In this document: in pieces, positions 1 through 64,000 of the stretch
Layout: the number at the start of each line of letters is the position of its first letter
How positions within the stretch are numbered: the stretch's first letter is position 1
Assembly: GCA_002400495.2 (NCBI GenBank)
Contig: NVQL02000006.1
Location: 1-64,000, forward strand
Length of the DNA stretch: 64,000 nucleotides
Direction: 5' to 3'
Origin: Alphaproteobacteria bacterium
GTDB taxonomy: Bacteria; Pseudomonadota; Alphaproteobacteria; Rhizobiales; OSC116
Program-made: the position numbers and the translations under genes
The notes under the pieces: model-generated
The model's database searches: none
Seen by the model: the letters and a program-made list of their open reading frames with translations, nothing else
What the model was told of the DNA's origin: nothing

Positions 1-1
1 G

Positions 2-445
2 GTGACTGGCAAACATTTACTCATTCCGCAAGGTACTCGCTTGCTAGGGAAATATGATTCAAAGGTTAGCTTTGGCCAATCAAGAGCTTTAGTGGTTTGG
101 CAGCGCTTAATTTTACCCAATGGTCTTTCTATTGTTATCGATAATTTACCTGCAACTGATCAGGCTGGCTATGCAGGGCTTGAGGATGAAGTTGATTTCC
201 ATACGTGGAATCTCATCCTAGGTATCTCTTTGTCAACATTGTTGAGCGTTGGTGCAGAGCTTGCCTTTAATGGTGAGAGCGATATTGACCAGGCGATTCA
301 AGACGGGGCGGAGAAAAATATCAATCGGGCAGGGCAAAAGCTTGTTGAACGTCAGATTGATGTGCAGCCGACCATTAAGATACGCCCAGGCTATCCGTTA
401 CGCATCATTGTCCATAAAGACATCATCTTACAACCATATAAATGA
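2..445 (+). CDS. trbI: TrbI/VirB10-like conjugal transfer protein, C-terminal part (5' end outside window)
   Basis: This is the C-terminal part of the VirB10/TrbI channel protein of a conjugative type IV secretion system, which spans both membranes and lines the outer-membrane pore. The retained 147 residues carry the family's C-terminal beta-barrel signature: IPQGTRLLGKYDS near the start, then a RALVVWQRLILPNG stretch, then AGYAGLEDEVD. A full TrbI has roughly 400 or more residues, so the N-terminal cytoplasmic and transmembrane parts lie left of the window. The first codon here is GTG but is almost certainly an internal valine. The stop overlaps the ATG at 442 (ATGA). The DUF2274 gene follows at once, the usual last pair of Trb operons in proteobacterial integrative elements. 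Family assignment is confident; whether the element still transfers cannot be judged. Confidence 0.88.
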   Translation: MTGKHLLIPQGTRLLGKYDSKVSFGQSRALVVWQRLILPNGLSIVIDNLPATDQAGYAGLEDEVDFHTWNLILGISLSTLLSVGAELAFNGESDIDQAIQDGAEKNINRAGQKLVERQIDVQPTIKIRPGYPLRIIVHKDIILQPYK

Positions 446-456
446 AAGGGCAGATT

Positions 457-681
457 ATGGCATTGAAATTGTCGAAATTACCAAAGCGCACACCTGTCAA
501 AATAAGCATAGTGCTTAGTCCGAAAACCCACGACTCAATGGTCGATTATGCTCGAATATACGAAAATACCTATGGCAGTAAGGAAAGTATTGAAGAGCTT
601 ATTCCATTCATAATTGCAAGTTATTTAGATAATGATCACGCTTTTAAAAAGGCTAGAAAAAGTATACCTCAAATTTATTAA
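457..681 (+). CDS. DUF2274 family protein of the trb operon
   Basis: A short basic protein of the DUF2274 type, found directly downstream of trbI in many conjugative elements. Its role is unknown; no catalytic motif or membrane segment is visible. An ATG at 442 overlaps the trbI stop and would give 79 residues. The ATG at 457 is preferred because AAAGGG lies six bases upstream and the product then starts MALKLSKLPKRTPVK, the family's usual opening. Later family-like features are a central helix (HDSMVDYARIY) and a C-terminal FKKARK. It is the last recognisable transfer gene here, so the conjugation module ends at about 681. Confidence 0.75.
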   Translation: MALKLSKLPKRTPVKISIVLSPKTHDSMVDYARIYENTYGSKESIEELIPFIIASYLDNDHAFKKARKSIPQIY

Positions 682-752
682 ATACATAAATCTGCTAGAT
701 TCTAGTGTTTTACGAGCCTATTTGCGCTTTTTGGATTGAGTTCTATAATTTT

Positions 753-777
753 CAATTTGGGTTTTTAAACCCAATTG
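753..777 (-). terminator. Hairpin overlapping the stop of the 765-1238 gene
   Basis: An AT-rich inverted repeat (CAATTTGGGTTT at 753-764, AAACCCAATTG at 767-777) spans the stop codon of the leftward gene. It lies between converging genes and could end transcripts from either side, but neither strand has a clear T-run after it. Treat it as a possible weak terminator or 3'-end stabiliser. Confidence 0.3.
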
Positions 778-1238
778 TAATCAATTGGGATGAAGCATAC
801 GCCAATTATTTCTGGTTGGATTGAAACATCGTCTACATAAATATCTGAATTGTTGTTTCTAATGCCGACGCAATTCAAATTTTTAAACCGTACTGCAATT
901 ACGCATTTTTTTGTACTTTGATGACTTTTATTAGAACACACGTACATCAAACAATCGTTTGAATTTTTGGCATATGATACTGAATTAAGGGTTGTTTTTA
1001 TATCGTCTAATTCATTTGCAGGTAGAAAACCCTTTTTTAATATTGATTGTAAATTACTTGTTTCTGTTCCATGAAATAGAACGAGAGGGTCGTTTTCAAG
1101 TTCTTCAGGAAATAGTTGGTAGCAATCCTCATTGTCTTTATTGGGTAGTTTGAACTCATATTCTTTAATTTTGGTTTCAATAGTAGTTGTCATAGCAAGA
1201 TCGCTTCCAATATATCGTTTAAATTGTACAAACTTCAT
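765..1238 (-). CDS. Hypothetical protein with possible ADP-ribosyltransferase-like fold
   Basis: No confident family. The 157 residues contain LVLFHGTETSNLQSILKKGF (about 52-71). That has the His-Gly-Thr plus following helix and glycine seen at the first catalytic strand of PARP/KptA-like ADP-ribosyltransferase folds. A later VIAVRF strand and a YVDDVSIQPEIIG segment near the C-terminus resemble the last strand of such domains. There is no signal peptide or membrane segment. MKFVQFK (1238) is taken as the start; an internal ATG at about 1193 (MTTTIE) is an alternative. The gene diverges from the membrane protein at 1298, with 59 bp between them, in a defence-rich stretch. An effector or toxin role fits that setting, but it is inference from one motif and context. 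Confidence 0.45.
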   Translation of the reverse strand: MKFVQFKRYIGSDLAMTTTIETKIKEYEFKLPNKDNEDCYQLFPEELENDPLVLFHGTETSNLQSILKKGFLPANELDDIKTTLNSVSYAKNSNDCLMYVCSNKSHQSTKKCVIAVRFKNLNCVGIRNNNSDIYVDDVSIQPEIIGVCFIPIDYNWV

Positions 1239-1297
1239 TTGGCTTATTTTAATAAACCCTGTTGTATTACCTAGAGTAAATAGTTAATTATATCACT

Positions 1298-2068
1298 ATG
1301 GAACAAGAGTTGTCTAAAGATGAAGTTAAAAAGCTAACTATGGAAGAAATAGTTAGGCAACAAGTGCGAGAAAAACTCGAAGCGGAAAAACAATCAAATC
1401 GTTGGTGGATATTAGTTAATTCATCTTTTGGGCTTTGGCTAATGTCATCAATTATTTTGACGATGGTAGCATTTTGTTACAACGGTATTTCAAATTACCT
1501 TGATTCTGAAAAACAATTAGAATTAACGATTGAAAACTTACAATCCGAAATTGGGTATCGATTAGATATTAAATTAGTGATTGAAAAATTTAAAAATACG
1601 GAACAAAATGAAAATTTTGGCCTTAAAATCAATCAAGTCTTGGTATGGTGTCTGCCCCCGACACAGACCTACACATTAAACCCATTGCCAAAATTATTGC
1701 AAAACTTGGAAGGGGAGGAAACGAACGGTTTGAAAATAAATCAAAATAAAGTTCAACCTTTTGCTCCGTCGCTAGAAAGAGAAATTAATGGTTCTGTAAA
1801 ACCGAATGAGAACATTGAATATCAGCAATCTTTATTGGCGGGGCGATTTATTTTTCCAATTTATAGGGATCGCAGCGTATTCTCGTTGATTTGGGAGTTA
1901 AGACATATAGAAACAGATAAAGATCAATTATCCTTAATTGCATATGCAATGAATTCATTTACTGCCATGCGTTTAGCGTCTTTATCTGGAAACGGTGGTG
2001 GTTCTGCTCGCGAATACTTAGAAAACATTCGAGCATTAACGAAATCTTGGGAAAAGGTGACAGAGTAG
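1298..2068 (+). CDS. Hypothetical single-pass membrane protein with coiled-coil-like segment
   Basis: Not recognised. The 256-residue product starts with a charged helix (about 1-35, many Glu/Lys). One hydrophobic transmembrane segment follows at about 38-64 (VNSSFGLWLMSSIILTMVAF), then a predicted coiled coil (SEKQLELTIENLQSEIG), then a soluble C-terminal part with no familiar catalytic motif. There is no cleavable signal peptide, so it is probably anchored in the inner membrane with most of its mass on one side. It diverges from the ADP-ribosyltransferase-like gene and lies 135 bp upstream of the ABC-3C operon. A membrane effector or sensor in the defence cluster is possible. The unusual WCLPPTQTYTL stretch near residue 120 is encoded by a small GC-rich inverted repeat (1648-1664) that looks inserted. 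Confidence 0.55.
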   Translation: MEQELSKDEVKKLTMEEIVRQQVREKLEAEKQSNRWWILVNSSFGLWLMSSIILTMVAFCYNGISNYLDSEKQLELTIENLQSEIGYRLDIKLVIEKFKNTEQNENFGLKINQVLVWCLPPTQTYTLNPLPKLLQNLEGEETNGLKINQNKVQPFAPSLEREINGSVKPNENIEYQQSLLAGRFIFPIYRDRSVFSLIWELRHIETDKDQLSLIAYAMNSFTAMRLASLSGNGGGSAREYLENIRALTKSWEKVTE

Positions 2069-2203
2069 AAGTTTGAACTCTGGGGACATTTTGTTCAAAG
2101 AAATACAAATGCAGATTTAGTAAATTATGTTGAAATAAAATAGTTGTCCGATATAGTTGTTTTATTATTTAATCTTAACTATTGAATTTGTACTTGGAAA
2201 ATC

Positions 2204-3307
2204 ATGGAAGTAGACAGCAAACTTGAGTGGGTGGATATTGAACTTCCAGACAATAAAGGTGAGATGCCGACTGCTGCACTTATGAACTCTGGTCCACCAA
2301 TTGATCCTTTGATCCGTTTAATGACATACGATTCAGGTGAGTGGGAGAAGTTTACTAACGAGTGGGTGACATATCTACCAGGAAAGTATTCTAGCGTCCA
2401 ACGTTTCACAGGTGCCGGCGATAAAGGGATTGATATCGCCGCATATATTGATGGACATCAACTATTGGGTGAATGGCATAATTACCAATGTAAACATTAT
2501 CCAAAATCGTTAGGGCCTGCGACCGCTTACTTAGAAATTGGTAAATGTCTCTGGTATTCTTTTAAAGGTCACTTTACTCCGCCATGCCGTTATTTTTTTG
2601 TCGCCCCTAGAGGCGTATCCACTCAATTAGGTTTACTTTTGGGTAATGCTAAATTGCTCAGGAGCTCTCTTTACGCTGCTTGGGAAAAAACTGTATTGAC
2701 GAAGATCACCACAACGCAAAAAATTAAGCTAGATGGAGAATTTAAGGTTTATGTTGACGCGTTTGACTTTTCTATCTTTGAAGCATCGTCTCCACTCCAA
2801 ATGATTGAGGAACATCGAAAGACACACTATTTCATACAGCGTTTTGGGGGAGGGTTGCCTGCTCGACCTAAAGTTGATCTGTTATCAGAAGCTATTGAAG
2901 CGCATGAAACTGTCTATACCAAAAAACTCTTTGTTGCCTATTCAGAGCATGCAGAGGCAATCATCCAGACGCCGAAAGATTTAGTAGGTCATTCAAAGTT
3001 AAACAAACACTTTAATCGGTCACGAGAAGCTTTCTATCACTCGGAATCTCTGCGAGTATTTGTTCGTGACAAGACAGAGCCTGGTACTTTTGAAAGCCTA
3101 CAGGACGAAGTGTGCGATGCTGTGGCTGATACATGTGACACTGATCATATTAGCGGGTACGCGCGTGTTGTAGCGGTGACAGAGAAAGCACAATCGTTGA
3201 AGCTGGACGCTCATCCACTCTCGCCAAGTACGTTCCCTCGTGACTTGAAGGGCATTTGCCATCAATTGGCCAATGATGATCGATTGAACTGGAATGATCA
3301 TGATTGA
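2204..3307 (+). CDS. ABC-3C system effector: Mrr-like PD-(D/E)XK nuclease with ABC-3C C-terminal domain
   Basis: Predicted DNA-cutting effector of an ABC three-component conflict system. The N-terminal half has the Mrr/PD-(D/E)XK pattern: an EWEKF helix at 46-50, the acidic residue in GDKGIDIAA (Asp77), then strand and core LLGEWHNYQCKHY with the QxK pair Gln95/Lys97. The C-terminal part (about 215-355) resembles the family's C-terminal domain, with a helix-rich SKLNKHFNRSREAFYHSESL segment. There is no signal or membrane segment, so it acts in the cytoplasm. GGAA lies just upstream of the ATG. The next gene overlaps its end, so all three ABC-3C genes form one translationally coupled operon. 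That the ATPase and middle component hold the nuclease off until infection is inferred from the family. Confidence 0.8.
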   Translation: MEVDSKLEWVDIELPDNKGEMPTAALMNSGPPIDPLIRLMTYDSGEWEKFTNEWVTYLPGKYSSVQRFTGAGDKGIDIAAYIDGHQLLGEWHNYQCKHYPKSLGPATAYLEIGKCLWYSFKGHFTPPCRYFFVAPRGVSTQLGLLLGNAKLLRSSLYAAWEKTVLTKITTTQKIKLDGEFKVYVDAFDFSIFEASSPLQMIEEHRKTHYFIQRFGGGLPARPKVDLLSEAIEAHETVYTKKLFVAYSEHAEAIIQTPKDLVGHSKLNKHFNRSREAFYHSESLRVFVRDKTEPGTFESLQDEVCDAVADTCDTDHISGYARVVAVTEKAQSLKLDAHPLSPSTFPRDLKGICHQLANDDRLNWNDHD

Positions 3308-3794
3308 TCGCGGGCCAATAATCTTCAATGGCACTCTGGAAGCAGGTGTAAGAGCAGTTGCAGTCTTAGTCAGTGCCTATCCAGATAGTTTTGATATTCA
3401 ACGCCTTACGGCGTACGATTATCTCCTTGTTCGCACATCAGTTTTGAATGGGCCTAAAGATCTCCACCCTTCAGCACCTATCAGAACGCCAGCAACTGAA
3501 GTTCGGCGAAAAGTCGTGCAAGATGCCATTTTTTTGATGATGACACGCGAGCTGATTGAACGAGACACAGACGAATCAGGTATTACTTATCGTGCAGGTG
3601 AAGCGGCCGCGATGTTTTTGGAATCGCTAACCACTCCTTATATCATTGCCTTAAAAGAGCGAGCTAATTGGTTGACTGCACAATTATCGGGTTATGATGA
3701 TACAACATTTGATGGTATGATGCGTAACTTTTTTGATCAGTGGATGGTTGAGTTTCAAGATGTGGAAATTATTGATGAGGAACCTATTTTATGA
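3294..3794 (+). CDS. ABC-3C system middle component
   Basis: Small linker protein of the ABC three-component system, thought to join the SMC-like ATPase to the effector. The 166 residues are mostly helical with a winged-helix-like middle. Recognisable pieces are LVSAYPDSFDIQRLTAYDYL near the start, REL-type helices at about 80-95, then a GITYRAGEAAAMFLESL strand-helix typical of middle components. There is no catalytic motif. The gene overlaps the nuclease by 14 bp and the ATPase by 4 bp (ATGA). The start could be the ATG at 3294 or the one at 3300; a GGA at 3291-3293 is better spaced for 3300. Identity rests on size, position between the two partners and these motifs. Confidence 0.75.
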   Translation: MIMIDRGPIIFNGTLEAGVRAVAVLVSAYPDSFDIQRLTAYDYLLVRTSVLNGPKDLHPSAPIRTPATEVRRKVVQDAIFLMMTRELIERDTDESGITYRAGEAAAMFLESLTTPYIIALKERANWLTAQLSGYDDTTFDGMMRNFFDQWMVEFQDVEIIDEEPIL

Positions 3795-5641
3795 TAGACG
3801 GCTTCCGAATTCACGGCCTCAGTTTTCACGGAAATAGGAAAAAACCTGCAATTGTAACGTTTGGAGCAGGCCTTAACGTCATTCATGGTGCTTCTAATAC
3901 CGGAAAGTCTTTCGTGATCGAAACCATAGATTTTATGTTAGGAGGAAAGGGCCCTCTAACAGATATGAAGGAACGTGTTGGATATGATCGGATAATGCTT
4001 GCCATTGAGGATGTAACCACCAAAGAGACGTTCACTCTTATGCGGAGTCATGAAGGAGGCGCATTTAAGCTTTTTGAGGGTCAATTCATAGAAACGCTTC
4101 CTGAGGAAGAAGGCGTGGTTCTTGCAGAAGCGCATAGTGATAAAAATACCAATAATTTATCGACTTGGCTGCTCGAAAAATTAGGGGTGGGACGCTCACT
4201 CATTCGTAAGAACAAGCTAGATGTTACCATTAATCTAAGTTTCAGACATCTTGCGCGTCTTGCGATTGTTAATGAAGAGGAAATTATTCAGAAGCGTTCG
4301 CCATTAGCAGATGGGAACTATACTGCCGATACAGCTAATTTTTCAGTATTTAAATATCTCTTAACGGGAGTTGATGATTCAGCGTTGGTTTCCCTTCGTA
4401 AAACCACGCCAGAAGAGATCAGTCGAGAAGCTCAGATTGATCTCCTTGATGATTTAATCAAAAAATATCAACGCCAAATTAAAAGGGTTGTTGGAAAATC
4501 ATCTGAACTTGAAGAGCAGGATGAAAAGCTCTGCAGCTCCTTGGCAATAAAATCTGAGCAACTCTCGCTTGCCGAAGGCACTTTTAAAGAGTTATCAGCA
4601 CGGCGACGTATATTTTATAAAAAAATTGAAGGCGACAACAATCGTTTAACGGAGGTCTCTTCCCTGCTTGAGCGTTTTCGGCTGTTGAATAAACACTATG
4701 AATCTGATCAGCAAAGACTTAAAGGGATCGAAGAAGCGGGTTCGCTTTTTGCAGTTCTTGGAAAATCCAGTTGTCCAGTATGTGGCGCTCGATCTCAAGA
4801 TCAACACGCTAAGGAAAGCTGCGAAGGTGATGTAGGCAAGATAGTTGCGGCTGCTGCAGCAGAGATAGTAAAAATCGAAAGCCGCCAAACAGAGCTTGTC
4901 GAGACACAATCAACATTAAGAAACGAAGAAAAAACACTTGAAAAACGGCTTCTTGGAGCAAAGTTTTCGCTTCGGGAGGTTTCAGACAATATTCGCACAA
5001 TAGTAGCCCCAGATCTGAAACGGCAACGGGCATCATATACAGAGCTGTCAGACAAGAGGGTAAATGTAAGAGGTGCTATTAGTCTTTATGAATCATTGAC
5101 TGATCTGGAAGAGCGAAAAAGAAAGCTTGTGGCCGAAGATTTGCAAATTACATCTAGGTCAAATATTGGCACTGTACTGCCTAGTTCCATAGTTGACGAC
5201 TTCGCGGCAATTGTTGAACAGACCCTTAAGGACTGGGGTTTTCCTAACTCAGGTCGAGTTCATTTCGATATGAAATTGAAAGATCTAGTAATTGGAGGTA
5301 AAAACCGAACTGCATATGGCAAAGGGCTAAGAGCCATTACACAAGCAGCATTTTCGATCAGTTTATTGAGATATTGTAAAAAACATGAGGGTAAGCACCC
5401 GGGTTTTGTCATTCTGGATTCTCCTCTACTTTCTTATAAAGCCCCTGAAAACGCAGAGGATGATTTGAGTGGAACTGAACTGAAAGAGCAGTTTTACAAA
5501 GATTTACAAAATACGGCGGAAGATCGCCAATTTATCATCATTGAGAATGTTCCACCTACAGAAGAGATCGCTCAATCAAATCAAACCATCGAATTTTCTG
5601 GTTCCAAAGAATTTGGTCGCTTTGGCTTATTCCCAGTTTAA
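3791..5641 (+). CDS. ABC-3C system SMC/Rad50-like ATPase (DUF3732 type)
   Basis: Large ABC-type ATPase of the three-component defence system. The Walker A loop is GASNTGKS at residues 33-40. The middle (about 200-450) is coiled coil, broken by a CxxC (SCPVCGA, Cys328/Cys331) placed like the zinc hook of Rad50. The C-terminal head has a GLRAITQAAFSISLLRYC helix in the signature region and a Walker B strand FVILDSPLLSY near 537-547, with an NTAEDRQFIIIENV strand after it. Length (616) fits DUF3732/SMC-like proteins. It is the last gene of the operon and converges with the STAND gene. By analogy with relatives it should dimerise, grip nucleic acid or a phage structure, and license the nuclease; this is family knowledge, not shown here. 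Confidence 0.85.
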   Translation: MIDGFRIHGLSFHGNRKKPAIVTFGAGLNVIHGASNTGKSFVIETIDFMLGGKGPLTDMKERVGYDRIMLAIEDVTTKETFTLMRSHEGGAFKLFEGQFIETLPEEEGVVLAEAHSDKNTNNLSTWLLEKLGVGRSLIRKNKLDVTINLSFRHLARLAIVNEEEIIQKRSPLADGNYTADTANFSVFKYLLTGVDDSALVSLRKTTPEEISREAQIDLLDDLIKKYQRQIKRVVGKSSELEEQDEKLCSSLAIKSEQLSLAEGTFKELSARRRIFYKKIEGDNNRLTEVSSLLERFRLLNKHYESDQQRLKGIEEAGSLFAVLGKSSCPVCGARSQDQHAKESCEGDVGKIVAAAAAEIVKIESRQTELVETQSTLRNEEKTLEKRLLGAKFSLREVSDNIRTIVAPDLKRQRASYTELSDKRVNVRGAISLYESLTDLEERKRKLVAEDLQITSRSNIGTVLPSSIVDDFAAIVEQTLKDWGFPNSGRVHFDMKLKDLVIGGKNRTAYGKGLRAITQAAFSISLLRYCKKHEGKHPGFVILDSPLLSYKAPENAEDDLSGTELKEQFYKDLQNTAEDRQFIIIENVPPTEEIAQSNQTIEFSGSKEFGRFGLFPV

Positions 5642-5745
5642 AATTGGAGTTCTGACGCAAGACAGCAATTCAGGGCGGAAACAGTTGTCGCTTATAAAAG
5701 TATTGGGGAGGTTGCCAAGTCAAGGTTATTTAGTCAGATTTAGCG

Positions 5746-8700
5746 CTAGAAATTAGAATTAAATTTCTCAGCAATATTATTCTTTTCTTCTCGACTTATT
5801 TGGTATTCAATTTCACTTTCAATATGACTAATAAAGTCCTGAGCCCAATCTTTTACTAAAGAATTATTATATTCTAATAATTTGACTATTGCCTTTTTCT
5901 CTGCCTCTAAATACGGGACTATTGAGCCTGACCATGATCGTGTGTGAAGTTTATTTTTAATTCTATCCCTAAAGCTCTCTTTTTCTCCATAGACCGAAAT
6001 TAATTTAACTAAAAGTGAGTTTACTGTTTTTTCTTCACTATTATTGCTATTCGTTTCGTTAAAAGGGTTTGATGAGGACATGTCGTTTTCAAAAATGGGA
6101 AGAGATTCTGTAACTATTTTTAATGCGGCTTCAGATTTACACCAATCTACAATCCATTGGCGATTAACGAATGTGAATATACTTTTTTTGCCAGGGCGTG
6201 CAAACATGCCTCCATCTAAAATGGAGCTAATTCGATAATTTGTTTCTGGTTCAAAACTAAGTATTTTCTTCGACACTACTGGCCAAATATCATCTGCAAA
6301 ATACTCAAATGCGCTTATTAGTATTGGATTTATGTAATCTGAAGAGTATGTATAATCAATTTTCTGTGCGTATTTTTGGTCTAGGAAATGAACGCATAAA
6401 TCTTCGGCAAATTTATAACCCCCATTTTTGAGTAATAATTCGACTGATTTCTTCCAGTTGTGGTTTGAGATCATACCTTTTTCTGTTTCACCATTGAAAG
6501 ATGCTTCGAAAATTATTTCCTTTAAAACTGGGTCAATGATTTCTTGATTATAATCAGAATTCATAATGTAGAAATTTAAGTTTTCTAGTGCAACCCATAC
6601 GCCTACGCTATCTATTCTCATTATTCTTTTACAAAATTTAGCCATATCCTCTGATGGAATTTTTTTTGTGAACTGTCCATGGCTTAATGAAAAGGCCGTG
6701 CTAGAGCTAACGACTCCTGTTTCCATTAAATAGGCATAGTTTGATAAATGTTCACTAGTCAATGTCCCGCTTCTAATGATATATGGATAGCATTTTTGCA
6801 ACTTACCATCTGTTGAGAATAATTTCATGGTTTCTAACCACAATGGTTCATTCTTTGAAAATAAGCCGTTTAGGAAACCAACAACGAAACTGCAATTTAA
6901 TTCTTCAGTATTTCGGATTGATTTTAAAAGTTCTTCGAGAAATTCGTCAATTTTTATGTTTTGAGCAAATTCTGAACCAAACTCCCAAGATTTTGTTTGA
7001 ATCTTAAAAGAAAGCAATAACTCAAGGTGTGGTATTAAGCTCGTTGGTTTTTTTGCAATTTCCTTAGCAAGCGACCTTGCCTTTTGCGCAGCAATATCAA
7101 TATATTCTCCATCGTCAGATTCTGTATAATCCCATGATGGGTCCAAAACTATATATTTAAGTTTTTTATCTATGTTATTATCCGATGGGGCTAAGATCTT
7201 TTTCCAACTAGTAAGCGCATTAATTTGGGGGGGGGATAAGTCTGAGCTATCTCTTTCCAATGTTTCATTTATTGTCTTATACGCAGATGGCCAAAAAGTT
7301 CCTTGAAGAGATGTGATTTTTTTAACCGTTACATCAAGGTCATTTATCATGTCGACGTTGATTAAATTGCCTAATTCATTTCCGATTATGACCTTTAATT
7401 CCTCTGTGTTTCTTTCCTTTTCAATTAGATCAACAGTTATTCTTAAAAGCGATTTCTGATATGAAAATATTTCATTATATGTTTTGGGCTTAAATTCTTC
7501 AATTTCTTGTTTTGTTCCTTGATTTTCTGCCCCAACAGTCCTTCCCCAGCCTTGATGCGAAAGACCTGCTTCTATTGCCTTTACTACTAGAGAAACCGCA
7601 TTTTTGTCTGAAATAGAAACAACGCTTTTTAGGAACTCCAACCGTGTGTCATAATTAACTACGGTTCCAGATAAATGGGTTCTGAATAATTGTGAAAATA
7701 GCCCACTCGCATTATTTGAATAGGATTCAGTTTCATTCTGGGCCAGTTTAAATATGCACCAAGCCGCATCCATAAAGCTATCTTTATGGAAAACTAACAT
7801 TTCCAATGCCCATATGAAATTCCGCCTTACCTCGCGATCTATATCGAAGATCTCTTTATCAGAAAGATTTTTAATCACCCGAAATAATAGGTTGCTTGTT
7901 GGCTTAGGGTTCACTTCTACTATTGAGCGGAATATCTTAGAACCCTTGTTTGATAATAAGAATTCCGCTTGTCCAAAAGGGCTTGAATCATCACAGAGAC
8001 TTTCAACAAAATCCTGTACCTTTTGCGATCTATCTAAATACCTAATTTGATAGCAAAAACTTTCTATCATAGCTTCAGGAATTTCAGCAATCAGCTTTCT
8101 TTTCATATCATTTGTTGTTTTTTCCCACCAATCGGATGCCAATGATATAGCAAAAGGTTTGGGGATAATTCTCGCGAATTGCCCTCCTGTATCAATAATT
8201 TGATGTGTTTGAAAATTTGTTATTAGCTTACTAAAGTCTATAAGACTTGCTCCAGATAGATCTAAAATAAATGCTACTTGCTCTGAATCTTTCTGAGGAG
8301 TTCCTTCATATTCAAAGCTATTGAACAATGAACAAACCTCTAAAATATTTCGACGTGTTTCGTTTAACTTCCCTCCAATATTCACTAGTTTTTCTACAAA
8401 ATCATTATCTGCCAAATTGTCTGGAACACTAATCTCACTATTAGAAAATTGATTTGATATTAAAATAGCAAGCAAAGGGTATCCCTCAACATATTTAGCA
8501 AGCTTTTGAATATTAGGTTCAGAAAAATCGGGTAACTCACGTCTTATTATTTCTATGATGCTTTCTGTTTCAAGGGGTGTTAATTTGATATGAGGCGAGT
8601 TACCCTCCGTTTTATGTTCATGATCAACTGTAATTATTTCTATTTTTGAAGGGCATTCACTTAATTCACGATCAATGAAGCCGTGTAGAATAGAAGAGCA

Positions 8701-9684
8701 GTTTTCTACTACGATTTTGCAATCGATTTTATCTCTAATAGCTAGCTTTATGCTTTTTTCGATCTCAGCTTCTGAATCCCTTACTTTGAAAATCAATATA
8801 TTTTGATCTTCCGTGGCTCCTTCACTTTTGAGGTAATCGACAATTAATCGTGTTTTACCTAACCCAGACAAGCCTGTTATTCTTACTAAGTTTTTTTCTT
8901 GGTTGAGTGAATCCCTTAAGGCGCGTTCAGCCTCTAATCTACTCTTGTCATAAGCCAAAGGTTTAGTGTGAGATCTGTTTTCATGAAGAATCCACTCTTT
9001 ATAATAACAAGAAGAAACGTTTTCGTATTTAGTCAGCTTTTTTTTTGAATTAATGTGATTGAGAACCCAGTTAAATGAAGCATCCATGGTATTCGTCGGT
9101 TTTACGATACTAGTATGATCTGCCCCAGTTATTGTTTCTGTATTCCTAAACGATCCTTGAGCACTGTTGACATTTACGATTCTATCCTCATCGCCAACCA
9201 AATTCAATATATTATACTTGAATTGGAAGTCCGATTTATTAAAGTAAGCATTGAGCATTTCAACAGCATTACCATCTCGTTTCAATGCTCTTAGTTTTAA
9301 GCCTCTAAAAGCAATGATTTTTAACGCCGATGCCAATTGTGCGCCATTATGAGGAACGGCAAAAAATATTACTCTAGATATGTTAATGGACAAGGCTTCT
9401 AAATCAACATTAACTAACATTTGCTTTATAATTAGCCCGCCCAAACTATGGCCAATTATTATTATTTCGTCATTCTCGTGGTCGGTATTTAATTTTATAA
9501 AAGATAATAAACCTTGGGCTAGATTTGCTATAGACGTGCTTTTGCCGATCAGCGGCCAATAAAAAGATTTGTAACTAAACAGCTTGACTTCACAGTCCAG
9601 TTTATCTCTTAGAAGCTTAGGAAAGTCAGCCCAAGTTTCGTCACTACCACCAAACCCGTGTACAAATATAATTTTTTTTGTCAT
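5746..9684 (-). CDS. Alpha/beta hydrolase-STAND NTPase, putative NLR-like anti-phage protein
   Basis: A 1312-residue modular protein. Residues 1-210 are an alpha/beta hydrolase of the SERAC1/lipase-like kind: opening IIFVHGFGG, nucleophile elbow GHSLGG (Ser80), an acidic residue in VGDEDRIV (Asp165 or Asp167) and His190 in GADHTS complete a triad. A P-loop NTPase follows, with Walker A GLSGLGKT at 271-278 and a KIVVEN strand near 320 in the Walker B position. This arrangement is typical of STAND/NACHT-type switches. The remaining 750 or so residues are helical and repeat-like, as in sensor regions. No membrane segment is seen. By analogy with bacterial NLR-like proteins the C-terminus would detect a phage component and activate the hydrolase. 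A nine-C run on the coding strand near residue 817 could cause frameshifts. Confidence 0.8.
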   Translation of the reverse strand: MTKKIIFVHGFGGSDETWADFPKLLRDKLDCEVKLFSYKSFYWPLIGKSTSIANLAQGLLSFIKLNTDHENDEIIIIGHSLGGLIIKQMLVNVDLEALSINISRVIFFAVPHNGAQLASALKIIAFRGLKLRALKRDGNAVEMLNAYFNKSDFQFKYNILNLVGDEDRIVNVNSAQGSFRNTETITGADHTSIVKPTNTMDASFNWVLNHINSKKKLTKYENVSSCYYKEWILHENRSHTKPLAYDKSRLEAERALRDSLNQEKNLVRITGLSGLGKTRLIVDYLKSEGATEDQNILIFKVRDSEAEIEKSIKLAIRDKIDCKIVVENCSSILHGFIDRELSECPSKIEIITVDHEHKTEGNSPHIKLTPLETESIIEIIRRELPDFSEPNIQKLAKYVEGYPLLAILISNQFSNSEISVPDNLADNDFVEKLVNIGGKLNETRRNILEVCSLFNSFEYEGTPQKDSEQVAFILDLSGASLIDFSKLITNFQTHQIIDTGGQFARIIPKPFAISLASDWWEKTTNDMKRKLIAEIPEAMIESFCYQIRYLDRSQKVQDFVESLCDDSSPFGQAEFLLSNKGSKIFRSIVEVNPKPTSNLLFRVIKNLSDKEIFDIDREVRRNFIWALEMLVFHKDSFMDAAWCIFKLAQNETESYSNNASGLFSQLFRTHLSGTVVNYDTRLEFLKSVVSISDKNAVSLVVKAIEAGLSHQGWGRTVGAENQGTKQEIEEFKPKTYNEIFSYQKSLLRITVDLIEKERNTEELKVIIGNELGNLINVDMINDLDVTVKKITSLQGTFWPSAYKTINETLERDSSDLSPPQINALTSWKKILAPSDNNIDKKLKYIVLDPSWDYTESDDGEYIDIAAQKARSLAKEIAKKPTSLIPHLELLLSFKIQTKSWEFGSEFAQNIKIDEFLEELLKSIRNTEELNCSFVVGFLNGLFSKNEPLWLETMKLFSTDGKLQKCYPYIIRSGTLTSEHLSNYAYLMETGVVSSSTAFSLSHGQFTKKIPSEDMAKFCKRIMRIDSVGVWVALENLNFYIMNSDYNQEIIDPVLKEIIFEASFNGETEKGMISNHNWKKSVELLLKNGGYKFAEDLCVHFLDQKYAQKIDYTYSSDYINPILISAFEYFADDIWPVVSKKILSFEPETNYRISSILDGGMFARPGKKSIFTFVNRQWIVDWCKSEAALKIVTESLPIFENDMSSSNPFNETNSNNSEEKTVNSLLVKLISVYGEKESFRDRIKNKLHTRSWSGSIVPYLEAEKKAIVKLLEYNNSLVKDWAQDFISHIESEIEYQISREEKNNIAEKFNSNF

Positions 9685-10198
9685 GTATTAAAGAACCTAT
9701 AAAATTTTGCTGAGCCTAGGATGTATTTTAATCGTATTCAAGTAGTAACAAAACAATATCAAATTGTTGTTTGAAAGTATGTATTTGATATTCGCTAATT
9801 ACATATCATTTATTGAACATTGGTTTGTGAGCTGGTGAAAAAAATTACGCAAAAGTGGAGAACCATGTTTTTGAATCACATTCAAGACAGGTGCTTATTA
9901 TATGCAGTTTTTTGAGCTTTAAAGATCGCAAGCTATGATAGTTGCGAGCCCCCGCAACCAAAAGAAAATACAAACACAATAGCCTCACAATAGTGGGGCT
10001 TTTTTTGTGACTGGTAATGGAGTGTGGATGGTAATTTACAATTATGGCCCCTATTTAACTAAGAAATTACTAATTTTAGTTTGTTTGGCTTGGTCTTCTG
10101 ATGAAGATTTAGGTATATTTGGGGCTTGATATGGATAGGTTGTTCGTGTAATTTTATTGTTAATAAAACACCTTATATTCTAACTAAGCTTATTAAAT
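9685..10198. other. Non-coding gap between the defence region and the polysaccharide genes
   Basis: 514 bp with no convincing coding frame. It holds the upstream region of the leftward STAND gene, a pair of mutually exclusive small inverted repeats at 9926-9958, a terminator at 9981-10006, and then about 190 bp of AT-rich DNA in front of ugd that should contain its promoter. No tRNA cloverleaf is visible. It is the best candidate for the boundary between accessory DNA and the resident locus, but no direct repeat could be checked because the element's other end lies outside the window. Confidence 0.5.
9981..10006 (+). terminator. Rho-independent terminator upstream of ugd
   Basis: AGCCTCAC (9981-9988), a four-base loop AATA, then GTGGGGCT (9993-10000), followed by six T. 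The stem has one non-Watson-Crick position. No gene ends just upstream on this strand, so it may close a short non-coding RNA or a gene remnant at about 9900-9980. Confidence 0.65.
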
Positions 10199-11368
10199 AT
10201 GATTAAAATTGCGATAGCAGGTACAGGCTATGTAGGCCTTTCGAATGGGTTGCTATTGGCTCAGCACAATCAGGTTGTTGCTGTTGATATAGTGGCTGAT
10301 AGAGTGGCTAAGTTGCAGCAAAAAATATCTCCTATAGAAGATACGGAGATTGAGCATTTCTTGCAAAGTGGAAACCTGAATTTCACGGCAACTTTGGATA
10401 AGCAAGATGCTTATCAAGATGCTGATTTTGTTGTCATAGCCACACCAACTGATTATGATGTTAAAACTAATTATTTCGATACCAGTTCAATCGAATCAGT
10501 GATTGAAGATGTTATGTCGATTAACCCAAATGCGGTTATGGTTATAAAATCTACTGTACCCGTTGGTTACACCGAGTCAATTCGGAAAAAATATAACTGT
10601 AATAACATTATATTCTCGCCCGAATTTTTGCGGGAAGGCAAGGCCTTATACGATAATTTACATCCCTCGCGTATTATTGTTGGCGAAAAAAGTAAGCGGG
10701 CGGAAGAATTTGCAAGCTTATTGAAACAGGGCGCTGTTAAACAAGATATTCCAACTCTCATTACCGATTCAACTGAAGCAGAAGCGGTGAAGTTGTTTTC
10801 AAATACTTATTTGGCGATGCGGGTTGCCTATTTTAATGAGTTAGATAGTTATGCCGAAGTACATGGGCTTGATAGCAAACAAATTATTAATGGAGTTTGT
10901 TTAGACCCTCGGATTGGTGATTTCTATAATAATCCTTCATTTGGGTATGGTGGATATTGCTTGCCTAAGGATACGAAACAGCTGCGCGCCAATTATCAAG
11001 ATGTTCCGAATAACATTATTCGTTCGATCGTCGATTCTAACCGCACGCGAAAAGACTTTATTGCGGACTCAATATTAGCAAAAAAACCAAAAATTGTTGG
11101 TATATATCGGCTAATTATGAAAGTGGGTTCTGATAATTTTAGGACATCATCTATACAGGGAATCATGAAGCGCATTAAAGCGCAAGGTATTGAGGTCGTC
11201 ATCTTTGAACCAACCACGGAAGATACAGATTTTTTTAATTCTCGTGTTGTCAATGATATTGAAGAATTTAAACAAATGTCAGATGTTATTGTTGCCAATC
11301 GGCTGGATGAAGGTTTAAGTGATGTGCTTGATAAAGTCTATACACGTGATTTATTTGGAAATGATTAA
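10199..11368 (+). CDS. ugd: UDP-glucose 6-dehydrogenase
   Basis: Oxidises UDP-glucose to UDP-glucuronate in two NAD-dependent steps in the cytoplasm, supplying an acidic sugar donor for the polysaccharide. The N-terminal Rossmann motif is [14 protein letters not shown] (4-17). The central [11 protein letters not shown] segment and the catalytic-cysteine motif [15 protein letters not shown] (about 250-264) are intact. The C-terminal nucleotide-sugar domain ends normally. At 389 residues it matches the short enterobacterial-type enzyme. It is the first of a + strand run; gmd starts a few bases after its stop, so the two are probably co-transcribed. The uronic acid could be the target of the amidotransferase-like protein at 39.6-41.3 kb. 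Confidence 0.95.
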
Positions 11369-11385
11369 ATATAATGGAAAATGAA

Positions 11386-12507
11386 ATGAATTCAAAAGTT
11401 GCGCTTATAACGGGCATCACGGGGCAAGATGGGTCATATTTAGCAGAATTATTGCTCGAAAAAGGCTATGAGGTGCATGGTATTAAACGTCGGGCGTCAT
11501 CATTTAATACGGGGCGTATTGACCATATTTATCAAGATCCGCATTTTAAAAACCCAAAATTGTTTTTGCATTATGGTGATTTATCGGATAGCTCAAATCT
11601 AATTCGGTTGATCAAAGAAATTGCACCAGACGAGATTTATAATTTGGCTGCACAATCGCATGTTGCGGTTTCGTTTGAAGCGCCAGAATATACGGCTGAT
11701 GTGGATGCATTAGGTGCGTTGCGTATATTAGAAGCCATTCGTTTTTTGGGTTTTGAAAAGAAAACCAAGTTTTATCAAGCTTCGACCTCGGAACTATATG
11801 GCGAAGTGCAAGAAACGCCGCAAACCGAAACCACACCTTTTCATCCACGCTCGCCTTATGCTGTGGCAAAAATGTATGCTTATTGGATAACCATTAATTA
11901 TCGCGAGTCTTATGGTATTTATGCGTGTAATGGTATTTTATTTAACCATGAATCACCGCGCCGTGGTGAAACATTTGTGACACGTAAAATCACACGGGCA
12001 TTAAGTAATATTTCGCAAGGCTTAGAAGATTGCTTATATTTGGGTAATATGGATGCATTGCGTGACTGGGGCCATGCAAAAGATTATGTGCGCATGCAAT
12101 GGATGATGCTGCAACAAGATGAGCCTGATGATTTTGTAATTGCAACAGGTAAACAAATTTCAGTGCGTGAATTTGTGAGGCTAGCGGCGCAAGAAATTGG
12201 CATTACGCTAGAATTTACAGGCAGCGGTGTTGACGAAATAGCGACCATTACAAACATTGAAGGTGATGATGCGAATGCCTTAAAAGTTGGTGCTGTGGTT
12301 GTTAAAGTTGATAGGCGTTATTTCCGCCCTGCTGAGGTTGAAACCTTGTTGGGTGACCCAAGTAAAGCCAAGCAAAAGCTTGGTTGGGTACCGGAAATTA
12401 CGGTCGAAGAAATGTGCCGCGAAATGGTGGCTAATGATTTGAATAAGGCCAAGCAAGTTGCGATTTTAAAACAGCATGGTTATGATGTAAATATTTCTGT
12501 CGAATAG
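11386..12507 (+). CDS. gmd: GDP-mannose 4,6-dehydratase
   Basis: Converts GDP-D-mannose to GDP-4-keto-6-deoxy-D-mannose, the first step to GDP-L-fucose. It is an extended short-chain dehydrogenase with the NADP loop [17 protein letters not shown] near the N-terminus, the STSELYG active-site strand, [12 protein letters not shown] holding the YxxxK pair, and [15 protein letters not shown], which is characteristic of Gmd. An ATG at 11374 would add MENE. The ATG at 11386 is preferred because GGAAAA lies just upstream and the product then begins like other Gmd proteins. It is followed by fcl after 22 bp, and ManB and ManC downstream supply its substrate. Confidence 0.95.
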
Positions 12508-12529
12508 TCAATGTCTTGGAGATTAGATT

Positions 12530-13489
12530 ATGAAAAAGATATTTGTGGCTGGGCATCGTGGTATGGTTGGAAGTGCGATTGTAAGGCAGTTGCAGGATAT
12601 GCTTGATGTTGAAATTATCACCAGAGCGCGTGATGAATTAAATTTAGGCAACCAACAACAAGTGTTGGATTTTTTTGCATCAGAAAAAATTGATCAGGTT
12701 TATTTGGCAGCGGCAAAAGTAGGCGGCATTGTCGCCAATAACACCATGCCTGCTGAGTTCATTTATGAAAACCTAATGATTGAATGCAATATAATTCATG
12801 CTGCGCATTTAAATGATGTACAGGATTTATTGTTTTTAGGATCGTCGTGCATTTATCCCAAAATGGCTGAACAGCCGATGGCTGAAACGGCTTTACTTAC
12901 GGCGACGTTAGAGCCTACCAACGAGCCATATGCCGTGGCAAAGATTGCTGGCATTAAGCTTTGCGAGTCTTATAATCGCCAATATGGCCGCAATTATCGA
13001 TCGGTAATGCCAACTAATTTATATGGGCAGAACGATAATTTCCACCCCGAGAACTCACATGTAATACCTGCGCTTATCCGCCGTTTTCATGAAGCCAAGC
13101 TTAATGGATTGAAAGAAGTTGTGGCATGGGGTTCGGGCAAACCAATGCGGGAATTTTTACATGTAGATGACATGGCGGCGGCTTCAGTTTATGTGATGAA
13201 TTTAGATGCTAAAACTTATAAAGATAATACGCAAACCATGTTAAGCCACATTAATGTAGGCACAGGGGTTGATTGCACCATTCGGGAATTGGTTGAAACG
13301 GTGGCGGCGGTGACTGGCTATCAAGGCAATATATCATTTGATGCGAGCAAACCAGATGGTGCGCCACGCAAGCTTATGAATGTAGATCGCTTGAAATCAT
13401 TAGGCTGGCAATATTCAATTGATTTGAAACAAGGATTGAGCGATACATATAGGTGGTTTTTAGACAATCAGGATAATTTTAGAAAATAA
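12530..13489 (+). CDS. fcl: GDP-L-fucose synthase
   Basis: Epimerises and reduces the Gmd product to GDP-L-fucose using NADPH. The N-terminal dinucleotide loop is [13 protein letters not shown], and the family-specific GSSCIYPK and [15 protein letters not shown] (YxxxK) motifs are present. [19 protein letters not shown] and the later [10 protein letters not shown] are also typical. Length (319) matches the family. GGAGATTAG precedes the ATG. Directly after its TAA, in the same frame, lies the remnant of a GDP-mannose mannosyl hydrolase gene, which suggests that an older gene order was gmd-fcl-gmm-manC. Confidence 0.95.
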
Positions 13490-13690
13490 TGTTTTTATCA
13501 AGGACAAGAATTTCCGATTGAACAAGCTAAATTATTAGGTGCTTATAACCATTTTTATGACGATAATGTATTTGGCGATGAATTCTCAACTCATTATGTA
13601 GCATTGGGTTATACATTGAATTTAGCTCATGAATTAACGACATTGCCACTGAATGTACAGCATCAAAATTACACTTGGTTTGATATTTAA
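13490..13690 (+). pseudogene. gmm: Remnant of GDP-mannose mannosyl hydrolase (Nudix)
   Basis: The 66 codons after the fcl stop, in its frame, have no start codon but read as the middle of a Gmm/WcaH Nudix hydrolase. The clearest stretches are NHFYDDNVFGDEFSTHYVAL and, later, QHQNYTWFDI, which line up with roughly residues 75-135 of the 159-residue enterobacterial enzyme. The N-terminal part with the Nudix box (the metal-binding signature) and the last residues are missing, so no active enzyme can be made. The frame itself is unbroken, so the deletion may be fairly recent. This gene commonly sits with gmd, fcl and manC in colanic-acid-like clusters, which fits its position here. Confidence 0.75.
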
Positions 13691-13763
13691 AATTTAAAAT
13701 CTGAGCCATTTGTACATCAACATACCAAATGGTATTTTGACCAAATATAGTGAAGGAATGAGT

Positions 13764-15182
13764 ATGATTATACCGATAATTATGGCGGGCGGTAGCGGCA
13801 CACGTTTATGGCCTTTGTCACGTAGTAGCTATCCTAAACAGTTTTTAGCGTTGGCTGGTGAGCACACTATGTTTCAACAAACCATTGCGCGGTTGAATGG
13901 TTTAGATCACGCGCCATGTGTATTTGTTTGTAATGAAGAACATCGTTTTTTAGCGGCTGAGCAAGTCAGGCAGTTGAACATTGAACATGGCGGCATATTG
14001 CTAGAGCCAATGGGCCGCGACACTGCACCTGCCATTGCTTTGGCGGCTTTTCATGCGCTTAAAGATAATGCCGATGCTACTCTGTTGGTTCTGGCTGCTG
14101 ATCATGTGATTGAAAATGTAGATGCCTTCCACGCGGCGGTTAAAATTGCGGAAAGGCATGCGCGGAATGATCGGCTTGTTACTTTTGGTATTGTCGCTAC
14201 ATCGCCTGAAACTGGCTATGGTTATATAAACCGTGGTCGCGTTCTAGATGATGCGTTTGAAATTAATCAATTTGTCGAAAAACCAGATCTAAACATTGCA
14301 AAAACCTATGTAGATAGTGGTGAATATTATTGGAATAGCGGCATGTTTATGTATAAAGCCAGCCGTTATTTGGAAGTGCTTAAACAGCACAGGCCAGAGA
14401 TTTATGCGGTGTGCGAGAAAGCCATTAGCAAAGAAACAAATGATTTAGATTTTATTCGCATTGATGAAGATGTATTTATGACATGCCCCGCAGAGTCGGT
14501 TGATTATGCGGTTATGGAACCAGCTAGTTCAAGTGGCAATGGCGATGCTGTTGTGGTGCCTTTAGATGCAGGATGGAGCGATGTGGGTAGCTTTGCGGCT
14601 TTGTGGGAAGTGTCTGAACTTGATGATGACGGCAACTCATTTATTGGTGATGTGAAATCGGTCAATACCAAAAACACTTTGGTGCGTTCGGATGAACGAT
14701 TGGTGGCGACAGTTGGCATTGAAAATTTAGTCATTATCGACACCAAGGATTCTTTACTCATTGCACATAAAGACCATACACAAGATGTTAAATCTATTGT
14801 CAATCTGCTTAAAGCAGATGAGCGCCCAGAGGTTAAGTTAAACCGTGAGGTTTATCGGCCATGGGGTAAATATGATAGCATTGACAATGGTTCGCGTTTT
14901 CAAGTGAAACGCATTACGGTGAACCCAGGTGCCAAGCTTTCCATTCAAATGCATCATCATCGGGCTGAGCATTGGGTGGTGGTAACTGGTACGGCCAAAG
15001 TTACCAATGGTGATCAGACGATTTTACTGACCGAAAACCAATCGACTTATATTCCATTAGGCACCATTCATGCGCTAGAAAACCCTGGCAAAGTGCCGTT
15101 GGAGCTTATTGAGGTGCAAACGGGTACGTATTTTGGCGAAGACGACATTGTGCGTTTTGAAGATAGATATGGCCGCACTTAA
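13764..15182 (+). CDS. manC: Mannose-1-phosphate guanylyltransferase / mannose-6-phosphate isomerase
   Basis: Two-domain enzyme that makes GDP-mannose. The N-terminal nucleotidyltransferase opens with [20 protein letters not shown], the pyrophosphorylase signature, and has FVEKPD and an NSGMFMYKA segment further in. The C-terminal cupin (type II phosphomannose isomerase) shows [10 protein letters not shown] and a metal-binding [12 protein letters not shown] stretch. The reading frame is open back to 13710. The ATG at 13764 is chosen because GAAGGA sits six bases upstream and the protein then begins exactly at the family's start ([10 protein letters not shown]). It feeds Gmd; ManB follows after 18 bp. 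Confidence 0.93.
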
Positions 15183-15200
15183 GCCTGAATGAAAGATTGA

Positions 15201-16580
15201 ATGATGACAGAATTTGCACCCATAACCATTTCATGCTTTAAGGCTTATGACATTCGTGGCAAATTAGGCAGCCAATTGAATGTGGACATTGCTTATCGCA
15301 TTGGACGAGCCTTTGGACAGCATATTAAACCCAAAGCCGTGGTGGTTGGTGGCGATGTGCGCCTCACATCAGCTGAGCTTAAAGACGCTTTGGCCAATGG
15401 CTTGTTGGATGCAGGTGTGGATGTGATCGACATGGGGCAAACTGGCACAGAAGAAATATATTTTGCTACATCGCATTTGGGCTTGGATGGCGGCATTGAA
15501 GTGACCGCGAGCCATAACCCTATGGATTATAATGGCATGAAATTAGTGGGTAAAGATTCTAAGCCGATTAGCGGCGACAATGGCTTGTTTGAAATTCAAG
15601 CTTTGGCCGAAAGCGGAAAATTTACGGCTGCTACGCGTGGTATATTGACCCAAAAGTCATTGTTAAACGAATATATCGATCACTTGATGGGCTATATTGA
15701 TGCGGCCAATATGAAGCCGCTTAAATTGGTGGTGAATAGCGGCAATGGTGCATCTGGCCAAACGGTTGATGCGATAGAGCTTAAGTTTAAACAATTGAAC
15801 ATTCCGATTGAATTTATTAAAATCCATCATAAGGCTGACGGCAACTTTCCGAACGGTATTCCGAACCCGTTATTACCTGAGAATAGACAAGATACAATTG
15901 ACGCGGTTAAACAACATGGTGCCGATATGGGTATTGCATGGGATGGCGATTATGATCGTTGTTTTTTGTTTGACGAAAACGGCGAATTTATTGAGGGTTA
16001 TTATATTGTCGGATTATTGGCTGATGCCTTTTTGCAAAAAAATGCTGGCGCCAAAATTATTCATGACCCCCGGCTAAGTTGGAATACGGTTGAAGTTGTG
16101 GAGCGGGCTGGTGGCAAAGCCATTCAGAGTAAAACGGGCCATGCATTTATTAAACAACTTATGCGCAAAGAAGATGCCGTTTACGGTGGCGAAATGAGTG
16201 CTCATCACTATTTTAGAGATTTTTTCTATTGCGATTCTGGCATGATCCCCTGGTTATTGGTTGCCGAATTATTATGTGTTCGATCGGCTACATTGTCATC
16301 CATGGTTAAGGATGCCATGGCGGCGTTTCCATCACCAGGTGAAATTAACCGCACCGTGAGTGATGCTGATGCAGTCATTGCTAAAATATTGGCGCTTTAT
16401 GAAAAAGATTCTGTGAATATAGATTATACAGACGGCATTAGCATAGATATGGGGCAATGGCGGTTTAATTTACGGAAATCGAATACTGAACCGTTGATTA
16501 GGCTTAACTTGGAAACCCGCGCTGATACAGAGCTTATGCACGTGAAAACCGCTGAATTGCTGGCGTTGATAGAAAATTAG
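15201..16580 (+). CDS. manB: Phosphomannomutase
   Basis: Interconverts mannose-6-phosphate and mannose-1-phosphate, the substrate of ManC. The alpha-D-phosphohexomutase layout is complete: an early [11 protein letters not shown], the phosphoserine loop [13 protein letters not shown] at about 103-115, the metal loop [13 protein letters not shown] near 248-260, the sugar-binding [12 protein letters not shown], and the phosphate-binding [12 protein letters not shown] at the C-terminus. Length (459) is normal. It is the last of the co-directional sugar-nucleotide genes; a 149-bp gap with no obvious terminator precedes the wecA-like gene. Confidence 0.95.
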
Positions 16581-16729
16581 GCATAGTTATTTGGTTTATT
16601 TTAAAGATTAACAGTTTTTAAATATATGCGATGATATAGTTTTATATAGTTAACAGAATTCACTTGGTTTGAGGAATGATAAATGGTATCTCTTAAGTTA
16701 GAGGCCGTTTTGGGTCTCGAGGATTAGCT

Positions 16730-17749
16730 ATGCAAGCAATTTTATATTCATTTCTATTTACTCTGGTGAGCATTAGCTTTTTAGTTCCGATTGCGAATAA
16801 AATTGGGCTGGTAGATGTTCCAAACGGTAGAAAGTTACACATTGGGTCTATTCCCTTGGTTGGCGGGATCTCCATCTACCTTGGTGTCATTATATATTTC
16901 ATTCTATTCATGCCGTTTAGCTCTGACAGTTTGCTTTATTTAATTGGTGCAAGTTTGTTAGTTACAGTTGGTGTTTTAGACGATCTTAAAGATCTTAAAG
17001 TTGTATATCGGCTATTTATACAAACGTTATGTGCCGTTATCTTGGTTGGTTTTAGCGGTAATTATTTCGATAATCTTGGATTTGTTGAAAATTTAGGGTT
17101 TATTGAACTTGGCTATGTGGGCATTGTCGTTACAGTGTTATTTATCGTAGCAAATATTAATTCCTATAATATGATTGATGGAATTGACGGCTTACTAGGT
17201 ATGGTATCTCTCACATCATTTGTATCATTTGCTTTGCTATTTTCACTTAACAGCTCTTCATTGACACTTGTGCCAGTGGTCATTTCAATTAGCATTGTTG
17301 TGTATTTAGCTTTCAACTTGAAAATTGCAAATTTTATGCCTAAGGTTTTTATTGGGGATGCTGGCGCCATGTTTCTGGGCTATACAATCAGCTGGTTGGC
17401 CATTATGGGGTCGGTTGTCGAGCACGCCTTTAGGCCGGTGACAGTTATGTTTATTATCGCTGTTCCATTTATAGATTTGGTTTTTAATATATTTAATAGG
17501 CTTAGAAAAGGCCAATCACCTATTCGTCCTGGTCGTGATCACGTTCATCATCGTTTGATGGACAGAGGTTATTCAAGCCGACGTACGGTTGGCATCGTTT
17601 CTTTGTTGTCAATTGGGATTGCACTTATTGGTATTTTGGGCGAATATTTTAAAATTAGTGAACTTACAATGCTATCAGTATATTTACTTATTATGATTGC
17701 ATATACCCTTTATTTCATTTGCACGTCGAAATGGGTACCCAATAAATAA
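16730..17749 (+). CDS. WecA/TagO-type polyprenyl-phosphate sugar-1-phosphate transferase
   Basis: Integral membrane enzyme of the MraY/WecA family, expected to start each polysaccharide repeat by moving a sugar-1-phosphate (in WecA, GlcNAc-1-P) from its UDP form to undecaprenyl phosphate. About ten hydrophobic segments are visible. Family motifs are VDVPNGRKLH near residue 25, the metal-binding VLDDLKDLK, NSYNMIDGIDGLLG, KVFIGDAGAMFLG, and the cytoplasmic loop RPGRDHVHHRLMDRG with the His motif. GAGGA precedes the ATG. It converges with the WecG/TagA-like gene, which often acts second in the same pathway; only 13 bp separate them. The exact sugar is unknown. Confidence 0.88.
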   Translation: MQAILYSFLFTLVSISFLVPIANKIGLVDVPNGRKLHIGSIPLVGGISIYLGVIIYFILFMPFSSDSLLYLIGASLLVTVGVLDDLKDLKVVYRLFIQTLCAVILVGFSGNYFDNLGFVENLGFIELGYVGIVVTVLFIVANINSYNMIDGIDGLLGMVSLTSFVSFALLFSLNSSSLTLVPVVISISIVVYLAFNLKIANFMPKVFIGDAGAMFLGYTISWLAIMGSVVEHAFRPVTVMFIIAVPFIDLVFNIFNRLRKGQSPIRPGRDHVHHRLMDRGYSSRRTVGIVSLLSIGIALIGILGEYFKISELTMLSVYLLIMIAYTLYFICTSKWVPNK

Positions 17750-17762
17750 TATTTTAAATTGA

Positions 17763-18482
17763 TTATTTAGATTGATAGGCTTTCACTAATATAACTCCAA
17801 GAAATTGAAATGAAGAAATACTTCTTCTCCATAATCTTCTTGGTTCTTTAATAAGCCGCCCTAACCATTCAAGATGAAAATCTATGAAAATTTTATGTGG
17901 TCGATTGATATTACCAGCATAAAAATCAAACACCGCACCAATTGGAGTCGCTAGCTTGAAATTGAGATTTTCCTGATTGTCACATAACCATTTCTCTTGT
18001 TTTGGTGCTGTCATTCCCACAAATAATACGTCAGGCTTAAATGAGTTGACGGCCTTTATAATGGTTTTATTTTCCAATGTAGAAAATGAATCTTTAAATG
18101 GTGGGGAATAGGTTTGGCAAATAATATTTGGATATTCTGCTGATATTTTTGTTTTGATTTTGAGTAATGTTGGTTCTGACGCACCCATATAAAAGCACTT
18201 TCCATGGCTTTTATTTAGCTCTTCTAATAAATGCTGATGCAGATCAAACCCAGCAATTTTAGTCAGTGGTTTTTTTAGAATAAGCTTGGCAGCCAGCACA
18301 ATGCTACTGCCGTCTGGAATGAGTATGTCTGAAGCCTTTAAAGCTTTCTCGAAGGGCTGGTCGTTCTGTGCAATCATGTATGAATGCGCATTTATAGTGC
18401 TTACAAGCGTGTGGTTGTCGATTTTAATGTCTTGGACATTGCCATCAAAGATTTCATAATTGAGTAATTTCATAATATTCAT
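17763..18482 (-). CDS. WecG/TagA/CpsF family glycosyltransferase
   Basis: Cytoplasmic, membrane-associated glycosyltransferase of the GT26 family. Relatives add N-acetylmannosamine or its uronic acid as the second sugar on a WecA/TagO-primed lipid. Diagnostic pieces are the STINAHSYMIA strand, DILIPDGSSIVLAAKL, DVLFVGMTAPKQEKWL, GAVFDFYAGNINRPHK, and the C-terminal LEWLGRLIKEPRRLWRR, which gives peripheral membrane binding. Length (239) is typical. It is the distal gene of the long leftward polysaccharide run, next to the convergent wecA-like gene, so the pair likely acts in sequence. No epimerase or dehydrogenase for ManNAc or ManNAcA is in the window, so its donor may differ. Confidence 0.88.
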   Translation of the reverse strand: MNIMKLLNYEIFDGNVQDIKIDNHTLVSTINAHSYMIAQNDQPFEKALKASDILIPDGSSIVLAAKLILKKPLTKIAGFDLHQHLLEELNKSHGKCFYMGASEPTLLKIKTKISAEYPNIICQTYSPPFKDSFSTLENKTIIKAVNSFKPDVLFVGMTAPKQEKWLCDNQENLNFKLATPIGAVFDFYAGNINRPHKIFIDFHLEWLGRLIKEPRRLWRRSISSFQFLGVILVKAYQSK

Positions 18483-18506
18483 TCATTTTTGTAATTTTCA
18501 GGGGCA

Positions 18507-19604
18507 TCAATGGTGTTTCAAAATTTCAATTAGATTATCTTCGAATTGAGTGAGGGTGAAATTATTCAAATATCGTTCTCGGCATTCTATAGCTGTGTCT
18601 TTGGTGAGATGGTGAGACATGGTATGTTTAAGTGCTTCATGAAGCCCATCAATGCTCTGGACAATATAACCAGTTTTTCGGCTCAAAATATCAGGAATGC
18701 CGCCGACTTGGGTTGAAATGGTGGGTATTCCATAAGACAGCGCTTCAAGTATTGTCAGTGGAAATGTGTCATTTTGAGTTGGGTGTATAAATATGTGGGC
18801 CTTTTCAAACAGAGATTGCTTTTTTTTACCTTTTACAAACCCATGAAAAATGACACTATTTTCTAGATTGTTTGACTTTACATATTGAAAAAACTCTAGC
18901 TCATCTTGCTTTAATGCCCAGGACCCAGCAAAATGATAAATAATGGGCTCGGCTTTTGTGGCTTTTGCTAAATTTAGAACATCCAAATAGCCTTTTGACT
19001 TAATCATATTTGAAACGAATAGGACATTTATTTGGGTATCATTAGAGAATTTTTGACTCATGATATTTTCAAAATATACGTCGGTTAAGTTATCTTTAGC
19101 TCCATTCGGCAAATGAAAAATTTGCTTGTAGCCACTTATTTTTTTTAGATCATTGGCCAATAAAGGGCTAAGCAGCACTAAATTCACATTTTTAACAAAC
19201 TTGTTGGTTTGTGTTAGATTGTGATCTGATGCAGATACAAAATCATTAATCCCTGTGGTGTGATAATGGTAAAAAACATTTTTACAGCCAAAAGCTTTCC
19301 AGATGATTGATAGGACGTAATCGCGATAAAAAGCCACACCTTTTATAGAGGCGGTGAAATAGATTTTATGCGGCCGAAACATAATCATTGCCCATAGAAC
19401 CTGTAGGCATAAAATAGAAAACAGACTGATTTTTCGAAAACTTACTTTTCCAATATCGCTGATTGTATCCGATGATTTTATGGTGACAAATTTGCAGGTA
19501 AATTGCTCATTCACGCGTTTGCTTTCGGCAATAAAATCCCCAACCTTTGCAGCGCCATGGAAGGGAGGAGAGCGATGCAAAATAAAAAGTATTTTTTCGC
19601 TCAT
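18507..19604 (-). CDS. GT4 family glycosyltransferase
   Basis: GT-B fold glycosyltransferase that probably adds one sugar of the repeat unit in the cytoplasm. The N-terminus has a glycine-rich acceptor-domain loop (LHRSPPFHGAAKVGDF). The C-terminal donor domain has NVLFVSNMIKSKGYLDVL and the GT4 signature PTQNDTFPLTILEALSYGIP with the ExxxxxxE pattern, then GGIPDIL. No membrane segments are seen. Its start overlaps the stop of the upstream GNT-I-like gene by one base (TAATG), so the two are translationally coupled. Substrate unknown. Confidence 0.88.
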   Translation of the reverse strand: MSEKILFILHRSPPFHGAAKVGDFIAESKRVNEQFTCKFVTIKSSDTISDIGKVSFRKISLFSILCLQVLWAMIMFRPHKIYFTASIKGVAFYRDYVLSIIWKAFGCKNVFYHYHTTGINDFVSASDHNLTQTNKFVKNVNLVLLSPLLANDLKKISGYKQIFHLPNGAKDNLTDVYFENIMSQKFSNDTQINVLFVSNMIKSKGYLDVLNLAKATKAEPIIYHFAGSWALKQDELEFFQYVKSNNLENSVIFHGFVKGKKKQSLFEKAHIFIHPTQNDTFPLTILEALSYGIPTISTQVGGIPDILSRKTGYIVQSIDGLHEALKHTMSHHLTKDTAIECRERYLNNFTLTQFEDNLIEILKHH

Positions 19605-20518
19605 TAAGATGTCTTTCTCAAAATATTTTGCAGGCGTTTGATTGCTTTATTGGTATAACTATATTGATATTTAAACTGTCGGGCAATGGCTGTGTTCATA
19701 GTGGTTGAATCGTCAAAATTATAGTCAAAATTTCTAGACTCATCTAGCAATGAATCATAAATATTATCTCCAACGCAATGGGTTGCGTCTTCGCCAAATC
19801 CTATATTTCGAATTTTGGACTTAACGGGATAAATACAATATTTGCCTTGTTTATACATTGAATAGGACCAACGTATGGCCCAAGAATGATTTTTGCCTTC
19901 GAAATAATGACGCAGCATACGTGCCAAATCTATGCCACCTCGGTTAAATTGCGCTGTTTTGCGTCTGTCTTGAATGAATGTTGAATATTCTTCAACCTCC
20001 CAGTCAACAGTGGCCCATTGGTCACGCCATGTAGCCCAACCCCAAGATGATGGCCGTAGTGATAGGTAAGTGTCATATTTATGGCTTTTTAAGGCAGAAA
20101 AATCGCCAGAATAACCAGATATTGAAAATATGTCATGGCGATGCTTATAATGCTCTAGGGCTTTATTCATATAAGATAAAAAGTTGGTGCTGGTGACTAA
20201 ATCATCCTCTAACACAATCACCGCATCATGTTTTTCAATAATCTGAGTAACCCCAGTGATTATATTTTTAGCCAAGCCGAAATTTTCATCTCTGTTTGTA
20301 ATGGTGACGGATTTAAACCCTTTTACTGAATTCAAATATTGCCGCACCGCATTCACTGCTGATTTATCGGCATCAGACTTATAACCATCGGAGAAGAAAT
20401 ATAGATCAGTTTCTAGTGCGTGGTCATTTTTTTGAAGCGCTTCAATGGTAAATTGAAGGCTATTGCGTCGGTTATAGGTGAATATTATAACAGGTTTCAA
20501 AACTATCTCCTTTTGCAT
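19604..20518 (-). CDS. GNT-I-like/GT2-type glycosyltransferase
   Basis: GT-A fold glycosyltransferase. The N-terminal PVIIFTYNRRNSLQFTIEAL and the metal-binding acidic motif VIVLEDDLVTSTNFLSYMN (about 98-116) are typical of GNT-I-like sugar transferases found in O-antigen and capsule loci. Later WGWATWRDQW is shared with its paralogue at 38636-39523, which has the same layout (EDD motif, WGWATWKRAW). It is coupled to the GT4 gene downstream. The donor and acceptor are not predictable. It lies 79 bp downstream of the polymerase/ligase gene. Confidence 0.85.
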   Translation of the reverse strand: MQKEIVLKPVIIFTYNRRNSLQFTIEALQKNDHALETDLYFFSDGYKSDADKSAVNAVRQYLNSVKGFKSVTITNRDENFGLAKNIITGVTQIIEKHDAVIVLEDDLVTSTNFLSYMNKALEHYKHRHDIFSISGYSGDFSALKSHKYDTYLSLRPSSWGWATWRDQWATVDWEVEEYSTFIQDRRKTAQFNRGGIDLARMLRHYFEGKNHSWAIRWSYSMYKQGKYCIYPVKSKIRNIGFGEDATHCVGDNIYDSLLDESRNFDYNFDDSTTMNTAIARQFKYQYSYTNKAIKRLQNILRKTS

Positions 20519-20597
20519 ATGTCGTTAATTGATCGCCTCTATATAATATATATACCTCTTATATATAATTTAAAGCCATTCAAAATACTTGTTTAAG

Positions 20598-21797
20598 TTA
20601 GTTAGCATTATATTGCATTTGGGAGTATGGGTCATTTTTGAGCTTTACCATATAACCAATTAAAATGCCTAGTGGGTAAGTTACATAGCTATAAACGATT
20701 GAGTTATCGGTCAGCATCATAATGAGAATGCCTAAAAAATAGAACGCCGTTGTGAAAAGCAAAATCTGATGCTGCCTATATGCATCTGGATCGATTAGAA
20801 ACTCTATTTTCTTTTTTACCTTTTTATATATTTGCAAGATTCTAAAAATAAAAAACAACCATAAAAACAACCCAACAAGCCCTAATTGATGAAAGAATCT
20901 TAAATAGTCATTATGTGGGTGATTCCAACCTGGAACACCCTGCAATGCATCTGGAACGGAGTGGCCGTTACCAAACCATAAATGTTCTAATGAAGAAAAA
21001 AAGGTCAAGCTCCATGAATTCATTCGGCCTGACGTATTAATGCTGTATCCTAAAAGGGTTAGGCGGTCATCACCAGTTGAAATTCGATCCAAAAATCCGC
21101 TATTCATTATGTAGATATATATGCTTGTTGCAAATAGAGTCACAATGAAAGCAACCAGTAGGGGACGTTTTAATGACATGGCACCAAATACAATTGATAA
21201 TATTGTAAGCTCGGCAAGGCTGATGATTTTACTGTCTAATATAAATGTTTCGACAAAAATTACAAACAGAATAAGTAGTGATAATTTGTTTCGATGGTTA
21301 ATAAATTTATACAGATGATAGCAGAAAAAAAGCACACCAATTTGAGTGGATGCAGGGTCTTGATCATAGGTCAACATAATATAGGTTAAAATGAAGATAT
21401 ATAGGTATGAAGATCTTTTGATACTTAAATCTATAACCAAGAGAAGCTGTTCAAGGCTAATTATTGTCGGTAAAAATATAAATGAAGCGAATCCCATAAG
21501 AACAAATGATGTGTTCTGCAGTATATAATCGCCTTCAAATATATTGATTATATCCCAGCCAAACGACATTATACTCATGATGATAATTGGCAGTGCGTAT
21601 ATAAGTAATTTTTTAGAAATAACCCCGCTATACAGAATGATGCCAAAAACTAAGATAGGCAGTGTAACTGATAATAAGGCTGATAAATTAACCGATCCAG
21701 CCGAGATAAACCTCATCATCGGACCGATTGTGCTGACTAAAAATGTAAATTGAATCAAGCTTGAAATGGATTTATTTTTTTCAATTTTCAGATTCAT
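20598..21797 (-). CDS. O-antigen ligase/Wzy polymerase family membrane protein
   Basis: About eleven hydrophobic segments and a large periplasmic loop carrying HPHNDYLRFFHQLGLVGL (about 290-307), the hallmark of the Wzy_C/WaaL family that joins lipid-linked glycans in the periplasm. With one such gene in a cluster that has Wzx, Wza and Wzc homologues, it is most likely the Wzy polymerase that joins repeat units; ligase activity cannot be excluded. Length (399) fits. The gene is very AT-rich, as usual for wzy. Confidence 0.85.
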   Translation of the reverse strand: MNLKIEKNKSISSLIQFTFLVSTIGPMMRFISAGSVNLSALLSVTLPILVFGIILYSGVISKKLLIYALPIIIMSIMSFGWDIINIFEGDYILQNTSFVLMGFASFIFLPTIISLEQLLLVIDLSIKRSSYLYIFILTYIMLTYDQDPASTQIGVLFFCYHLYKFINHRNKLSLLILFVIFVETFILDSKIISLAELTILSIVFGAMSLKRPLLVAFIVTLFATSIYIYIMNSGFLDRISTGDDRLTLLGYSINTSGRMNSWSLTFFSSLEHLWFGNGHSVPDALQGVPGWNHPHNDYLRFFHQLGLVGLFLWLFFIFRILQIYKKVKKKIEFLIDPDAYRQHQILLFTTAFYFLGILIMMLTDNSIVYSYVTYPLGILIGYMVKLKNDPYSQMQYNAN

Positions 21798-21907
21798 TAT
21801 TTGTATTTCATTAATTTGATAGCTTGATTTCGAACAATTAGTAAAACAGCTTTTTCTTGGTGAACGCTATCTCATTTATTTGCGTGAGTCTATTGTAAAT
21901 ATCCAAA

Positions 21908-23647
21908 TTAGTTCTGTGTTGTTAACACCAAAATTTCACCATTGTCTGAGAGTGTGGTGTGTTTCATGTAACAAAAATCAAGTTCACAAAGTTGGCTTTT
22001 TTCAATCACATATTTTTTATAAAATTCAATTTCTTGATTGTATTTATCAAAATTTACATTTGTGTCCAGCACGGTTTCATTTAGGTGATCTGCGCTATAA
22101 ATAATGACATCAGCTTTTTCCTGCCACCCTAAATAATGCCCCCAGAAACGGGTTATTTTATATGTTTCTGTGCTATTGGGCAGGAATAGTTTCGGGTCAA
22201 ATGCTATATCCAGTGTATTGCCATCAATTGTCGACAGATCCGATAAAAACTGTGAAATTTCTTGATATATAACTTGGCTTTTTACGAATTCATCATTTTT
22301 AGTGCGGTCAGACAGATATGAAAACTCTTTGTAACTGTTAGGCGCCCACCATAATAAGGTGATTGTGAGGGTGAGTAGAAGCCAGATATATGAAGCTAGG
22401 TTTTTGAATTTAAAACTTCGGGTTAAATTCACTTCTATAATCGCTACGATGCCCGTGAGCATGAGGCTTGAACCGAGGAATAAGTAAGAGCCCCAGAGTC
22501 GATGGGTGGCTAAGAAGATGGCTAGGTTTAATAGGGTGCCGCCGATAAAAATAACCAGCGGAACAGAATTTGTTAAATTGCCAATGAAGTTTTTTTCTTT
22601 AAATTTTTGTCCGATGAAAATGAACACAATTAAAGCGCTGAGTGATGCAAAAATTATGCTGACTATCGCCGGGGCTATCATCCAATCATTTATGAAATAA
22701 TTTACCCAGGAGAAAATATTAATTGAAGATGAGTCTGCCCCATGTCCAGTATTTAAAAATGTAGACCCACCCCAATAAGCCAAACCAGGTTTAAAACCTT
22801 TTAAATATAGCAAACCAGCCAAACCAAGTGCGGTGGTAAAAATGGCACCAATTAGCGATATATTAGCCAAAATTTGGTTTTTTATAATTTTTGAATGAAG
22901 TGGTCGAATGAGTATTTTATAAGCAAAAATCGATGAAAATATGGTGGGAATTAATATCGGCACGGCTAACGCAAGGCCGATTAAAAAGTAGGCAAAAGTA
23001 TTGATTGTTTTGGTTATGACTGATGTCAAATTGTTGTTTTTGAGACTTTGTAACATGGCTATGAAAACAAAAAACAATATAATCGGAAATAATGAGATTT
23101 TGGCACCAAAAGCAAGGCCAATAAAAATCCAATATTTGCTATCTAACTTCATACTATTCTTATTGAAGAAGTATAAAAATATAGCGGTGAATAATAATTG
23201 AATGGGCTCTGGTTTTGGCATGGTGGCATAATATGAACCAAAGGGAATGGCCAATAAGGCAGCAAATAATATAAAACGCAAAACCCATTGTTTTACGAAA
23301 GTGACGGTTAAAAGCCAAAATGCCGTTATAAGCAGTAACACTTGCAACATACGACCCGCAATAATTTGGCCTTGCTCGCCAAATATTAAATCGGGGATGA
23401 ATGAGAAAATGGCCATAGAGTTCCATACGACGCGGCCATATCGATGATCGCCACCATTATAAACATTCCATAAAAAATCCAATAAGCCATCTGGGTGATT
23501 GATTGGAAACACACCGTCATAGGTGACCAGCTCATCCATAAACAAAGAGTAACGGCCGCCAACCAAGTCTAAATTAGCTAATGTGCTAAAATAGATAAAA
23601 ATAACTGCAATTAGCAATAGTGGGGCTATCTTTAGGTATTTTGACAT
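21908..23647 (-). CDS. GT-C type integral membrane glycosyltransferase-like protein
   Basis: 579 residues with about eleven to thirteen hydrophobic segments. The first extracytoplasmic loop after TM1 contains FMDELVTYDGVFP (about 36-48), an acidic Asp-Glu pair in the place where GT-C enzymes (ArnT/PMT-like) hold their catalytic aspartate. The C-terminal 130 residues form a soluble periplasmic domain with two cysteines. GT-C enzymes use polyprenyl-phosphate sugars and act on the periplasmic side. Here it could decorate the polymer using a lipid-linked sugar made by the neighbouring DPM-like GT2, whose start lies upstream. No specific family name is claimed. Confidence 0.7.
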   Translation of the reverse strand: MSKYLKIAPLLLIAVIFIYFSTLANLDLVGGRYSLFMDELVTYDGVFPINHPDGLLDFLWNVYNGGDHRYGRVVWNSMAIFSFIPDLIFGEQGQIIAGRMLQVLLLITAFWLLTVTFVKQWVLRFILFAALLAIPFGSYYATMPKPEPIQLLFTAIFLYFFNKNSMKLDSKYWIFIGLAFGAKISLFPIILFFVFIAMLQSLKNNNLTSVITKTINTFAYFLIGLALAVPILIPTIFSSIFAYKILIRPLHSKIIKNQILANISLIGAIFTTALGLAGLLYLKGFKPGLAYWGGSTFLNTGHGADSSSINIFSWVNYFINDWMIAPAIVSIIFASLSALIVFIFIGQKFKEKNFIGNLTNSVPLVIFIGGTLLNLAIFLATHRLWGSYLFLGSSLMLTGIVAIIEVNLTRSFKFKNLASYIWLLLTLTITLLWWAPNSYKEFSYLSDRTKNDEFVKSQVIYQEISQFLSDLSTIDGNTLDIAFDPKLFLPNSTETYKITRFWGHYLGWQEKADVIIYSADHLNETVLDTNVNFDKYNQEIEFYKKYVIEKSQLCELDFCYMKHTTLSDNGEILVLTTQN

Positions 23648-23673
23648 GACGAATTCCTGTGTGATGAGAAAAA

Positions 23674-24393
23674 TTATATAATTTTCTTAAGGGCGAATAT
23701 GTATTTAAAAGTTCTGTTTATTAAGTTCCATTTCATTTTAAAACTACCACCACCGCCTTTGGCTTCCCCATGTACACGGTCGGCAAAAATCACGGGTATG
23801 GTGACTATTTTTAAACCGGTTCTCTTGGCCTGATAATAAGCGTATAAATCCAACGAAAAATCACTTGGCGCGGCTTTTTGCATATGTTTTTGGTAGAAAT
23901 TTTTTGAAAATATCTTTGGCTGGGCGTTAATATCAGTCAATTTTACTTTCAGGGTGAATAGCACAACAACAAACATCCCCCAGGTGAATAAAACATCCAT
24001 TAATGGTCGGTTTTGGCGCGCGCCTTTAATGAAGACTTGGTCATGTTCAAAAGATTTATAAAGATTAAAAGCATCAAATACATCTTTGGGGTCGGTTTGC
24101 ATGTCAGCATGGGTCCACGCCAAAACGTTGCCAGATGCACTATCAAGCCCGTCTAAAATATCTCGTCCATAGCCTCCACGTTGTTGTTTAAGAATGAGCT
24201 TAAAATATTGGTGGTTTAATTTTTTAAATAATTGGGTGAGTATTGCAGGGGTTTCATCAGTTGAAAAACCGTCAACGACAATGAGTTCAATGTCGTCTCG
24301 GTCTTTCATTAATTCTTCAAAACGGCGTAGCACCAATGGCATGTTGTCTTTTTCATTAAAACACGGAATGACTATGCTTAGTTTTTGGGTCAT
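23674..24393 (-). CDS. GT2 family glycosyltransferase, DPM/polyprenyl-phosphate sugar synthase-like
   Basis: Family 2 enzyme opening KLSIVIPCFNEKDNMPLVL, with the LIVVDGFSTDETPAIL strand-helix, GYGRDILDGL, and WTHADMQTDP as the metal-binding acidic motif. The layout resembles dolichol- or polyprenyl-phosphate sugar synthases, which load a sugar on the lipid carrier for a GT-C enzyme. The reading frame is open up to 24438. The ATG at 24393 is taken because it overlaps the TGA of the upstream nucleotidyltransferase (ATGA). The GT-C-like gene follows 26 bp downstream, so the two may form a carrier-charging and transfer pair together with the GtrA flippase at 29.5 kb. Confidence 0.85.
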   Translation of the reverse strand: MTQKLSIVIPCFNEKDNMPLVLRRFEELMKDRDDIELIVVDGFSTDETPAILTQLFKKLNHQYFKLILKQQRGGYGRDILDGLDSASGNVLAWTHADMQTDPKDVFDAFNLYKSFEHDQVFIKGARQNRPLMDVLFTWGMFVVVLFTLKVKLTDINAQPKIFSKNFYQKHMQKAAPSDFSLDLYAYYQAKRTGLKIVTIPVIFADRVHGEAKGGGGSFKMKWNLINRTFKYIFALKKII

Positions 24394-25199
24394 ATTTTTT
24401 TTACCAAACTTGGTTCTGCTGCGGAGAATTTTTTCCAATAATCAAGGGTATTCTCATAAACCTCAAAATCGTAAGGCGTGCCCCAACCAATATAGGTAAT
24501 GTCAAAATAACCAACTTTTAAATTGGCATCAATCGCGTATTGAATAACCTGATCAACGTAATATTCGTTATTGACCATATCCTTTTTGGCAACCATGTCA
24601 TCGGTTAATGATACATAGTCGGAGCCTTTTTTAAACCAGAACATCCCGGTTGTTGCGTGATCATTCATCGGGGTGTCACTCACCGTTTGTTTGATGCGAA
24701 TGGCCTTTACCGTCACACCATCTTGTTCGAGTTCAAGCCAGCTATGCGCCAGCGGGTTTTGAGCGATGTTGCTATCATTGGTATGGCTGATGACCAAAAC
24801 GTCAAATGTTTCACGCGCGGCGTCAAAACCAGCTTGATCAACAACCATTCCGTTGTCGCAAGGGCCGATGAATAGGTCTTCATCATTATCGATAAATTCT
24901 CGGGCCACCAATACGCCAGTGGCCTGTCCAGTTAATTCTGTGTCATGGATAAAGCTCACACGGGGAAAAAATTGTTGAATGGTCGCCTCGGTGCCGTTTT
25001 GTTTGTGGAAGTCTCTGTCCACGCATATAAGGGTGTTTTTGGGGTCATCAACACCTGGAATGTCTTTAATGGCACAAACAACCATTGGTAATTTTTCGCC
25101 AGTTAAGCGATAGGTTGTGGGGATGCAGGGTTTATTGTCTTTGTAACCTGCATCGACAAAACGTTGGCCGCGCCCACCCATTGGTAAAAGTATAATCAT
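24390..25199 (-). CDS. Sugar (or polyol) phosphate nucleotidyltransferase-like protein 1
   Basis: NTP-transferase (GT-A Rossmann) protein. The N-terminal IILLPMGGRGQRFVDAGY holds the glycine-rich pyrophosphorylase loop followed by NKPCIPT, with the usual lysine. FIGPCDNGMV is the metal-binding acidic strand. It is smaller (269) than RmlA or GalU and lacks a C-terminal beta-helix. It sits 1 bp after a second NTP transferase of the same fold, and both belong to the overlapping 23.7-30.6 kb module. It may activate a phosphorylated sugar or polyol with a nucleotide, but one of the two could bind product without catalysis. Substrate unknown. Confidence 0.75.
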   Translation of the reverse strand: MIILLPMGGRGQRFVDAGYKDNKPCIPTTYRLTGEKLPMVVCAIKDIPGVDDPKNTLICVDRDFHKQNGTEATIQQFFPRVSFIHDTELTGQATGVLVAREFIDNDEDLFIGPCDNGMVVDQAGFDAARETFDVLVISHTNDSNIAQNPLAHSWLELEQDGVTVKAIRIKQTVSDTPMNDHATTGMFWFKKGSDYVSLTDDMVAKKDMVNNEYYVDQVIQYAIDANLKVGYFDITYIGWGTPYDFEVYENTLDYWKKFSAAEPSLVKKI

Positions 25200-25200
25200 G

Positions 25201-25992
25201 TTAGTTATTCCATTGCTTAATATTGTCTATCCAGAGGTTAAACTCGTTTAAGTCTTCAGGTGTGCCCCATTGACAAAAATGGCTTACATTGGCGGGAATA
25301 TATACATTTAGGCCGTCCTCAACCAATAAATTATAAACCAAACTGTTATAATATTCGCCATTGAGATTCATGTCTTTTTCGACCATTAATTTTAGATATT
25401 TTTTGGCCAACTTCACTGAACCAAAATAATATACACCCGGGGAATGTAAGGCTTTTGATTTGTCTTGTTCCCATGAGAATTTTTCGCGAATTTCTATTAG
25501 ATTGTTGTTTTCATCAATTTTACATGAGGCGTATAAATTATGCGCGGGTAATAGATGCGGGTGAAAACCTGTGTAACATGGTACAGCACCTTCAGGGTTG
25601 TTTTGGTTTATATATTTAACAAAGCCATCAAAATCCCACTGCATATAATAATCACAATAGGTGATGAGCACGGGCTTGTTGTCATCTAGGCTATCTAGCC
25701 CTTGCAAACAAGCATGCACGGGGCCTTTCTTATGGCCCTCAATGCCAATTATATTGGCTTTAGAATCAGTGTTTATAATTTCTTGGCGCATATGGGTTTC
25801 AGCCAAATGATCATGCCGACAAATATAGGTCGATGACTGTAGGTTATCTGGAAACATAGAGCGCACCCAAGAAATCATCGGCCGACCTTGCACTTTAATT
25901 AATGGCTTGGGTATTTTATAACCAGCCTTTAGAAACCGACTGCCGGTGCCTGACATTGGTATTAAAAGTTGAATGTCTTCAGTGCGGATCAT
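25201..25992 (-). CDS. Sugar (or polyol) phosphate nucleotidyltransferase-like protein 2
   Basis: Second nucleotidyltransferase-fold protein, 263 residues. The opening LLIPMSGTGSRFLKAGYK is followed by IPKPLIKVQGRPMI, a well-kept nucleotide and lysine motif. ITYCDYYMQWDF carries the metal-binding acid. It ends FCQWGTPEDLNEFNLW, a piece also seen in shortened form in its neighbour (GWGTPYDFEVYENTLDYW). The shared C-terminal motif and fold suggest an old duplication or a working pair. Its start overlaps the stop of the GDPD-like gene (ATGA). The donor it makes is unknown. Confidence 0.75.
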   Translation of the reverse strand: MIRTEDIQLLIPMSGTGSRFLKAGYKIPKPLIKVQGRPMISWVRSMFPDNLQSSTYICRHDHLAETHMRQEIINTDSKANIIGIEGHKKGPVHACLQGLDSLDDNKPVLITYCDYYMQWDFDGFVKYINQNNPEGAVPCYTGFHPHLLPAHNLYASCKIDENNNLIEIREKFSWEQDKSKALHSPGVYYFGSVKLAKKYLKLMVEKDMNLNGEYYNSLVYNLLVEDGLNVYIPANVSHFCQWGTPEDLNEFNLWIDNIKQWNN

Positions 25993-26624
25993 TTATCACC
26001 CCATAGGTTTGGTTTTTTGGTACAAACAGCATCAATCTGAATGCCGTTATCTTGTAACTGCTGTTTAAATTTTTGTATATCAGACAGGTCATGCCCTTGA
26101 AGCTCTGGAGAGACAAGACATATTTTATAACCCGCATTTATAAGCTGTGCATGATTGTCCGCGTTCAGTGGTAAATGGGTGAAGCAATCAACCCAAACCC
26201 ATTTGGCCTTACCAGCAAAACCAAGGGCATATTCAATGGCTTCGCGCTCACTAAAACGCACCGCAAGGTTGTCAATTTCAAAACCATCAATTTCTTGTTG
26301 TATGGCTTTCTCGGCATAGATAGCGAAGAATGGCATTGAAAGATCCAGAAAAAACCAGTTTTTTATATTGAACTTATTCATCAGTTCAATACATTGCATT
26401 TCCACACCTTCGGTTTTCACGTTTAAAATCATCGGGCCTTTATGTTTCCATTGGGCCAGAAAATCTTCAAATTTTTCTAATTTGGGGTTTTGATGATGGT
26501 TAAATGGATCATGATGTAAGACCAAATCATCATTGTGATAGCGAATGTCTAACTCAATGCCATTTTCAAGCGGCACATTTTTAAGTTGCTCTACAGTGTT
26601 GATGCGGTGGTTAATATATTGCAT
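25989..26624 (-). CDS. Glycerophosphodiester phosphodiesterase-like TIM-barrel protein
   Basis: The N-terminal pattern fits the GDPD/PI-PLC-like superfamily: NHRIN (His6, Arg7), GIELDIR (Glu24, Asp26), and LVLHHDP (His38, Asp39), the metal and catalytic residues of that fold. Then come LNVKTEG, and IDGFEIDN where the other metal ligands are expected. It is shorter (211) than ordinary GDPDs and has no signal peptide, so it is cytoplasmic. Housekeeping glycerophosphodiester cleavage is unlikely in this position. A role in making or editing an activated polyol phosphodiester for the polysaccharide is an inference from the neighbours. Confidence 0.7.
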   Translation of the reverse strand: MQYINHRINTVEQLKNVPLENGIELDIRYHNDDLVLHHDPFNHHQNPKLEKFEDFLAQWKHKGPMILNVKTEGVEMQCIELMNKFNIKNWFFLDLSMPFFAIYAEKAIQQEIDGFEIDNLAVRFSEREAIEYALGFAGKAKWVWVDCFTHLPLNADNHAQLINAGYKICLVSPELQGHDLSDIQKFKQQLQDNGIQIDAVCTKKPNLWGDK

Positions 26625-26646
26625 TCGGCAGGTCCGATGTTAATGG

Positions 26647-27516
26647 TTATTTGGCAAACTTTTTGCGGTATTTTTCTTGTTCCATATTGGCAACAAAGTT
26701 AACTTCATACTCATTTAAATATTTGGTTTGCAAATTATGCGTTTGAATGGAGCTGACGATAAATTCATAAGACGCCAAGGTATCTCTGGCGGCTTTGGTT
26801 TTCAGCAGGCTTTCTGAGGCGGCTATGGTGTAGACAATTTGGTCAGGAAATAAAACCTGTTGACGGCTGGGCAATGGGGTGTCCGGGTCATATTCGTGTA
26901 GCATCAAATTTAGATCTTGCTTGAAATGCTTGCAAATTTGTCCATTCACATGGGTGTGCAACTGCTCGGTTTGGTCAGATGTTTTGCCACTTATAATGAT
27001 GCCGTGATTTTCTAAAAAGACAATGGATGGGTCAATGCTATCAGCCTGAAGGGCTTTATATACTGCCAAAGATAGATGGTTGCCTGGTGATGCATATGGT
27101 ATCCAAACTGAATTTGGAAACAGGGTTTGTGCGATGTTTTTACCTTCGACTGCACAGGTTAAAATATTTGCATAAATTGAATGAGAGTGCAGTACATATG
27201 TATCTAACAAAGCGTGAAAACCAGTTTCTAAAGATGGTAAGTTTTGGCCTTTATCCATCGCGCCTTCGGTTAAATCTGTATCTGGATTATTGTCGAGAGC
27301 GGCTTGCGCAATGTTTTGTCGAATTGTTTGAAAGTTCGTAAGGCAATAACCAGCATCTGGCTCGACATCGCTTAGCATATAACCCGAGGCTTTAATGGCC
27401 ATATGATCACCATCTTTAACCGATGTATTGCCGCCACCACCTTGCACATAAGCGGTGTATTGTCCGACATTTTTTGACATTTGAGAGAAGTTTTTCAAAG
27501 CGGCTTGGTTGATCAT
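26647..27516 (-). CDS. Class II aldolase/adducin family protein
   Basis: Zinc-dependent aldolase fold. QGGGGNTSVKDGDHMAIKASG near the N-terminus is the phosphate-binding glycine-rich segment. LHSHSIYANIL provides the metal-binding His-x-His pair and FLENHGIIISG the third histidine region. The usual members cleave or form sugar phosphates such as L-fuculose-1-phosphate or act as epimerases or dehydratases. At 289 residues it is longer than FucA (about 215), with an extra C-terminal helical region. Its ATG overlaps the stop of the GT-C/kinase fusion gene (ATGA). It could make the carbon skeleton that the two nucleotidyltransferases activate; this is inferred. Confidence 0.8.
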   Translation of the reverse strand: MINQAALKNFSQMSKNVGQYTAYVQGGGGNTSVKDGDHMAIKASGYMLSDVEPDAGYCLTNFQTIRQNIAQAALDNNPDTDLTEGAMDKGQNLPSLETGFHALLDTYVLHSHSIYANILTCAVEGKNIAQTLFPNSVWIPYASPGNHLSLAVYKALQADSIDPSIVFLENHGIIISGKTSDQTEQLHTHVNGQICKHFKQDLNLMLHEYDPDTPLPSRQQVLFPDQIVYTIAASESLLKTKAARDTLASYEFIVSSIQTHNLQTKYLNEYEVNFVANMEQEKYRKKFAK

Positions 27517-29558
27517 TTAATGTCCTCAAATATGTAATAAATAATGAGCAGAGTTGACACGCCAATTTGCCCAGATGTCCAATGTGTTTGGTAAATGCCA
27601 ATGTCTTCTAAACTTGGTATATTTAGCTCGGCAATTTCATGTAAATCTTCGGCGCTAATTGAGCCCTTTATGATGATGGTTTGGGTGTCGTCATCGTTAT
27701 ATTCATGGCCTATGTCTAAGTCGGGATATTGGTTTAATTGGTCTAATAATGTTTCGAAATAAATTGAATTGCCACAATTGAATTTTGTATACAGCTCGGT
27801 AACGGCGTCTAAATTTTTTAAATCAGTGATTTCATTGACAGGCTGGGTCGAAATAATGATATCGGCGTAATTTGCTTGTATATCAATATATTTTTCAGAA
27901 TCTTTTGCCCGTGAAGAGATTTGTTCGAGGATTTTTTCAATGGTGTAGCCACGTTTTTTTGTATCCCGAACAATTTTCCAATGCTTCTGTAAATTCTTGT
28001 CTGGGCTGACAAACACTTTCAGGTCATATAAATCGCGCAATTTTTTTAGATATAGAGAATGCAAACCTTCTAAGATAATGAGCTTTTTAGAATGAATTTT
28101 TAAGGCGTCAGTAAATTGTCCATTATCGTGATTGTAGTGACGACGTTTAATATCATGCCCTTGTTTTAAATACTGAATTTGCCGTACTTCTTGATGAAGT
28201 TCGTTTGCACGCGGGTTTAAATGAGTGAATTCACTCCATTTTGCATGGCCGCGTTCCCATTTGTGCATATCGTCGCCACGAATAATGGTTACATTTTTGT
28301 TGCCAAATATGTCTGAAAGTGCATTTGAGATTGTAGATTTCCCCACGCCAGAATCGCCGCTAATACCCATTAAGTATGGTTTCGAGGTGAGTTTATTTTT
28401 TGCGTAAGTGTCGAAGCCTTGGCGGTATATCCATAAGCAATTGAGAATTAAGGTTGTTTGCAAAAGGGTGAATATTAAATTTTTGATTCCGTCCATCTCA
28501 AACGGTTGCCCATTGATCATGATGGTTGGTGTTAAATAGGAGTCAATGAGGAAAAACAGAATGTAAAAAACTTGCAGCGCGATGAACAGAATAAACGATT
28601 TTCCGCGCCCTTGCGCATAAAAATATACCAAGAATGGAACCACCCAATAATACCAGCCAGCGGTGGGTACAATGAATAATAAAAGGCTGCCAAACGAAAA
28701 CCCTAAAAACATAACAAATATATTGCGATTATATCCCTTAATTATGTAGGCGCGCAGCAACAAGAATAAATAACTCGCAGGAATAAAGTAGAAATAATTC
28801 GAGTCGCCATAAGCCAAATAAGTGTCTAAAAGCTTGCTTTGTTGATCATTATTTAAAATCATTTGCCAAAAATCGGGACTAGATATAAATGGTGAATTGA
28901 CAATAATAAATGTCATAAGACATGCGATGCTACCATATATAATTAGTTTGATATCAATGCGTGTTTTCAAGCAATAAATGTAAAAAAATGGGATGACAAT
29001 TGCAATGTGGGTTTTTGTTGCCACGGCAAAACCTAATATTGCAAAAGCCAAAATTAAACGATCTTTTAACAGCATGAATAGGCTGGCAAATACCAATGCC
29101 ATTGGCAACACATCGAGCTGGTTATGAACATAATTGATATAAATTAATACTGGCGAAAGCCAATAAAACCAAAGGACATATTTCTGGTGCATTTTAAGCC
29201 ACGCGCTCAAAATATATAAGATCAATATGTCAGCTGCTAAAATAGGCAAATGAGCCAATATGTTGGCGCTTGCCCCGCCGTTTGAAAAAGAAATAAAGCT
29301 ACCAAATATAAGCCTCGGTAGTGACATAATATACAGCATGCCAGCAGGGTAGGGGAATGCTTCGCCCTCGCTTCGGGCCAAATAATATTGGTAAGGGTTT
29401 TCGAAAAAGGACGAAACAAAATAGTCCGTAAACGGCATGAAATATTGCGCAAAAAGCCCCTGAACGAAGAAAAATGCAAATATTAATTTTATCGCCAAGC
29501 CAACCAAAAATTCAGGTGTTTTGAAAATATTATGCACTGGATTTGTTGTTAAAGACAA
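27513..29558 (-). CDS. Fusion of a GT-C-like membrane domain and a uridine-kinase-like P-loop domain
   Basis: One uninterrupted 681-codon frame. Residues 1-about 385 have around ten hydrophobic segments resembling a mannosyltransferase-type GT-C membrane domain. From about 390 a soluble P-loop kinase follows: YLMGISGDSGVGKSTISNAL (Walker A), then IIRGDDMHKWERGH and LIILEGLHSLYL, as in the uridine kinase/phosphoribulokinase family, and RDTKKRGYTIEKIL. The last 80 residues have no clear assignment. The C-terminal kinase should face the cytoplasm. Uridine-kinase-like proteins can phosphorylate small polyols or sugars, so the domain may supply a phosphorylated intermediate to neighbours. The gene overlaps gtrA by 29 bp and the aldolase by 4 bp. 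No frameshift is seen, so the fusion looks real. Confidence 0.75.
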   Translation of the reverse strand: MSLTTNPVHNIFKTPEFLVGLAIKLIFAFFFVQGLFAQYFMPFTDYFVSSFFENPYQYYLARSEGEAFPYPAGMLYIMSLPRLIFGSFISFSNGGASANILAHLPILAADILILYILSAWLKMHQKYVLWFYWLSPVLIYINYVHNQLDVLPMALVFASLFMLLKDRLILAFAILGFAVATKTHIAIVIPFFYIYCLKTRIDIKLIIYGSIACLMTFIIVNSPFISSPDFWQMILNNDQQSKLLDTYLAYGDSNYFYFIPASYLFLLLRAYIIKGYNRNIFVMFLGFSFGSLLLFIVPTAGWYYWVVPFLVYFYAQGRGKSFILFIALQVFYILFFLIDSYLTPTIMINGQPFEMDGIKNLIFTLLQTTLILNCLWIYRQGFDTYAKNKLTSKPYLMGISGDSGVGKSTISNALSDIFGNKNVTIIRGDDMHKWERGHAKWSEFTHLNPRANELHQEVRQIQYLKQGHDIKRRHYNHDNGQFTDALKIHSKKLIILEGLHSLYLKKLRDLYDLKVFVSPDKNLQKHWKIVRDTKKRGYTIEKILEQISSRAKDSEKYIDIQANYADIIISTQPVNEITDLKNLDAVTELYTKFNCGNSIYFETLLDQLNQYPDLDIGHEYNDDDTQTIIIKGSISAEDLHEIAELNIPSLEDIGIYQTHWTSGQIGVSTLLIIYYIFEDIK

Positions 29559-29913
29559 AATATTTGGTACCTATAAAATTACAGCACGTTGTCACGACAA
29601 TCGCACCGACATTAGCATAAACTGGAGAGACGCCAGCAACTTGAACAAAAAATTCCAGACATCCTATTGATATAATTAAGGAACACGCATATACACCGCC
29701 ATAGCGTAAGATTTGGCTTTTATCACTAGAATCGGCTTGGTAAGTCCATTTTTTATTGAGCGGATACCCCACTAAAAGACCAGACAGGAAGCCAATTGCT
29801 GACGCTAAATTATAATATATATTAAACTGTTTATACAGTATAAAGAAAATTATGTAATTCACAACTGTGGCAAGACCGCCGACAATAAGGAACCTAATTA
29901 GTTGAGCCATCAT
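29530..29913 (-). CDS. GtrA family small membrane protein
   Basis: 127 residues with four hydrophobic segments and the GtrA pattern: FLIVGGLATVVNYIIFFIL at the N-terminus, GYPLNKKWTY after TM2, and a C-terminal NFIGTKYFVF. GtrA proteins are thought to flip polyprenyl-phosphate-linked sugars to the periplasm for GT-C enzymes. The gene overlaps the GT-C/kinase fusion, and a DPM-like GT2 lies further down, giving the classic set of charging enzyme, flippase and GT-C acceptor enzyme. It abuts the HAD gene, whose stop codon begins at 29914. Confidence 0.85.
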   Translation of the reverse strand: MMAQLIRFLIVGGLATVVNYIIFFILYKQFNIYYNLASAIGFLSGLLVGYPLNKKWTYQADSSDKSQILRYGGVYACSLIISIGCLEFFVQVAGVSPVYANVGAIVVTTCCNFIGTKYFVFNNKSSA

Positions 29914-30573
29914 TTAGTTAATTTCCACTTGATATGCGGTTATTCCAGCTTGTTGTGCGCCTATAATGTCTTTTTCTAAACTGTCACCAATCATGATTGT
30001 ATGTTCAGGAGAGACAGAGACTTTTTCGAGAGCTTTTAGATACATTTTTGCAGCGGGCTTTTCAGCACCAACCTCTTCGGAGGTTACAAGATGTGAAATA
30101 TATTTGGTGAGTTCAAGTTTTTGTAATTTCTTAATTTGTATACTGGCCTGCATATCGGTAACCGCACAAACAGGGATGTTTTTTTCGTAACATTGTTTTA
30201 AAAATATGTAAGCAGGTTTATATATGGCCATATTTGCAATTAGCTGCTGCCAATATAATTCTTCAAAATGCTGCGCATGTACATATGTTGGTTTCAAATT
30301 AATTTGTTCAAATAATTTTTGGAAAGCAAATAAACGCGAGCGACAAGCGCCTTGTGGTTTTAATTGTTCGGTCACATTTGTGCGGTGGTTGCGATAAGTT
30401 TGAATGAAGACCTCTTGTGTCCAATCAATAGTGGAAGAGAATTTTTTTGAAAACTCTTCATAACACTGACGAATTGCAATTTCATGAGCGGTTTTATAGG
30501 AGTAAAGCGTGTCATCAATGTCAATTAATACGGCCTGTATATTGTGTAAATCTATTTTTGAGAAATCATCCAT
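29914..30573 (-). CDS. HAD-superfamily phosphatase (subfamily IA-like)
   Basis: HAD hydrolase with all motifs: VLIDIDDTLYSY (nucleophile Asp18, acid Asp20), AVTDM as motif II, EVGAEKPAAKMYLKAL with the motif III lysine, and IMIGDSLEKDIIGAQQAG as motif IV. A helical cap lies between motifs I and II. It is a soluble 219-residue protein. In this cluster it should remove a phosphate from a sugar or polyol phosphate intermediate, the usual step before or after aldolase, kinase and nucleotidyl transfer. Substrate unknown. Confidence 0.85.
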   Translation of the reverse strand: MDDFSKIDLHNIQAVLIDIDDTLYSYKTAHEIAIRQCYEEFSKKFSSTIDWTQEVFIQTYRNHRTNVTEQLKPQGACRSRLFAFQKLFEQINLKPTYVHAQHFEELYWQQLIANMAIYKPAYIFLKQCYEKNIPVCAVTDMQASIQIKKLQKLELTKYISHLVTSEEVGAEKPAAKMYLKALEKVSVSPEHTIMIGDSLEKDIIGAQQAGITAYQVEIN

Positions 30574-30638
30574 AATCAGGTCGCCTTCAATTATATAACA
30601 TAATTAGGAGTCTATAAGCTTGGCGTAGAAATAGCCAA

Positions 30639-31505
30639 TTAAGCACCTGTTTTGCTTTCTTTTATCCACATAATCAGATAACCGCCAATGCGGCGAACCA
30701 TTCCGTTTAACCAATATTGCAAGAGATATTTTTTTGGCGCGTTTTTAAAACAAAATATTGTAAACCATTTCAAGTTTCCGCCGCCGCGCATTCCAAATAA
30801 ATGATTGTAAAAATTTTTAAGCGACCTATTTTTTTTAAACTCTATGCCGCCACTTTCATCAGGGTAGATTTTAATTTTTGCATCAAAGTTGCAAAATATT
30901 TTAAAGCCGTTTTGGTGGGCTCTGACCGTGAAATCCAAATCAGCAACTGTTTGAGGGAAGTTTTTAGAATCATAAAAGCCAATCCTGTCAAAAACTTCTA
31001 CGGGAATGAGCAAGCCGCGGCCTGGGAAAACATTGACTTCATGCAGCCCATGATAATCATTTGCGAAATTTTCATTTAAAACGGCATCAAATTTGCCAGT
31101 TTTCCAGTTCAAATTTTCTCCGCCAAATAGTGGCTTGCCATCAGCTACGTCAACGGCGAACGCACCCAGCAGTGCAGTTGGGTTGTGGCTGTTAGATAAC
31201 AGCATTTGTTCGATATAATCAGCAGCCGGCAAGGTGTCATCATTTAAGGTCATAATGCCTGTGGCACCGTGTTTAAGAGCATAACGCACCCCTATATTTG
31301 TGGCTTCAGCCCACCATAAATCGCCTTGTTGTTTTAGTAAAATTACGTCTGGAAATTCTGTTTCAACCATTTTTGCGGTGCCGTCAGTGGAGCCATCATC
31401 GACAATTACAACTTTAAAATTACTGACGGTTTGTTGCTTCAAAGCCTGCAGATATGCCCGAGTGAATTTTATACGGTTAAATACCGGGGTGATTATATAT
31501 ATCAT
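30639..31505 (-). CDS. GT2 family glycosyltransferase (rhamnosyltransferase-like)
   Basis: GT-A enzyme with IYIITPVFNRIKFTRAYL, VVIVDDGSTDGTAKMV, GDLWWAEATNIGVRYAL and the metal motif LNDDTLPAADYI. PGRGLLIPVEVFDRIGFYD and DLDFTVRAHQNGF later in the sequence are typical of GT2 proteins in O-antigen loci. It has a C-terminal amphipathic or hydrophobic end (WLNGMVRRIGGYLIMW) that may attach it to the membrane. The 93-bp gap to the upstream acyltransferase suggests a separate sub-block. Donor unknown. Confidence 0.88.
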   Translation of the reverse strand: MIYIITPVFNRIKFTRAYLQALKQQTVSNFKVVIVDDGSTDGTAKMVETEFPDVILLKQQGDLWWAEATNIGVRYALKHGATGIMTLNDDTLPAADYIEQMLLSNSHNPTALLGAFAVDVADGKPLFGGENLNWKTGKFDAVLNENFANDYHGLHEVNVFPGRGLLIPVEVFDRIGFYDSKNFPQTVADLDFTVRAHQNGFKIFCNFDAKIKIYPDESGGIEFKKNRSLKNFYNHLFGMRGGGNLKWFTIFCFKNAPKKYLLQYWLNGMVRRIGGYLIMWIKESKTGA

Positions 31506-31598
31506 AGAAACGAGCTATCTTATTTTGAATTTTGTAAGCTTATCATGTGTCAAATCAATGACCGAGCGAAATTTTTTAAAGTTACTCATTTTTACATT

Positions 31599-33605
31599 CT
31601 AGTTTTCGTTTAACCAATTTCTGGATTCCATTTTGCTGATGATGTAATTGGATAGCAATTCTGCACCTAGATGATTGAGGTGATCATCATCTGCATAAAG
31701 CGGCAAATTAGCTTTGGTTGCTATGCAGCGATCCGCGATATCGTTGTTACAAAATAAAATTTCTGGTTTTATTATCAATAGATTATCATGCTGTTGAATT
31801 CTATCCAATTGTTTGTAAACATTTTTATTTCTTGCTTTGAACACTGCGTGGCTTGTAGATAAGCCGGTTTTATTCATCCCATGTATACGTCTTTTGGTTA
31901 AATATTCAGGCACCATCCAACCGACTTCGGGAATTGGATAAACAAGAATGACTCTTTTTCCATTTTCAATCAGGTTGTTGACTATTTTATTTGTAAGATT
32001 GCCAATTAAATTATACCGATCTTCGGCTTCTTGGTGGGTTAATCTTTGGTGCTTCTCCTGCATAGTACGGGATTCTACTCCACCTTCTTGATTATCAAAT
32101 GGAGTGTTTTCATATGTGCTTACCCATCTTGAAACCAAAACAATTGTTTTTATTTGGGGGTTTCCAACAATATAATTATAGACCTTTTTAATGCCCTCGC
32201 TGCAGTTGGGGTTATTTATGTTATTTGGGTTGTAAATACCTATAATGGGGGGGCAACCATTGTGTGTAATGTCCTGTAAACCAAGCTCATATTGTGAGAG
32301 AGCGTTGGTGAATTGCTCGCTTATTGCATTTGCATGACTATCACCTAAAAGAATTACCGATGGATCTGAACTAGAGCTACAGGCATTTTTGGGGTCGGTA
32401 TATGCGTCGCAAGCGCGATTTTTCCGCGCGCCTCCCGTATCGGTGTATTTAGCCGCCGCAATGGCGTCTGGATTAAGGCGAGCTGGTAGGCCTCTGGTTA
32501 GATGCCCAACAATTCCAAATGCGATGAAAAAGCATGACATTAAAAATGCGATTGTAAATATTTTTTGACGTGAAAAATTTTGCTTATTCCTAAATGGCTG
32601 TTCAATAAATTTCCAAGATAAGTATGCAAAAACAAGGCTAACAATCGCTAAAATAATGAATATGAGTTCGGATGGTGGTTCAAACATTCGTATTCTGGCG
32701 AAGGAGAAGATGGGCCAATGCCATAAATAAGCGCTATAACTGATGAGACCAATTGTGACCATTGGCCGTAACCCTAATAATTTTCCGACCAGATTTTCAG
32801 GGTTGGCAAAGGCAATGACTAAGAATGTTCCACCGACAGGAATGAGCGTCCAAAAACTAGGAAATGGTACATTTTGGTCAAAATTTATGATGGCATAAGC
32901 TATTAAAACCAGCCCAATAATCGATAGAATATTGGCAATTTTGTGGTTTATCGCTTGCCAATAATGAATGCTAATTGCCAGTAGAGACCCAAAAAGCAAC
33001 TCCCATGCGCGGGCAGGTAAAAGATAGAATCCCTCTACAGGGCGGACGAGTGATATATAATCTGCCCATAATAGACTGCTGATTGTTAACAATGCCAAAA
33101 TAATAATAAGGGCTTTATGCTGGATTTTTTTTAGCAATAATAATAACAAGGGGAAAAATAGATAGAATTGTTCTTCGATTGCTAATGACCAGGTGTGTAA
33201 AAGCGGTCGTAGTTCTGAACTGGATGCAAAATACCCAGCCTTTTGCCAAAAGTAGATATTTGATGACATGAAGTTTACAGATATAATGCTTTGAGAAAAT
33301 CTTTTGAATTGAAGTGGTGTCATCCATTGCCAAGCAAAGATAATGGTAAGTAATAAAATAAAAAATAAAGCGGGAAAAATTCTTCGAATGCGGCGTTCAT
33401 AGAAGTTTATTATCGAGAATTCGCCATTGTGAATTTCTCTATAAATAATGGTTGTGATGAGATAACCACTGATCACAAAAAAAACATCAACCCCAACATA
33501 ACCGCCGCTAAACCAACTTAAACCCGCGTGATATAGTATAACAGGAAGAACGGCAACGGTGCGCAGACCATCTATTTCTTTGCGGTAAGCGTTATTTGGT
33601 TTCAT
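31599..33605 (-). CDS. Acyltransferase-3/SGNH two-domain polysaccharide O-acyltransferase
   Basis: OafA-like protein. The membrane part (about 1-370, ten or so segments) opens with YRKEIDGLRTVAVLPVILYH, where the conserved Arg-His signature sits, then GVDVFFVISGYLI. The soluble C-terminal part is SGNH-like: VILLGDSHANAIS near 420 with the nucleophile serine, and YADDDHLNHLGAELL near 638 with the Asp-His pair. It should move acetyl groups from the cytoplasmic side to the polymer outside. It overlaps rmlB by 14 bp. A seven-G run at about 32247-32253 is a possible but unproven slippage site. Confidence 0.9.
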   Translation of the reverse strand: MKPNNAYRKEIDGLRTVAVLPVILYHAGLSWFSGGYVGVDVFFVISGYLITTIIYREIHNGEFSIINFYERRIRRIFPALFFILLLTIIFAWQWMTPLQFKRFSQSIISVNFMSSNIYFWQKAGYFASSSELRPLLHTWSLAIEEQFYLFFPLLLLLLKKIQHKALIIILALLTISSLLWADYISLVRPVEGFYLLPARAWELLFGSLLAISIHYWQAINHKIANILSIIGLVLIAYAIINFDQNVPFPSFWTLIPVGGTFLVIAFANPENLVGKLLGLRPMVTIGLISYSAYLWHWPIFSFARIRMFEPPSELIFIILAIVSLVFAYLSWKFIEQPFRNKQNFSRQKIFTIAFLMSCFFIAFGIVGHLTRGLPARLNPDAIAAAKYTDTGGARKNRACDAYTDPKNACSSSSDPSVILLGDSHANAISEQFTNALSQYELGLQDITHNGCPPIIGIYNPNNINNPNCSEGIKKVYNYIVGNPQIKTIVLVSRWVSTYENTPFDNQEGGVESRTMQEKHQRLTHQEAEDRYNLIGNLTNKIVNNLIENGKRVILVYPIPEVGWMVPEYLTKRRIHGMNKTGLSTSHAVFKARNKNVYKQLDRIQQHDNLLIIKPEILFCNNDIADRCIATKANLPLYADDDHLNHLGAELLSNYIISKMESRNWLNEN

Positions 33606-34602
33606 TTAAATACCATCTCACTGTTTTTTGAATGCCAGATGAGAAATTTTCTTCGGCGCGCCAATTGAGGTCGTTTTCAATTTTTGTGGCATCTATGGCA
33701 TAACGGCGATCATGGCCGGCACGGTCTTCAACAAAGGTAATCAATTGTTTATATGAGTTTGATGTCGGCACCAATTCGTCTAATATTTCGCAAATAACGT
33801 TGGCAATGTCTAAATTAATAAATTCATTTCTACCGCCAATGTTATATGATTCACCGTTGATGCCATTGTGATATGCTAAATCGATGCCTTTGCAATGATC
33901 CAAAACGTAAAGCCAGTCGCGTATATTCTTTCCATCGCCATAAATAGGAATGGGTTTGCCCGCCAAAGCGTTTCTAATAATCGTCGGAATTAGCTTTTCT
34001 TGGTGTTGTTTGGGCCCGTAATTATTAGAACAATTGGTGATGATTATATTTAAGCCATAAGTTTCTTTATAACTACGTATAATCATATCGCTGCTGGCTT
34101 TAGACGCTGAATAGGGCGAATTGGGCGCGTAGGGTGTGTCTTCCGTGAACAGGCCTGTTTCGCCTAAAGTGCCATAGACTTCATCGGTCGAAATATGATG
34201 AAATTTGCAATGGGCATATTGATCTTTATATTGGTTGGGTTTTTGCATCCAGTATTTATAGGCAGCATCAATGAGCGTAAAACTGCCCAATACATTGGTT
34301 TCTATAAATATATTTGGGTTGGCGATGGAATTATCGACATGGCTTTCAGCAGCAAAATGAATAACCCCAGTGATGTTATATTTCACAAATATACCATCGA
34401 CTAACTTGCGGTCTCGAATGTCACCCTCAATAAAGTGATATTTTGGGTTATCAGCCACTTCATGTAAATTATCTAAATTAGCGGCATAGGTTAGGGAATC
34501 CAAATTAATAACATGATAATCAGGGTGCTGTTCTAGAAAAAATGGAATGAAATTACTGCCAATAAACCCTGCACCACCGGTAACGAGAATATTTTGTTTC
34601 AT
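33592..34602 (-). CDS. rmlB: dTDP-glucose 4,6-dehydratase
   Basis: Extended short-chain dehydrogenase that makes dTDP-4-keto-6-deoxyglucose. The NAD loop is [16 protein letters not shown] at the N-terminus. The active-site strand [12 protein letters not shown] holds the Asp-Glu pair, and [17 protein letters not shown] the YxxxK. Length (336) is normal. Its ATG overlaps the stop of rmlA by 4 bp. RmlC and RmlD are absent nearby, while FdtA- and FdtB-like proteins are present, so the keto-sugar is probably led to a 3-amino sugar rather than to L-rhamnose. Confidence 0.95.
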
Positions 34603-35471
34603 GAAATTTCCTTAGAAATTTCAACCAAATATTGTCCATAATTGGTTTTAATGAGCGGTTGGGCTAGGGTCAATAATTGCTGTTTGTCGATCCAGTTATT
34701 TCTAAATGCAATTTCTTCAATACAAGCTATCTTATAGCCTTGCCTATTTTCAATGGTGTGCACAAATTGTCCAGCTTCGATAAGACTATCATGTGTGCCC
34801 GTGTCTAACCAAGCAAAACCGCGGCCTAATAGTTCAACATTCAAATCGCCACGCTTTAAATATGCCTGATTGATAGAGGTAATCTCCAGCTCGCCACGTT
34901 CAGATGGCTTGACTTTTTTTGCCATCTCAACCACATCATTATCGTAAAAATACAAACCGGTGACGGCGTAATTCGAACGCGGGTTTTTGGGTTTTTCTTC
35001 AAGGCTAATGGCCACTTGATTTTCGTCAAATTCGACCACACCAAACCGTTCGGGGTCCTTGACATTGTAACCAAATATTGTGGCGCCTGTCTGCCTGCCG
35101 GAAGCAGCGAGCAGCATATCACTAAAATATTGTCCATAAAAAATATTATCGCCCAATACCAAAGCCACATTATCGTCGCCAATAAAATCTTCGCCCAAAA
35201 TAAATGCTTGTGCCAAGCCGTCTGGTGTTGGCTGTTCAACATAAGTGAATTTCATACCCAAATCGGTACCATCGCTTAGCAGGCTTTCAAATTTTGGCAA
35301 ATCTTCAGGCGTTGAAATGATCAAAACATCATTTATACCTGCCAACATCAGTACTGATAATGGATAATATATCATCGGCTTGTCGTAAATTGGCAAAAGC
35401 TGTTTTGAAACACTCTTGGTCAATGGATATAAACGCGAGCCGCTGCCACCTGCTAAAATAATACCCTTCAT
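34599..35471 (-). CDS. rmlA: Glucose-1-phosphate thymidylyltransferase
   Basis: Makes dTDP-glucose, the start of the dTDP-sugar branch. The N-terminal [20 protein letters not shown] and the following [15 protein letters not shown] are the RmlA signatures. [10 protein letters not shown] carries the metal-binding Asp, and FGVVEFDE and [15 protein letters not shown] are also characteristic. The ATG at 35471 is chosen over 35480 because it overlaps the TGA of the aminotransferase (ATGA) and gives the family's usual start. 290 residues is normal. It is coupled to rmlB downstream. Confidence 0.95.
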
Positions 35472-36556
35472 TTTGTCCACCCATTCATAATTTCACAAAC
35501 CTTTAAAATATCATCTTCTGTGTGGAAATAAGATATAGGAAGGCTTAATGTGGTTTGATGAATTTCATCACTTATTGGGAAGTCTGTTTCGGTGATGATG
35601 TTCTTCATTGCAATTTGGTTTTGCGGCGCAACGGGGTAATGAATTTCAGTTTTCACCTCGTTATCAAGCAGATATTGCTTTAACGCGTCTCTTTGTTGAA
35701 CCCGCACATTAAAGATATGATAAACATCAAAATAATCAGGGTGAACCTGTGGCTTGATAAATTTGTCATCCAAATTTTTTAAATAGATTTTTGCAAGGCT
35801 TCTTTTATGCGCGGTAATCTCATCTAAATATTTAAGTTTAACCAATAGAAATGCTGCCTGAATCTCATCTAACCGAGAATTATAGCCAACATAATCATTA
35901 TGATATTTAACCGCACTGCCATAGTTACGTAATGATTTTATTGTTTTGGCATAATCATTGTCTTGGCAGGTAACTGCACCCGCATCGCCCAATGCTCCCA
36001 AATTTTTTGTGGGGTAGAAACTAAAACAACCAATGCCAAATTCACCAACTTTTTTGCCTTTAAATTGCGCGCCATGGGCTTGTGCGCAATCTTCAATAAT
36101 TTCTAAATTATGTTGTTGTGCTATTTGGCTTATGGCGCCCATGTCACAGGCTTTTCCATATAAATGCACCACCATAATGGCCTTGGTTTTGGCGGTAATC
36201 CTTGCTTCGATTTTAGACGGGTCGATATTATATGTTGCCATATCTGGCTCGACTAATATTGGTTTATGCCCAGCCTTAACAATGGCTAGAATGGTCGCGA
36301 TATAAGTGTTAGATGGGACAATGATTTCACTGTTAGCTGGGAAATTAAAGGCGTCAACCGCCAATATTAACGCATCCAAACCATTGGCCACACCGACGCA
36401 ATTTTTTACGTTGCAATAATTTGCAAATTCACTTTCAAATGCGGTTACATCTTTGCCCAGAATATACCACCCGCTATTGACGAACTCATCAAAGCTAGAT
36501 TTGAATTCTGCGAAAAATCGTTGGTTTACTTTTCTTAAATTCTCATATTCTATCAT
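35468..36556 (-). CDS. DegT/DnrJ/EryC1/StrS aminotransferase, FdtB/QdtB-like
   Basis: PLP-dependent sugar aminotransferase, 362 residues. [17 protein letters not shown] near 54-70, [19 protein letters not shown] (PLP-ring Asp region) and [18 protein letters not shown] with the Schiff-base lysine are conserved. [17 protein letters not shown] follows. The FdtA-like ketoisomerase overlaps it by 14 bp, and RmlA and RmlB lie downstream, so the likely product is a dTDP-3-amino-3,6-dideoxyhexose (Fuc3N or Qui3N). The N-acetyltransferase that usually completes the set was not found here. Confidence 0.88.
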
Positions 36557-36908
36557 TTATATAATCATCTTTATCGTAATATTCAGAGGCCATAACCAAT
36601 AAAGTTGCATTCTCACTAAATTGATCCATCGTGTGCCAATCTTCAGGCGCCAAAAGCAAGCATTTATGCGGGCTATCTAACTTATAATTAACTTCACTTT
36701 TACCATTATCAACAAAAACACGGCATTTACCACCTAAACATATTAAAGCCTGTATGGTTTTTTTATGCCGATGGCCACCGCGTATATCATCGCCTTTGAC
36801 ATTGAAAATATAATAAAATCGTTTCACTTCAAATGGCAGTAATTTTTCGACAACGATCAGGTCACCTCTTTCATCACTAATTGTTTTAAATTCTAGTAAT
36901 TTGGCCAT
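36543..36908 (-). CDS. dTDP-4-keto-6-deoxyhexose 3,4-ketoisomerase, FdtA/QdtA-like cupin
   Basis: Small cupin of the WxcM-like/FdtA family that moves the keto group from C4 to C3 of dTDP-4-keto-6-deoxyglucose. [17 protein letters not shown] near the start, [10 protein letters not shown], then [18 protein letters not shown], where the histidines of HRH are catalytic in relatives. [14 protein letters not shown] follows. It has 121 residues, slightly short, but all core strands are visible. Whether the C4 epimer is fucose- or quinovose-like (FdtA versus QdtA) cannot be told by eye. It sits one base from the GT8-like gene (TAATG overlap). Confidence 0.88.
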
Positions 36909-37846
36909 TAGTTCCTCAGTAATCTTTTTATTTTATAGACATGATATTCGTTTTTCATCTTGCGTTTTAATATCCGCAAAGGGTTTTTCCAATGAAACGC
37001 TGGTTTTTCTCCAGTGCCATTAAAGTCAGAAGGATCCTGTTTTTTTAAGGTGCTCGTAAGCTTTACAATATGCCTTATATAAGGAACGTAGAATGTTTCC
37101 AAATTAGCAGATGACAACACATAAACACTTAAATTCACTCGATTGTCGGGTAAAAATTTTACCGCGTGAAAATGAAAAAAAACTATTTTTGTTTTGCGGT
37201 TATAATTTTGCATATTCCACGGGGCGATGCCACCACCGAGATTTTTGAGCACATGTACGCAATCAAATCGCTCAGTCCAATTATCAAGATATTTCTGATC
37301 TCCAAATTTGCCATCTTCATGCCTAGCATAGCACCATTCAAGGCAAGCATTGACCCACCAATTCAGCACATGCATGCCTTCTGGGGTGTTTTTAAAAGTC
37401 ATAAATTGCACGCAATATATACCGCTTCTGAGGCTTTGGTCATATGTTGCCGTATATCTATGTTCGGTAATGAGCACTGATTTTGCGCCCATTTCTTCAA
37501 TTAAAACCGATGGATCGGAAAAAAAATATAAATCGGCATCTAAATAGGTGCAATTGTCCAAATTATAAGTTTCGATACAGTATTTTATGGTGGAAGGTGT
37601 ACTGGTCCAACAATATTCTCCAGCTGTGCGGCTGGCTTTAATGGCTAGCAGTTTCTCATTTTCAAATTCTTTCAAACCAATCACTGTCATATGATCGAGA
37701 TTTAATGTCTGTAGTAAGGTCTCGCTTCGGTCATCAAATGCAAAAATATAAAGATGAAATGAACGGCTATGTTGCTTTAACGATTCATACATCGCCATGC
37801 CACGAGACAGGTAATTTGAGTTAAACAATGTGCAATAATTATGCAT
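36908..37846 (-). CDS. GT8-like glycosyltransferase
   Basis: GT-A type protein with NYCTLFNSNYLSRGMAMYESL at its start and CTYLDADLYFFSDP as a GT8-like DxD motif. A later GDQKYLDNW and the GGGIAPWNMQ stretch resemble lipopolysaccharide galactosyl- or glucosyltransferases. The frame is open back to 37894, but the ATG at 37846 is preferred: GGAA lies just upstream and the overlap with the methyltransferase gene is then eight bases. The C-terminus has a basic tail (RILKRKMKNEYHVYKIKRLL) that could bind the membrane surface. Substrate unknown. Confidence 0.78.
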   Translation of the reverse strand: MHNYCTLFNSNYLSRGMAMYESLKQHSRSFHLYIFAFDDRSETLLQTLNLDHMTVIGLKEFENEKLLAIKASRTAGEYCWTSTPSTIKYCIETYNLDNCTYLDADLYFFSDPSVLIEEMGAKSVLITEHRYTATYDQSLRSGIYCVQFMTFKNTPEGMHVLNWWVNACLEWCYARHEDGKFGDQKYLDNWTERFDCVHVLKNLGGGIAPWNMQNYNRKTKIVFFHFHAVKFLPDNRVNLSVYVLSSANLETFYVPYIRHIVKLTSTLKKQDPSDFNGTGEKPAFHWKNPLRILKRKMKNEYHVYKIKRLLRN

Positions 37847-38639
37847 TTTTTTTCCAAATACTTCCCTTAAAAACATAATCCTGAGTTTGGCCACCTAAAG
37901 CGTCATATTCTTCAATAAGTTCATAGCCTTTGGAGACAAAATAGTCATTAAATTTTTGTGTTTCAAAAAGCCAACATGGATAGCTTGCGTTATAAATTTG
38001 TGGATTTACAATTTGTAACTTTATTACATCGCGTGATTGCGTGCTGAACGGAGTTCTGTCTACTAAAATAAATTTAAAATCATGAATTAATATGCTGTCC
38101 AACATTTCATATGGTTTCTCTAAATATTGCATGACGCTCGACAGCGCTAATATTTCGGTTTTTTGTTGCTTTACGCAGGTGTCGACATCGTAATAAAAAT
38201 GCAATTCATCATTTTCAAATTCTTGTTTACCGGACTTTACAAAATGTTCTTGTTCAACAATATTCCACGAAACATTGTCAAATTTATCAAAGAATTTTTG
38301 ATTTTGAAAATAACTACTTCCTAAACTCCCACCAAAATCTAAAACTCTTAAATTCCCAACTTTTGTAGCTGCGAACATTAAGCCAGCTAAAAAAGGCCAT
38401 GAATACTGTATTTTATCAAATATAACACTGTCTCGTTCATAAACAGCCTCACCATTTTTAACTTTAAGAATTGATGCTTTTACTTTTGAGAATATTTCGT
38501 CCTGATCATAGCCTTGAGATGCATCTTTAGCGCTTTGCCAATCAGCATAATTGCCTTTCCAGCCATATTTGTCTTTTTTCAAACCTTGAATGAAGGTAAG
38601 AATTATAGGTGGGATACATGACTTTAGAAATTTTTTCAT
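37839..38639 (-). CDS. TIGR04325-type putative methyltransferase
   Basis: SAM-dependent methyltransferase-like protein (266 residues) resembling the LIC12133/TIGR04325 family common in surface-polysaccharide clusters. RDSVIFDKIQYSWPFLAGLM precedes motif I, VLDFGGSLGSSYFQ (about 100-113), a variant SAM loop. SSVMQYLEKPYEMLDSIL and FILVDRTPFS match later family motifs. An N-terminal hydrophobic and basic segment may give membrane contact. It likely methylates a sugar of the repeat, but this is not shown. It overlaps the GT gene upstream by ATGA. Confidence 0.8.
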   Translation of the reverse strand: MKKFLKSCIPPIILTFIQGLKKDKYGWKGNYADWQSAKDASQGYDQDEIFSKVKASILKVKNGEAVYERDSVIFDKIQYSWPFLAGLMFAATKVGNLRVLDFGGSLGSSYFQNQKFFDKFDNVSWNIVEQEHFVKSGKQEFENDELHFYYDVDTCVKQQKTEILALSSVMQYLEKPYEMLDSILIHDFKFILVDRTPFSTQSRDVIKLQIVNPQIYNASYPCWLFETQKFNDYFVSKGYELIEEYDALGGQTQDYVFKGSIWKKNA

Positions 38640-39523
38640 AACAATTTTCTCATTCTTGAGACAATTCTTTCAAAATAATTTTTCTTGAGCGATTTGAAAA
38701 ATAGTTCCATCTTTTTTCGGGCTTGTGGATTTTCTTCTGTCTGAATTTTTTCAGAAGGTTCAAATTTACCCAATTGGGTATCATAATGGCTGGTTGTGTC
38801 GCTATGTGTGCCACTATTGTCATTGCCAACATTATGCACCAAACTCTTCCCTGGATATAAGGTCAGCATTCCTTTTAAGAAAGTTGCAATATACCATCTG
38901 ACCGCCCAACTGCTAATTTGGCCGTCGATTTGCATTTCGAGCATTTGAATATAGTCATAACTATGATTAAAATTCACATCGCGTTGTAGTTTTCTTTGTT
39001 TAACCTGTGTCAATAAGGCTTCTCCATCAGGCTCAAAATTTTGCCACGCGCGTTTCCATGTTGCCCAGCCCCAGCAGTCAGCACCTTTTATAAAAAATGT
39101 ATCTGGTAATCCCTCAATGGGGTAAATATAGCCATGGATGGAGGCAATGTTTTCATCATCTTGATAGAGGTCTAGGGAATGGTTCATATAGGTTAGAAAG
39201 TCTGTGCTAGTGACCAGATCATCTTCAAGCACAATCACCCGACCATATTGGTTTACCACCTCTGTCACACCATCAATGATGGAATTAGCCAAGCCCCAAT
39301 TTTGGGCTCGCTCTAAAATGGTTACGCTTTTAAAACCGGTTATGGTTTTAAGATAAGCGCGCACCGAAGCCACATCCTGTTGAGCATTTGGATTTTTGGC
39401 GGCATCAGCATAAATAATAAGTTGGCTACGGCCTGCAAGTGTATTGGCTTTTAGGGCTTCAACAGTCTGTTGAGTGTGCGACAACCGATTGTAAACAAAT
39501 AGTATGATCGGTGCAACATTCAT
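38636..39523 (-). CDS. GNT-I-like/GT2-type glycosyltransferase, paralogue of the 19.6 kb gene
   Basis: GT-A glycosyltransferase, 295 residues. PIILFVYNRLSHTQQTVEAL, then VIVLEDDLVTSTDFLTYMN as the acidic metal motif, and DCWGWATWKRAW. The same layout and several shared words with the protein at 19604-20518 show a common origin; their C-terminal acceptor regions differ, so they probably add different sugars. It is followed by the methyltransferase with a 4-bp overlap. Thirty-one bp separate it from the asparagine-synthase-like gene. Confidence 0.85.
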   Translation of the reverse strand: MNVAPIILFVYNRLSHTQQTVEALKANTLAGRSQLIIYADAAKNPNAQQDVASVRAYLKTITGFKSVTILERAQNWGLANSIIDGVTEVVNQYGRVIVLEDDLVTSTDFLTYMNHSLDLYQDDENIASIHGYIYPIEGLPDTFFIKGADCWGWATWKRAWQNFEPDGEALLTQVKQRKLQRDVNFNHSYDYIQMLEMQIDGQISSWAVRWYIATFLKGMLTLYPGKSLVHNVGNDNSGTHSDTTSHYDTQLGKFEPSEKIQTEENPQARKKMELFFKSLKKNYFERIVSRMRKLL

Positions 39524-39554
39524 AGCGCTAGCCCTAATTCGTTAGATCTTAAAA

Positions 39555-41309
39555 TTATGATTGATCATTTTTCAAATTGGAAATTGAAAAACCCACAGAT
39601 TGAAGCGTAATAAGTTTGCCATATGCCTTCAAATCACCAGCAATTGACAATTCATATAATTTTTCAATTGAGTCTTTGTTTAGGATTTTTGACATTTGTG
39701 GACTTATCTTATCTTGGTTGTTTAAGAGTGGATATATACCCTTTTTACCAGTTTCTCTTAAACATGATAAATCGAACTCAAAATCAGCATTTGAATATTT
39801 TTGCGGCAATAATTTGCTCAATCCATATTTATTGAACACCCGAGATATAAAGAATATCGAGGTTTCATACAGGCTGTTCATACTTTTAAGTCCATGACTA
39901 TTGGAAATAATTTTTGCCAATTGGGGATAATGGTTTTTAAACATTAATTCAACCGAGAGGCGGCTGTATAAATGCCGCTCGGAAATACTCATAAAGAAAT
40001 TTACATAATCAAGGCCCATATGCGGGCTAACGGTGGGTAGTTCCCACTCTAATGTGCGCGGGTAATAGCTCGAAAAAGTACGTTGTCGTACCCAAATATC
40101 GAACATGGCCGATTTTTGGTAAATATTACCATCAAAGCGATTCAGAGCTTTTTTAAATTTCCTATAAACACTGGCTTCGCATTTTTTAACATCAAATAGC
40201 CCCAGAGCTTCAAACTCTTCAATAGACCAGTTTCGACTTTGTGAAAACACCATTAAGCCGTTGGTGACATCTTGCTCATCACTAATGCCTACATGTCTAA
40301 TATGATGCCCTGCGGGCGCACCTGTCATAAAGCCAGAGGTGAGGCAGGTATTTTCAGTGATTTCGGTTCTTTTTGCGACTTCTTCAAAAAACTCGAATTG
40401 GTACATACCGTGCATGTGCAATGAAGAACCAAAAATAGCATGAATGCTTTTTAAATAGCTTTTTTCCAAAAACTTCAAGGGGAGTTCGATATGTTCCCAG
40501 TTGACGTTAAGTTGTTTTGTTAGCCTTCTTGCAGCTTCAACTTCAACAGAGCCAATTGAACCATAAGTGTAACAGTAGAGCTTTGCTTTTAATTCAGGCC
40601 TTTTGGCCAAAGATGCCAAAATTAATCTTGAATCATAACCAGAGGATAATGGTAAGATAATTTTATCATATTGAGCAAGTGAGCCTTGCACCAATTGATC
40701 GTTTATCCCGTGTAGTTTATCACTAACTTCTTGGTCTGATAAGTTAACGTTGGCATTTGATGCGACAACGCTGGCTAAATAATCAGATTCAACACTTAAT
40801 GTTTTACTGTTAAATTTGTATAATGTATCGGGCAAGCAATTATTCATGTGAGTGAATAAAGTTTCATCCCAAAGGTAATAAGAATATTTCAAATAACCGT
40901 ATAGGTTTTCGAGGGAAATATCACTTTCAGTTGCACCACTACCTAGTGCAGTGCATGGCTCAATATTTGATATCGCTAAATATTCACGGTTCGAATAAAA
41001 TACAGGCACACAACCGGCATAATCATTTTCAATTGTCAGTATTTCATTTTTAATGACTATTTTTAAAAATCGATCACTGGCAAGCGGCGCATCGCCTAAA
41101 TTGCCGATCGGGAATTCAATTATACCGTTATTTTCATCAAGTGAAACTTGGTCTTTATATACAATCATGACCTTGTAACATGAGGTTTCAAATGAATGTA
41201 TTTTTAACTTAAATTGGTTTGCTAAATCGGCTAGATGCGCCTCTGCTAACGCTGAATTATCACCTTGCTCAGGTAATGAAGAAATGTAAAATGCAATATT
41301 TCTATTCAT
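39555..41309 (-). CDS. Asparagine-synthase-like protein lacking the N-terminal cysteine
   Basis: 584 residues, with a PP-loop ATP pyrophosphatase domain of the AsnB kind. IILPLSSGYDSRLILASL near 218-235 is the nucleotide loop (SSGYDS instead of the usual SGGxDS), with CYTYGSIGSVEVEAA after it. The N-terminal Ntn-type region has the fold's pattern (DYAGCVPVFYS) but no cysteine at position 2 (MNRN), so it should not hydrolyse glutamine. Relatives in O-antigen loci amidate the carboxyl of uronic acids. With ugd in the same locus, amide transfer to a hexuronic acid is a reasonable guess, with ammonia coming from elsewhere. Confidence 0.75.
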   Translation of the reverse strand: MNRNIAFYISSLPEQGDNSALAEAHLADLANQFKLKIHSFETSCYKVMIVYKDQVSLDENNGIIEFPIGNLGDAPLASDRFLKIVIKNEILTIENDYAGCVPVFYSNREYLAISNIEPCTALGSGATESDISLENLYGYLKYSYYLWDETLFTHMNNCLPDTLYKFNSKTLSVESDYLASVVASNANVNLSDQEVSDKLHGINDQLVQGSLAQYDKIILPLSSGYDSRLILASLAKRPELKAKLYCYTYGSIGSVEVEAARRLTKQLNVNWEHIELPLKFLEKSYLKSIHAIFGSSLHMHGMYQFEFFEEVAKRTEITENTCLTSGFMTGAPAGHHIRHVGISDEQDVTNGLMVFSQSRNWSIEEFEALGLFDVKKCEASVYRKFKKALNRFDGNIYQKSAMFDIWVRQRTFSSYYPRTLEWELPTVSPHMGLDYVNFFMSISERHLYSRLSVELMFKNHYPQLAKIISNSHGLKSMNSLYETSIFFISRVFNKYGLSKLLPQKYSNADFEFDLSCLRETGKKGIYPLLNNQDKISPQMSKILNKDSIEKLYELSIAGDLKAYGKLITLQSVGFSISNLKNDQS

Positions 41310-41340
41310 TATTTAAATACTTTCAGTTGGCGCAATGTCT

Positions 41341-42480
41341 TCAATTTTTAGGCTTATTTAGAATTGACTGTATCGCTCTTTGCACCACAAACCGATGGGT
41401 ATCAATTTTTATATTATGCAGTAACATTAACAGTCTCATGTTTACATAGCGCGAATCAAAAAACAACCGCTTTATCACGTTTTTAAGCTCTGAGATAAGC
41501 GACTTATTATTTGTCGGAACGCCCAATGCGGTGCGATAATATGAATGATAATAGTCATTAAACAGTTTAACGCAGGTTTGCTCGTTAAGCGCCAAATAAT
41601 TTTCGGTTAGCAAACCGTTCAGATGATCAATTTTAAAAGCAACGTCGTCTGCTTCAACCAAGCAAGTGCTTGAACCAATATATTTATGATAAATAATTTC
41701 AAATTCTATTTTTTTACCAGCGGCTAATTTTAAGATGACTGAGAAACTATCATCAGCACTATCTTGAAAAGCAGATGTGTCGAAATAAAAATTCCCTAAA
41801 CTATAAAAAATTTGGCTTTCATTGTAGCTTTCATAGCCTTGTGGCACATGTGGATGATGACCCAGTATAACATCCACCCCCAAGTCGCACAGTCTCTTGT
41901 AACGCTCTCTCCACTCTTTAATTGGAAACGCCAAATCTTCAACACCAGCATGGGCAATTAAAATAACAAAATCCACCTGCTGTTTAAGCGCCATAACATT
42001 GTCATCAATTTTGGTGTTAAATAACCAACAATATCCTGAGCGGTTACGGTCTTCATGTAAGCAACCAAATTCATTTTCACAGGCAGCGATAAAGCCTATC
42101 TTCAGGCCATTTTTTTCGATTATTTTCTGTTGATAGGCCTGCTCATAATCGCTTCCTGCCCCCACATATTCCAACCCATTTGCATCAATTTCACGAATGG
42201 TATTCATAAGGCCTGCATCACCATAATCGTAAATATGGTTATTTGCCAAAGACAATAGATTAAATCCCGACTGCTTCAAATAGCGTATGGATTCTTTAGA
42301 CTGATAAATATGAGGTCCAGCCTTATCAATAGACTGCATATTGTGAGATTCAATAGGCGCTTCAAAATTACAAATCGATATATCGCTATTTTGAACAATA
42401 TCTTGAAGTTTGTTGTCAATAAAGTTTGAATTACCTTTGCTATTGACGATATCACCACACGCAAATAATGTCACACCCAT
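41341..42480 (-). CDS. CapA/PGA_cap family metallophosphatase-like protein
   Basis: 379-residue protein with the CapA motif set: LFACGDIVN at the start, ICNFEAPIE, LLSLANNHIYDYGDAG, LIAHAGVEDLAFP, ILGHHPHVPQGYE and FYSLGNFYFDT. These correspond to the metal-binding residues of a calcineurin-like phosphatase fold. In Bacillus CapA helps make poly-gamma-glutamate, but here no CapB or CapC homologue is present. A signal peptide is not evident, so it may be cytoplasmic. A hydrolase acting on a glycan or its lipid intermediate is an inference. It is 4 bp from the flippase gene. Confidence 0.85.
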   Translation of the reverse strand: MGVTLFACGDIVNSKGNSNFIDNKLQDIVQNSDISICNFEAPIESHNMQSIDKAGPHIYQSKESIRYLKQSGFNLLSLANNHIYDYGDAGLMNTIREIDANGLEYVGAGSDYEQAYQQKIIEKNGLKIGFIAACENEFGCLHEDRNRSGYCWLFNTKIDDNVMALKQQVDFVILIAHAGVEDLAFPIKEWRERYKRLCDLGVDVILGHHPHVPQGYESYNESQIFYSLGNFYFDTSAFQDSADDSFSVILKLAAGKKIEFEIIYHKYIGSSTCLVEADDVAFKIDHLNGLLTENYLALNEQTCVKLFNDYYHSYYRTALGVPTNNKSLISELKNVIKRLFFDSRYVNMRLLMLLHNIKIDTHRFVVQRAIQSILNKPKN

Positions 42481-42484
42481 ATCG

Positions 42485-43831
42485 TCAACCTTCGGTTTGC
42501 TTGTTTTTCTTGTTCGAAAATGAATAAACCAATAGCAATGACTTTACCATCATAACGAATGATGGGCGGGTTTTTTTAATAAATACTGGCATTAGCAATG
42601 TGCCGATGCCTTGCGAGAGTAATGTTGCAATGGCTGCGCCGTTAATACCCATTGTAGGGATGAGGTAATAATTGCCAGCTATGTTCACGACAACCCCTAC
42701 ACCTAAATATACAAGCGAGTATATTTGTAAGTTTTCTAGCAAAATCCACTTTCCACGGGCAACACCTAAGCTTACAAATAGTAAGGCCCAGATATGTATA
42801 ATCAACACACCCGATGAAGCTGCATATTCGGCTTCGTACAATATTTCCACCACCCAAGGGGCTATAAATGTCACGGGTATGGCAATGGCTAAAGACAGCC
42901 AAACCATAAGTTGATATAAGTTTTGCATCCTTTGTAGATATTGTTGCTCATTGTCTTTTCTTGCGTTCACTAAGGCAGGAAACAAAGAGGAGCAAATGAG
43001 CATAGGAATGAAATACCAAGCTTCACTTAAGCGAACAGCCGCTGCATATTGTCCAACAGCACTATTATCCATATATTCTTTAATCATCACCTGATCAATT
43101 TTCATGTAAATTGAAATAACCAATCCGCTTAATATCAATGGCCAAGATTCTTTTAATAAGAAAATAGCTTCACTTTTTATGTATCTAAAGTTTCTGACTT
43201 TGAGGTTTTCGTTATTTTTAATAAAAAATAAAATTAAGCCAAGTGACAAAACAATGCTGTCGAAAAGGAAAACATAAACAAAGCTAATAAGCGGTGCAGC
43301 GGTTAAAATTAGGCATATTTTAATTGTCGAGGATAATAGCAAGCTAAATAAATTGGCATAAACAACATATTTACTTATCACTTTGCTTTGAAAATAATAA
43401 TCAACCACGTTGAAGCTTTGAAATAGAATGGCAGAAGCGATGATGAATATATAGGTGTTTTCTTCGGGGCTGTTTGAAGTGAAATTTACTGCAATGGCTA
43501 ACAATACAAGTACAAAGATTGCTCCCATTAATTTTAACCAAAATGTGGTGGCAATTAGGTGTTCAATCTTTTTTTCATTATTTACAAGCTCTCTAATGAC
43601 AATGCTGTCTAGCCCTAAAGTTGCAATGGCGGTAAACAGGCCAACGAAGCTTAATGCATAATTAAATACACCATACTGAGCTGGCCCAAGATATCTTGCG
43701 ATCCACACTCCTATAAACAGGCTCAAAGTAAGTCTGAAAACACGCTCGCCGATTAACCAAGAGGTATTTTTAAAATATTTCAAAAACCCTTCGTGGTTTC
43801 CCATTTTTTTTATTTTTTTTAATACTGACAT
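42485..43831 (-). CDS. Wzx-type oligosaccharide flippase
   Basis: MOP-superfamily polysaccharide flippase with about twelve to fourteen hydrophobic segments, expected to turn lipid-linked repeats to the periplasm for the Wzy-like polymerase. The N-terminus contains NTSWLIGERVFRLTLSLFIG and IARYLGPAQYGVFNYALS, followed by LGLDSIVIREL, all typical of the family. Length 448 is normal. Start codon at 43831 (MSVLKKIKK); a later methionine (MGNHEG) is an alternative. It lies 23 bp downstream of the Wzc-like gene. Confidence 0.9.
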   Translation of the reverse strand: MSVLKKIKKMGNHEGFLKYFKNTSWLIGERVFRLTLSLFIGVWIARYLGPAQYGVFNYALSFVGLFTAIATLGLDSIVIRELVNNEKKIEHLIATTFWLKLMGAIFVLVLLAIAVNFTSNSPEENTYIFIIASAILFQSFNVVDYYFQSKVISKYVVYANLFSLLLSSTIKICLILTAAPLISFVYVFLFDSIVLSLGLILFFIKNNENLKVRNFRYIKSEAIFLLKESWPLILSGLVISIYMKIDQVMIKEYMDNSAVGQYAAAVRLSEAWYFIPMLICSSLFPALVNARKDNEQQYLQRMQNLYQLMVWLSLAIAIPVTFIAPWVVEILYEAEYAASSGVLIIHIWALLFVSLGVARGKWILLENLQIYSLVYLGVGVVVNIAGNYYLIPTMGINGAAIATLLSQGIGTLLMPVFIKKTRPSFVMMVKSLLLVYSFSNKKNKQTEG

Positions 43832-43854
43832 TAGCAGTGAGCTCGTAATTTCTT

Positions 43855-45996
43855 TTAGAGGCTATAAATATAGCCACTAAATTTTGTTTCATGGGCTGCT
43901 AGCTTGAGGTCGATTTTTTCGATGTCTTCAAATTGTGTTACATTTCGTTTTATAGCCACCAATGATGCCCCAACATATTGGCTTATGATTGATGTGTCAG
44001 TGTAGGCTAAAAACGAAGGTGCGTTAATAATTATATACTCATATTCGCCATTCTCGGTGTCACAAAGTTGGCTGAACTTTTTGCTCATTAAAAGTTCAGA
44101 AGGGTTTCGCGGGGGGAGTCCACAGGCAATAAAATCAAGATTGTCTACTTTGGTGTTTTGAGAAACTTCGTTTAATTCTGTCTTACCTGATAGAAATTCA
44201 GTTAGTCCTAAAGAGGAATTTACGCCTATATTGTCATGCGCATTTCCGTTTCGCATATTTGCATCAATTAAGAGAGTTTTTAAACCCGACTGAGCAAATA
44301 ATACGGCTAAATTTTGGGAAATTATTGTTGAGTCAATTTCTGAATTGGATCCTGAAATTAAAATAGATTTCGTGTTGGCATTGTTTAATCCAAAATGCAA
44401 TCGAGTGCGCAGGCTTCTATAAGCTTCTACCGCTGCATCATCAGGGTTTAGGTGGCTTAAAACTCTCACTTCACCTTTTCTAGCCTTTGCTTTGTCTAAT
44501 TTCTGTTGATTTTGGCTCACGGGTACAGAAACGATGATTTCAGCACCAACGGCATTAAATTGTTCGAGATGGGTGATTTTTTTACTCATCGACGCGCGGG
44601 CTAAAATAATGCCGATTGCGGAAAATAGACCTAAAAATATGGAAACTATCGAAATTATACTTCTTCTTGGTTGAATAGCAGCAGGATGGACAACGACCTC
44701 ATCAATAATACGAATTGAACCAGTTGTTCCTGCCTGGATGATCCGTAATTCTTCGTATCTATTTAATGTCTGTAAATATGTTTTTTGAGTGATTTCTACA
44801 TTTCTTTGCAATTTGAATAAATTAAATTGCTCTGTCGGTATGTCGGCAGCTTTTTGTTCAGTTTCTGCTTTTTTCTTTAATAAAGTGGCTCTTCTTCTTA
44901 AAAATTCAATATAAATCGGATGCTCAGCTTTAAATTTCCGAGATAATTCTGGTTCCGCAAACTCGAGGTCGTTCAAAGACGCTTCAATATTTAGCAATTT
45001 GGCTAATAATTGCTGAGTTTTTTGGCTTAAATCTACAGTGTTATTGGTTAACCGATATTCATAGATTTCTTGCTCAGCATCCTTCATATTACCAACGCTG
45101 TTTGGCAATTGATTTCTTACAAAGTTCAAACTGCGGCTCGCTTCAACATTGTTAAAATCAACATTTTGTTGTTGATAGGTAAGTAGTATGCTTTTAATAA
45201 GGTCCCTAATTTCAGCTTTGTCGGCACCTTTCATTTTAATGAACACGATGTCGCTAGAACCAGTTTCCTCAATAATAAGGCGGTTTGTTAAGGCCTGAAC
45301 AGCAACAATCGGGTCAATATGTGCAATGGTAAAATATGTTCCCGGCCGCGCGAGTAACTTAGTGATCTCAATGTCGATTCCCCAAGCATCAACGTGGTGA
45401 TTCTCACCAACCAACCCTTCAAATATTATTTTTTCATCTGCGAGAAGCTTATACTTACCATCCTCAAGAGCGATGATTTCAAATTTCTTACCATATAGTA
45501 ATTTTGGCACGTCGAACTGTTTGGCGACAATTTTTTCGCCACCCCATGCATATTCTTTTGAGACATTAAAATATTGGCTAAGGACGGGGTCGCGAAACCC
45601 TGCCTCTTCGTCAAATGTCCTATAATAATAATTGCCAATTAAGGGAAGTTTGAGTGGTTTTGCAATTAATTCAAGGTTGAACTTTCTAACCGTAGGTGAC
45701 ATGACCTTGCGTGATTTTAACAATTGTAATTCGGTAGATGTGCCAGCACCATCGCCGCCACCAAATGCGTCAGATAAACCTGTCAGTCCAGCAAAACCAG
45801 ATGACTTTGCTTCAATTTGTAATAAAGAATTAGCTTCATAAATTGGAGTTGCAATGCGGCCATATATATTGCCCAGAAACCAGGCGATGATCGTGAATAT
45901 GATGATTAACCATTTGCTCGCCCATAAGGTGTTGGCAATTTGCTTTATATCAATGTCGTCATTGTCTGCTTGGTGATTGACGGGAATGCGACTCAC
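43855..45996 (-). CDS. Wzc-like polysaccharide co-polymerase with degenerate BY-kinase domain
   Basis: 713-residue inner-membrane protein. Wzz-type chain-length part: TM1 at about 30-50 (WLIIIFTIIAWFLGNIYG), large periplasmic part with coiled coil (about 270-430), TM2 near 445-468 (IISIVSIFLGLFSAIGIIL). The C-terminal ATPase-like domain is eroded. The Walker A position reads LISGSNSEIDSTIIS without the lysine, the A' motif is LLIDANMRNG with the second Asp lost, and the B motif is YIIINAPSFLAYTD with Asp to Asn. There is no Tyr cluster, only GYIYSL at the end. It probably sets chain length and contacts Wza without kinase control. No Wzb phosphatase gene was found in the window. Confidence 0.88.
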   Translation of the reverse strand: MSRIPVNHQADNDDIDIKQIANTLWASKWLIIIFTIIAWFLGNIYGRIATPIYEANSLLQIEAKSSGFAGLTGLSDAFGGGDGAGTSTELQLLKSRKVMSPTVRKFNLELIAKPLKLPLIGNYYYRTFDEEAGFRDPVLSQYFNVSKEYAWGGEKIVAKQFDVPKLLYGKKFEIIALEDGKYKLLADEKIIFEGLVGENHHVDAWGIDIEITKLLARPGTYFTIAHIDPIVAVQALTNRLIIEETGSSDIVFIKMKGADKAEIRDLIKSILLTYQQQNVDFNNVEASRSLNFVRNQLPNSVGNMKDAEQEIYEYRLTNNTVDLSQKTQQLLAKLLNIEASLNDLEFAEPELSRKFKAEHPIYIEFLRRRATLLKKKAETEQKAADIPTEQFNLFKLQRNVEITQKTYLQTLNRYEELRIIQAGTTGSIRIIDEVVVHPAAIQPRRSIISIVSIFLGLFSAIGIILARASMSKKITHLEQFNAVGAEIIVSVPVSQNQQKLDKAKARKGEVRVLSHLNPDDAAVEAYRSLRTRLHFGLNNANTKSILISGSNSEIDSTIISQNLAVLFAQSGLKTLLIDANMRNGNAHDNIGVNSSLGLTEFLSGKTELNEVSQNTKVDNLDFIACGLPPRNPSELLMSKKFSQLCDTENGEYEYIIINAPSFLAYTDTSIISQYVGASLVAIKRNVTQFEDIEKIDLKLAAHETKFSGYIYSL

Positions 45997-46193
45997 AAGA
46001 ATGTTCCTAACCGTTTTCTAAATTTTATTGTTCAATACAACATCTTTTAAATAATTTATAGTTAATTATTTTGAGCTAATCAATAATTCGTTTTCTGATA
46101 AAATCGACCTTCTTTTAACTAAGTTTTCCTGTGTATAAAAAGAGGTATTCTAAATTTTCGTGTGATAGGAACAAGAGTGGTTTTTACAAAGAT

Positions 46194-47315
46194 TTAATTA
46201 TCAGAACCTAAAGAATTTAAAAATGAAAGGGTATTATTGTAAAAACCGACGGATGGTCCGGTGATAGATAGGAACTCATTCCACCTAACGATTGGGGCTT
46301 TTGCTATATAAACCACATCTTCATTTTGTAAATTAAATTCACCAGCTAAAACAATAGCGGCCATATTGGTTAAATCCAGCATGAAAACTTTAGCAACTTT
46401 ACCTTTTAACTTGCTTTTTCTAATCACATAGATGGCGCTTGCGTTACCGGAAGATTCATTAACACCTCGCGCTTCGCCAATGGCATCGGCTAGTGTTGTG
46501 CCTTCGGGGCTAATGCTAATGCTAATGGTTCTGCCAACATGTCCTAATACAAATGCTGTTTTGGCTTTTTGGCTTGCAACATGTATTTGGTCACCATCCT
46601 GTAATAATATATTTTCGCGCATATCGCCATAATGTTCTAAGGCGTATAAATCTATATGGTGGCGTTGGCCTTTGCGTATGACAACAATATCATTTAAATC
46701 TGCGCTCGGTTTAACGCCGCCAGCTTGGTTGATGGCGTCTAAAAGCGTGAGAGCTTGTGCGCCCATAGTTTGTGGCAAAGGTCTTGAGATTTCACCAGTG
46801 AGATAGATTTTTTGCGAGGCAAAATTGGTGACTGTGACGCTTAATTGAGGGTTTTCAATATATTTTGACAATGCTTCAGTGAGTGAGGATCGTATTAATT
46901 GTGCAGATAATCCAGATACATGCAGCCTCCCGACATAAGGGTAAAATATAAAGCCTTGACTGTCGATTAAAAAGCCAATTGCTGGCAAACCTTCTGCGCC
47001 CAAATTTAACAATTCAGGATGCTCCCAAACGGTCACTTGCAAAACATCTCCAGAACCCACTTTATACGCGTAATTTTTCACTTGTTGCTCAAGCTCTGGG
47101 TTGCGGTGAGGTTCACGGCGTTTAGGGGGGGTGCGGGTTGTATTGCTTGGGGTGATTTTTTGAAATTCAATCTGTTCAACAGTGATTGAGGGGTTTTCGT
47201 TGCTTAATTGTCGGTCGGCACTTGATATATAAACATCAGTTCCAGGTAACAGAGTACAGGAAGTCAAAAATATAACAGTAAATAAAATTGCAGTGAGTTT
47301 AAATTTACGAATCAT
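46194..47315 (-). CDS. Wza-type outer-membrane polysaccharide export lipoprotein
   Basis: Outer-membrane secretin-like export channel. A lipoprotein signal peptide ends in the lipobox LTSC (17-20), followed by a Ser/Thr/Pro-rich linker with PPKRREP. The Poly_export domain starts YKVGSGDVLQVTVWEHPEL near 85. SLBB-type repeats follow: KIYLTGEISRPLP and later TAFVLGHVG, GTTLADAIGEARGVNE. The C-terminal part (VRWNEFLSITGPSVGFYNN) would form the outer-membrane helix. It is the first gene of the leftward run. A seven-G homopolymer lies at 47125-47131 inside the linker. Confidence 0.93.
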   Translation of the reverse strand: MIRKFKLTAILFTVIFLTSCTLLPGTDVYISSADRQLSNENPSITVEQIEFQKITPSNTTRTPPKRREPHRNPELEQQVKNYAYKVGSGDVLQVTVWEHPELLNLGAEGLPAIGFLIDSQGFIFYPYVGRLHVSGLSAQLIRSSLTEALSKYIENPQLSVTVTNFASQKIYLTGEISRPLPQTMGAQALTLLDAINQAGGVKPSADLNDIVVIRKGQRHHIDLYALEHYGDMRENILLQDGDQIHVASQKAKTAFVLGHVGRTISISISPEGTTLADAIGEARGVNESSGNASAIYVIRKSKLKGKVAKVFMLDLTNMAAIVLAGEFNLQNEDVVYIAKAPIVRWNEFLSITGPSVGFYNNTLSFLNSLGSDN

Positions 47316-47786
47316 GTGGCCATCAATTTTATATTAACTAAATTAATTAACTATACCAAATGTTGGTCGGTGTCTAATCAATATAGCGTTATACATTGGC
47401 TAGCCGTCGATAAATAGTCGGGTGATTTTTGAAACAATTTCTTTCAAATCTTCAATCACTATGAAGTGCTAACGATTTGCTGGTAAGCTAATTGTGTTTC
47501 AATAGCTAAACCCATCTATATGTTGGCCATGGGGTGGCTTTGTCTGATGAATTCTTTGCACTTACTTGTGCCAACGATACGAAGCAATGTTGTGTGCCGC
47601 GTTGGTGGACAGTTGGGGAACTTTCTATGATTATAAATGCTACTCAAATCTAATATTGGGTTCATATTGCACCCCTTTATTGGCTCATGTTGGTTTACTT
47701 TTAAATAAATACTTTAACTCTAGTTGCAATTGTATTCGCGATGTATTAACGTTAATTCATATTTTAATTTATTTTAGGAGAATGAA
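47316..47786. other. Divergent non-coding region between wza and the aldo/keto reductase
   Basis: 471 bp with no convincing gene. A rightward frame at 47566-47790 exists but has no family and awkward composition, and is rejected. The region should hold the promoter of the long polysaccharide run and that of the reductase; a TTAGGAGAATG ribosome-binding stretch precedes the reductase. I see no clear JUMPstart-like element or terminator. Confidence 0.5.
47350..47381 (-). promoter_or_regulatory. Possible extended -10 promoter for the wza-led run
   Basis: Read leftward, TGG-TATAGT occurs (47358-47350), a good extended -10 sequence, 35 bases ahead of the wza start codon. A weak TTGATT lies 20 bases upstream of it (47381-47376), which is wider than ideal. 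It is suggestive only. Confidence 0.3.
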
Positions 47787-48626
47787 ATGAGTGAAGAGAA
47801 ACGCGTTGCTGGCATGTTGCAAATGGGTTATGGCACTTGGAACCGCCCTGGTGAAGAAGCTTATCAAGGCACATTATGGGCATTGGAAGCGGGTTGTCGC
47901 CATATTGATGGCGCGCAAGGTTATGATAATGAAGAAGAAGTCGGTCGCGCGATCGCTGATAGTGGCATAGCGCGCAGCGAAATTCATATCACCACCAAAG
48001 TGAAGCCAGAGAATTTTGCCCCTGGTGTGGTGCTTAGCTCAACCAAAGAGAGTTTAGAAAAACTCAATATGGGCCCAGTTGATATGCTGTTATTGCACTA
48101 TCCATCAATTGGTGGTGAATATCCAATGGAAGAATATATGGCACAATTTGCCGAATGTTTGGACAGCGGTTTAACCAAAACCATTGGCCTGTCTAACTTT
48201 ACCATTCCATTGATTGATCAAGCGGTTAAATTGTTAGGCGACCGCAAAGTGATGACCAATCAAGTTGAAAGTCATGTTTATATGCAAAATGATGCGATTG
48301 TTGCGCATTGCAAAAAGCTTGGCATTTCTATCACAGCGTTTTCACCACTTGCCCGTGGTGCGGTGGTCGGTGATAAGGTTATGACCGAAATTGGCAAAAA
48401 TCATGGCGGCGCTACGGCGGCGCAAATCTCATTGGCTTATCTTATGAGCCAAGGCCAGATTGTGATTCCGTCATCAGGTAAAAAAGAACGAATCATTGAG
48501 AATTTTGGAGCGCGTAATATTGAGTTAAGTGTTGACGAGATTGCGCAATGTCGTAACCTTGAAAAAGGCATGCGGTTGGTCAATGGTTCTTGGTGCCCAG
48601 AATGGGATGCCTATTCTAGAGCCTAA
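47787..48626 (+). CDS. Aldo/keto reductase
   Basis: NAD(P)H-dependent carbonyl reductase of the (beta/alpha)8 AKR family. The catalytic tetrad is visible: Asp41 and Tyr46 in HIDGAQGYDNEEEVG, Lys71 in ITTKVKPEN, His104 in LLLHYPSIG. Cofactor-binding region VIPSSGKKERIIENF near 230 is intact, as is GLSNFTIPLIDQA. 279 residues is normal. It stands alone on the + strand between the polysaccharide and xylose loci, with its own SD and a terminator after it. A link to sugar metabolism (xylose or polyol) is possible but not shown. Confidence 0.9.
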   Translation: MSEEKRVAGMLQMGYGTWNRPGEEAYQGTLWALEAGCRHIDGAQGYDNEEEVGRAIADSGIARSEIHITTKVKPENFAPGVVLSSTKESLEKLNMGPVDMLLLHYPSIGGEYPMEEYMAQFAECLDSGLTKTIGLSNFTIPLIDQAVKLLGDRKVMTNQVESHVYMQNDAIVAHCKKLGISITAFSPLARGAVVGDKVMTEIGKNHGGATAAQISLAYLMSQGQIVIPSSGKKERIIENFGARNIELSVDEIAQCRNLEKGMRLVNGSWCPEWDAYSRA

Positions 48627-48656
48627 ATATCCAGTTATATTCTCCCGAATATATAT

Positions 48657-48695
48657 AAAGCAGCGACAAAGTGATTTGCCGCTGCTTTTATTTTT
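48657..48695 (+). terminator. Rho-independent terminator between aldo/keto reductase and xylG
   Basis: AAAGCAGCG (48657-48665), 14-base loop, CGCTGCTTT (48680-48688), followed by a T-rich tail. The arms pair perfectly. It lies between convergent genes and, being palindromic, may also slow xylG read-through on the other strand, though the U-run is weaker there. Confidence 0.8.
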
Positions 48696-48709
48696 GTGAA
48701 CTTTTTAGG

Positions 48710-49483
48710 TTATTTTTTATTTCTAGGTTTCCAACCTTCAGGCAATTGACCTGCGATGATTAGGCTTAAAATGTCATCGCGTGTGACTTCTTCAATGTCA
48801 AATTTGCCAACATCTTTGCCGTTTTTCATCACCATCACACGGTCGCACAGCTCAAACACATCACCCATATCATGGCTGATGAGAAAGATGCCAATGCCTT
48901 CGGTTTTAAGCCGCAGGGTTAAATCTTTGACCATAGTGGTTTCGGCAGGGCCGAGGGCTGCGGTTGGTTCATCCATCACCAAGGTTTTGGCATTAAAATA
49001 GATGGCGCGGCCAATGGCCACAACTTGGCGTTGCCCGCCCGACATGCTGTTCACAGGGTCGGTGATGTTGGTGAAGTTGGGGTTGAGGGTTTTCATCACC
49101 TTGCGGGTTTCAAGCTCCATCTGAGCTTCGTTCAACACGCCAAACGCATTGGTAATCTCACGGCCTAAAAATAGATTGGCTGAGGCATCTAGCGTGTCAG
49201 CTAAGGCCAAGGTTTGATAGATGGTCTCTATGCCCAAAGCGCGGCTTTCACGCGGGTTTTTGATGCTGGCTTTTTTGCCATTGACGATGATCTCGCCTTC
49301 ATCAATTTCTATCGCGCCTGAGAGCATTTTCATCAGGGTTGATTTTCCCGCGCCATTATGGCCCAAAATGCCAACCACTTCACCTGGATATAGGTTGATG
49401 GATACATTTTCAACCGCATGCACACCGCCAAAACGTTTGGATATATTTTTCATCTCAATAAGAGGTGTTTTATTATTTGTCAT
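48710..49483 (-). CDS. xylG: Sugar ABC transporter ATP-binding protein, single-domain XylG-like
   Basis: ATPase of the xylose importer. Walker A is [11 protein letters not shown] (39-49), signature [16 protein letters not shown], Walker [13 protein letters not shown], and the switch ISHDM. There is only one nucleotide-binding domain (257 residues), whereas enterobacterial XylG has two (about 510); half-size versions are known for alphaproteobacterial sugar importers. It is the last gene of the xylose run, 12 bp after xylH. The gene name follows its operon rather than direct evidence of specificity. Confidence 0.9.
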
Positions 49484-49495
49484 GGTCGTTTCCTC

Positions 49496-50725
49496 TTATT
49501 TTTTACTATTTTGATAGGCGGTATCGAACCACACGGCGACGATGAGTACAAGCCCCATAACCACCATACGTTCACCAGAGCCAGCGCCGAGCAATATCAT
49601 TGCGTTTTCAATACTTTGCATGATAACCGCTCCTAAAATTGCGCCAGGTATAGAACCTGAACCACCAGCTAATGACGTGCCACCAATAATGGCAGCGGCG
49701 ATGACCAACAGCTCGGACGAATCGCCCATACTATTGGTACCTGCATTTAGTCTTGCGGTGGTAATAACCGCAGCAATGGCACATAATATGCCCATAATGA
49801 CAAAGATAAATGTGGTGACTTTTTTCACATCAATGCCCGAAAGCTCAGCGGCTTCGGGGTTGGCGCCAATGGCATAAACATAGCGGCCAAATTTGGTGAT
49901 GCGCGATAATAAAGTCATCACAATCACCACGGCAATTAAGATGAGCACAGGAACAGGAATGCCACGGCCAATGTCTGAACGGGGTTTATTATAGCTGTTC
50001 ATGATGTAAACAAAGCCAAAAATAACCGCGGCTATAACTGCAAACATAACCAATTGTAGCCAAATTGGTTTGGTGGGGAAACCATGTTTAACGCGTGAAG
50101 CGTGGCTTCTATACATGCCCAAGGCGATGACCAATATGGCGATAATGCCTAAAATCATGCTCCATGTGGTGCCGATTGAGCCATCAATGCCGCCACCCAA
50201 TAATTGGTAAGTTTTGTTCATTGGTGCGACTGTGCGGCCATCGGTAACTAAAAATGCACCACCCCTAAAGGCCAACATGCCGCCTAAGGTGACCACAAAT
50301 GCTGGAATGCCGCGATAGGCAGTGAACCAACCTTGAAAAATGCCGATCAATATGCCCAGAGTTGCACCGCAAGCAATGCTTAATGGCCAGTTCCAGCCTG
50401 CATTGAGAGGAAAAATATCAACTTGTAGCCAAGCGATGACCATACCGATAAAGCCCATGACTGAGCCAACCGATAGATCGATGTGCCGCGCGACGATGAC
50501 CAAAACCATGCCCGTGGCCATAATGCCAACCACCGAGGTTTGTACGGCTAAATTATAAAGATTTCGTGCGGATAGAAATATGCCACCTGTGGCAATATTA
50601 AGCCCGACCCAAATTACAACGAGCACCACAATCATGCCCAGCATGCGGGTGTCGACTTCCGAAGCGCGAATGATGCGGGTTAAGGCACTCTCTTGCTTAT
50701 GTGTGTTTAGATTTGTATCTGTCAT
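49496..50725 (-). CDS. xylH: Xylose ABC transporter permease
   Basis: BPD_transp_2-type inner-membrane permease with about ten to eleven hydrophobic segments. DLSVGSVMGFIGMVIAW near 89-105, AFVVTLGGMLAFRGGAFL near 140 and GRYVYAIGANPEAAELSGI in the large cytoplasmic loop are the family's signatures; GGTSLAGGSGSIPGAILGA is near the C-terminus. Length 409 is normal for XylH. It forms the channel that takes xylose from XylF, driven by XylG. The xylF-xylH gap (93 bp) carries a strong stem-loop. Confidence 0.93.
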   Translation of the reverse strand: MTDTNLNTHKQESALTRIIRASEVDTRMLGMIVVLVVIWVGLNIATGGIFLSARNLYNLAVQTSVVGIMATGMVLVIVARHIDLSVGSVMGFIGMVIAWLQVDIFPLNAGWNWPLSIACGATLGILIGIFQGWFTAYRGIPAFVVTLGGMLAFRGGAFLVTDGRTVAPMNKTYQLLGGGIDGSIGTTWSMILGIIAILVIALGMYRSHASRVKHGFPTKPIWLQLVMFAVIAAVIFGFVYIMNSYNKPRSDIGRGIPVPVLILIAVVIVMTLLSRITKFGRYVYAIGANPEAAELSGIDVKKVTTFIFVIMGILCAIAAVITTARLNAGTNSMGDSSELLVIAAAIIGGTSLAGGSGSIPGAILGAVIMQSIENAMILLGAGSGERMVVMGLVLIVAVWFDTAYQNSKK

Positions 50726-50749
50726 TTAATTCACTTGTTTTTAAGTGTG

Positions 50750-50781
50750 TGGTCAGACTTATGATAACATAAATCTGACCA
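50750..50781 (-). promoter_or_regulatory. Strong stem-loop between xylF and xylH
   Basis: A 14-bp inverted repeat TGGTCAGACTTATG (50750-50763) / CATAAATCTGACCA (50768-50781) with one G-T pair and a four-base loop. No U-run follows on the transcribed strand. This is typical of an mRNA stabiliser that keeps the binding-protein part of the message longer than the permease part. Confidence 0.65.
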
Positions 50782-50818
50782 TTCTATCTCAGTTATAGAT
50801 TATAACTGTATGTTTGGC

Positions 50819-51850
50819 TTATTTACAAGCAGCAACGTCAGCTTCTGCATTGGCACAAGCTACATCTTTAGCGATGTGGCCAGCGTCAATAACAACGTTA
50901 AAGTTAGCTTTTGTAATTGGCACAGGTGCTACAAAGATAGCATCCATTTCAACGCCTTTTTTACCGCCAGACCATTTTTCAGAACCTGTTACAGCTTCAC
51001 CTTTGGCAAGTGCTACAGCAATTTCGCCAGCTTGTTTACCAAGTACACGTACGTCTTTCCAAACTGAAACAGTTTGCAGACCACGTGCCACACGGTTAAG
51101 AGCCGCATGATCGCCATCTTGACCAGATACAGGAATACCTTCCATACCTTGAGCCGTTAGAGCCGCTACAACACCACCAGCAGTACCGTCGTTAGACGCC
51201 ACAACAGCATCAACTTTATTGTCAGTCGCTGTTAGGATTTGCTCCATGTTGCTTTGAGCATTTTCAGGCTTCCAACCATCTGTATATTGTTCACCAACAA
51301 CTTTAATGTCGCCGGAATCAATAGCAGCTTGAAGGATTTCTAATTGACCACCATGTAGGAAATCAGCATTCGGATCAGTCGGTGATCCTTTGATGAATAC
51401 ATAATTACCTGTAGGTTGTGCAGCAAATACAGCACGCGCTTGCATGCGGCCCACTTCAACATTGTCAAATGTTAGATAGAAAACACCTTCAGCTTCGATC
51501 AAACGGTCATAACCAAGTACAGGAATGCCTTCAGCTTGAGCATTAAGCACAGCAGGCAATACAGCTTCTGTGTCCATTGCTAAGATGATCAAAGCATTGG
51601 CGCCATTGGCGATTAGGCTTTCAATGTCAGCCAATTGCTTTTCAGGTGAACCACCGGCGTCAGCTGAAATATATTCAGCATCGTCGCCAAGGCCAGCAAT
51701 GATGGCTTTTTCGTCAGTTTTCCAGCGTTCTTCTTGGAAATTAGACCAAGAAACACCAACTTTAAGGTCAGCGGCTACAGCGCCAACCGTTGCAGATACA
51801 GTCATAGCTACACCAAGTGCAGCAGACATGAGAAGTTTTTTAACACTCAT
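50819..51850 (-). CDS. xylF: D-xylose-binding periplasmic protein
   Basis: Solute-binding protein of the ribose/xylose type. A Sec signal peptide (about 1-27, cut after GAVAA) precedes DLKVGVSWSNFQEERWKTD, the characteristic XylF opening with the ligand-binding loop. NGANALIILAMDTEAVLPAV, GYDRLIEAEGVFYLTFDN, and VSGQDGDHAALNRVARG show the two-lobed type I periplasmic fold. Length 343 is normal. It follows two small hairpins after the FG-GAP gene and has a good SD (GGGAGAAAACAA before ATG). It collects xylose in the periplasm for XylHG. Confidence 0.95.
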   Translation of the reverse strand: MSVKKLLMSAALGVAMTVSATVGAVAADLKVGVSWSNFQEERWKTDEKAIIAGLGDDAEYISADAGGSPEKQLADIESLIANGANALIILAMDTEAVLPAVLNAQAEGIPVLGYDRLIEAEGVFYLTFDNVEVGRMQARAVFAAQPTGNYVFIKGSPTDPNADFLHGGQLEILQAAIDSGDIKVVGEQYTDGWKPENAQSNMEQILTATDNKVDAVVASNDGTAGGVVAALTAQGMEGIPVSGQDGDHAALNRVARGLQTVSVWKDVRVLGKQAGEIAVALAKGEAVTGSEKWSGGKKGVEMDAIFVAPVPITKANFNVVIDAGHIAKDVACANAEADVAACK

Positions 51851-51865
51851 TTGTTTTCTCCCATT

Positions 51866-51902
51866 ATAGCCTTGAACGGCTATGTTTTTGCCCTTTATGG
51901 GC
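51866..51902 (-). promoter_or_regulatory. Two small hairpins in the xylF leader
   Basis: In the short gap upstream of xylF, read on its strand: GCCC-ATAAA-GGGC (51902-51890), then ATAGCC-GTTCAA-GGCTAT (51883-51866), followed by the SD. The second ends 15 bases ahead of the start codon. They may protect the 5' end of the xylF message or act as a processing site. Confidence 0.5.
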
Positions 51903-51920
51903 CTCCCATTACCAAAATGA

Positions 51921-53570
51921 TTAATGCATCATTTCAGCGTTATTTGACGGCGACCAAAAGGTCAGCGCCGAATCTTGTTTGTTTATTGTCGCGAATTGAT
52001 TGGCTTTCGCGGTCATCCAATTGCTTTTCTGACCATTAGGCCATATTATTCTTATGTCAGCTAGTTTGGCCTCACCTAAACCAAAATGGTGTAGACCTAA
52101 GCTGCCACTGGCGTGACCTCCGCCAATGGTAATTTCTTTGCGTTGTATCTTATCATTAATGTGCAGTTCAATCCAAGCGCCAATGCTGTTTTTATTATAG
52201 TCTAAACGTCTTATGTCGAGGGCAATCCAATTGCCGATAACTTGGTCACTAGCCAGATTGCGCAGCACCCCTGGCACTTCATTTCTATTGACCTCAATAA
52301 TGTCGAGCAAGCCGTCGAGGTTTAAATCGACAATGGCTGCACCGCGCGTCAGGTTTATGGCATGCATGCCGGCTTTTTCGGCGGCTTCAAAAAATGTGCC
52401 GTCCCGCTTGCCCAACAGTAAGTTATTGGGGTCATGTTGAGCAAAATCGGGCATTTGATCAACATTGCCTTTGGCGATGAACAGATCGATCAAAGTGTCA
52501 TTGTTAAAATCGGCAAATTGTGCGTGCCAGGCGGTGGATAATAATGCACTGTCTTCGCTCCACGGTTTATGCGCGGTGATGCCCAATTTAAACGCCATAT
52601 TTTTATATTTAGGTTTTTCGCCTGCACCCGTGTTGAGGCGCAATTTATTGTCACCCATTGAGGTGAGAAAATAATCGGGATAACCATCGGCATTTACATC
52701 ATGGCTGGCAATGCCCATGCCCCAAATGTTGAGCTTTTTAAAGCCGTCATCTTTGGTGTATTCTGTGGTCGCTACATCTGGCGCTAACCGCCACAATTGC
52801 TCACGGCCATTTTTATTATATTGGCGGTCATTGCTGACCCGTAATGATTGGTTGCCTGAACGGTTCCAATCCGAAAATAACAGCGATAATGTGCAATAGG
52901 CTTTGAGGTTTTGTGGCTCAGCAAAGCCATCATCAGAATCGGCAGGGCGGAATAATTGATTGTCGCTGCAGGTGCCCCAAGGCGTGCCTTCGGCCTTGCG
53001 GTCAACATAATTGCCAATGGCAAGGGTCGGCCAGTTTTCGTCAGCTTCCCATGTTGCAGAAAATGCGGTTGACCATTCATCACCGCCATTAAAATTCCAC
53101 TGTTCGTTGGCGCGTTCAAATTGACATTCGCCTAAGCCTTTAAATAAGATGTTTTGACCCAAGCGCAACACCATTAAATCCATAATGCCATCGCTGTTAA
53201 TGTCAATCGGGTAGGTCGCCACCACTTTATCAAGGTTTAAATTTTGGGCTGTTCCGTTAGCAAAAGTTAGCGCGCCACCACGTTTAGATTGGTTGATGTA
53301 AAGCTGAGCTTTAGTTTGCCCGCCCGCAAAATATAAGTCGGGATAATGGTCATCATTACAATCAAATGCCGCGACACCGCCGCCAACAAAATAGTCCCAA
53401 TCACCAGTATATCGTGTGCGCAGGTTAGATGTGGCCTGATCATTTATCATAGAGGGGATGTAGATTCCGCTTTGCTCATCGATTAAAGGCGCGTTTTCAG
53501 CCGTGGCGGTCACCACGGTCAGAAACACTGTCCCTATCATCAATAATATACGCAAAATAAATCCCCTCAT
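51921..53570 (-). CDS. Secreted FG-GAP/VCBS repeat protein with ASPIC/UnbV C-terminal domain
   Basis: 549 residues with a signal peptide (MRGFILRILLMIGTVFLTVV...). Repeated Asp-rich calcium-binding loops typical of FG-GAP/VCBS blades follow: FDCNDDHYPDLYFAGG, DINSDGIMDLMVL, HDVNADGYPDYFLTSM, DFNNDTLIDLFIA and DLNLDGLLDIIEV, which would build a beta-propeller. The C-terminus (about 460-530) has GGGHASGSLGLHHFGLG and IRIIWPNG, as in ASPIC/UnbV (CRTAC1-like) proteins. It is exported to the periplasm or outside. It lies between xylA and xylF in the xylose run, which is unusual. A glycan- or xylan-binding role is inferred from context only. Confidence 0.85.
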   Translation of the reverse strand: MRGFILRILLMIGTVFLTVVTATAENAPLIDEQSGIYIPSMINDQATSNLRTRYTGDWDYFVGGGVAAFDCNDDHYPDLYFAGGQTKAQLYINQSKRGGALTFANGTAQNLNLDKVVATYPIDINSDGIMDLMVLRLGQNILFKGLGECQFERANEQWNFNGGDEWSTAFSATWEADENWPTLAIGNYVDRKAEGTPWGTCSDNQLFRPADSDDGFAEPQNLKAYCTLSLLFSDWNRSGNQSLRVSNDRQYNKNGREQLWRLAPDVATTEYTKDDGFKKLNIWGMGIASHDVNADGYPDYFLTSMGDNKLRLNTGAGEKPKYKNMAFKLGITAHKPWSEDSALLSTAWHAQFADFNNDTLIDLFIAKGNVDQMPDFAQHDPNNLLLGKRDGTFFEAAEKAGMHAINLTRGAAIVDLNLDGLLDIIEVNRNEVPGVLRNLASDQVIGNWIALDIRRLDYNKNSIGAWIELHINDKIQRKEITIGGGHASGSLGLHHFGLGEAKLADIRIIWPNGQKSNWMTAKANQFATINKQDSALTFWSPSNNAEMMH

Positions 53571-53595
53571 TTTTCATAGTTATATAAACCTGTAT

Positions 53596-54909
53596 CTATA
53601 CAAATCTATTCACCAGATTTTCATACCATTCCTGTTTGCCAGAACGCGGTTGCGGGTCAATTTGTTTTTCTTCGGCAATGTCAGCTAAATCGTCTAGTGA
53701 CAATTTACCAGCCAAAATTTTCTTACCCAAATCGCCATCCCAGCCTGCATAACGGTCGTCAATTGCACCTTGCATGCTGCCATCTTCAAGCATAGCAGAG
53801 GCGTTTAATAAAGCGCGTGCACAAACATCCATACCACCAATATGGCCGTGGAATAGATCCACTGGATCAAGCGATTGACGCCTTACTTTGGCATCAAAGT
53901 TAATGCCGCCTGTGCCCAAACCACCGTTTTTAAGAATGGCATACATGGCCAATGTGGTGTCTGGTACATTGTTAGGGAATTGGTCAGTGTCCCAGCCAGA
54001 TTGCATGTCGCCTCTATTCATATCGATAGAACCAAGCAAGCCATTACTAGCGGCATAAGTGATCTCATGCTCAAAACTATGGCCTGCCAAAGTGGCATGG
54101 TTGGCTTCGAGGTTGAGTTTTACCTCGTTTTCAAGCCCATGTTGTTGCAAGAAGGCATGCACGCTTTGGGCGTCATAATCATATTGATGTTTTGTAGGTT
54201 CTTGCGGTTTTGGCTCAATAAGAATTGCGCCTTTAAAGCCGATTTTATGTTTATGCTCAACCACCATGTTCAAGAAACGACCCATTTGAGCGTTTTCTTT
54301 GCTCCAGTCGGTGTTCAGCAAAGTTTCATAACCTTCTCGGCCACCCCAAAGCACATAATTTTCGCCACCCAATTTTTGGGTTAGGTTAAACACTTGGCGC
54401 ACTTGGGCCGCGCAATAAGTCACTACATCTGGATCAGGGTTAGAGGCTGCGCCTGACATGTAACGTCTGTGGCTAAACATGTTAGCCGTGCCCCATAGCA
54501 ATTTAACGCCAGTTTCTTCCTGTTTGGCCAACAATTTGTCACCCAAATAATCAAGGTTTTTCATGGTTTCGGCCAATGTGTCACCTTCGGGCGAAACATC
54601 ACGGTCATGGAAGCAATAATAAGGCGTGCCTAATTTGGTGAAAAATTCAAACGCCACTTCAAGCTTAAGCTCAGCTTCCTGCATTGGGTCGCCGCCTGCC
54701 ATCCACGGGCGCATTAAAGTTTGACCACCAAATGGGTCACCACCTGGCCATGAAAATGTATGCCAATAAGCCGCAGCAAAGCGCAAATGCTCAGCCATAG
54801 TTTTGCCCATTACAATTTGATCTGGGTTATAATATTTGAAAGACAGGTCATTTGTACTGTCCTTACCTTCATATTTAATTTTGCTCACGCCTTCAAAATA
54901 TTCAGCCAT
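53596..54909 (-). CDS. xylA: Xylose isomerase
   Basis: Converts D-xylose to D-xylulose. Class II enzyme of 437 residues, in the expected range. His101 and Asp104 are in [46 protein letters not shown] and [18 protein letters not shown] hold the metal-binding Glu, Asp and His residues. [20 protein letters not shown] is also conserved. It is the second gene of the run, 36 bp after xylB, and its product feeds XylB. All key residues are present. Confidence 0.97.
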
Positions 54910-54945
54910 TTTTAGTTTCCTCGGTTTTTTTATCGTAAATTCAGT

Positions 54946-56412
54946 CTATTTCGCGAATTCAGGTTTTAGTAAAGTGTATAATCTTCTATAGCGCTCAAGC
55001 CGTTCTTGATAATAGGGCTTGGCATCGGCACTTGGGGTCGCCACATTTTTAACGGGTGGTGCGGTGCAAATGTCGGCCGCGTTTTCACCAGTTACTGCTA
55101 ACCTTGCTAAACGCGCACCGCCATAAGCGGGGCCAACCTCGCCACCTTCATGATAGGTCAAGGGATAACCTAAAACATCGGCGAGCATCTGCCCCCAAAA
55201 CTCACTACGTGAGCCACCTCCAATAACCGAGACTTGCTCGATTGAAGCTCCTGCGCTTAACATACTGTCCAAGCCATCGGCAAAACAGAATGACACGCCT
55301 TCAAGCACCGCACGACCCAGCGCAGCGCGGTCAGTATCTGGCGTTAAGCCAAAAAACACGCCCATCGCATTGGGGTCATTATGCGGCGTTCTTTCGCCAC
55401 TTAAATACGGCAAAAATATTAGTTTGCTGTTTTCATTCACAGGCGCAGCTTCAATCTCAGCAATCAAATCGCCTTCACTTTTAGCCCCAGTCAATTTAGT
55501 CACCCACGTCAAACAACTCGCGGCATTGAGCATCACACTCATCTGATGCCAAACATTAGGTATGGCATGACAAAAAGAATGCACAGCCGCATCAGGATTA
55601 GGTGAATATTTATCGTTACAAAGGAAAATCACACCAGATGTGCCTAATGATAAAAACGCACGACCAGCCTCAACCACACCAATGCCAATGGCACCGCCAG
55701 CATTATCGCCCGCGCCACCTGCCAAAACCACGCCTTTGGGCATGCCAAATTTAGCGGCTAGATCATCAGTTAATATACCTGCTGGGTCAGAACCTTCAAC
55801 AAGCCTTGGCATTTGGGCTTTGCTCAAGCCCGTCGCGGCGAGTAATTTCTCAGACCAATCACGTGCGCCCGTGTCCAACCATAATGTACCTGCGGCATCT
55901 GACATTTCGGCAATATATTCACCAGTTAGCAAATAACGAATGTAATCTTTCGGCAACAATACCATCGCCACTTTGGCAAAAATCTCAGGCTCATTTTTAG
56001 CCACCCATAAAAGCTTAGGTGCGGTAAAACCAGGGAAGGCAATGTTGCCAGAAATGCTGCGTAAATCAGGTTCTTTGGCTTCTAACTCGGCGCATTCAGC
56101 AGCGCTTCTGCCATCATTCCACAAAATAGCAGGGCGCAAAACATCGCCATTGTCATCCAATAAAGTCGCGCCATGCATTTGGCCTGCGAGCCCCATCGCT
56201 TTCACTTGCGCCATTTCAGCAGGGTTAGATTTAGCCAATTGTGCCAGCGTGTCACAAGTTGCAGCCCACCAATCAGCAGGGTTTTGCTCTGACCATAATG
56301 GGTGCGGGCGGTTAATCTCTAGGCTTGAGTCGGCTTGGGCGATGATGTTTTGATCCTCATCGACTAAAACCGTCTTAATGCCAGACGTGCCAATGTCTAA
56401 TCCTAAATACAT
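54946..56412 (-). CDS. xylB: Xylulokinase
   Basis: FGGY-family kinase that phosphorylates D-xylulose to xylulose-5-phosphate. MYLGLDIGTSGIKTVLVDE is the N-terminal phosphate loop, GLAGQMHGATLLDDNG and ILWNDGRSAAE are XylB-specific, AGGAGDNAGGAIGIGV and FLSLGTSGVIFLC form the ATP site, and IGGGSRSEFWGQMLADVL is the C-terminal adenine-binding stretch. 488 residues is typical. It is the first gene of the leftward xylose run, with its start about 207 bp from the divergent regulator. Confidence 0.96.
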   Translation of the reverse strand: MYLGLDIGTSGIKTVLVDEDQNIIAQADSSLEINRPHPLWSEQNPADWWAATCDTLAQLAKSNPAEMAQVKAMGLAGQMHGATLLDDNGDVLRPAILWNDGRSAAECAELEAKEPDLRSISGNIAFPGFTAPKLLWVAKNEPEIFAKVAMVLLPKDYIRYLLTGEYIAEMSDAAGTLWLDTGARDWSEKLLAATGLSKAQMPRLVEGSDPAGILTDDLAAKFGMPKGVVLAGGAGDNAGGAIGIGVVEAGRAFLSLGTSGVIFLCNDKYSPNPDAAVHSFCHAIPNVWHQMSVMLNAASCLTWVTKLTGAKSEGDLIAEIEAAPVNENSKLIFLPYLSGERTPHNDPNAMGVFFGLTPDTDRAALGRAVLEGVSFCFADGLDSMLSAGASIEQVSVIGGGSRSEFWGQMLADVLGYPLTYHEGGEVGPAYGGARLARLAVTGENAADICTAPPVKNVATPSADAKPYYQERLERYRRLYTLLKPEFAK

Positions 56413-56619
56413 GATGTTTCCCTATTTATTTTTTTGAGGCATTTTTGATGGGTTTTACCTCAAAAGTCAAATCAAATCGTACTCACCATTATTTCCTAAA
56501 ACTAAATGTGTATATCGCTGTATATCTATAAAAACCGCTTATATGGCCAATTTGGTGATAATTTCATTTACACTCATATATATAAATGTCATCATAATGA
56601 TGGGTTTATTCATTGAGTT
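56413..56619. promoter_or_regulatory. Divergent control region of the xylose regulon
   Basis: 207 bp between xylB and the LacI-type regulator. Visible pieces: a direct repeat GTATATC-GCT-GTATATC (56510-56526) with a 10-bp period, and a loose inverted repeat CATTTA...TAAATG (56565-56588). Either could bind the regulator. AT-rich stretches that could hold -10 elements lie on both sides. No operator can be named by eye. Confidence 0.45.
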
Positions 56620-57666
56620 ATGAGGTGTTTTTTGTCAAAAGTGTGGGCAAAACAATCAGATATAGTGCGTGAGGCTGGGGTTAGCTTGGCAACGGTGGAT
56701 CGGGTGCTGAATGGCCGTAGTGGTGTCAATGTGCAAACCGCCAAAAAAGTCTGGGAAGCGATTGATCAGTTGCAAGGTCAAGACGTTCGCACCCAAAAAA
56801 CCGGGCAGAAACCATTAAAATTAGATGTGATTTTGCCCGATGGCTCAGGCAGTTTTTTAAACATGTTGGCCGAGCGGATCGAAGTATTGGGCGAAACTTT
56901 AAAGCGAGATGGCATCACAGTGCGTAGCCACCGAGTGGCAAGCTTTGCGCCGCAAAAATTGGCTGAGAAATTACGCGAAATTGGCACAACTGATACCGAT
57001 GGCATCGCCGTGATGCCACTTGAAGACCCGTTTGTGCGCGAGGCGGTGAATAGCCTATGTGACAAAGGCATACCGATTGTGACATTGGTTTCAAGCCTTT
57101 CGACTTCGCGCATTGTCGGGCATGTCGGCCCCAATAACCGCGCGGCGGGGCGCACCGCCGCGCATTTAGTTGCGCTCAACCTGCAAGGCAAAACAGGCAC
57201 AGTCGGGCTGTTTAAAGGCAGTCATAGTCTGATATATTCTGACCATCAAGAGCGCGAATTGGGTTTTGTCAGTGCGTTGCACGAATATGCACCCAATCTA
57301 AAAGTATCGAGCCACTGGGAAATCCAAAATGATCACGAAGAGGCCTATAAACACACATGCGAACTGATTGCCAATGACAAAGACGTGCTGGCAATTTACA
57401 GCGTGGGCAGTGGGCTGCGCGGCATTGGCCAAGCGTTAATTGACAGTAAAAGACAACATGACATCGTCTGTGTCGGGCATGACCTGACCGATTATTCACG
57501 TGAATTACTGCTTAATGGCACAGTCAACGCGGTGATTGATCAAGATGTTGATCAAGAGGCGGTAAATACTTTGCAATTTTTAATTCTGCAACATAGAGGC
57601 AGCGAAAATACCCGTGCGCCAGTTGATATAAAAACCGATATATATTTACGAGATAATTTACCTTGA
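56620..57666 (+). CDS. LacI-family transcriptional regulator, likely controls the xylose genes
   Basis: N-terminal LacI-type helix-turn-helix QSDIVREAGVSLATVDRVLNGR, then a periplasmic-binding-like sensor domain (LDVILPDGSGSFLNMLAERI..., IVGHVGPNNRAAGRTAAHLV, LAIYSVGSGLRGIGQAL, CVGHDLTDYSRELL). Length (348) fits. It diverges from xylB and is followed by galM after 4 bp. Repression released by xylose or a related sugar is the likely mode. The ATG at 56620 is used here. A TTG at 56632 with GAGGTG ahead gives a start closer to the family's and may be the true one. The name xylR is avoided because specificity is unproven. Confidence 0.9.
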   Translation: MRCFLSKVWAKQSDIVREAGVSLATVDRVLNGRSGVNVQTAKKVWEAIDQLQGQDVRTQKTGQKPLKLDVILPDGSGSFLNMLAERIEVLGETLKRDGITVRSHRVASFAPQKLAEKLREIGTTDTDGIAVMPLEDPFVREAVNSLCDKGIPIVTLVSSLSTSRIVGHVGPNNRAAGRTAAHLVALNLQGKTGTVGLFKGSHSLIYSDHQERELGFVSALHEYAPNLKVSSHWEIQNDHEEAYKHTCELIANDKDVLAIYSVGSGLRGIGQALIDSKRQHDIVCVGHDLTDYSRELLLNGTVNAVIDQDVDQEAVNTLQFLILQHRGSENTRAPVDIKTDIYLRDNLP

Positions 57667-57676
57667 AGGAATGGCA

Positions 57677-58756
57677 ATGGCGGTGAGCATTGAGGCCAGA
57701 GATTTTGGCACGTCAAAAGACGGCAAACAAGTCGATTATTTTACCTTAGATAATGGCAATGGCTGCGTGATTGGCTTGTGCGGCTATGGCGCAACGATAA
57801 GCAGTGTGCGCTATGCCGATCGCGACGGAAAAATTGATGAGGTGAATTTTGGGTTTGATGATTTAGCTAGCTATGAGGCACACACATCAAGCATGGGGGT
57901 GACGGTCGGTCGTTACGCCAACCGCATTCGAAATGCCCAATTTACTTTGAATGGTGAAGTGGTAAGACTGGATGTCACCAATGAAGCTGGTCATAGCGCC
58001 CATGGCGGGTCAAAAGGCTTTGGTAAACAAGTGTTTAGCGGCGAAATTATTGAAACAAACCAAGGTAAAGGCGTTAAATTTACCTATATCAGCGCCGATG
58101 GCGAGGGCGGTTACCCGGGTGAATTGACCTTGAACGTGACCTATTATCTAAGTGATGACGGGGTGTTGCGTTATGAATATGACGCGGTTTCAACCAAAGA
58201 TACTTTTATCAATATCACCAATCACGCTTATTTTAACTTAGATGGCATAAAGGCCGATGGCAGCACTAATGTCGCTGAACACGAGATTCAGCTGAATAGC
58301 GGTTTTATCACGCCGCTGGATTCTGATAGTGTTTGCACGGGCGAAGTGAAACCCGTGGATGGCACAGCGTTTGATTTGCGTGAACAGGTGCGGATTGGCG
58401 CGGGGCTAGATAACCCTCATGAGTTGATGATTGCGACCAATGGCGGCTATGACATTAGTTATATTTTAGGTGCTGATGATGGGCGGATGAAAGATGGCGC
58501 TTATGTCTATAGCGCGAAATCTGGCCGTGCGATGCGGGTTAAAACCACCCAACCATGTTTGCAGTTTTACACCAATGCCAATTTGCGCGAGACCTTGCTG
58601 CGTGATGGCAAAAAAGTCAATAAAATGGCAGGCTTTTGCCTAGAGGCGCAAGATTACCCGAACGGGCCAAACGTCGCGCATTTCCCAACTGAGCCGTTGC
58701 GCGCAGGGCAAAAATATCTGCAAGTGATTGAATATATTTTTACGACCGAAGCGTAA
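57677..58756 (+). CDS. galM: Aldose 1-epimerase
   Basis: Mutarotase that speeds interconversion of alpha and beta sugar anomers; in this operon it may supply the xylose anomer used by XylA. FTLDNGNGCVIGLCGYGATI near the start, GVTVGRYANRIRNAQF, NEAGHSAHGGSKGFGKQVF and ITNHAYFNLDG hold the conserved His and Arg residues, and LQFYTNANL and GFCLEAQDYPNGPN the C-terminal Glu region. The ATG at 57677 is preferred to 57671 because GAAGGA then has a six-base spacer. Its stop overlaps the next start by one base. Confidence 0.93.
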   Translation: MAVSIEARDFGTSKDGKQVDYFTLDNGNGCVIGLCGYGATISSVRYADRDGKIDEVNFGFDDLASYEAHTSSMGVTVGRYANRIRNAQFTLNGEVVRLDVTNEAGHSAHGGSKGFGKQVFSGEIIETNQGKGVKFTYISADGEGGYPGELTLNVTYYLSDDGVLRYEYDAVSTKDTFINITNHAYFNLDGIKADGSTNVAEHEIQLNSGFITPLDSDSVCTGEVKPVDGTAFDLREQVRIGAGLDNPHELMIATNGGYDISYILGADDGRMKDGAYVYSAKSGRAMRVKTTQPCLQFYTNANLRETLLRDGKKVNKMAGFCLEAQDYPNGPNVAHFPTEPLRAGQKYLQVIEYIFTTEA

Positions 58757-59445
58757 TGGCTAAGCTTGTCCTCATTCCTGGTTTGGTGTCTGATCATCAC
58801 ATTTGGCGGCATGCGGTTAAGGCACTGGCGGCTTATCACCCGATCATTGCTGATGTCAGCCAAACCACGTCAATTGCCGACATTGCGACACAAATATTGG
58901 GCGAAAATGATGGTCAATTATACATTGCAGGCCACTCAATGGGCGGCATCATTGCGGTCGAAATTTACCGCCAAGCCCCAGAGCGGATAGAAAAGCTTGC
59001 CCTGCTCAATAGCAGCATGATGCCGCAAATGGATGGCGAGGCAGAATATCGTCAAAGCATGATTGATATGGTCAATGAGGGCGGCATTGAGGCACTGGCA
59101 AAAAACTGGTTGCCACGCTTGGTGCATCAAAGCCGCCATGATGATGCTGATTTCATGGCAGAAATTGCCAGTTCAATAATGGCAGCAAATGCCAAAATAC
59201 ATGAAAAACAGAATAATGCCTTGCTGGGTCGCCCAGATGGCTATCTAACCATCGAAAAAATAACTTGCCCGACATTGGTGCTAGCAGCACGGCAAGATAA
59301 ATTATGCCGCGTCACTGAAAATGAAGATATTGCCAGCAAAATCAACGGCTCACAATTGGTGATCGTCGAAGATTGCGCCCATTTCGCGCCGTTGGAGCGT
59401 CCTGACACGGTTAATCAGGCGCTTAAAAATTGGCTGAATACGTAA
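58756..59445 (+). CDS. Alpha/beta hydrolase
   Basis: Small alpha/beta hydrolase, 229 residues. VLIPGLVSDHHIWRHAV is the oxyanion-hole strand, IAGHSMGGIIAVEI the nucleophile elbow (Ser61), LVLAARQDKLCRV carries the acid, and VEDCAHFAPLERPDTVN the catalytic His. No signal peptide. It overlaps galM by one base (TAATG), so it is expressed with the xylose regulator genes. An esterase that removes acyl groups from xylo-oligosaccharides, or a lactonase, would fit, but the substrate is unknown. Confidence 0.88.
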   Translation: MAKLVLIPGLVSDHHIWRHAVKALAAYHPIIADVSQTTSIADIATQILGENDGQLYIAGHSMGGIIAVEIYRQAPERIEKLALLNSSMMPQMDGEAEYRQSMIDMVNEGGIEALAKNWLPRLVHQSRHDDADFMAEIASSIMAANAKIHEKQNNALLGRPDGYLTIEKITCPTLVLAARQDKLCRVTENEDIASKINGSQLVIVEDCAHFAPLERPDTVNQALKNWLNT

Positions 59446-59507
59446 ATTCATAACTTAATTTGCAAATAGTTCTTATTATCTATATAAAGAATGTATGGAG
59501 ATAGGTT

Positions 59508-59729
59508 ATGCAAATATTAAAAAAATCAGCCAAATTTATATTGGTATATTTGGTTCTTAAATGGTTGTTCATTGGCGTGGTTGGTTGGCAGATTAGCCGA
59601 ACCCTATGGTGGCAAAATTATTATGCAAATGATTTTGTCTGGTGGCATGGTTTATTTGTGCCCGCGACCATTATATCAATTTTTCTGCTGATAAAATTTA
59701 TCAAATCTCGCGTTCAAAACACCAAATAG
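59508..59729 (+). CDS. Small two-pass membrane protein, unknown function
   Basis: 73 residues with two hydrophobic segments (about 8-28 and 47-66) and an aromatic loop rich in Trp (TLWWQNYYANDFVWWHG). GGAGATAGGTT precedes the ATG, a good ribosome-binding site. No family recognised. It lies 62 bp after the alpha/beta hydrolase and may belong to the same transcript, but no link to xylose is visible. Confidence 0.6.
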   Translation: MQILKKSAKFILVYLVLKWLFIGVVGWQISRTLWWQNYYANDFVWWHGLFVPATIISIFLLIKFIKSRVQNTK

Positions 59730-59744
59730 CCTACGCTAAACAGT

Positions 59745-60929
59745 CTAATTATTTAAACTTGGCTTCAATTTCAACCATAGTGTAAAGACAATGGCAAACC
59801 CCATAAGCGGCAAAACCATAATGGCGATGCTTGCCCAGCCCAGATTTGCAATAACTACCCCTGCAAGCAATGATGCAAAGGTTGAGCTAAGCGCAATTAA
59901 CGTGTCGTTTATGCCTTGTATTTTACCACGCTCAGCGACTGTGAGTGATTTCTGCAACAAACTAGAGCCACCAATAAACCCAAAATTCCAACCCACGCCC
60001 AGCAAAATTAAGGCTAGGTAAAAACCCAACAACTCAATATTATACAAAGCGCATACAGTGCCTATCGCAATCAATAGCATACCCGTAATGATGATGCTGG
60101 CTTCGCCAAATTTTTGTATCAACCACCCGGTAAAAAAGCTTGGCGCAAACATGGCAATTAAGTGCCAATTTATCACGCTCGCCGCATGGTTTTCGGTATG
60201 CCCCATGCCCAACATTGCCAAGGGGGTTGGCACCATCATAATTGTCATCGCGGTGGCGGCAACTGCGGCGGCAATAATGGCGGTGGCGACGGGTAGGCGG
60301 GTGATTGTTTTAAATATACTTATTTTGTCATTCTGACCATCTTGTTGGGTTTTAGTTGCAGGTTTCTCAGTGGTTAAGCGTAGCGCCAAAACAGGCAGAC
60401 AGCCGATGATTCCCAACGCCGATATGGCTAAATATGCGCCTGCGAGTGGCGCGCTGCTGAGGCTGTCTTTGGTGAGGCTAAAAATTTCTGCCGCGACAAA
60501 TGTTGCGACCAAACCAGATGTCAAAGTGAGTGACATGGCGGTTGGCTTGTATTTTTCGGTTACCGCTTCGGCAGCGGCAAAGCGCATATATCCGAAGCAA
60601 ATGATGCCCGCACCCAAGCAAAAATGCCCGATATTCAATATAATAAAGCTTTTTTCCAACAAGGCCAAAGCGCCAAAAATACCGCCCAAAATTATCAAAC
60701 CACAGCCCACTAAAAAGCCATTACGCCGCCCATATTTGCTCATAAAAATAGATATCGGGGTGGCAATCAACACGCCTGCAAATATTTGAATTGAGGGCGC
60801 TAAGGTGGCAAGGCTTTCATATGGCGCTAATTTTATGCCCGCCAATCCGCCCAATAAAATAAGCATAGGCATTGGCGCACCTAAAATAATGCCACTAAGT
60901 ATGAGGAGGATAAAATTTCGGTTGAACAT
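59745..60929 (-). CDS. MFS transporter
   Basis: Major facilitator protein of 394 residues with twelve hydrophobic segments and a central cytoplasmic loop (TTEKPATKTQQDGQNDK). A motif A-like stretch MSKYGRRNGFLVG lies between TM2 and TM3, and VGWNFGFIGGSSLL in the C-terminal half resembles YfcJ-like efflux members. It diverges from the GlxA-type regulator with an 82-bp gap, so that regulator may control it. Substrate unknown. Confidence 0.88.
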   Translation of the reverse strand: MFNRNFILLILSGIILGAPMPMLILLGGLAGIKLAPYESLATLAPSIQIFAGVLIATPISIFMSKYGRRNGFLVGCGLIILGGIFGALALLEKSFIILNIGHFCLGAGIICFGYMRFAAAEAVTEKYKPTAMSLTLTSGLVATFVAAEIFSLTKDSLSSAPLAGAYLAISALGIIGCLPVLALRLTTEKPATKTQQDGQNDKISIFKTITRLPVATAIIAAAVAATAMTIMMVPTPLAMLGMGHTENHAASVINWHLIAMFAPSFFTGWLIQKFGEASIIITGMLLIAIGTVCALYNIELLGFYLALILLGVGWNFGFIGGSSLLQKSLTVAERGKIQGINDTLIALSSTFASLLAGVVIANLGWASIAIMVLPLMGFAIVFTLWLKLKPSLNN

Positions 60930-60953
60930 GGCGCGGCTTTCATAAAAATAGGT

Positions 60954-60981
60954 TTGACATTTGCTTTATAGCGGGTATTTT
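60954..60981 (+). promoter_or_regulatory. Sigma-70-like promoter for the GlxA-type regulator
   Basis: TTGACA (60954-60959), 16-base spacer, TATTTT (60976-60981), about 30 bases ahead of the ATG at 61012. The -35 is perfect and the -10 is fair. Whether the divergent MFS gene shares this region was not resolved. Confidence 0.5.
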
Positions 60982-61011
60982 TATGTCTTAATTGACAAAT
61001 GAGTATCAAAA

Positions 61012-61983
61012 ATGGACAAAGTTCAACGGCAAGTGGATGTTTATATATATGACAATGTTAATGCACTGGATGTATCTGGCATATCAGAGGCATTTCATAC
61101 CGCGGTCGTCAATGGTCAACGCGCTTATAAAATGCGTTATGTTTCGTTAACTGGCGGAAATGTAATCAGCACATGTGGTTTAAAGCTGGTGGCGGATATT
61201 GCGTTGCACGAAATTAGTGATGCGGATGATTTATTGTTGCCAGGCGGGCAGGGGGTCAATGATCAATTGCAGCAAAAAGATTTACTTGCGCACATTCATA
61301 ATTGGCAGAAAAACAAACCGCAAAGGCGGCTTATTTCGATTTGCTCTGGCGCTTTATTATTGGCTGAGGCCGGTGTGTTAAACGGGCGGATTGCCACCAC
61401 ACATTGGGGTCGGCGAGACTATGTGCTAGAGACATATCGCAAAGTTAAGTGGCAGATTGATAAAATATATGTGGCTGATGGCAATATATATAGCTCGGCA
61501 GGTGTAACCGCAGGGGTTGACTTGGCACTGGCGATTATAAAACAAGATTGCGGGGCTGAGGTTGCACTCAATGTGGCGCGTGAATTGGTGGTTTCGATAC
61601 GTAGATCGGGTGGCCAAACTCAATATTCCGACATATTGCGAAGCCAATATTTGGTACAAGATTCGCTGGGAAATTTGCTTGATCAATTGGTGGCGTCGCC
61701 GCAAAAAAATTGGACATTAGAAATTATGGCGGCTGAAGTGGGTATGACAAGCCGCACGCTAAGCCGCAAATTTAATGATCAATTAAAAATGTCGCCAATG
61801 TCTTATGTCGAAAAAATCAGAGTTAAACATGCCGAAAACCTACTGGGTTTGGGTGTTTCGACACAACAAACCGCACAACAAAGCGGGTTTGGTAGCTTGC
61901 AGCGTATGCGGCGGGGGTTTGAGCGCCAAATTGGCATCACCCCCGCCGCTTATGTTGAAAAATTTTGTCAAACCTATTCGTAA
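61012..61983 (+). CDS. GlxA-family transcriptional regulator (DJ-1/PfpI plus AraC HTH)
   Basis: N-terminal DJ-1/PfpI-like domain (about 8-185), with DDLLLPGGQG and the nucleophile-elbow cysteine in LISICSGALLLAEAGVL (Cys111), then THWGRRD. The C-terminal AraC-type part (about 230-318) has two helix-turn-helix units: WTLEIMAAEVGMTSRTLSRKF and TAQQSGFGSLQRMRRGF. 323 residues is normal. It probably senses a small molecule or only uses the fold. It diverges from the MFS gene and runs tail to tail into the permease gene, with a 10-bp overlap of the coding ends. Confidence 0.92.
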   Translation: MDKVQRQVDVYIYDNVNALDVSGISEAFHTAVVNGQRAYKMRYVSLTGGNVISTCGLKLVADIALHEISDADDLLLPGGQGVNDQLQQKDLLAHIHNWQKNKPQRRLISICSGALLLAEAGVLNGRIATTHWGRRDYVLETYRKVKWQIDKIYVADGNIYSSAGVTAGVDLALAIIKQDCGAEVALNVARELVVSIRRSGGQTQYSDILRSQYLVQDSLGNLLDQLVASPQKNWTLEIMAAEVGMTSRTLSRKFNDQLKMSPMSYVEKIRVKHAENLLGLGVSTQQTAQQSGFGSLQRMRRGFERQIGITPAAYVEKFCQTYS

Positions 61984-64000
61984 GCAATCGCCTCGCGCAC
62001 GGAGATTTTAATGGCTTTGCTTGCGGGCAAGCGACTGGCAATATAGCCAAATGCCAAGGTTACAATCAGGGTGATGGCAAAACCCATAAAGCTGAAAGTA
62101 AAATCCAATGGGGTGTTTTCGCCCAGTATAAGATTGCCAAAAAACTTAGCGCCATAAGCACTTAGTGGCAGTGCCAATAATATGCCCAACAGCACACTTA
62201 AAGCGCTGACCATAAATCCTTCCATCACAAATAGCCGTATGACCATTTTGGGCGTGGCACCAATGGCACGCAGCACGCCAATTTCGCGGGTGCGTTCCAT
62301 CACATTAATGCCCATGGCCGAGCCCATGCCCATAGCTGAGACCGATAAAACCAGTAATGATAAAATCAGCAATGCGGTTAAAATAATGTTCAGATGATCA
62401 AAGACAATTTTGGTATATTCCACTTCTGATATAATATAAACCACCTCTATGCCTTGATTGGCGATCACTCGTTCGACCTGTTTTTTAACGCGCAAAACAT
62501 TGTCATAAGAGCGGTCATTAAGCACCATCATTAAGCTGTTTATTTCATCATCCAGCTTGGCAATTTGGCGATATTTGTCGATGTCGATATAGATTTTAGC
62601 TACATCAAACTCACGCACCATGCCCACCAATCTGGCCGATATATCCTGTCCTGCGATGCTGATGGTATATTGCTGCCCGATGACAATGGGCGCAAATTCA
62701 CTCGCGGCTTGCTGATTGATGACGAATTCAAGTTGCTCAGCGCCCGTCAGCCAAGTGCCTTGTAAGAAGTCGTGTTTATTCAGTGTGTTGTCATAAGGCA
62801 TGGCAACCAAGCCGATGCTGTTCGCGGTGGCAATCGCGTCAGTTTGAACGCGGCCAACACCATCCAACCAACCTTCAATGCTGCTGATGGCGGCAATGTC
62901 GTTAAATGGCGCACTGGCGGTTTCGGGCGGGACAGTGTTTTTGAGCACAACTTTTAAATCATATTGCATTGAATTTGAGCTATTGGTTAAAAATTGGCTT
63001 AATGATTCACGCACATTAAACCCGGTTAAAAATATGCCAACGCCCAATGCCATGGTCAGCATGGTGACCAACATGCGGCCTTTGCGGCGCGCCAGATTGC
63101 GCCATGCCAGTGAGTAGATGTTCATGCCCATACTACTGGTTTTGCGGCTTGAGCTCGCATTGTTGCCTGCCTCAATGCCATAATCAGCAAGGGCGTTATT
63201 GACTGATATATGCACCGCATTGCGCAACATAGGCAAAGAGAAAATAACGGGCAGAATAAAACCCAACACAATCACTATGGCAAAAATAAAATAAGGCAGA
63301 TCGGTGGTGAGAATATCAAAATTTAATACGCTCGCAATAAAGTCTGAATATTTTTTGCCCGTCAGCACCGCAAGCGGTAGCCCAATGGCGATGGAGACAG
63401 CCGAAATACTCAACAGATAAGTCAGATAAATGCGGAGTATATGCCCACGTTTGGCGCCAATGGCTTTCATAATGCCAATTTGACGGGTTTGTCGGGTAAA
63501 AATGCTGTTCATCAATTGTGAGATGAGCACCATAGACATAATGAAAGTCAAAAAGCTGATGCTGCCGTTAATCATCAATATGGTGTTGAGCTGAAATTGA
63601 TGCGGATGCTGATCGAATTTCGGAATGTTACTGGCCTCAATTTTTATGCCTTGGGCAGCAAATTGAATGGCTAACTTCGCATAGGCTTGTTTTACATCCT
63701 GCTGGGTTTTGACATTGTTAAACCGAATGATCAACTTTTGATGCGTGGCTTTGCCCGAAAGGCGGGTGTAATTTGCCTCATCGGTATAAGCATAAATGAA
63801 AGCATCTTGGGTCGATGGCGCTTGGCCAGGGTCAAATATAATGCCACTAATTTTGACATCAATTAATTTCCCGTTGGATTGGGCGCGTGCCACACTATCA
63901 ACATTTAATTGCGAGATGAGCAAATTGTTACGCTCAATGGCAATGGTGCCTTTGGCAGGCGGGAATTGGCCAGCTTGCGGGTAGAATTTGGCAATGGATA
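61974..64000 (-). CDS. ABC transporter permease, MacB/FtsX family (5' end outside window)
   Basis: The frame stays open to the right edge with no start needed, reading SIAKFYPQAGQF upstream of the first usable start, so the N-terminus is missing. Two FtsX-type permease blocks are seen: FIMSMVLISQLMNSIFTRQTRQIGIMKAIGAKRGHIL with three further membrane segments, and a second near the C-terminus with GSAMGINVMERTREIGVLRAIG and MEGFMVSALSVLLGILLALP. The long soluble part between them (about 290-500 in the visible protein) is a periplasmic domain. Such permeases handle lipoproteins, peptides or drugs with a MacB-like ATPase that would lie further right. Substrate unknown. Confidence 0.9.
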   Translation of the reverse strand, partial: SIAKFYPQAGQFPPAKGTIAIERNNLLISQLNVDSVARAQSNGKLIDVKISGIIFDPGQAPSTQDAFIYAYTDEANYTRLSGKATHQKLIIRFNNVKTQQDVKQAYAKLAIQFAAQGIKIEASNIPKFDQHPHQFQLNTILMINGSISFLTFIMSMVLISQLMNSIFTRQTRQIGIMKAIGAKRGHILRIYLTYLLSISAVSIAIGLPLAVLTGKKYSDFIASVLNFDILTTDLPYFIFAIVIVLGFILPVIFSLPMLRNAVHISVNNALADYGIEAGNNASSSRKTSSMGMNIYSLAWRNLARRKGRMLVTMLTMALGVGIFLTGFNVRESLSQFLTNSSNSMQYDLKVVLKNTVPPETASAPFNDIAAISSIEGWLDGVGRVQTDAIATANSIGLVAMPYDNTLNKHDFLQGTWLTGAEQLEFVINQQAASEFAPIVIGQQYTISIAGQDISARLVGMVREFDVAKIYIDIDKYRQIAKLDDEINSLMMVLNDRSYDNVLRVKKQVERVIANQGIEVVYIISEVEYTKIVFDHLNIILTALLILSLLVLSVSAMGMGSAMGINVMERTREIGVLRAIGATPKMVIRLFVMEGFMVSALSVLLGILLALPLSAYGAKFFGNLILGENTPLDFTFSFMGFAITLIVTLAFGYIASRLPASKAIKISVREAIAYE

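Follow-up and report, generated by a model that had tools for sequence, protein, structure and literature searches.

The gene at 5746-9684 on the minus strand of the window (the whole 64,000-nucleotide stretch of DNA analysed here) likely encodes a single-protein NLR-like (STAND) immune receptor, in which infection-triggered assembly would switch on a cell-harming (phospho)lipase. At the level of sequence and predicted structure, the protein displays an NLR-type architecture of effector, switch and sensor, kinship to a defence family obtained by selection, and membership of a group in which effectors are exchangeable. The open reading frame starts with ATG, runs uninterrupted for 1312 aa and is present as a single copy in its genome. 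Pfam matches and structural models gave the tripartite plan of STAND/NOD proteins, in which an N-terminal alpha/beta hydrolase effector (aa 1-217; 9034-9684) is joined by a linker with an invariant Trp231 (aa 218-244; 8953-9033) to a central STAND/NOD ATPase with a winged-helix region (aa 245-546; 8047-8952), followed by a HEAT/ARM-like helical solenoid as the putative sensor (aa 547-1312; 5749-8046), all on the minus strand. The initial annotation had described a giant reading frame, without its strand, that joins a complete Ser-Asp-His hydrolase to a P-loop switch (GLSGLGKT) and a helical C-terminus of about 750 residues; the minus strand can now be added, and this layout is borne out by the analyses below.

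We examined the hydrolase domain by Pfam, by an alignment of 23 hydrolase-type proteins, which also defined the linker, and by structural modelling. Over aa 5-180, the domain matched DUF676 (E 1.8e-7; 31.3 bits against a cut-off of 20.3), Abhydrolase_6 and PGAP1, all of which passed their cut-offs, and Palm_thioest was also among its Pfam matches. His9, Gly10, Ser80 (the nucleophile of the GHSLGG motif) and His190 are invariant in the alignment, and the acid position, Asp167 in the window protein, is occupied by D or E in 22 of the 23 proteins, the exception being a P in L058. These residues form a predicted Ser80-Asp167-His190 triad and a predicted oxyanion site, His9-Gly10, and together with the fold they identify the domain as a DUF676/PGAP1-like alpha/beta hydrolase. 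When the hydrolase part of an AlphaFold2 model of aa 1-560 (mean pLDDT 82.5, with aa 40-48 and 115-132 poorly modelled) was compared with known structures by VIA-align, the best match was the phospholipase PlaB (Z 22.2, rmsd 2.3, 207 aligned residues, 20% identity), and the next entry outside PlaB followed at Z 19.0, about 3 Z units lower. The fold match with PlaB points towards a lipid substrate without proving one. It is possible, if somewhat doubtful, that the same receptor architecture carries a thioesterase, amidase, esterase or other small-molecule hydrolase, in which case the killing route would differ, for example by depletion of an acyl cofactor or metabolite. Consistent with this, Foldseek also ranked the thioesterase TesA high, many esterases and lipases lay at Z 17-19 in VIA-align, and the DUF676, PGAP1 and Palm_thioest matches span esterases and thioesterases; however, PlaB stands clear of all these entries with the whole domain covered, and lipase-type effectors are commonly used by immune systems. 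A (phospho)lipase effector is thus the reading that we prefer.

The switch region contains a Walker A motif, GLSGLGKT, at aa 271-278, a Walker B-like motif, VVEN, at aa 325-328 and a GxP motif, GYP, at aa 401-403. The Walker B acid is Glu327 (VVENC), while Asp is found here in most of the family sharing the ATPase and sensor, hereafter the chassis; Glu also occurs in several hydrolase-type relatives. In VIA-align, aa 245-546 matched the NB-ARC of NRC1 (Z 13.3), the STAND protein 6mfv (Z 12.4) and Apaf-1 (Z 12.1) as well as NLRP7, and Foldseek retrieved 6mfv (E 2e-9), SAMD9, plant resistosomes, CED-4 and Avs3. The Walker A and GxP motifs and the winged-helix region, placed as in NB-ARC/NACHT proteins in the models, point to a STAND/NOD ATPase. 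At the sequence level, a phmmer search of the window protein against the PDB returned chance hits only, and profiles of the chassis and of the nuclease and TIR-like N-termini found in its relatives retrieved no solved-structure relative.

Modelling of the C-terminal part, which had been proposed as a check in the initial annotation, gave an NLR-type ATPase with its P-loop fold kept, followed by a HEAT-like solenoid of about 766 aa (mean pLDDT 89.4 for the AlphaFold2 model of aa 245-1312). In VIA-align, aa 547-1312 gave matches to HEAT/ARM solenoids, transportin-3 and the PP2A A subunit among them; since Z scores of 10-13 among helical repeats can reflect a common arrangement alone, "HEAT-like" here denotes shape rather than descent. 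The most conserved part of the solenoid is aa 547-700 (NNASGLFSQLF...LSGT), in which the window protein is 53% identical to the rest of its clade, compared with 30-38% elsewhere in the solenoid, indicating that the putative sensor is not uniformly variable. The C-terminus had been thought to belong to no familiar family, but this does not hold: the only PADLOC match of the window protein was PD-Lambda-4_A (PDLC03991), whose profile positions 221-1275 of 1283 aligned with aa 251-1303 (E 1.2e-50). PD-Lambda-4 reportedly goes back to Vassallo et al. 2022. PD-Lambda systems were isolated by functional anti-phage selection in E. coli (PMC9519451), and PD-lambda-4 has been placed among P-loop NTPase systems in a review (PMC10952713). 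Given this origin, the match places the sensor region in a family with an established link to defence. The proposal of an NLR-like candidate phage sensor made in the initial annotation is partly supported: it stands in its tripartite plan of effector, STAND/NOD switch and solenoid, as modelled, and in its defence context, and falls in its claim of a C-terminus of no known family.

Relatives of the chassis were recovered from several sources. Searches of viral and genome contigs with the window protein as a single sequence found none, but alignment-based searches of these contigs identified 17 viral-contig loci and 80 genome loci, and a tblastn search of plasmids gave 43 records, the majority of which aligned only from about aa 244 onward. 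In searches of phage and plasmid records, the window protein itself was encoded in no phage record and its DNA was present on no plasmid. Full-length alignments of 21 and then 89 members revealed one colinear chassis of ATPase and sensor of about 1060 aa, in which the window protein is 16-38% identical to its relatives. The chassis is spread over Pseudomonadota, Bacteroidota, Bacillota, Thermodesulfobacteriota, cyanobacterial plasmids and archaea. On a Haloarcula plasmid (L023, 622-7247), the ATPase and the sensor are encoded by two separate genes, a short distance after an SbcC/MukB-like gene that has small partners.

The N-termini of 108 chassis proteins fall into three types, namely a PD-(D/E)XK-like nuclease (61 proteins, with D52, D56, Q79 and K81 invariant), an alpha/beta hydrolase (28) and a weakly TIR-like "FYSWQ" domain of Bacteroidota (19). 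The assignment of the last type is based on PF10137, which was matched in 5 of the 19 proteins with a best E of 8.5e-5, and the one match scored against the cut-off fell below it. This Bacteroidota domain starts with MKIKIFYSWQ and has F6, W9, Q10, D77 and E104 invariant (L103, L105, L109-L115, L117, L119, L120, L123, L125-L128, L130 and L132), and judging from its sequence, it may be an undescribed effector. One chassis relative, L026, has an Avs4-type N-terminus (E 2e-67). The same hydrolase type also starts other large proteins of 986-1552 aa without a chassis match (G044, G206, G360 and G367), hinting at further hydrolase fusions.

In a mixture-model chassis tree of 46 rows, at least four changes of the hydrolase/nuclease label were required, each imposed by branches whose SH-aLRT reaches 95 or more, compared with about 16 changes for shuffled labels. 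Because the SH-aLRT values came from a quick search with no bootstrap, that several switches took place is more certain than the precise order of branching, and the tree does not reveal in which direction they went. L068, a hydrolase by sequence, is labelled so in this tree and as a nuclease in the tree of 108 rows. The window protein sits in an all-hydrolase clade of eight with a support of 100. A group of plasmid proteins (L003, L004 and L027) has a chassis far from that of the window protein, yet their hydrolase domains are 24-29% identical to its hydrolase domain. These sequence comparisons reveal a broadly spread bacterial NLR chassis with repeatedly exchanged effectors, a lipase-like hydrolase among them. 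With related sensors joined to different effectors, recognition of the trigger and the means of halting the cell can be studied separately.

The surroundings of the gene were also analysed. The ABC-3C system and the trb tail described in the initial annotation are both present: the former, at 2204-5641 on the plus strand, was identified by Pfam and PADLOC as a Lamassu operon, LmuA-LmuC-LmuB (PADLOC E 1e-114, 4e-45 and 4e-180, respectively), and the latter is a TrbI C-terminus at 2-445 (Pfam) cut off by the contig end. The STAND gene is convergent with the Lamassu operon, which is a separate system, and polysaccharide-synthesis genes lie on its opposite side. Immediately upstream of the Lamassu operon, at 1298-2068 on the plus strand, is a gene for a 256-aa protein without any Pfam or NCBIfam match and with a PADLOC match at chance level. 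The gene at 765-1238 on the minus strand encodes a 157-aa protein with a marginal PARP/KptA match (PF00644, E 3.2e-6, barely over the cut-off), possibly an ADP-ribosyl enzyme adjoining the Lamassu operon. A search of 397 genomes from the order to which the window belongs recovered the complete hydrolase-ATPase fusion in a single one, the genome of the window, and five other genomes of the same genus had no match; such a patchy distribution is expected of a horizontally moving defence gene. Kinship to PD-Lambda-4_A, effector swapping, the Lamassu operon next door and the type I restriction-modification (RM) neighbours of relatives together place the protein in a defence context.

In raw neighbour counts, type I RM genes lie within 5 kb of the chassis gene in 13 of 73 genomic relatives, across all three effector types. 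In four of them (L054, L059, L090 and L123), with hydrolase and TIR-like versions, the gene is flanked by hsdS and hsdR at distances of 0-21 bases, giving the order hsdM-hsdS-STAND-hsdR (1859-11804 in L054). Beside the STAND gene of L055 (5748-12326), which is intact, only short pieces of hsdS (160 aa) and hsdR (634 aa) are present, as if the RM system had decayed while the STAND gene stayed. PrrC is encoded within a type I RM operon of its own and becomes active once a phage has disabled restriction. By the same logic, the chassis might act as a guard that watches over host restriction, or over another core process disabled by phages, instead of sensing phage proteins directly, which the nesting and the neighbour counts would fit. 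We consider this unlikely, however, because most relatives, the window protein included, have no type I RM neighbour, the tested REase_I model had no match in the genome of the window, and nesting can be plain defence-island clustering. If the chassis were a guard after all, the hsdS-STAND-hsdR operons would represent an NLR-type equivalent of the PrrC arrangement, into which evolution plugs any killer enzyme at hand, be it a nuclease, a lipase-like hydrolase or a TIR-like domain; the RM operons that hold the chassis make this idea testable.

For the preferred reading of an immune receptor with a (phospho)lipase effector, we propose a mechanism by analogy with other STAND proteins, from which oligomerisation, trigger and substrate are inferred. 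The resting protein would be closed. Upon infection, the solenoid would meet a cue, which could come from the phage, as one of its proteins, or from a host protein that has been disturbed, and ATP-dependent assembly would then gather the hydrolase domains and switch them on. The active hydrolase would attack a host lipid, most likely a phospholipid, or another acyl ester, and the cell would be stopped before phage release, resulting in abortive infection. In the literature outside the main Avs, bNACHT and NLR-like diversification studies, we found no functional assay of the window variant or of any hydrolase-type relative. A non-defence role of the STAND signalling ATPase, in regulation, development or self/non-self recognition between bacteria, is very improbable: eukaryotic hydrolase-STAND proteins do exist outside phage defence, as in fungal NLRs (PMC9815663), but the patchy distribution, effector swapping, kinship to a selected anti-phage system and defence neighbours all speak against it.

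Among known systems, Avs and bNACHT proteins share with the window protein the tripartite plan of effector, STAND ATPase and sensor, and Avs3 was retrieved by Foldseek with its switch. The protein would work like an NLR or Avs protein; in contrast, its sensor, of the PD-Lambda-4_A family, is a HEAT-like solenoid. Identity with Avs or bNACHT by profile was rejected, since no model of Avs types 1-5 in PADLOC and no NACHT model in Pfam or PADLOC matched the window protein up to E 1. Fungal NLRs belong to a different kingdom and, as far as is known, have sensors different from that of the window protein. By description, in those with SesB-like, DUF676 and PGAP1 N-termini, a STAND switch bears an effector of the same superfamily as here; alpha/beta hydrolases rank among the four largest effector families of fungal NLRs, and these N-termini have been tied indirectly to regulated cell death (PMC9815663). 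The same effector type is also found in Lamassu, in which alpha/beta hydrolases serve as LmuA effectors (PMC10586767), and the LmuA model PDLC03851 matched the hydrolase domains of plasmid relatives (E 4e-5 for L004). Lamassu, however, senses via the SMC-like LmuB, whereas the window protein has a STAND ATPase.

The closest known system is PD-Lambda-4, with whose A component the ATPase and C-terminal sensor of the window protein are colinear over aa 251-1303. The two differ at the N-terminus, which is a hydrolase in the window protein (aa 1-217) and leaves about the first 200 positions of the profile, its N-terminal effector, unmatched; this first part of the profile matches nuclease-type relatives (L002 and L006). 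Moreover, the tested PD-Lambda-4 system has a second component, B, and none was detected for the window gene: PD-Lambda-4_B (PDLC03992) was found neither in the genome of the window (91.6% complete, 122 contigs, with the contig extending on both sides of the gene) nor in the genomes or records of 20 relatives carrying the chassis, indicating that the chassis usually occurs without it. The lack of this partner of the tested system also counts against the immune-receptor reading preferred above. Identity with the PD-Lambda-4 system was thus rejected on account of the different effector and the missing partner. The chassis itself is already known as PD-Lambda-4_A, and the hydrolase-bearing form described here is a variant of it.

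Follow-up and report, generated by a model that had tools for sequence, protein, structure and literature searches.

The question raised by this locus is which building block is made by a compact set of genes within a polysaccharide cluster, and how it is attached. The window, a stretch of 64,000 nucleotides from an alphaproteobacterial contig (NVQL02000006.1), was described in an initial annotation as holding an unassigned activated-sugar or polyol module with eight features. All eight were found on the minus strand, where most overlap or are separated by 1-22 bp (Table 1). The kinase domain listed there is present, not as a stand-alone protein but at the C-terminal end (residues ∼389-676) of a fusion protein of 681 aa. 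The N-terminal ∼380 aa of the fusion form a multi-spanning, GT-C-like domain, for which the GT87 match was weak (20.6 bits, under the cutoff of 25). An AF2 model of the fusion built from three sequences reached a pLDDT of only 40. The module probably reaches as far as a second membrane protein of 579 aa, because a homologue of this protein adjoins the module in another locus (L022), and the block spans 21908-30573. The 579-aa protein had no Pfam match and is a probable GT-C transferase.

Table 1. Genes and domains of the block, with window coordinates and the basis of each assignment.
Feature	Coordinates	Strand	Basis
HAD-family phosphatase, 219 aa	29914..30573	-	PF00702 80 bits
GtrA-type flippase, 127 aa	29530..29913	-	PF04138 96 bits, cutoff 26
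GT-C-like membrane domain of 681-aa fusion (gene 27513-29558)	28545..29531	-	module HMM residues 10-338
Phosphoribulokinase-like kinase domain of 681-aa fusion	27531..28394	-	PF00485 151 bits
Class II aldolase, RhaD/FucA-like, 289 aa	26647..27516	-	PF00596 61.4 bits, cutoff 22.2
GDPD-fold phosphodiesterase-like protein, 211 aa	25989..26624	-	AF2 model and structure comparison
Nucleotidyltransferase NTP1, 263 aa	25201..25992	-	PF12804 34 bits; NTP1 group in tree
Nucleotidyltransferase NTP2, 269 aa	24390..25199	-	NTP2 group in tree; weak PF00483, rmlA_long
DPM/GtrB-like GT2	23674..24438	-	PF00535 68 bits
Second multi-spanning membrane protein, probable GT-C transferase, 579 aa	21908..23647	-	homologue adjoins module in L022

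Pfam and NCBIfam matches were well over noise for the HAD protein, GtrA, the aldolase, the kinase and the GT2, and weak for NTP1 and NTP2. The GT2 probably starts not at the listed TTG but at an ATG at 24393, which gives a 4-bp overlap with NTP2. The block lies in a Wzx/Wzy-type polysaccharide cluster with Glycos_transf_4, a WecG-type transferase, Wzy_C, a flippase, Wzz/Wzc, a Wza-like protein and GDP-mannose genes; rml-type genes lie at 33592-35480 by our own reading of the ORFs. Four consecutive minus-strand proteins of the polysaccharide cluster (36908-41309) had no Pfam match at E 1e-5.

Conservation of the set was examined by a co-occurrence analysis, as the initial annotation had suggested. 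The first search covered 150 genomes, mostly of the same order, and found the GDPD-like gene in few of them and in 0/5 genomes of the same genus. Samples at class, order and phylum level were then searched and gave more GDPD-like genes. Approximately 20 kb around each match was inspected, together with plasmid loci of Azospirillum brasilense, E. coli and Hirschia baltica, and module-derived HMMs were run. The resulting 20 loci, defined by a module-type GDPD-like gene, cover Proteobacteria, a Rickettsiaceae MAG, three plasmids and two phage contigs. Most were fetched via the GDPD-like gene, so that its presence in 20/20 is by construction, while the other counts are not: GT2 20/20, NTP1-NTP2 19/20, GT-C/kinase 16/20, HAD 15/20, aldolase 15/20 and GtrA 14/20. 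Gene order was largely kept, with recurring adjacencies of GT-C/PRK (16 loci), NTP1-NTP2 (16), GT2-GDPD (16) and PRK-HAD (13). Since the same components stand together in 20 loci with recurring adjacencies, the clustering is beyond chance. The core of NTP1-NTP2, aldolase, HAD and GDPD-like protein is complete in the window, where both NTP groups are represented and all genes are adjacent. An aldolase missing from the cluster was usually found elsewhere in the genome (G137, G041, G769), as were NTP1-NTP2 in G769. One further genome (G172) is incomplete, and one (G737) is a real exception, having the NTPs, GT2 and GDPD-like gene without the module aldolase, kinase and HAD. L023 lacks the kinase and aldolase, and its module contains at that point (5659-8700) an FGGY kinase, an ASRT-domain protein and a RhaI-type isomerase. 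The FGGY kinase and RhaI were considered as functional stand-ins and rejected, as they look like an inserted rhamnose-catabolism operon.

The whole module was found on plasmids in the A. brasilense, E. coli and H. baltica loci. The E. coli copy (L018:6022-14984, IncR plasmid NZ_CP145712.1) is carried by small plasmids in two isolates, one from human stool and one from a bullfrog; the two are identical over 9 kb. The set was also present in two IMG/VR contigs, both with a terminase match, which was weak in the contig of L053. The flanks of L053 encode a CI-like repressor, an Rz spanin and a tail-fibre protein, and a 665-aa protein adjoining the GT2 weakly matches a phage glucosyltransferase. 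In the Rickettsiaceae MAG the block lies between what we read as ordinary cell metabolism and transport genes. From its distribution the module looks mobile, because the GDPD gene is absent from five congeners, and the unit seems to travel whole and independently of any particular surrounding polysaccharide cluster. The set is conserved together in bacteria, plasmids and phages.

In the phylogenetic tree the nucleotidyltransferases formed two groups, NTP1 (100/99) and NTP2 (99/94), each with sequences from the window, from other bacteria and from phages. Enzymes from other GDPD-containing clusters ("class B") formed a third group. Over its full length, a phage NTP1-NTP2 fusion shared ∼40% identity with the plasmid proteins of Azospirillum, Hirschia and E. 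coli. The tree shows one and the same pair of enzymes, NTP1 and NTP2, in the bacterial and the phage setting. Both are probably active, since each retains conserved G, R, K and D positions of the kind expected in a nucleotide site.

The GDPD-like protein matched no Pfam family at E 0.1. An AF2 model from five sequences (pLDDT 82.6) has the GDPD TIM-barrel fold, with a best Z of 15.2 and an rmsd of 2.9 over 181 residues to the T. tengcongensis GDPD, and GDPDs filled most of the top ranks of the structure comparison. Among 13 relatives R7, E24, D26, H38, D39, K70 and E72 were invariant and H6 nearly so (Gln in L008). The pair H6 and H38 and the E-x-D motif E24/D26 are thus in place, which we take to be the catalytic histidines and metal ligands of GDPDs; the third acidic metal position of canonical GDPDs seems to be Asn. 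As this position seems to be Asn and Pfam fails to recognise the family, the protein was named GDPD-fold and not GDPD.

The closest PDB sequences to the kinase were phosphoribulokinases (PRKs) and their relatives, and its NCBIfam PRK07429 score of 207.7 bits is under the curated cutoff of 236. The compared ATP and substrate residues were kept in 26 module kinases save at two positions. The two substrate-phosphate arginines expected of a PRK do not occur together, R64 being present in 26/26 and R67 in 0/26 (presumably the Chlamydomonas PRK numbering), and the P-loop Ser/Thr is replaced by Asp in half of the 26. The aldolase is a class II enzyme by PF00596, and H110, H112, H171, E97, S44 and G45 were invariant in 16 sequences. 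We take the three histidines to be the zinc ligands and E97 to be the catalytic glutamate; the phosphate-binding Ser-Gly is also kept. The protein is far under the cutoff for bifunctional RhaD (TIGR02632, 50.3 bits against 567.75) and has no dehydrogenase domain, and the HAD protein is under that for RuBP 5-phosphatase (NF053830, 140 bits against 330). Gene fusions join GT-C with the kinase in bacteria and the kinase with the aldolase in phages.

PRK phosphorylates C1 of ribulose-5-phosphate, and known members of its family act at C1 of a ketose phosphate. RhaD/FucA-type class II aldolases make or break ketose-1-phosphates from DHAP and an aldehyde. In haloarchaea a HAD enzyme followed by a FucA-type aldolase was proven to act on ribulose bisphosphate and ribulose-1-phosphate, with the aldolase assayed in its synthetic direction as well (PMC9700705). 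This non-carboxylating pentose bisphosphate pathway shares with the module the sequential use of HAD and aldolase on a ketose bisphosphate and a ketose-1-phosphate. It differs in being catabolic, in using a ribose-1-phosphate kinase and R15P isomerase instead of a PRK-like kinase, and in having no NTPs, GDPD or transferases. As a whole it was rejected as the pathway of the module, from which its isomerase and ribose-phosphate kinase are missing.

The attachment genes resemble those of gtrABC-type glycosylation. GtrA is well above its Pfam cutoff and a GtrB/DPM-like GT2 (PF00535) lies in the same operon; in phage locus L053 the orthologue of this GT2 was matched to phrog_841, a GtrB-like family of O-antigen conversion. 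By analogy, GT2, GtrA and GT-C may work like gtrABC conversion systems. Phage O-antigen conversion operons (gtrA, gtrB and a type-specific gtr) have in common with the module a GtrA flippase, a GtrB-like GT2 and a probable multi-spanning transferase, and in L053 the module sits in a lysogenic-conversion-like position. Known gtrABC operons draw on host UDP-sugars, whereas the module adds five or six building-block genes of its own. As such it would be a conversion system of the phage type that supplies the building block itself instead of relying on sugar nucleotides of the host.

The building-block half also recurs without the attachment half in glycan cassettes of large phages. Viral contigs were scanned with the aldolase alignment, giving 67 loci, or 65 after removal of two contigs already seen. 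Within 4.5 kb of the aldolase, these 65 loci, which include near-duplicate contigs, contained NTP1 in 55, a short GDPD-like protein in 55, a small HAD in 54, NTP2 in 51, a GT61-like gene (our own sequence reading) in 45 and a module-type kinase in 10. The short GDPD, HAD and GT61-like models were seeded from three of the 65 loci, so that their counts are not independent. One arrangement (L068 and relatives) consists of a kinase-aldolase fusion followed by NTP1, HAD, GDPD-like, NTP2 and a GT61-like gene. Large-phage glycan cassettes with NTP1-NTP2, aldolase, small HAD, short GDPD-like and GT61-like genes were seen at L068:9356-14070, at L084:7367-11426 and in ∼50 other viral loci. Queries with the NTP and GDPD-like proteins matched largely the same Synechococcus phages. 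A GenBank example is Synechococcus phage S-SM2 (SSM2_204-208), which has, like the module, an NTP1-NTP2 fusion, class II aldolase, small HAD and short GDPD-like protein in one row. Such cyanophage cassettes differ from the module in that a GT61-like transferase replaces GT2, GtrA and GT-C and the kinase is usually absent. A jumbo-phage review covers cyanophage sugar clusters in general terms, and the set itself is absent from it. Two small S-SM2 proteins annotated as phosphoheptose isomerase (SSM2_207 and SSM2_210, NC_015279.1, L137) look HAD-type, and their counterpart in L084 starts with a DIDETIC motif. In L077 a phage nucleotidyltransferase is apparently fused to an RpiB-like isomerase domain (5121-6278, our own sequence reading), adjoining a KdsC-like HAD and a PfkB-like kinase.

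The building-block half is thus a conserved core, with a product undescribed in the open literature searched. No description of a pathway using the set was found there, in agreement with the initial annotation, which knew of no named one. That annotation could have failed if the genes were not conserved together or belonged to known pathways with other partners; both points were examined and neither overturned it. The activated-sugar part of its proposal is supported. A sugar is likelier than a polyol, as the transferases that accompany the set are glycosyltransferases in type (GT2 or, on our own reading, GT61-like). A core of five or six enzymes common to bacteria, plasmids, temperate phages and cyanophages would offer an entry to a new activated sugar.

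We propose, with about an even chance of being correct, that the block is a mobile, self-contained module for decorating surface glycans, built in two halves and running via a ketose-1-phosphate to an NDP-sugar carried on undecaprenyl phosphate. The kinase, HAD phosphatase and RhaD/FucA-type aldolase would supply or interconvert the ketose-1-phosphate, most likely that of a pentulose or a comparably short sugar. NTP1 and NTP2 would, with the GDPD-fold protein, convert it to an NDP-activated sugar. GT2 would load the sugar onto undecaprenyl phosphate, GtrA would flip the lipid-linked sugar and the GT-C proteins would transfer it outside the inner membrane. The acceptor in the window would most likely be the Wzx/Wzy-type polysaccharide of the same cluster. 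A ketose-1-phosphate is proposed because PRK-like and RhaD/FucA-like families handle C1-phosphorylated ketose phosphates. Its central place, for and against which the odds are roughly even, follows from this family knowledge and from the haloarchaeal sequence of HAD and FucA-type aldolase (PMC9700705). The kinase is absent from two genomes that are 99% complete (G137 and G529) and from most phage cassettes, and therefore cannot be the sole route.

Two other readings were weighed, each of which we consider unlikely. The first is a teichoic-like side group, in which one NTP would make a CDP-activated polyol or ketose that is joined by a phosphodiester, the GDPD-fold protein would edit or transfer phosphodiesters, and GT2, GtrA and GT-C would independently add an ordinary sugar such as glucose. 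It would account for the GDPD fold and fits an NTP family that also serves non-sugar phosphates, for example inositol-1-phosphate (a weak match of a related NTP). However, no TagF- or LicD-type phosphotransferase was recognised among the module genes, the phage core adjoins a GT61-like gene (our own reading) without GT2 or GtrA, and the GT-C/kinase fusion ties the two halves together. The second is that two sugars are made, NTP2 supplying GT2 and the trio of NTP1, aldolase and kinase providing a different sugar to a second transferase, so that a disaccharide would be added. The two NTP groups are indeed distinct and ancient, and the window has two membrane transferase candidates, but in nearly all loci NTP1 and NTP2 are neighbours or a single fused protein, and phages with other transferases also keep the pair, which suggests one pathway.

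A more specific and entirely hypothetical version, which we regard as quite improbable, is that the core makes an NDP-activated ketose, with the GDPD-fold enzyme and NTP2 acting between an NDP-1-ketose and an NDP-2-ketose. The kinase or aldolase would provide ketose-1-phosphate, which NTP1 would turn into NDP-1-ketose; the GDPD-fold enzyme would free NMP via a 1,2-cyclic phosphate that is opened to the anomeric ketose-2-phosphate; and NTP2 would activate the latter to NDP-2-ketose for GT2 or a GT61-like enzyme. If true, this route would account for the joint occurrence of two nucleotidyltransferases with a phosphodiesterase-like protein. A ketose reading, if true, would also open to testing the activation of ketose residues in bacterial surface glycans, for which we know of no settled account. 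Xylulose, fructose and sorbose residues are known from such glycans, for example in Campylobacter capsules (PMC9561416), and the NDP-ketose route would offer a path to them. It is very improbable that the kinase, HAD and aldolase serve in pentose catabolism, taking ribulose bisphosphate to DHAP and glycolaldehyde, and lie in glycan clusters by chance. The haloarchaeal RuBP phosphatase and Ru1P aldolase do come near the named functions (PMC9700705), but the kinase forms fusions with a membrane transferase-like domain (bacteria) and with the aldolase next to NTP1 (phages), and the association recurs in unrelated genomes.

The CDP-2-glycerol (gtp1-3), CDP-ribitol, phosphocholine, phosphonate and methyl-phosphoramidate pathways were considered and set aside, as their partner sets differ from that of the module. 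The V. cholerae entry 4evw was also considered as an informative relative and proved too distant. The "class B" loci (for example L011, L012 and L138) resemble the module in their pair of NTPs, their HAD and their GDPD-like protein, with capsule or LPS genes nearby, and differ in that their NTPs form their own clade and the set is without a PRK-like kinase or GT2/GtrA. Two class B genomes tested for the module-type aldolase had none, only weak generic aldolases. The NTP tree and this result do not support class B as the same pathway. A DNA search for E. coli relatives of class B gave none. The class B set consists of an NTP, a GDPD-like protein, a beta-PGM-like HAD and an NTP, often with a cupin, and was seen near capsule or LPS genes at L011, L012, L025-L028, L050-L052, L065, L066 and L138, on plasmids sometimes beside WavE-family genes.
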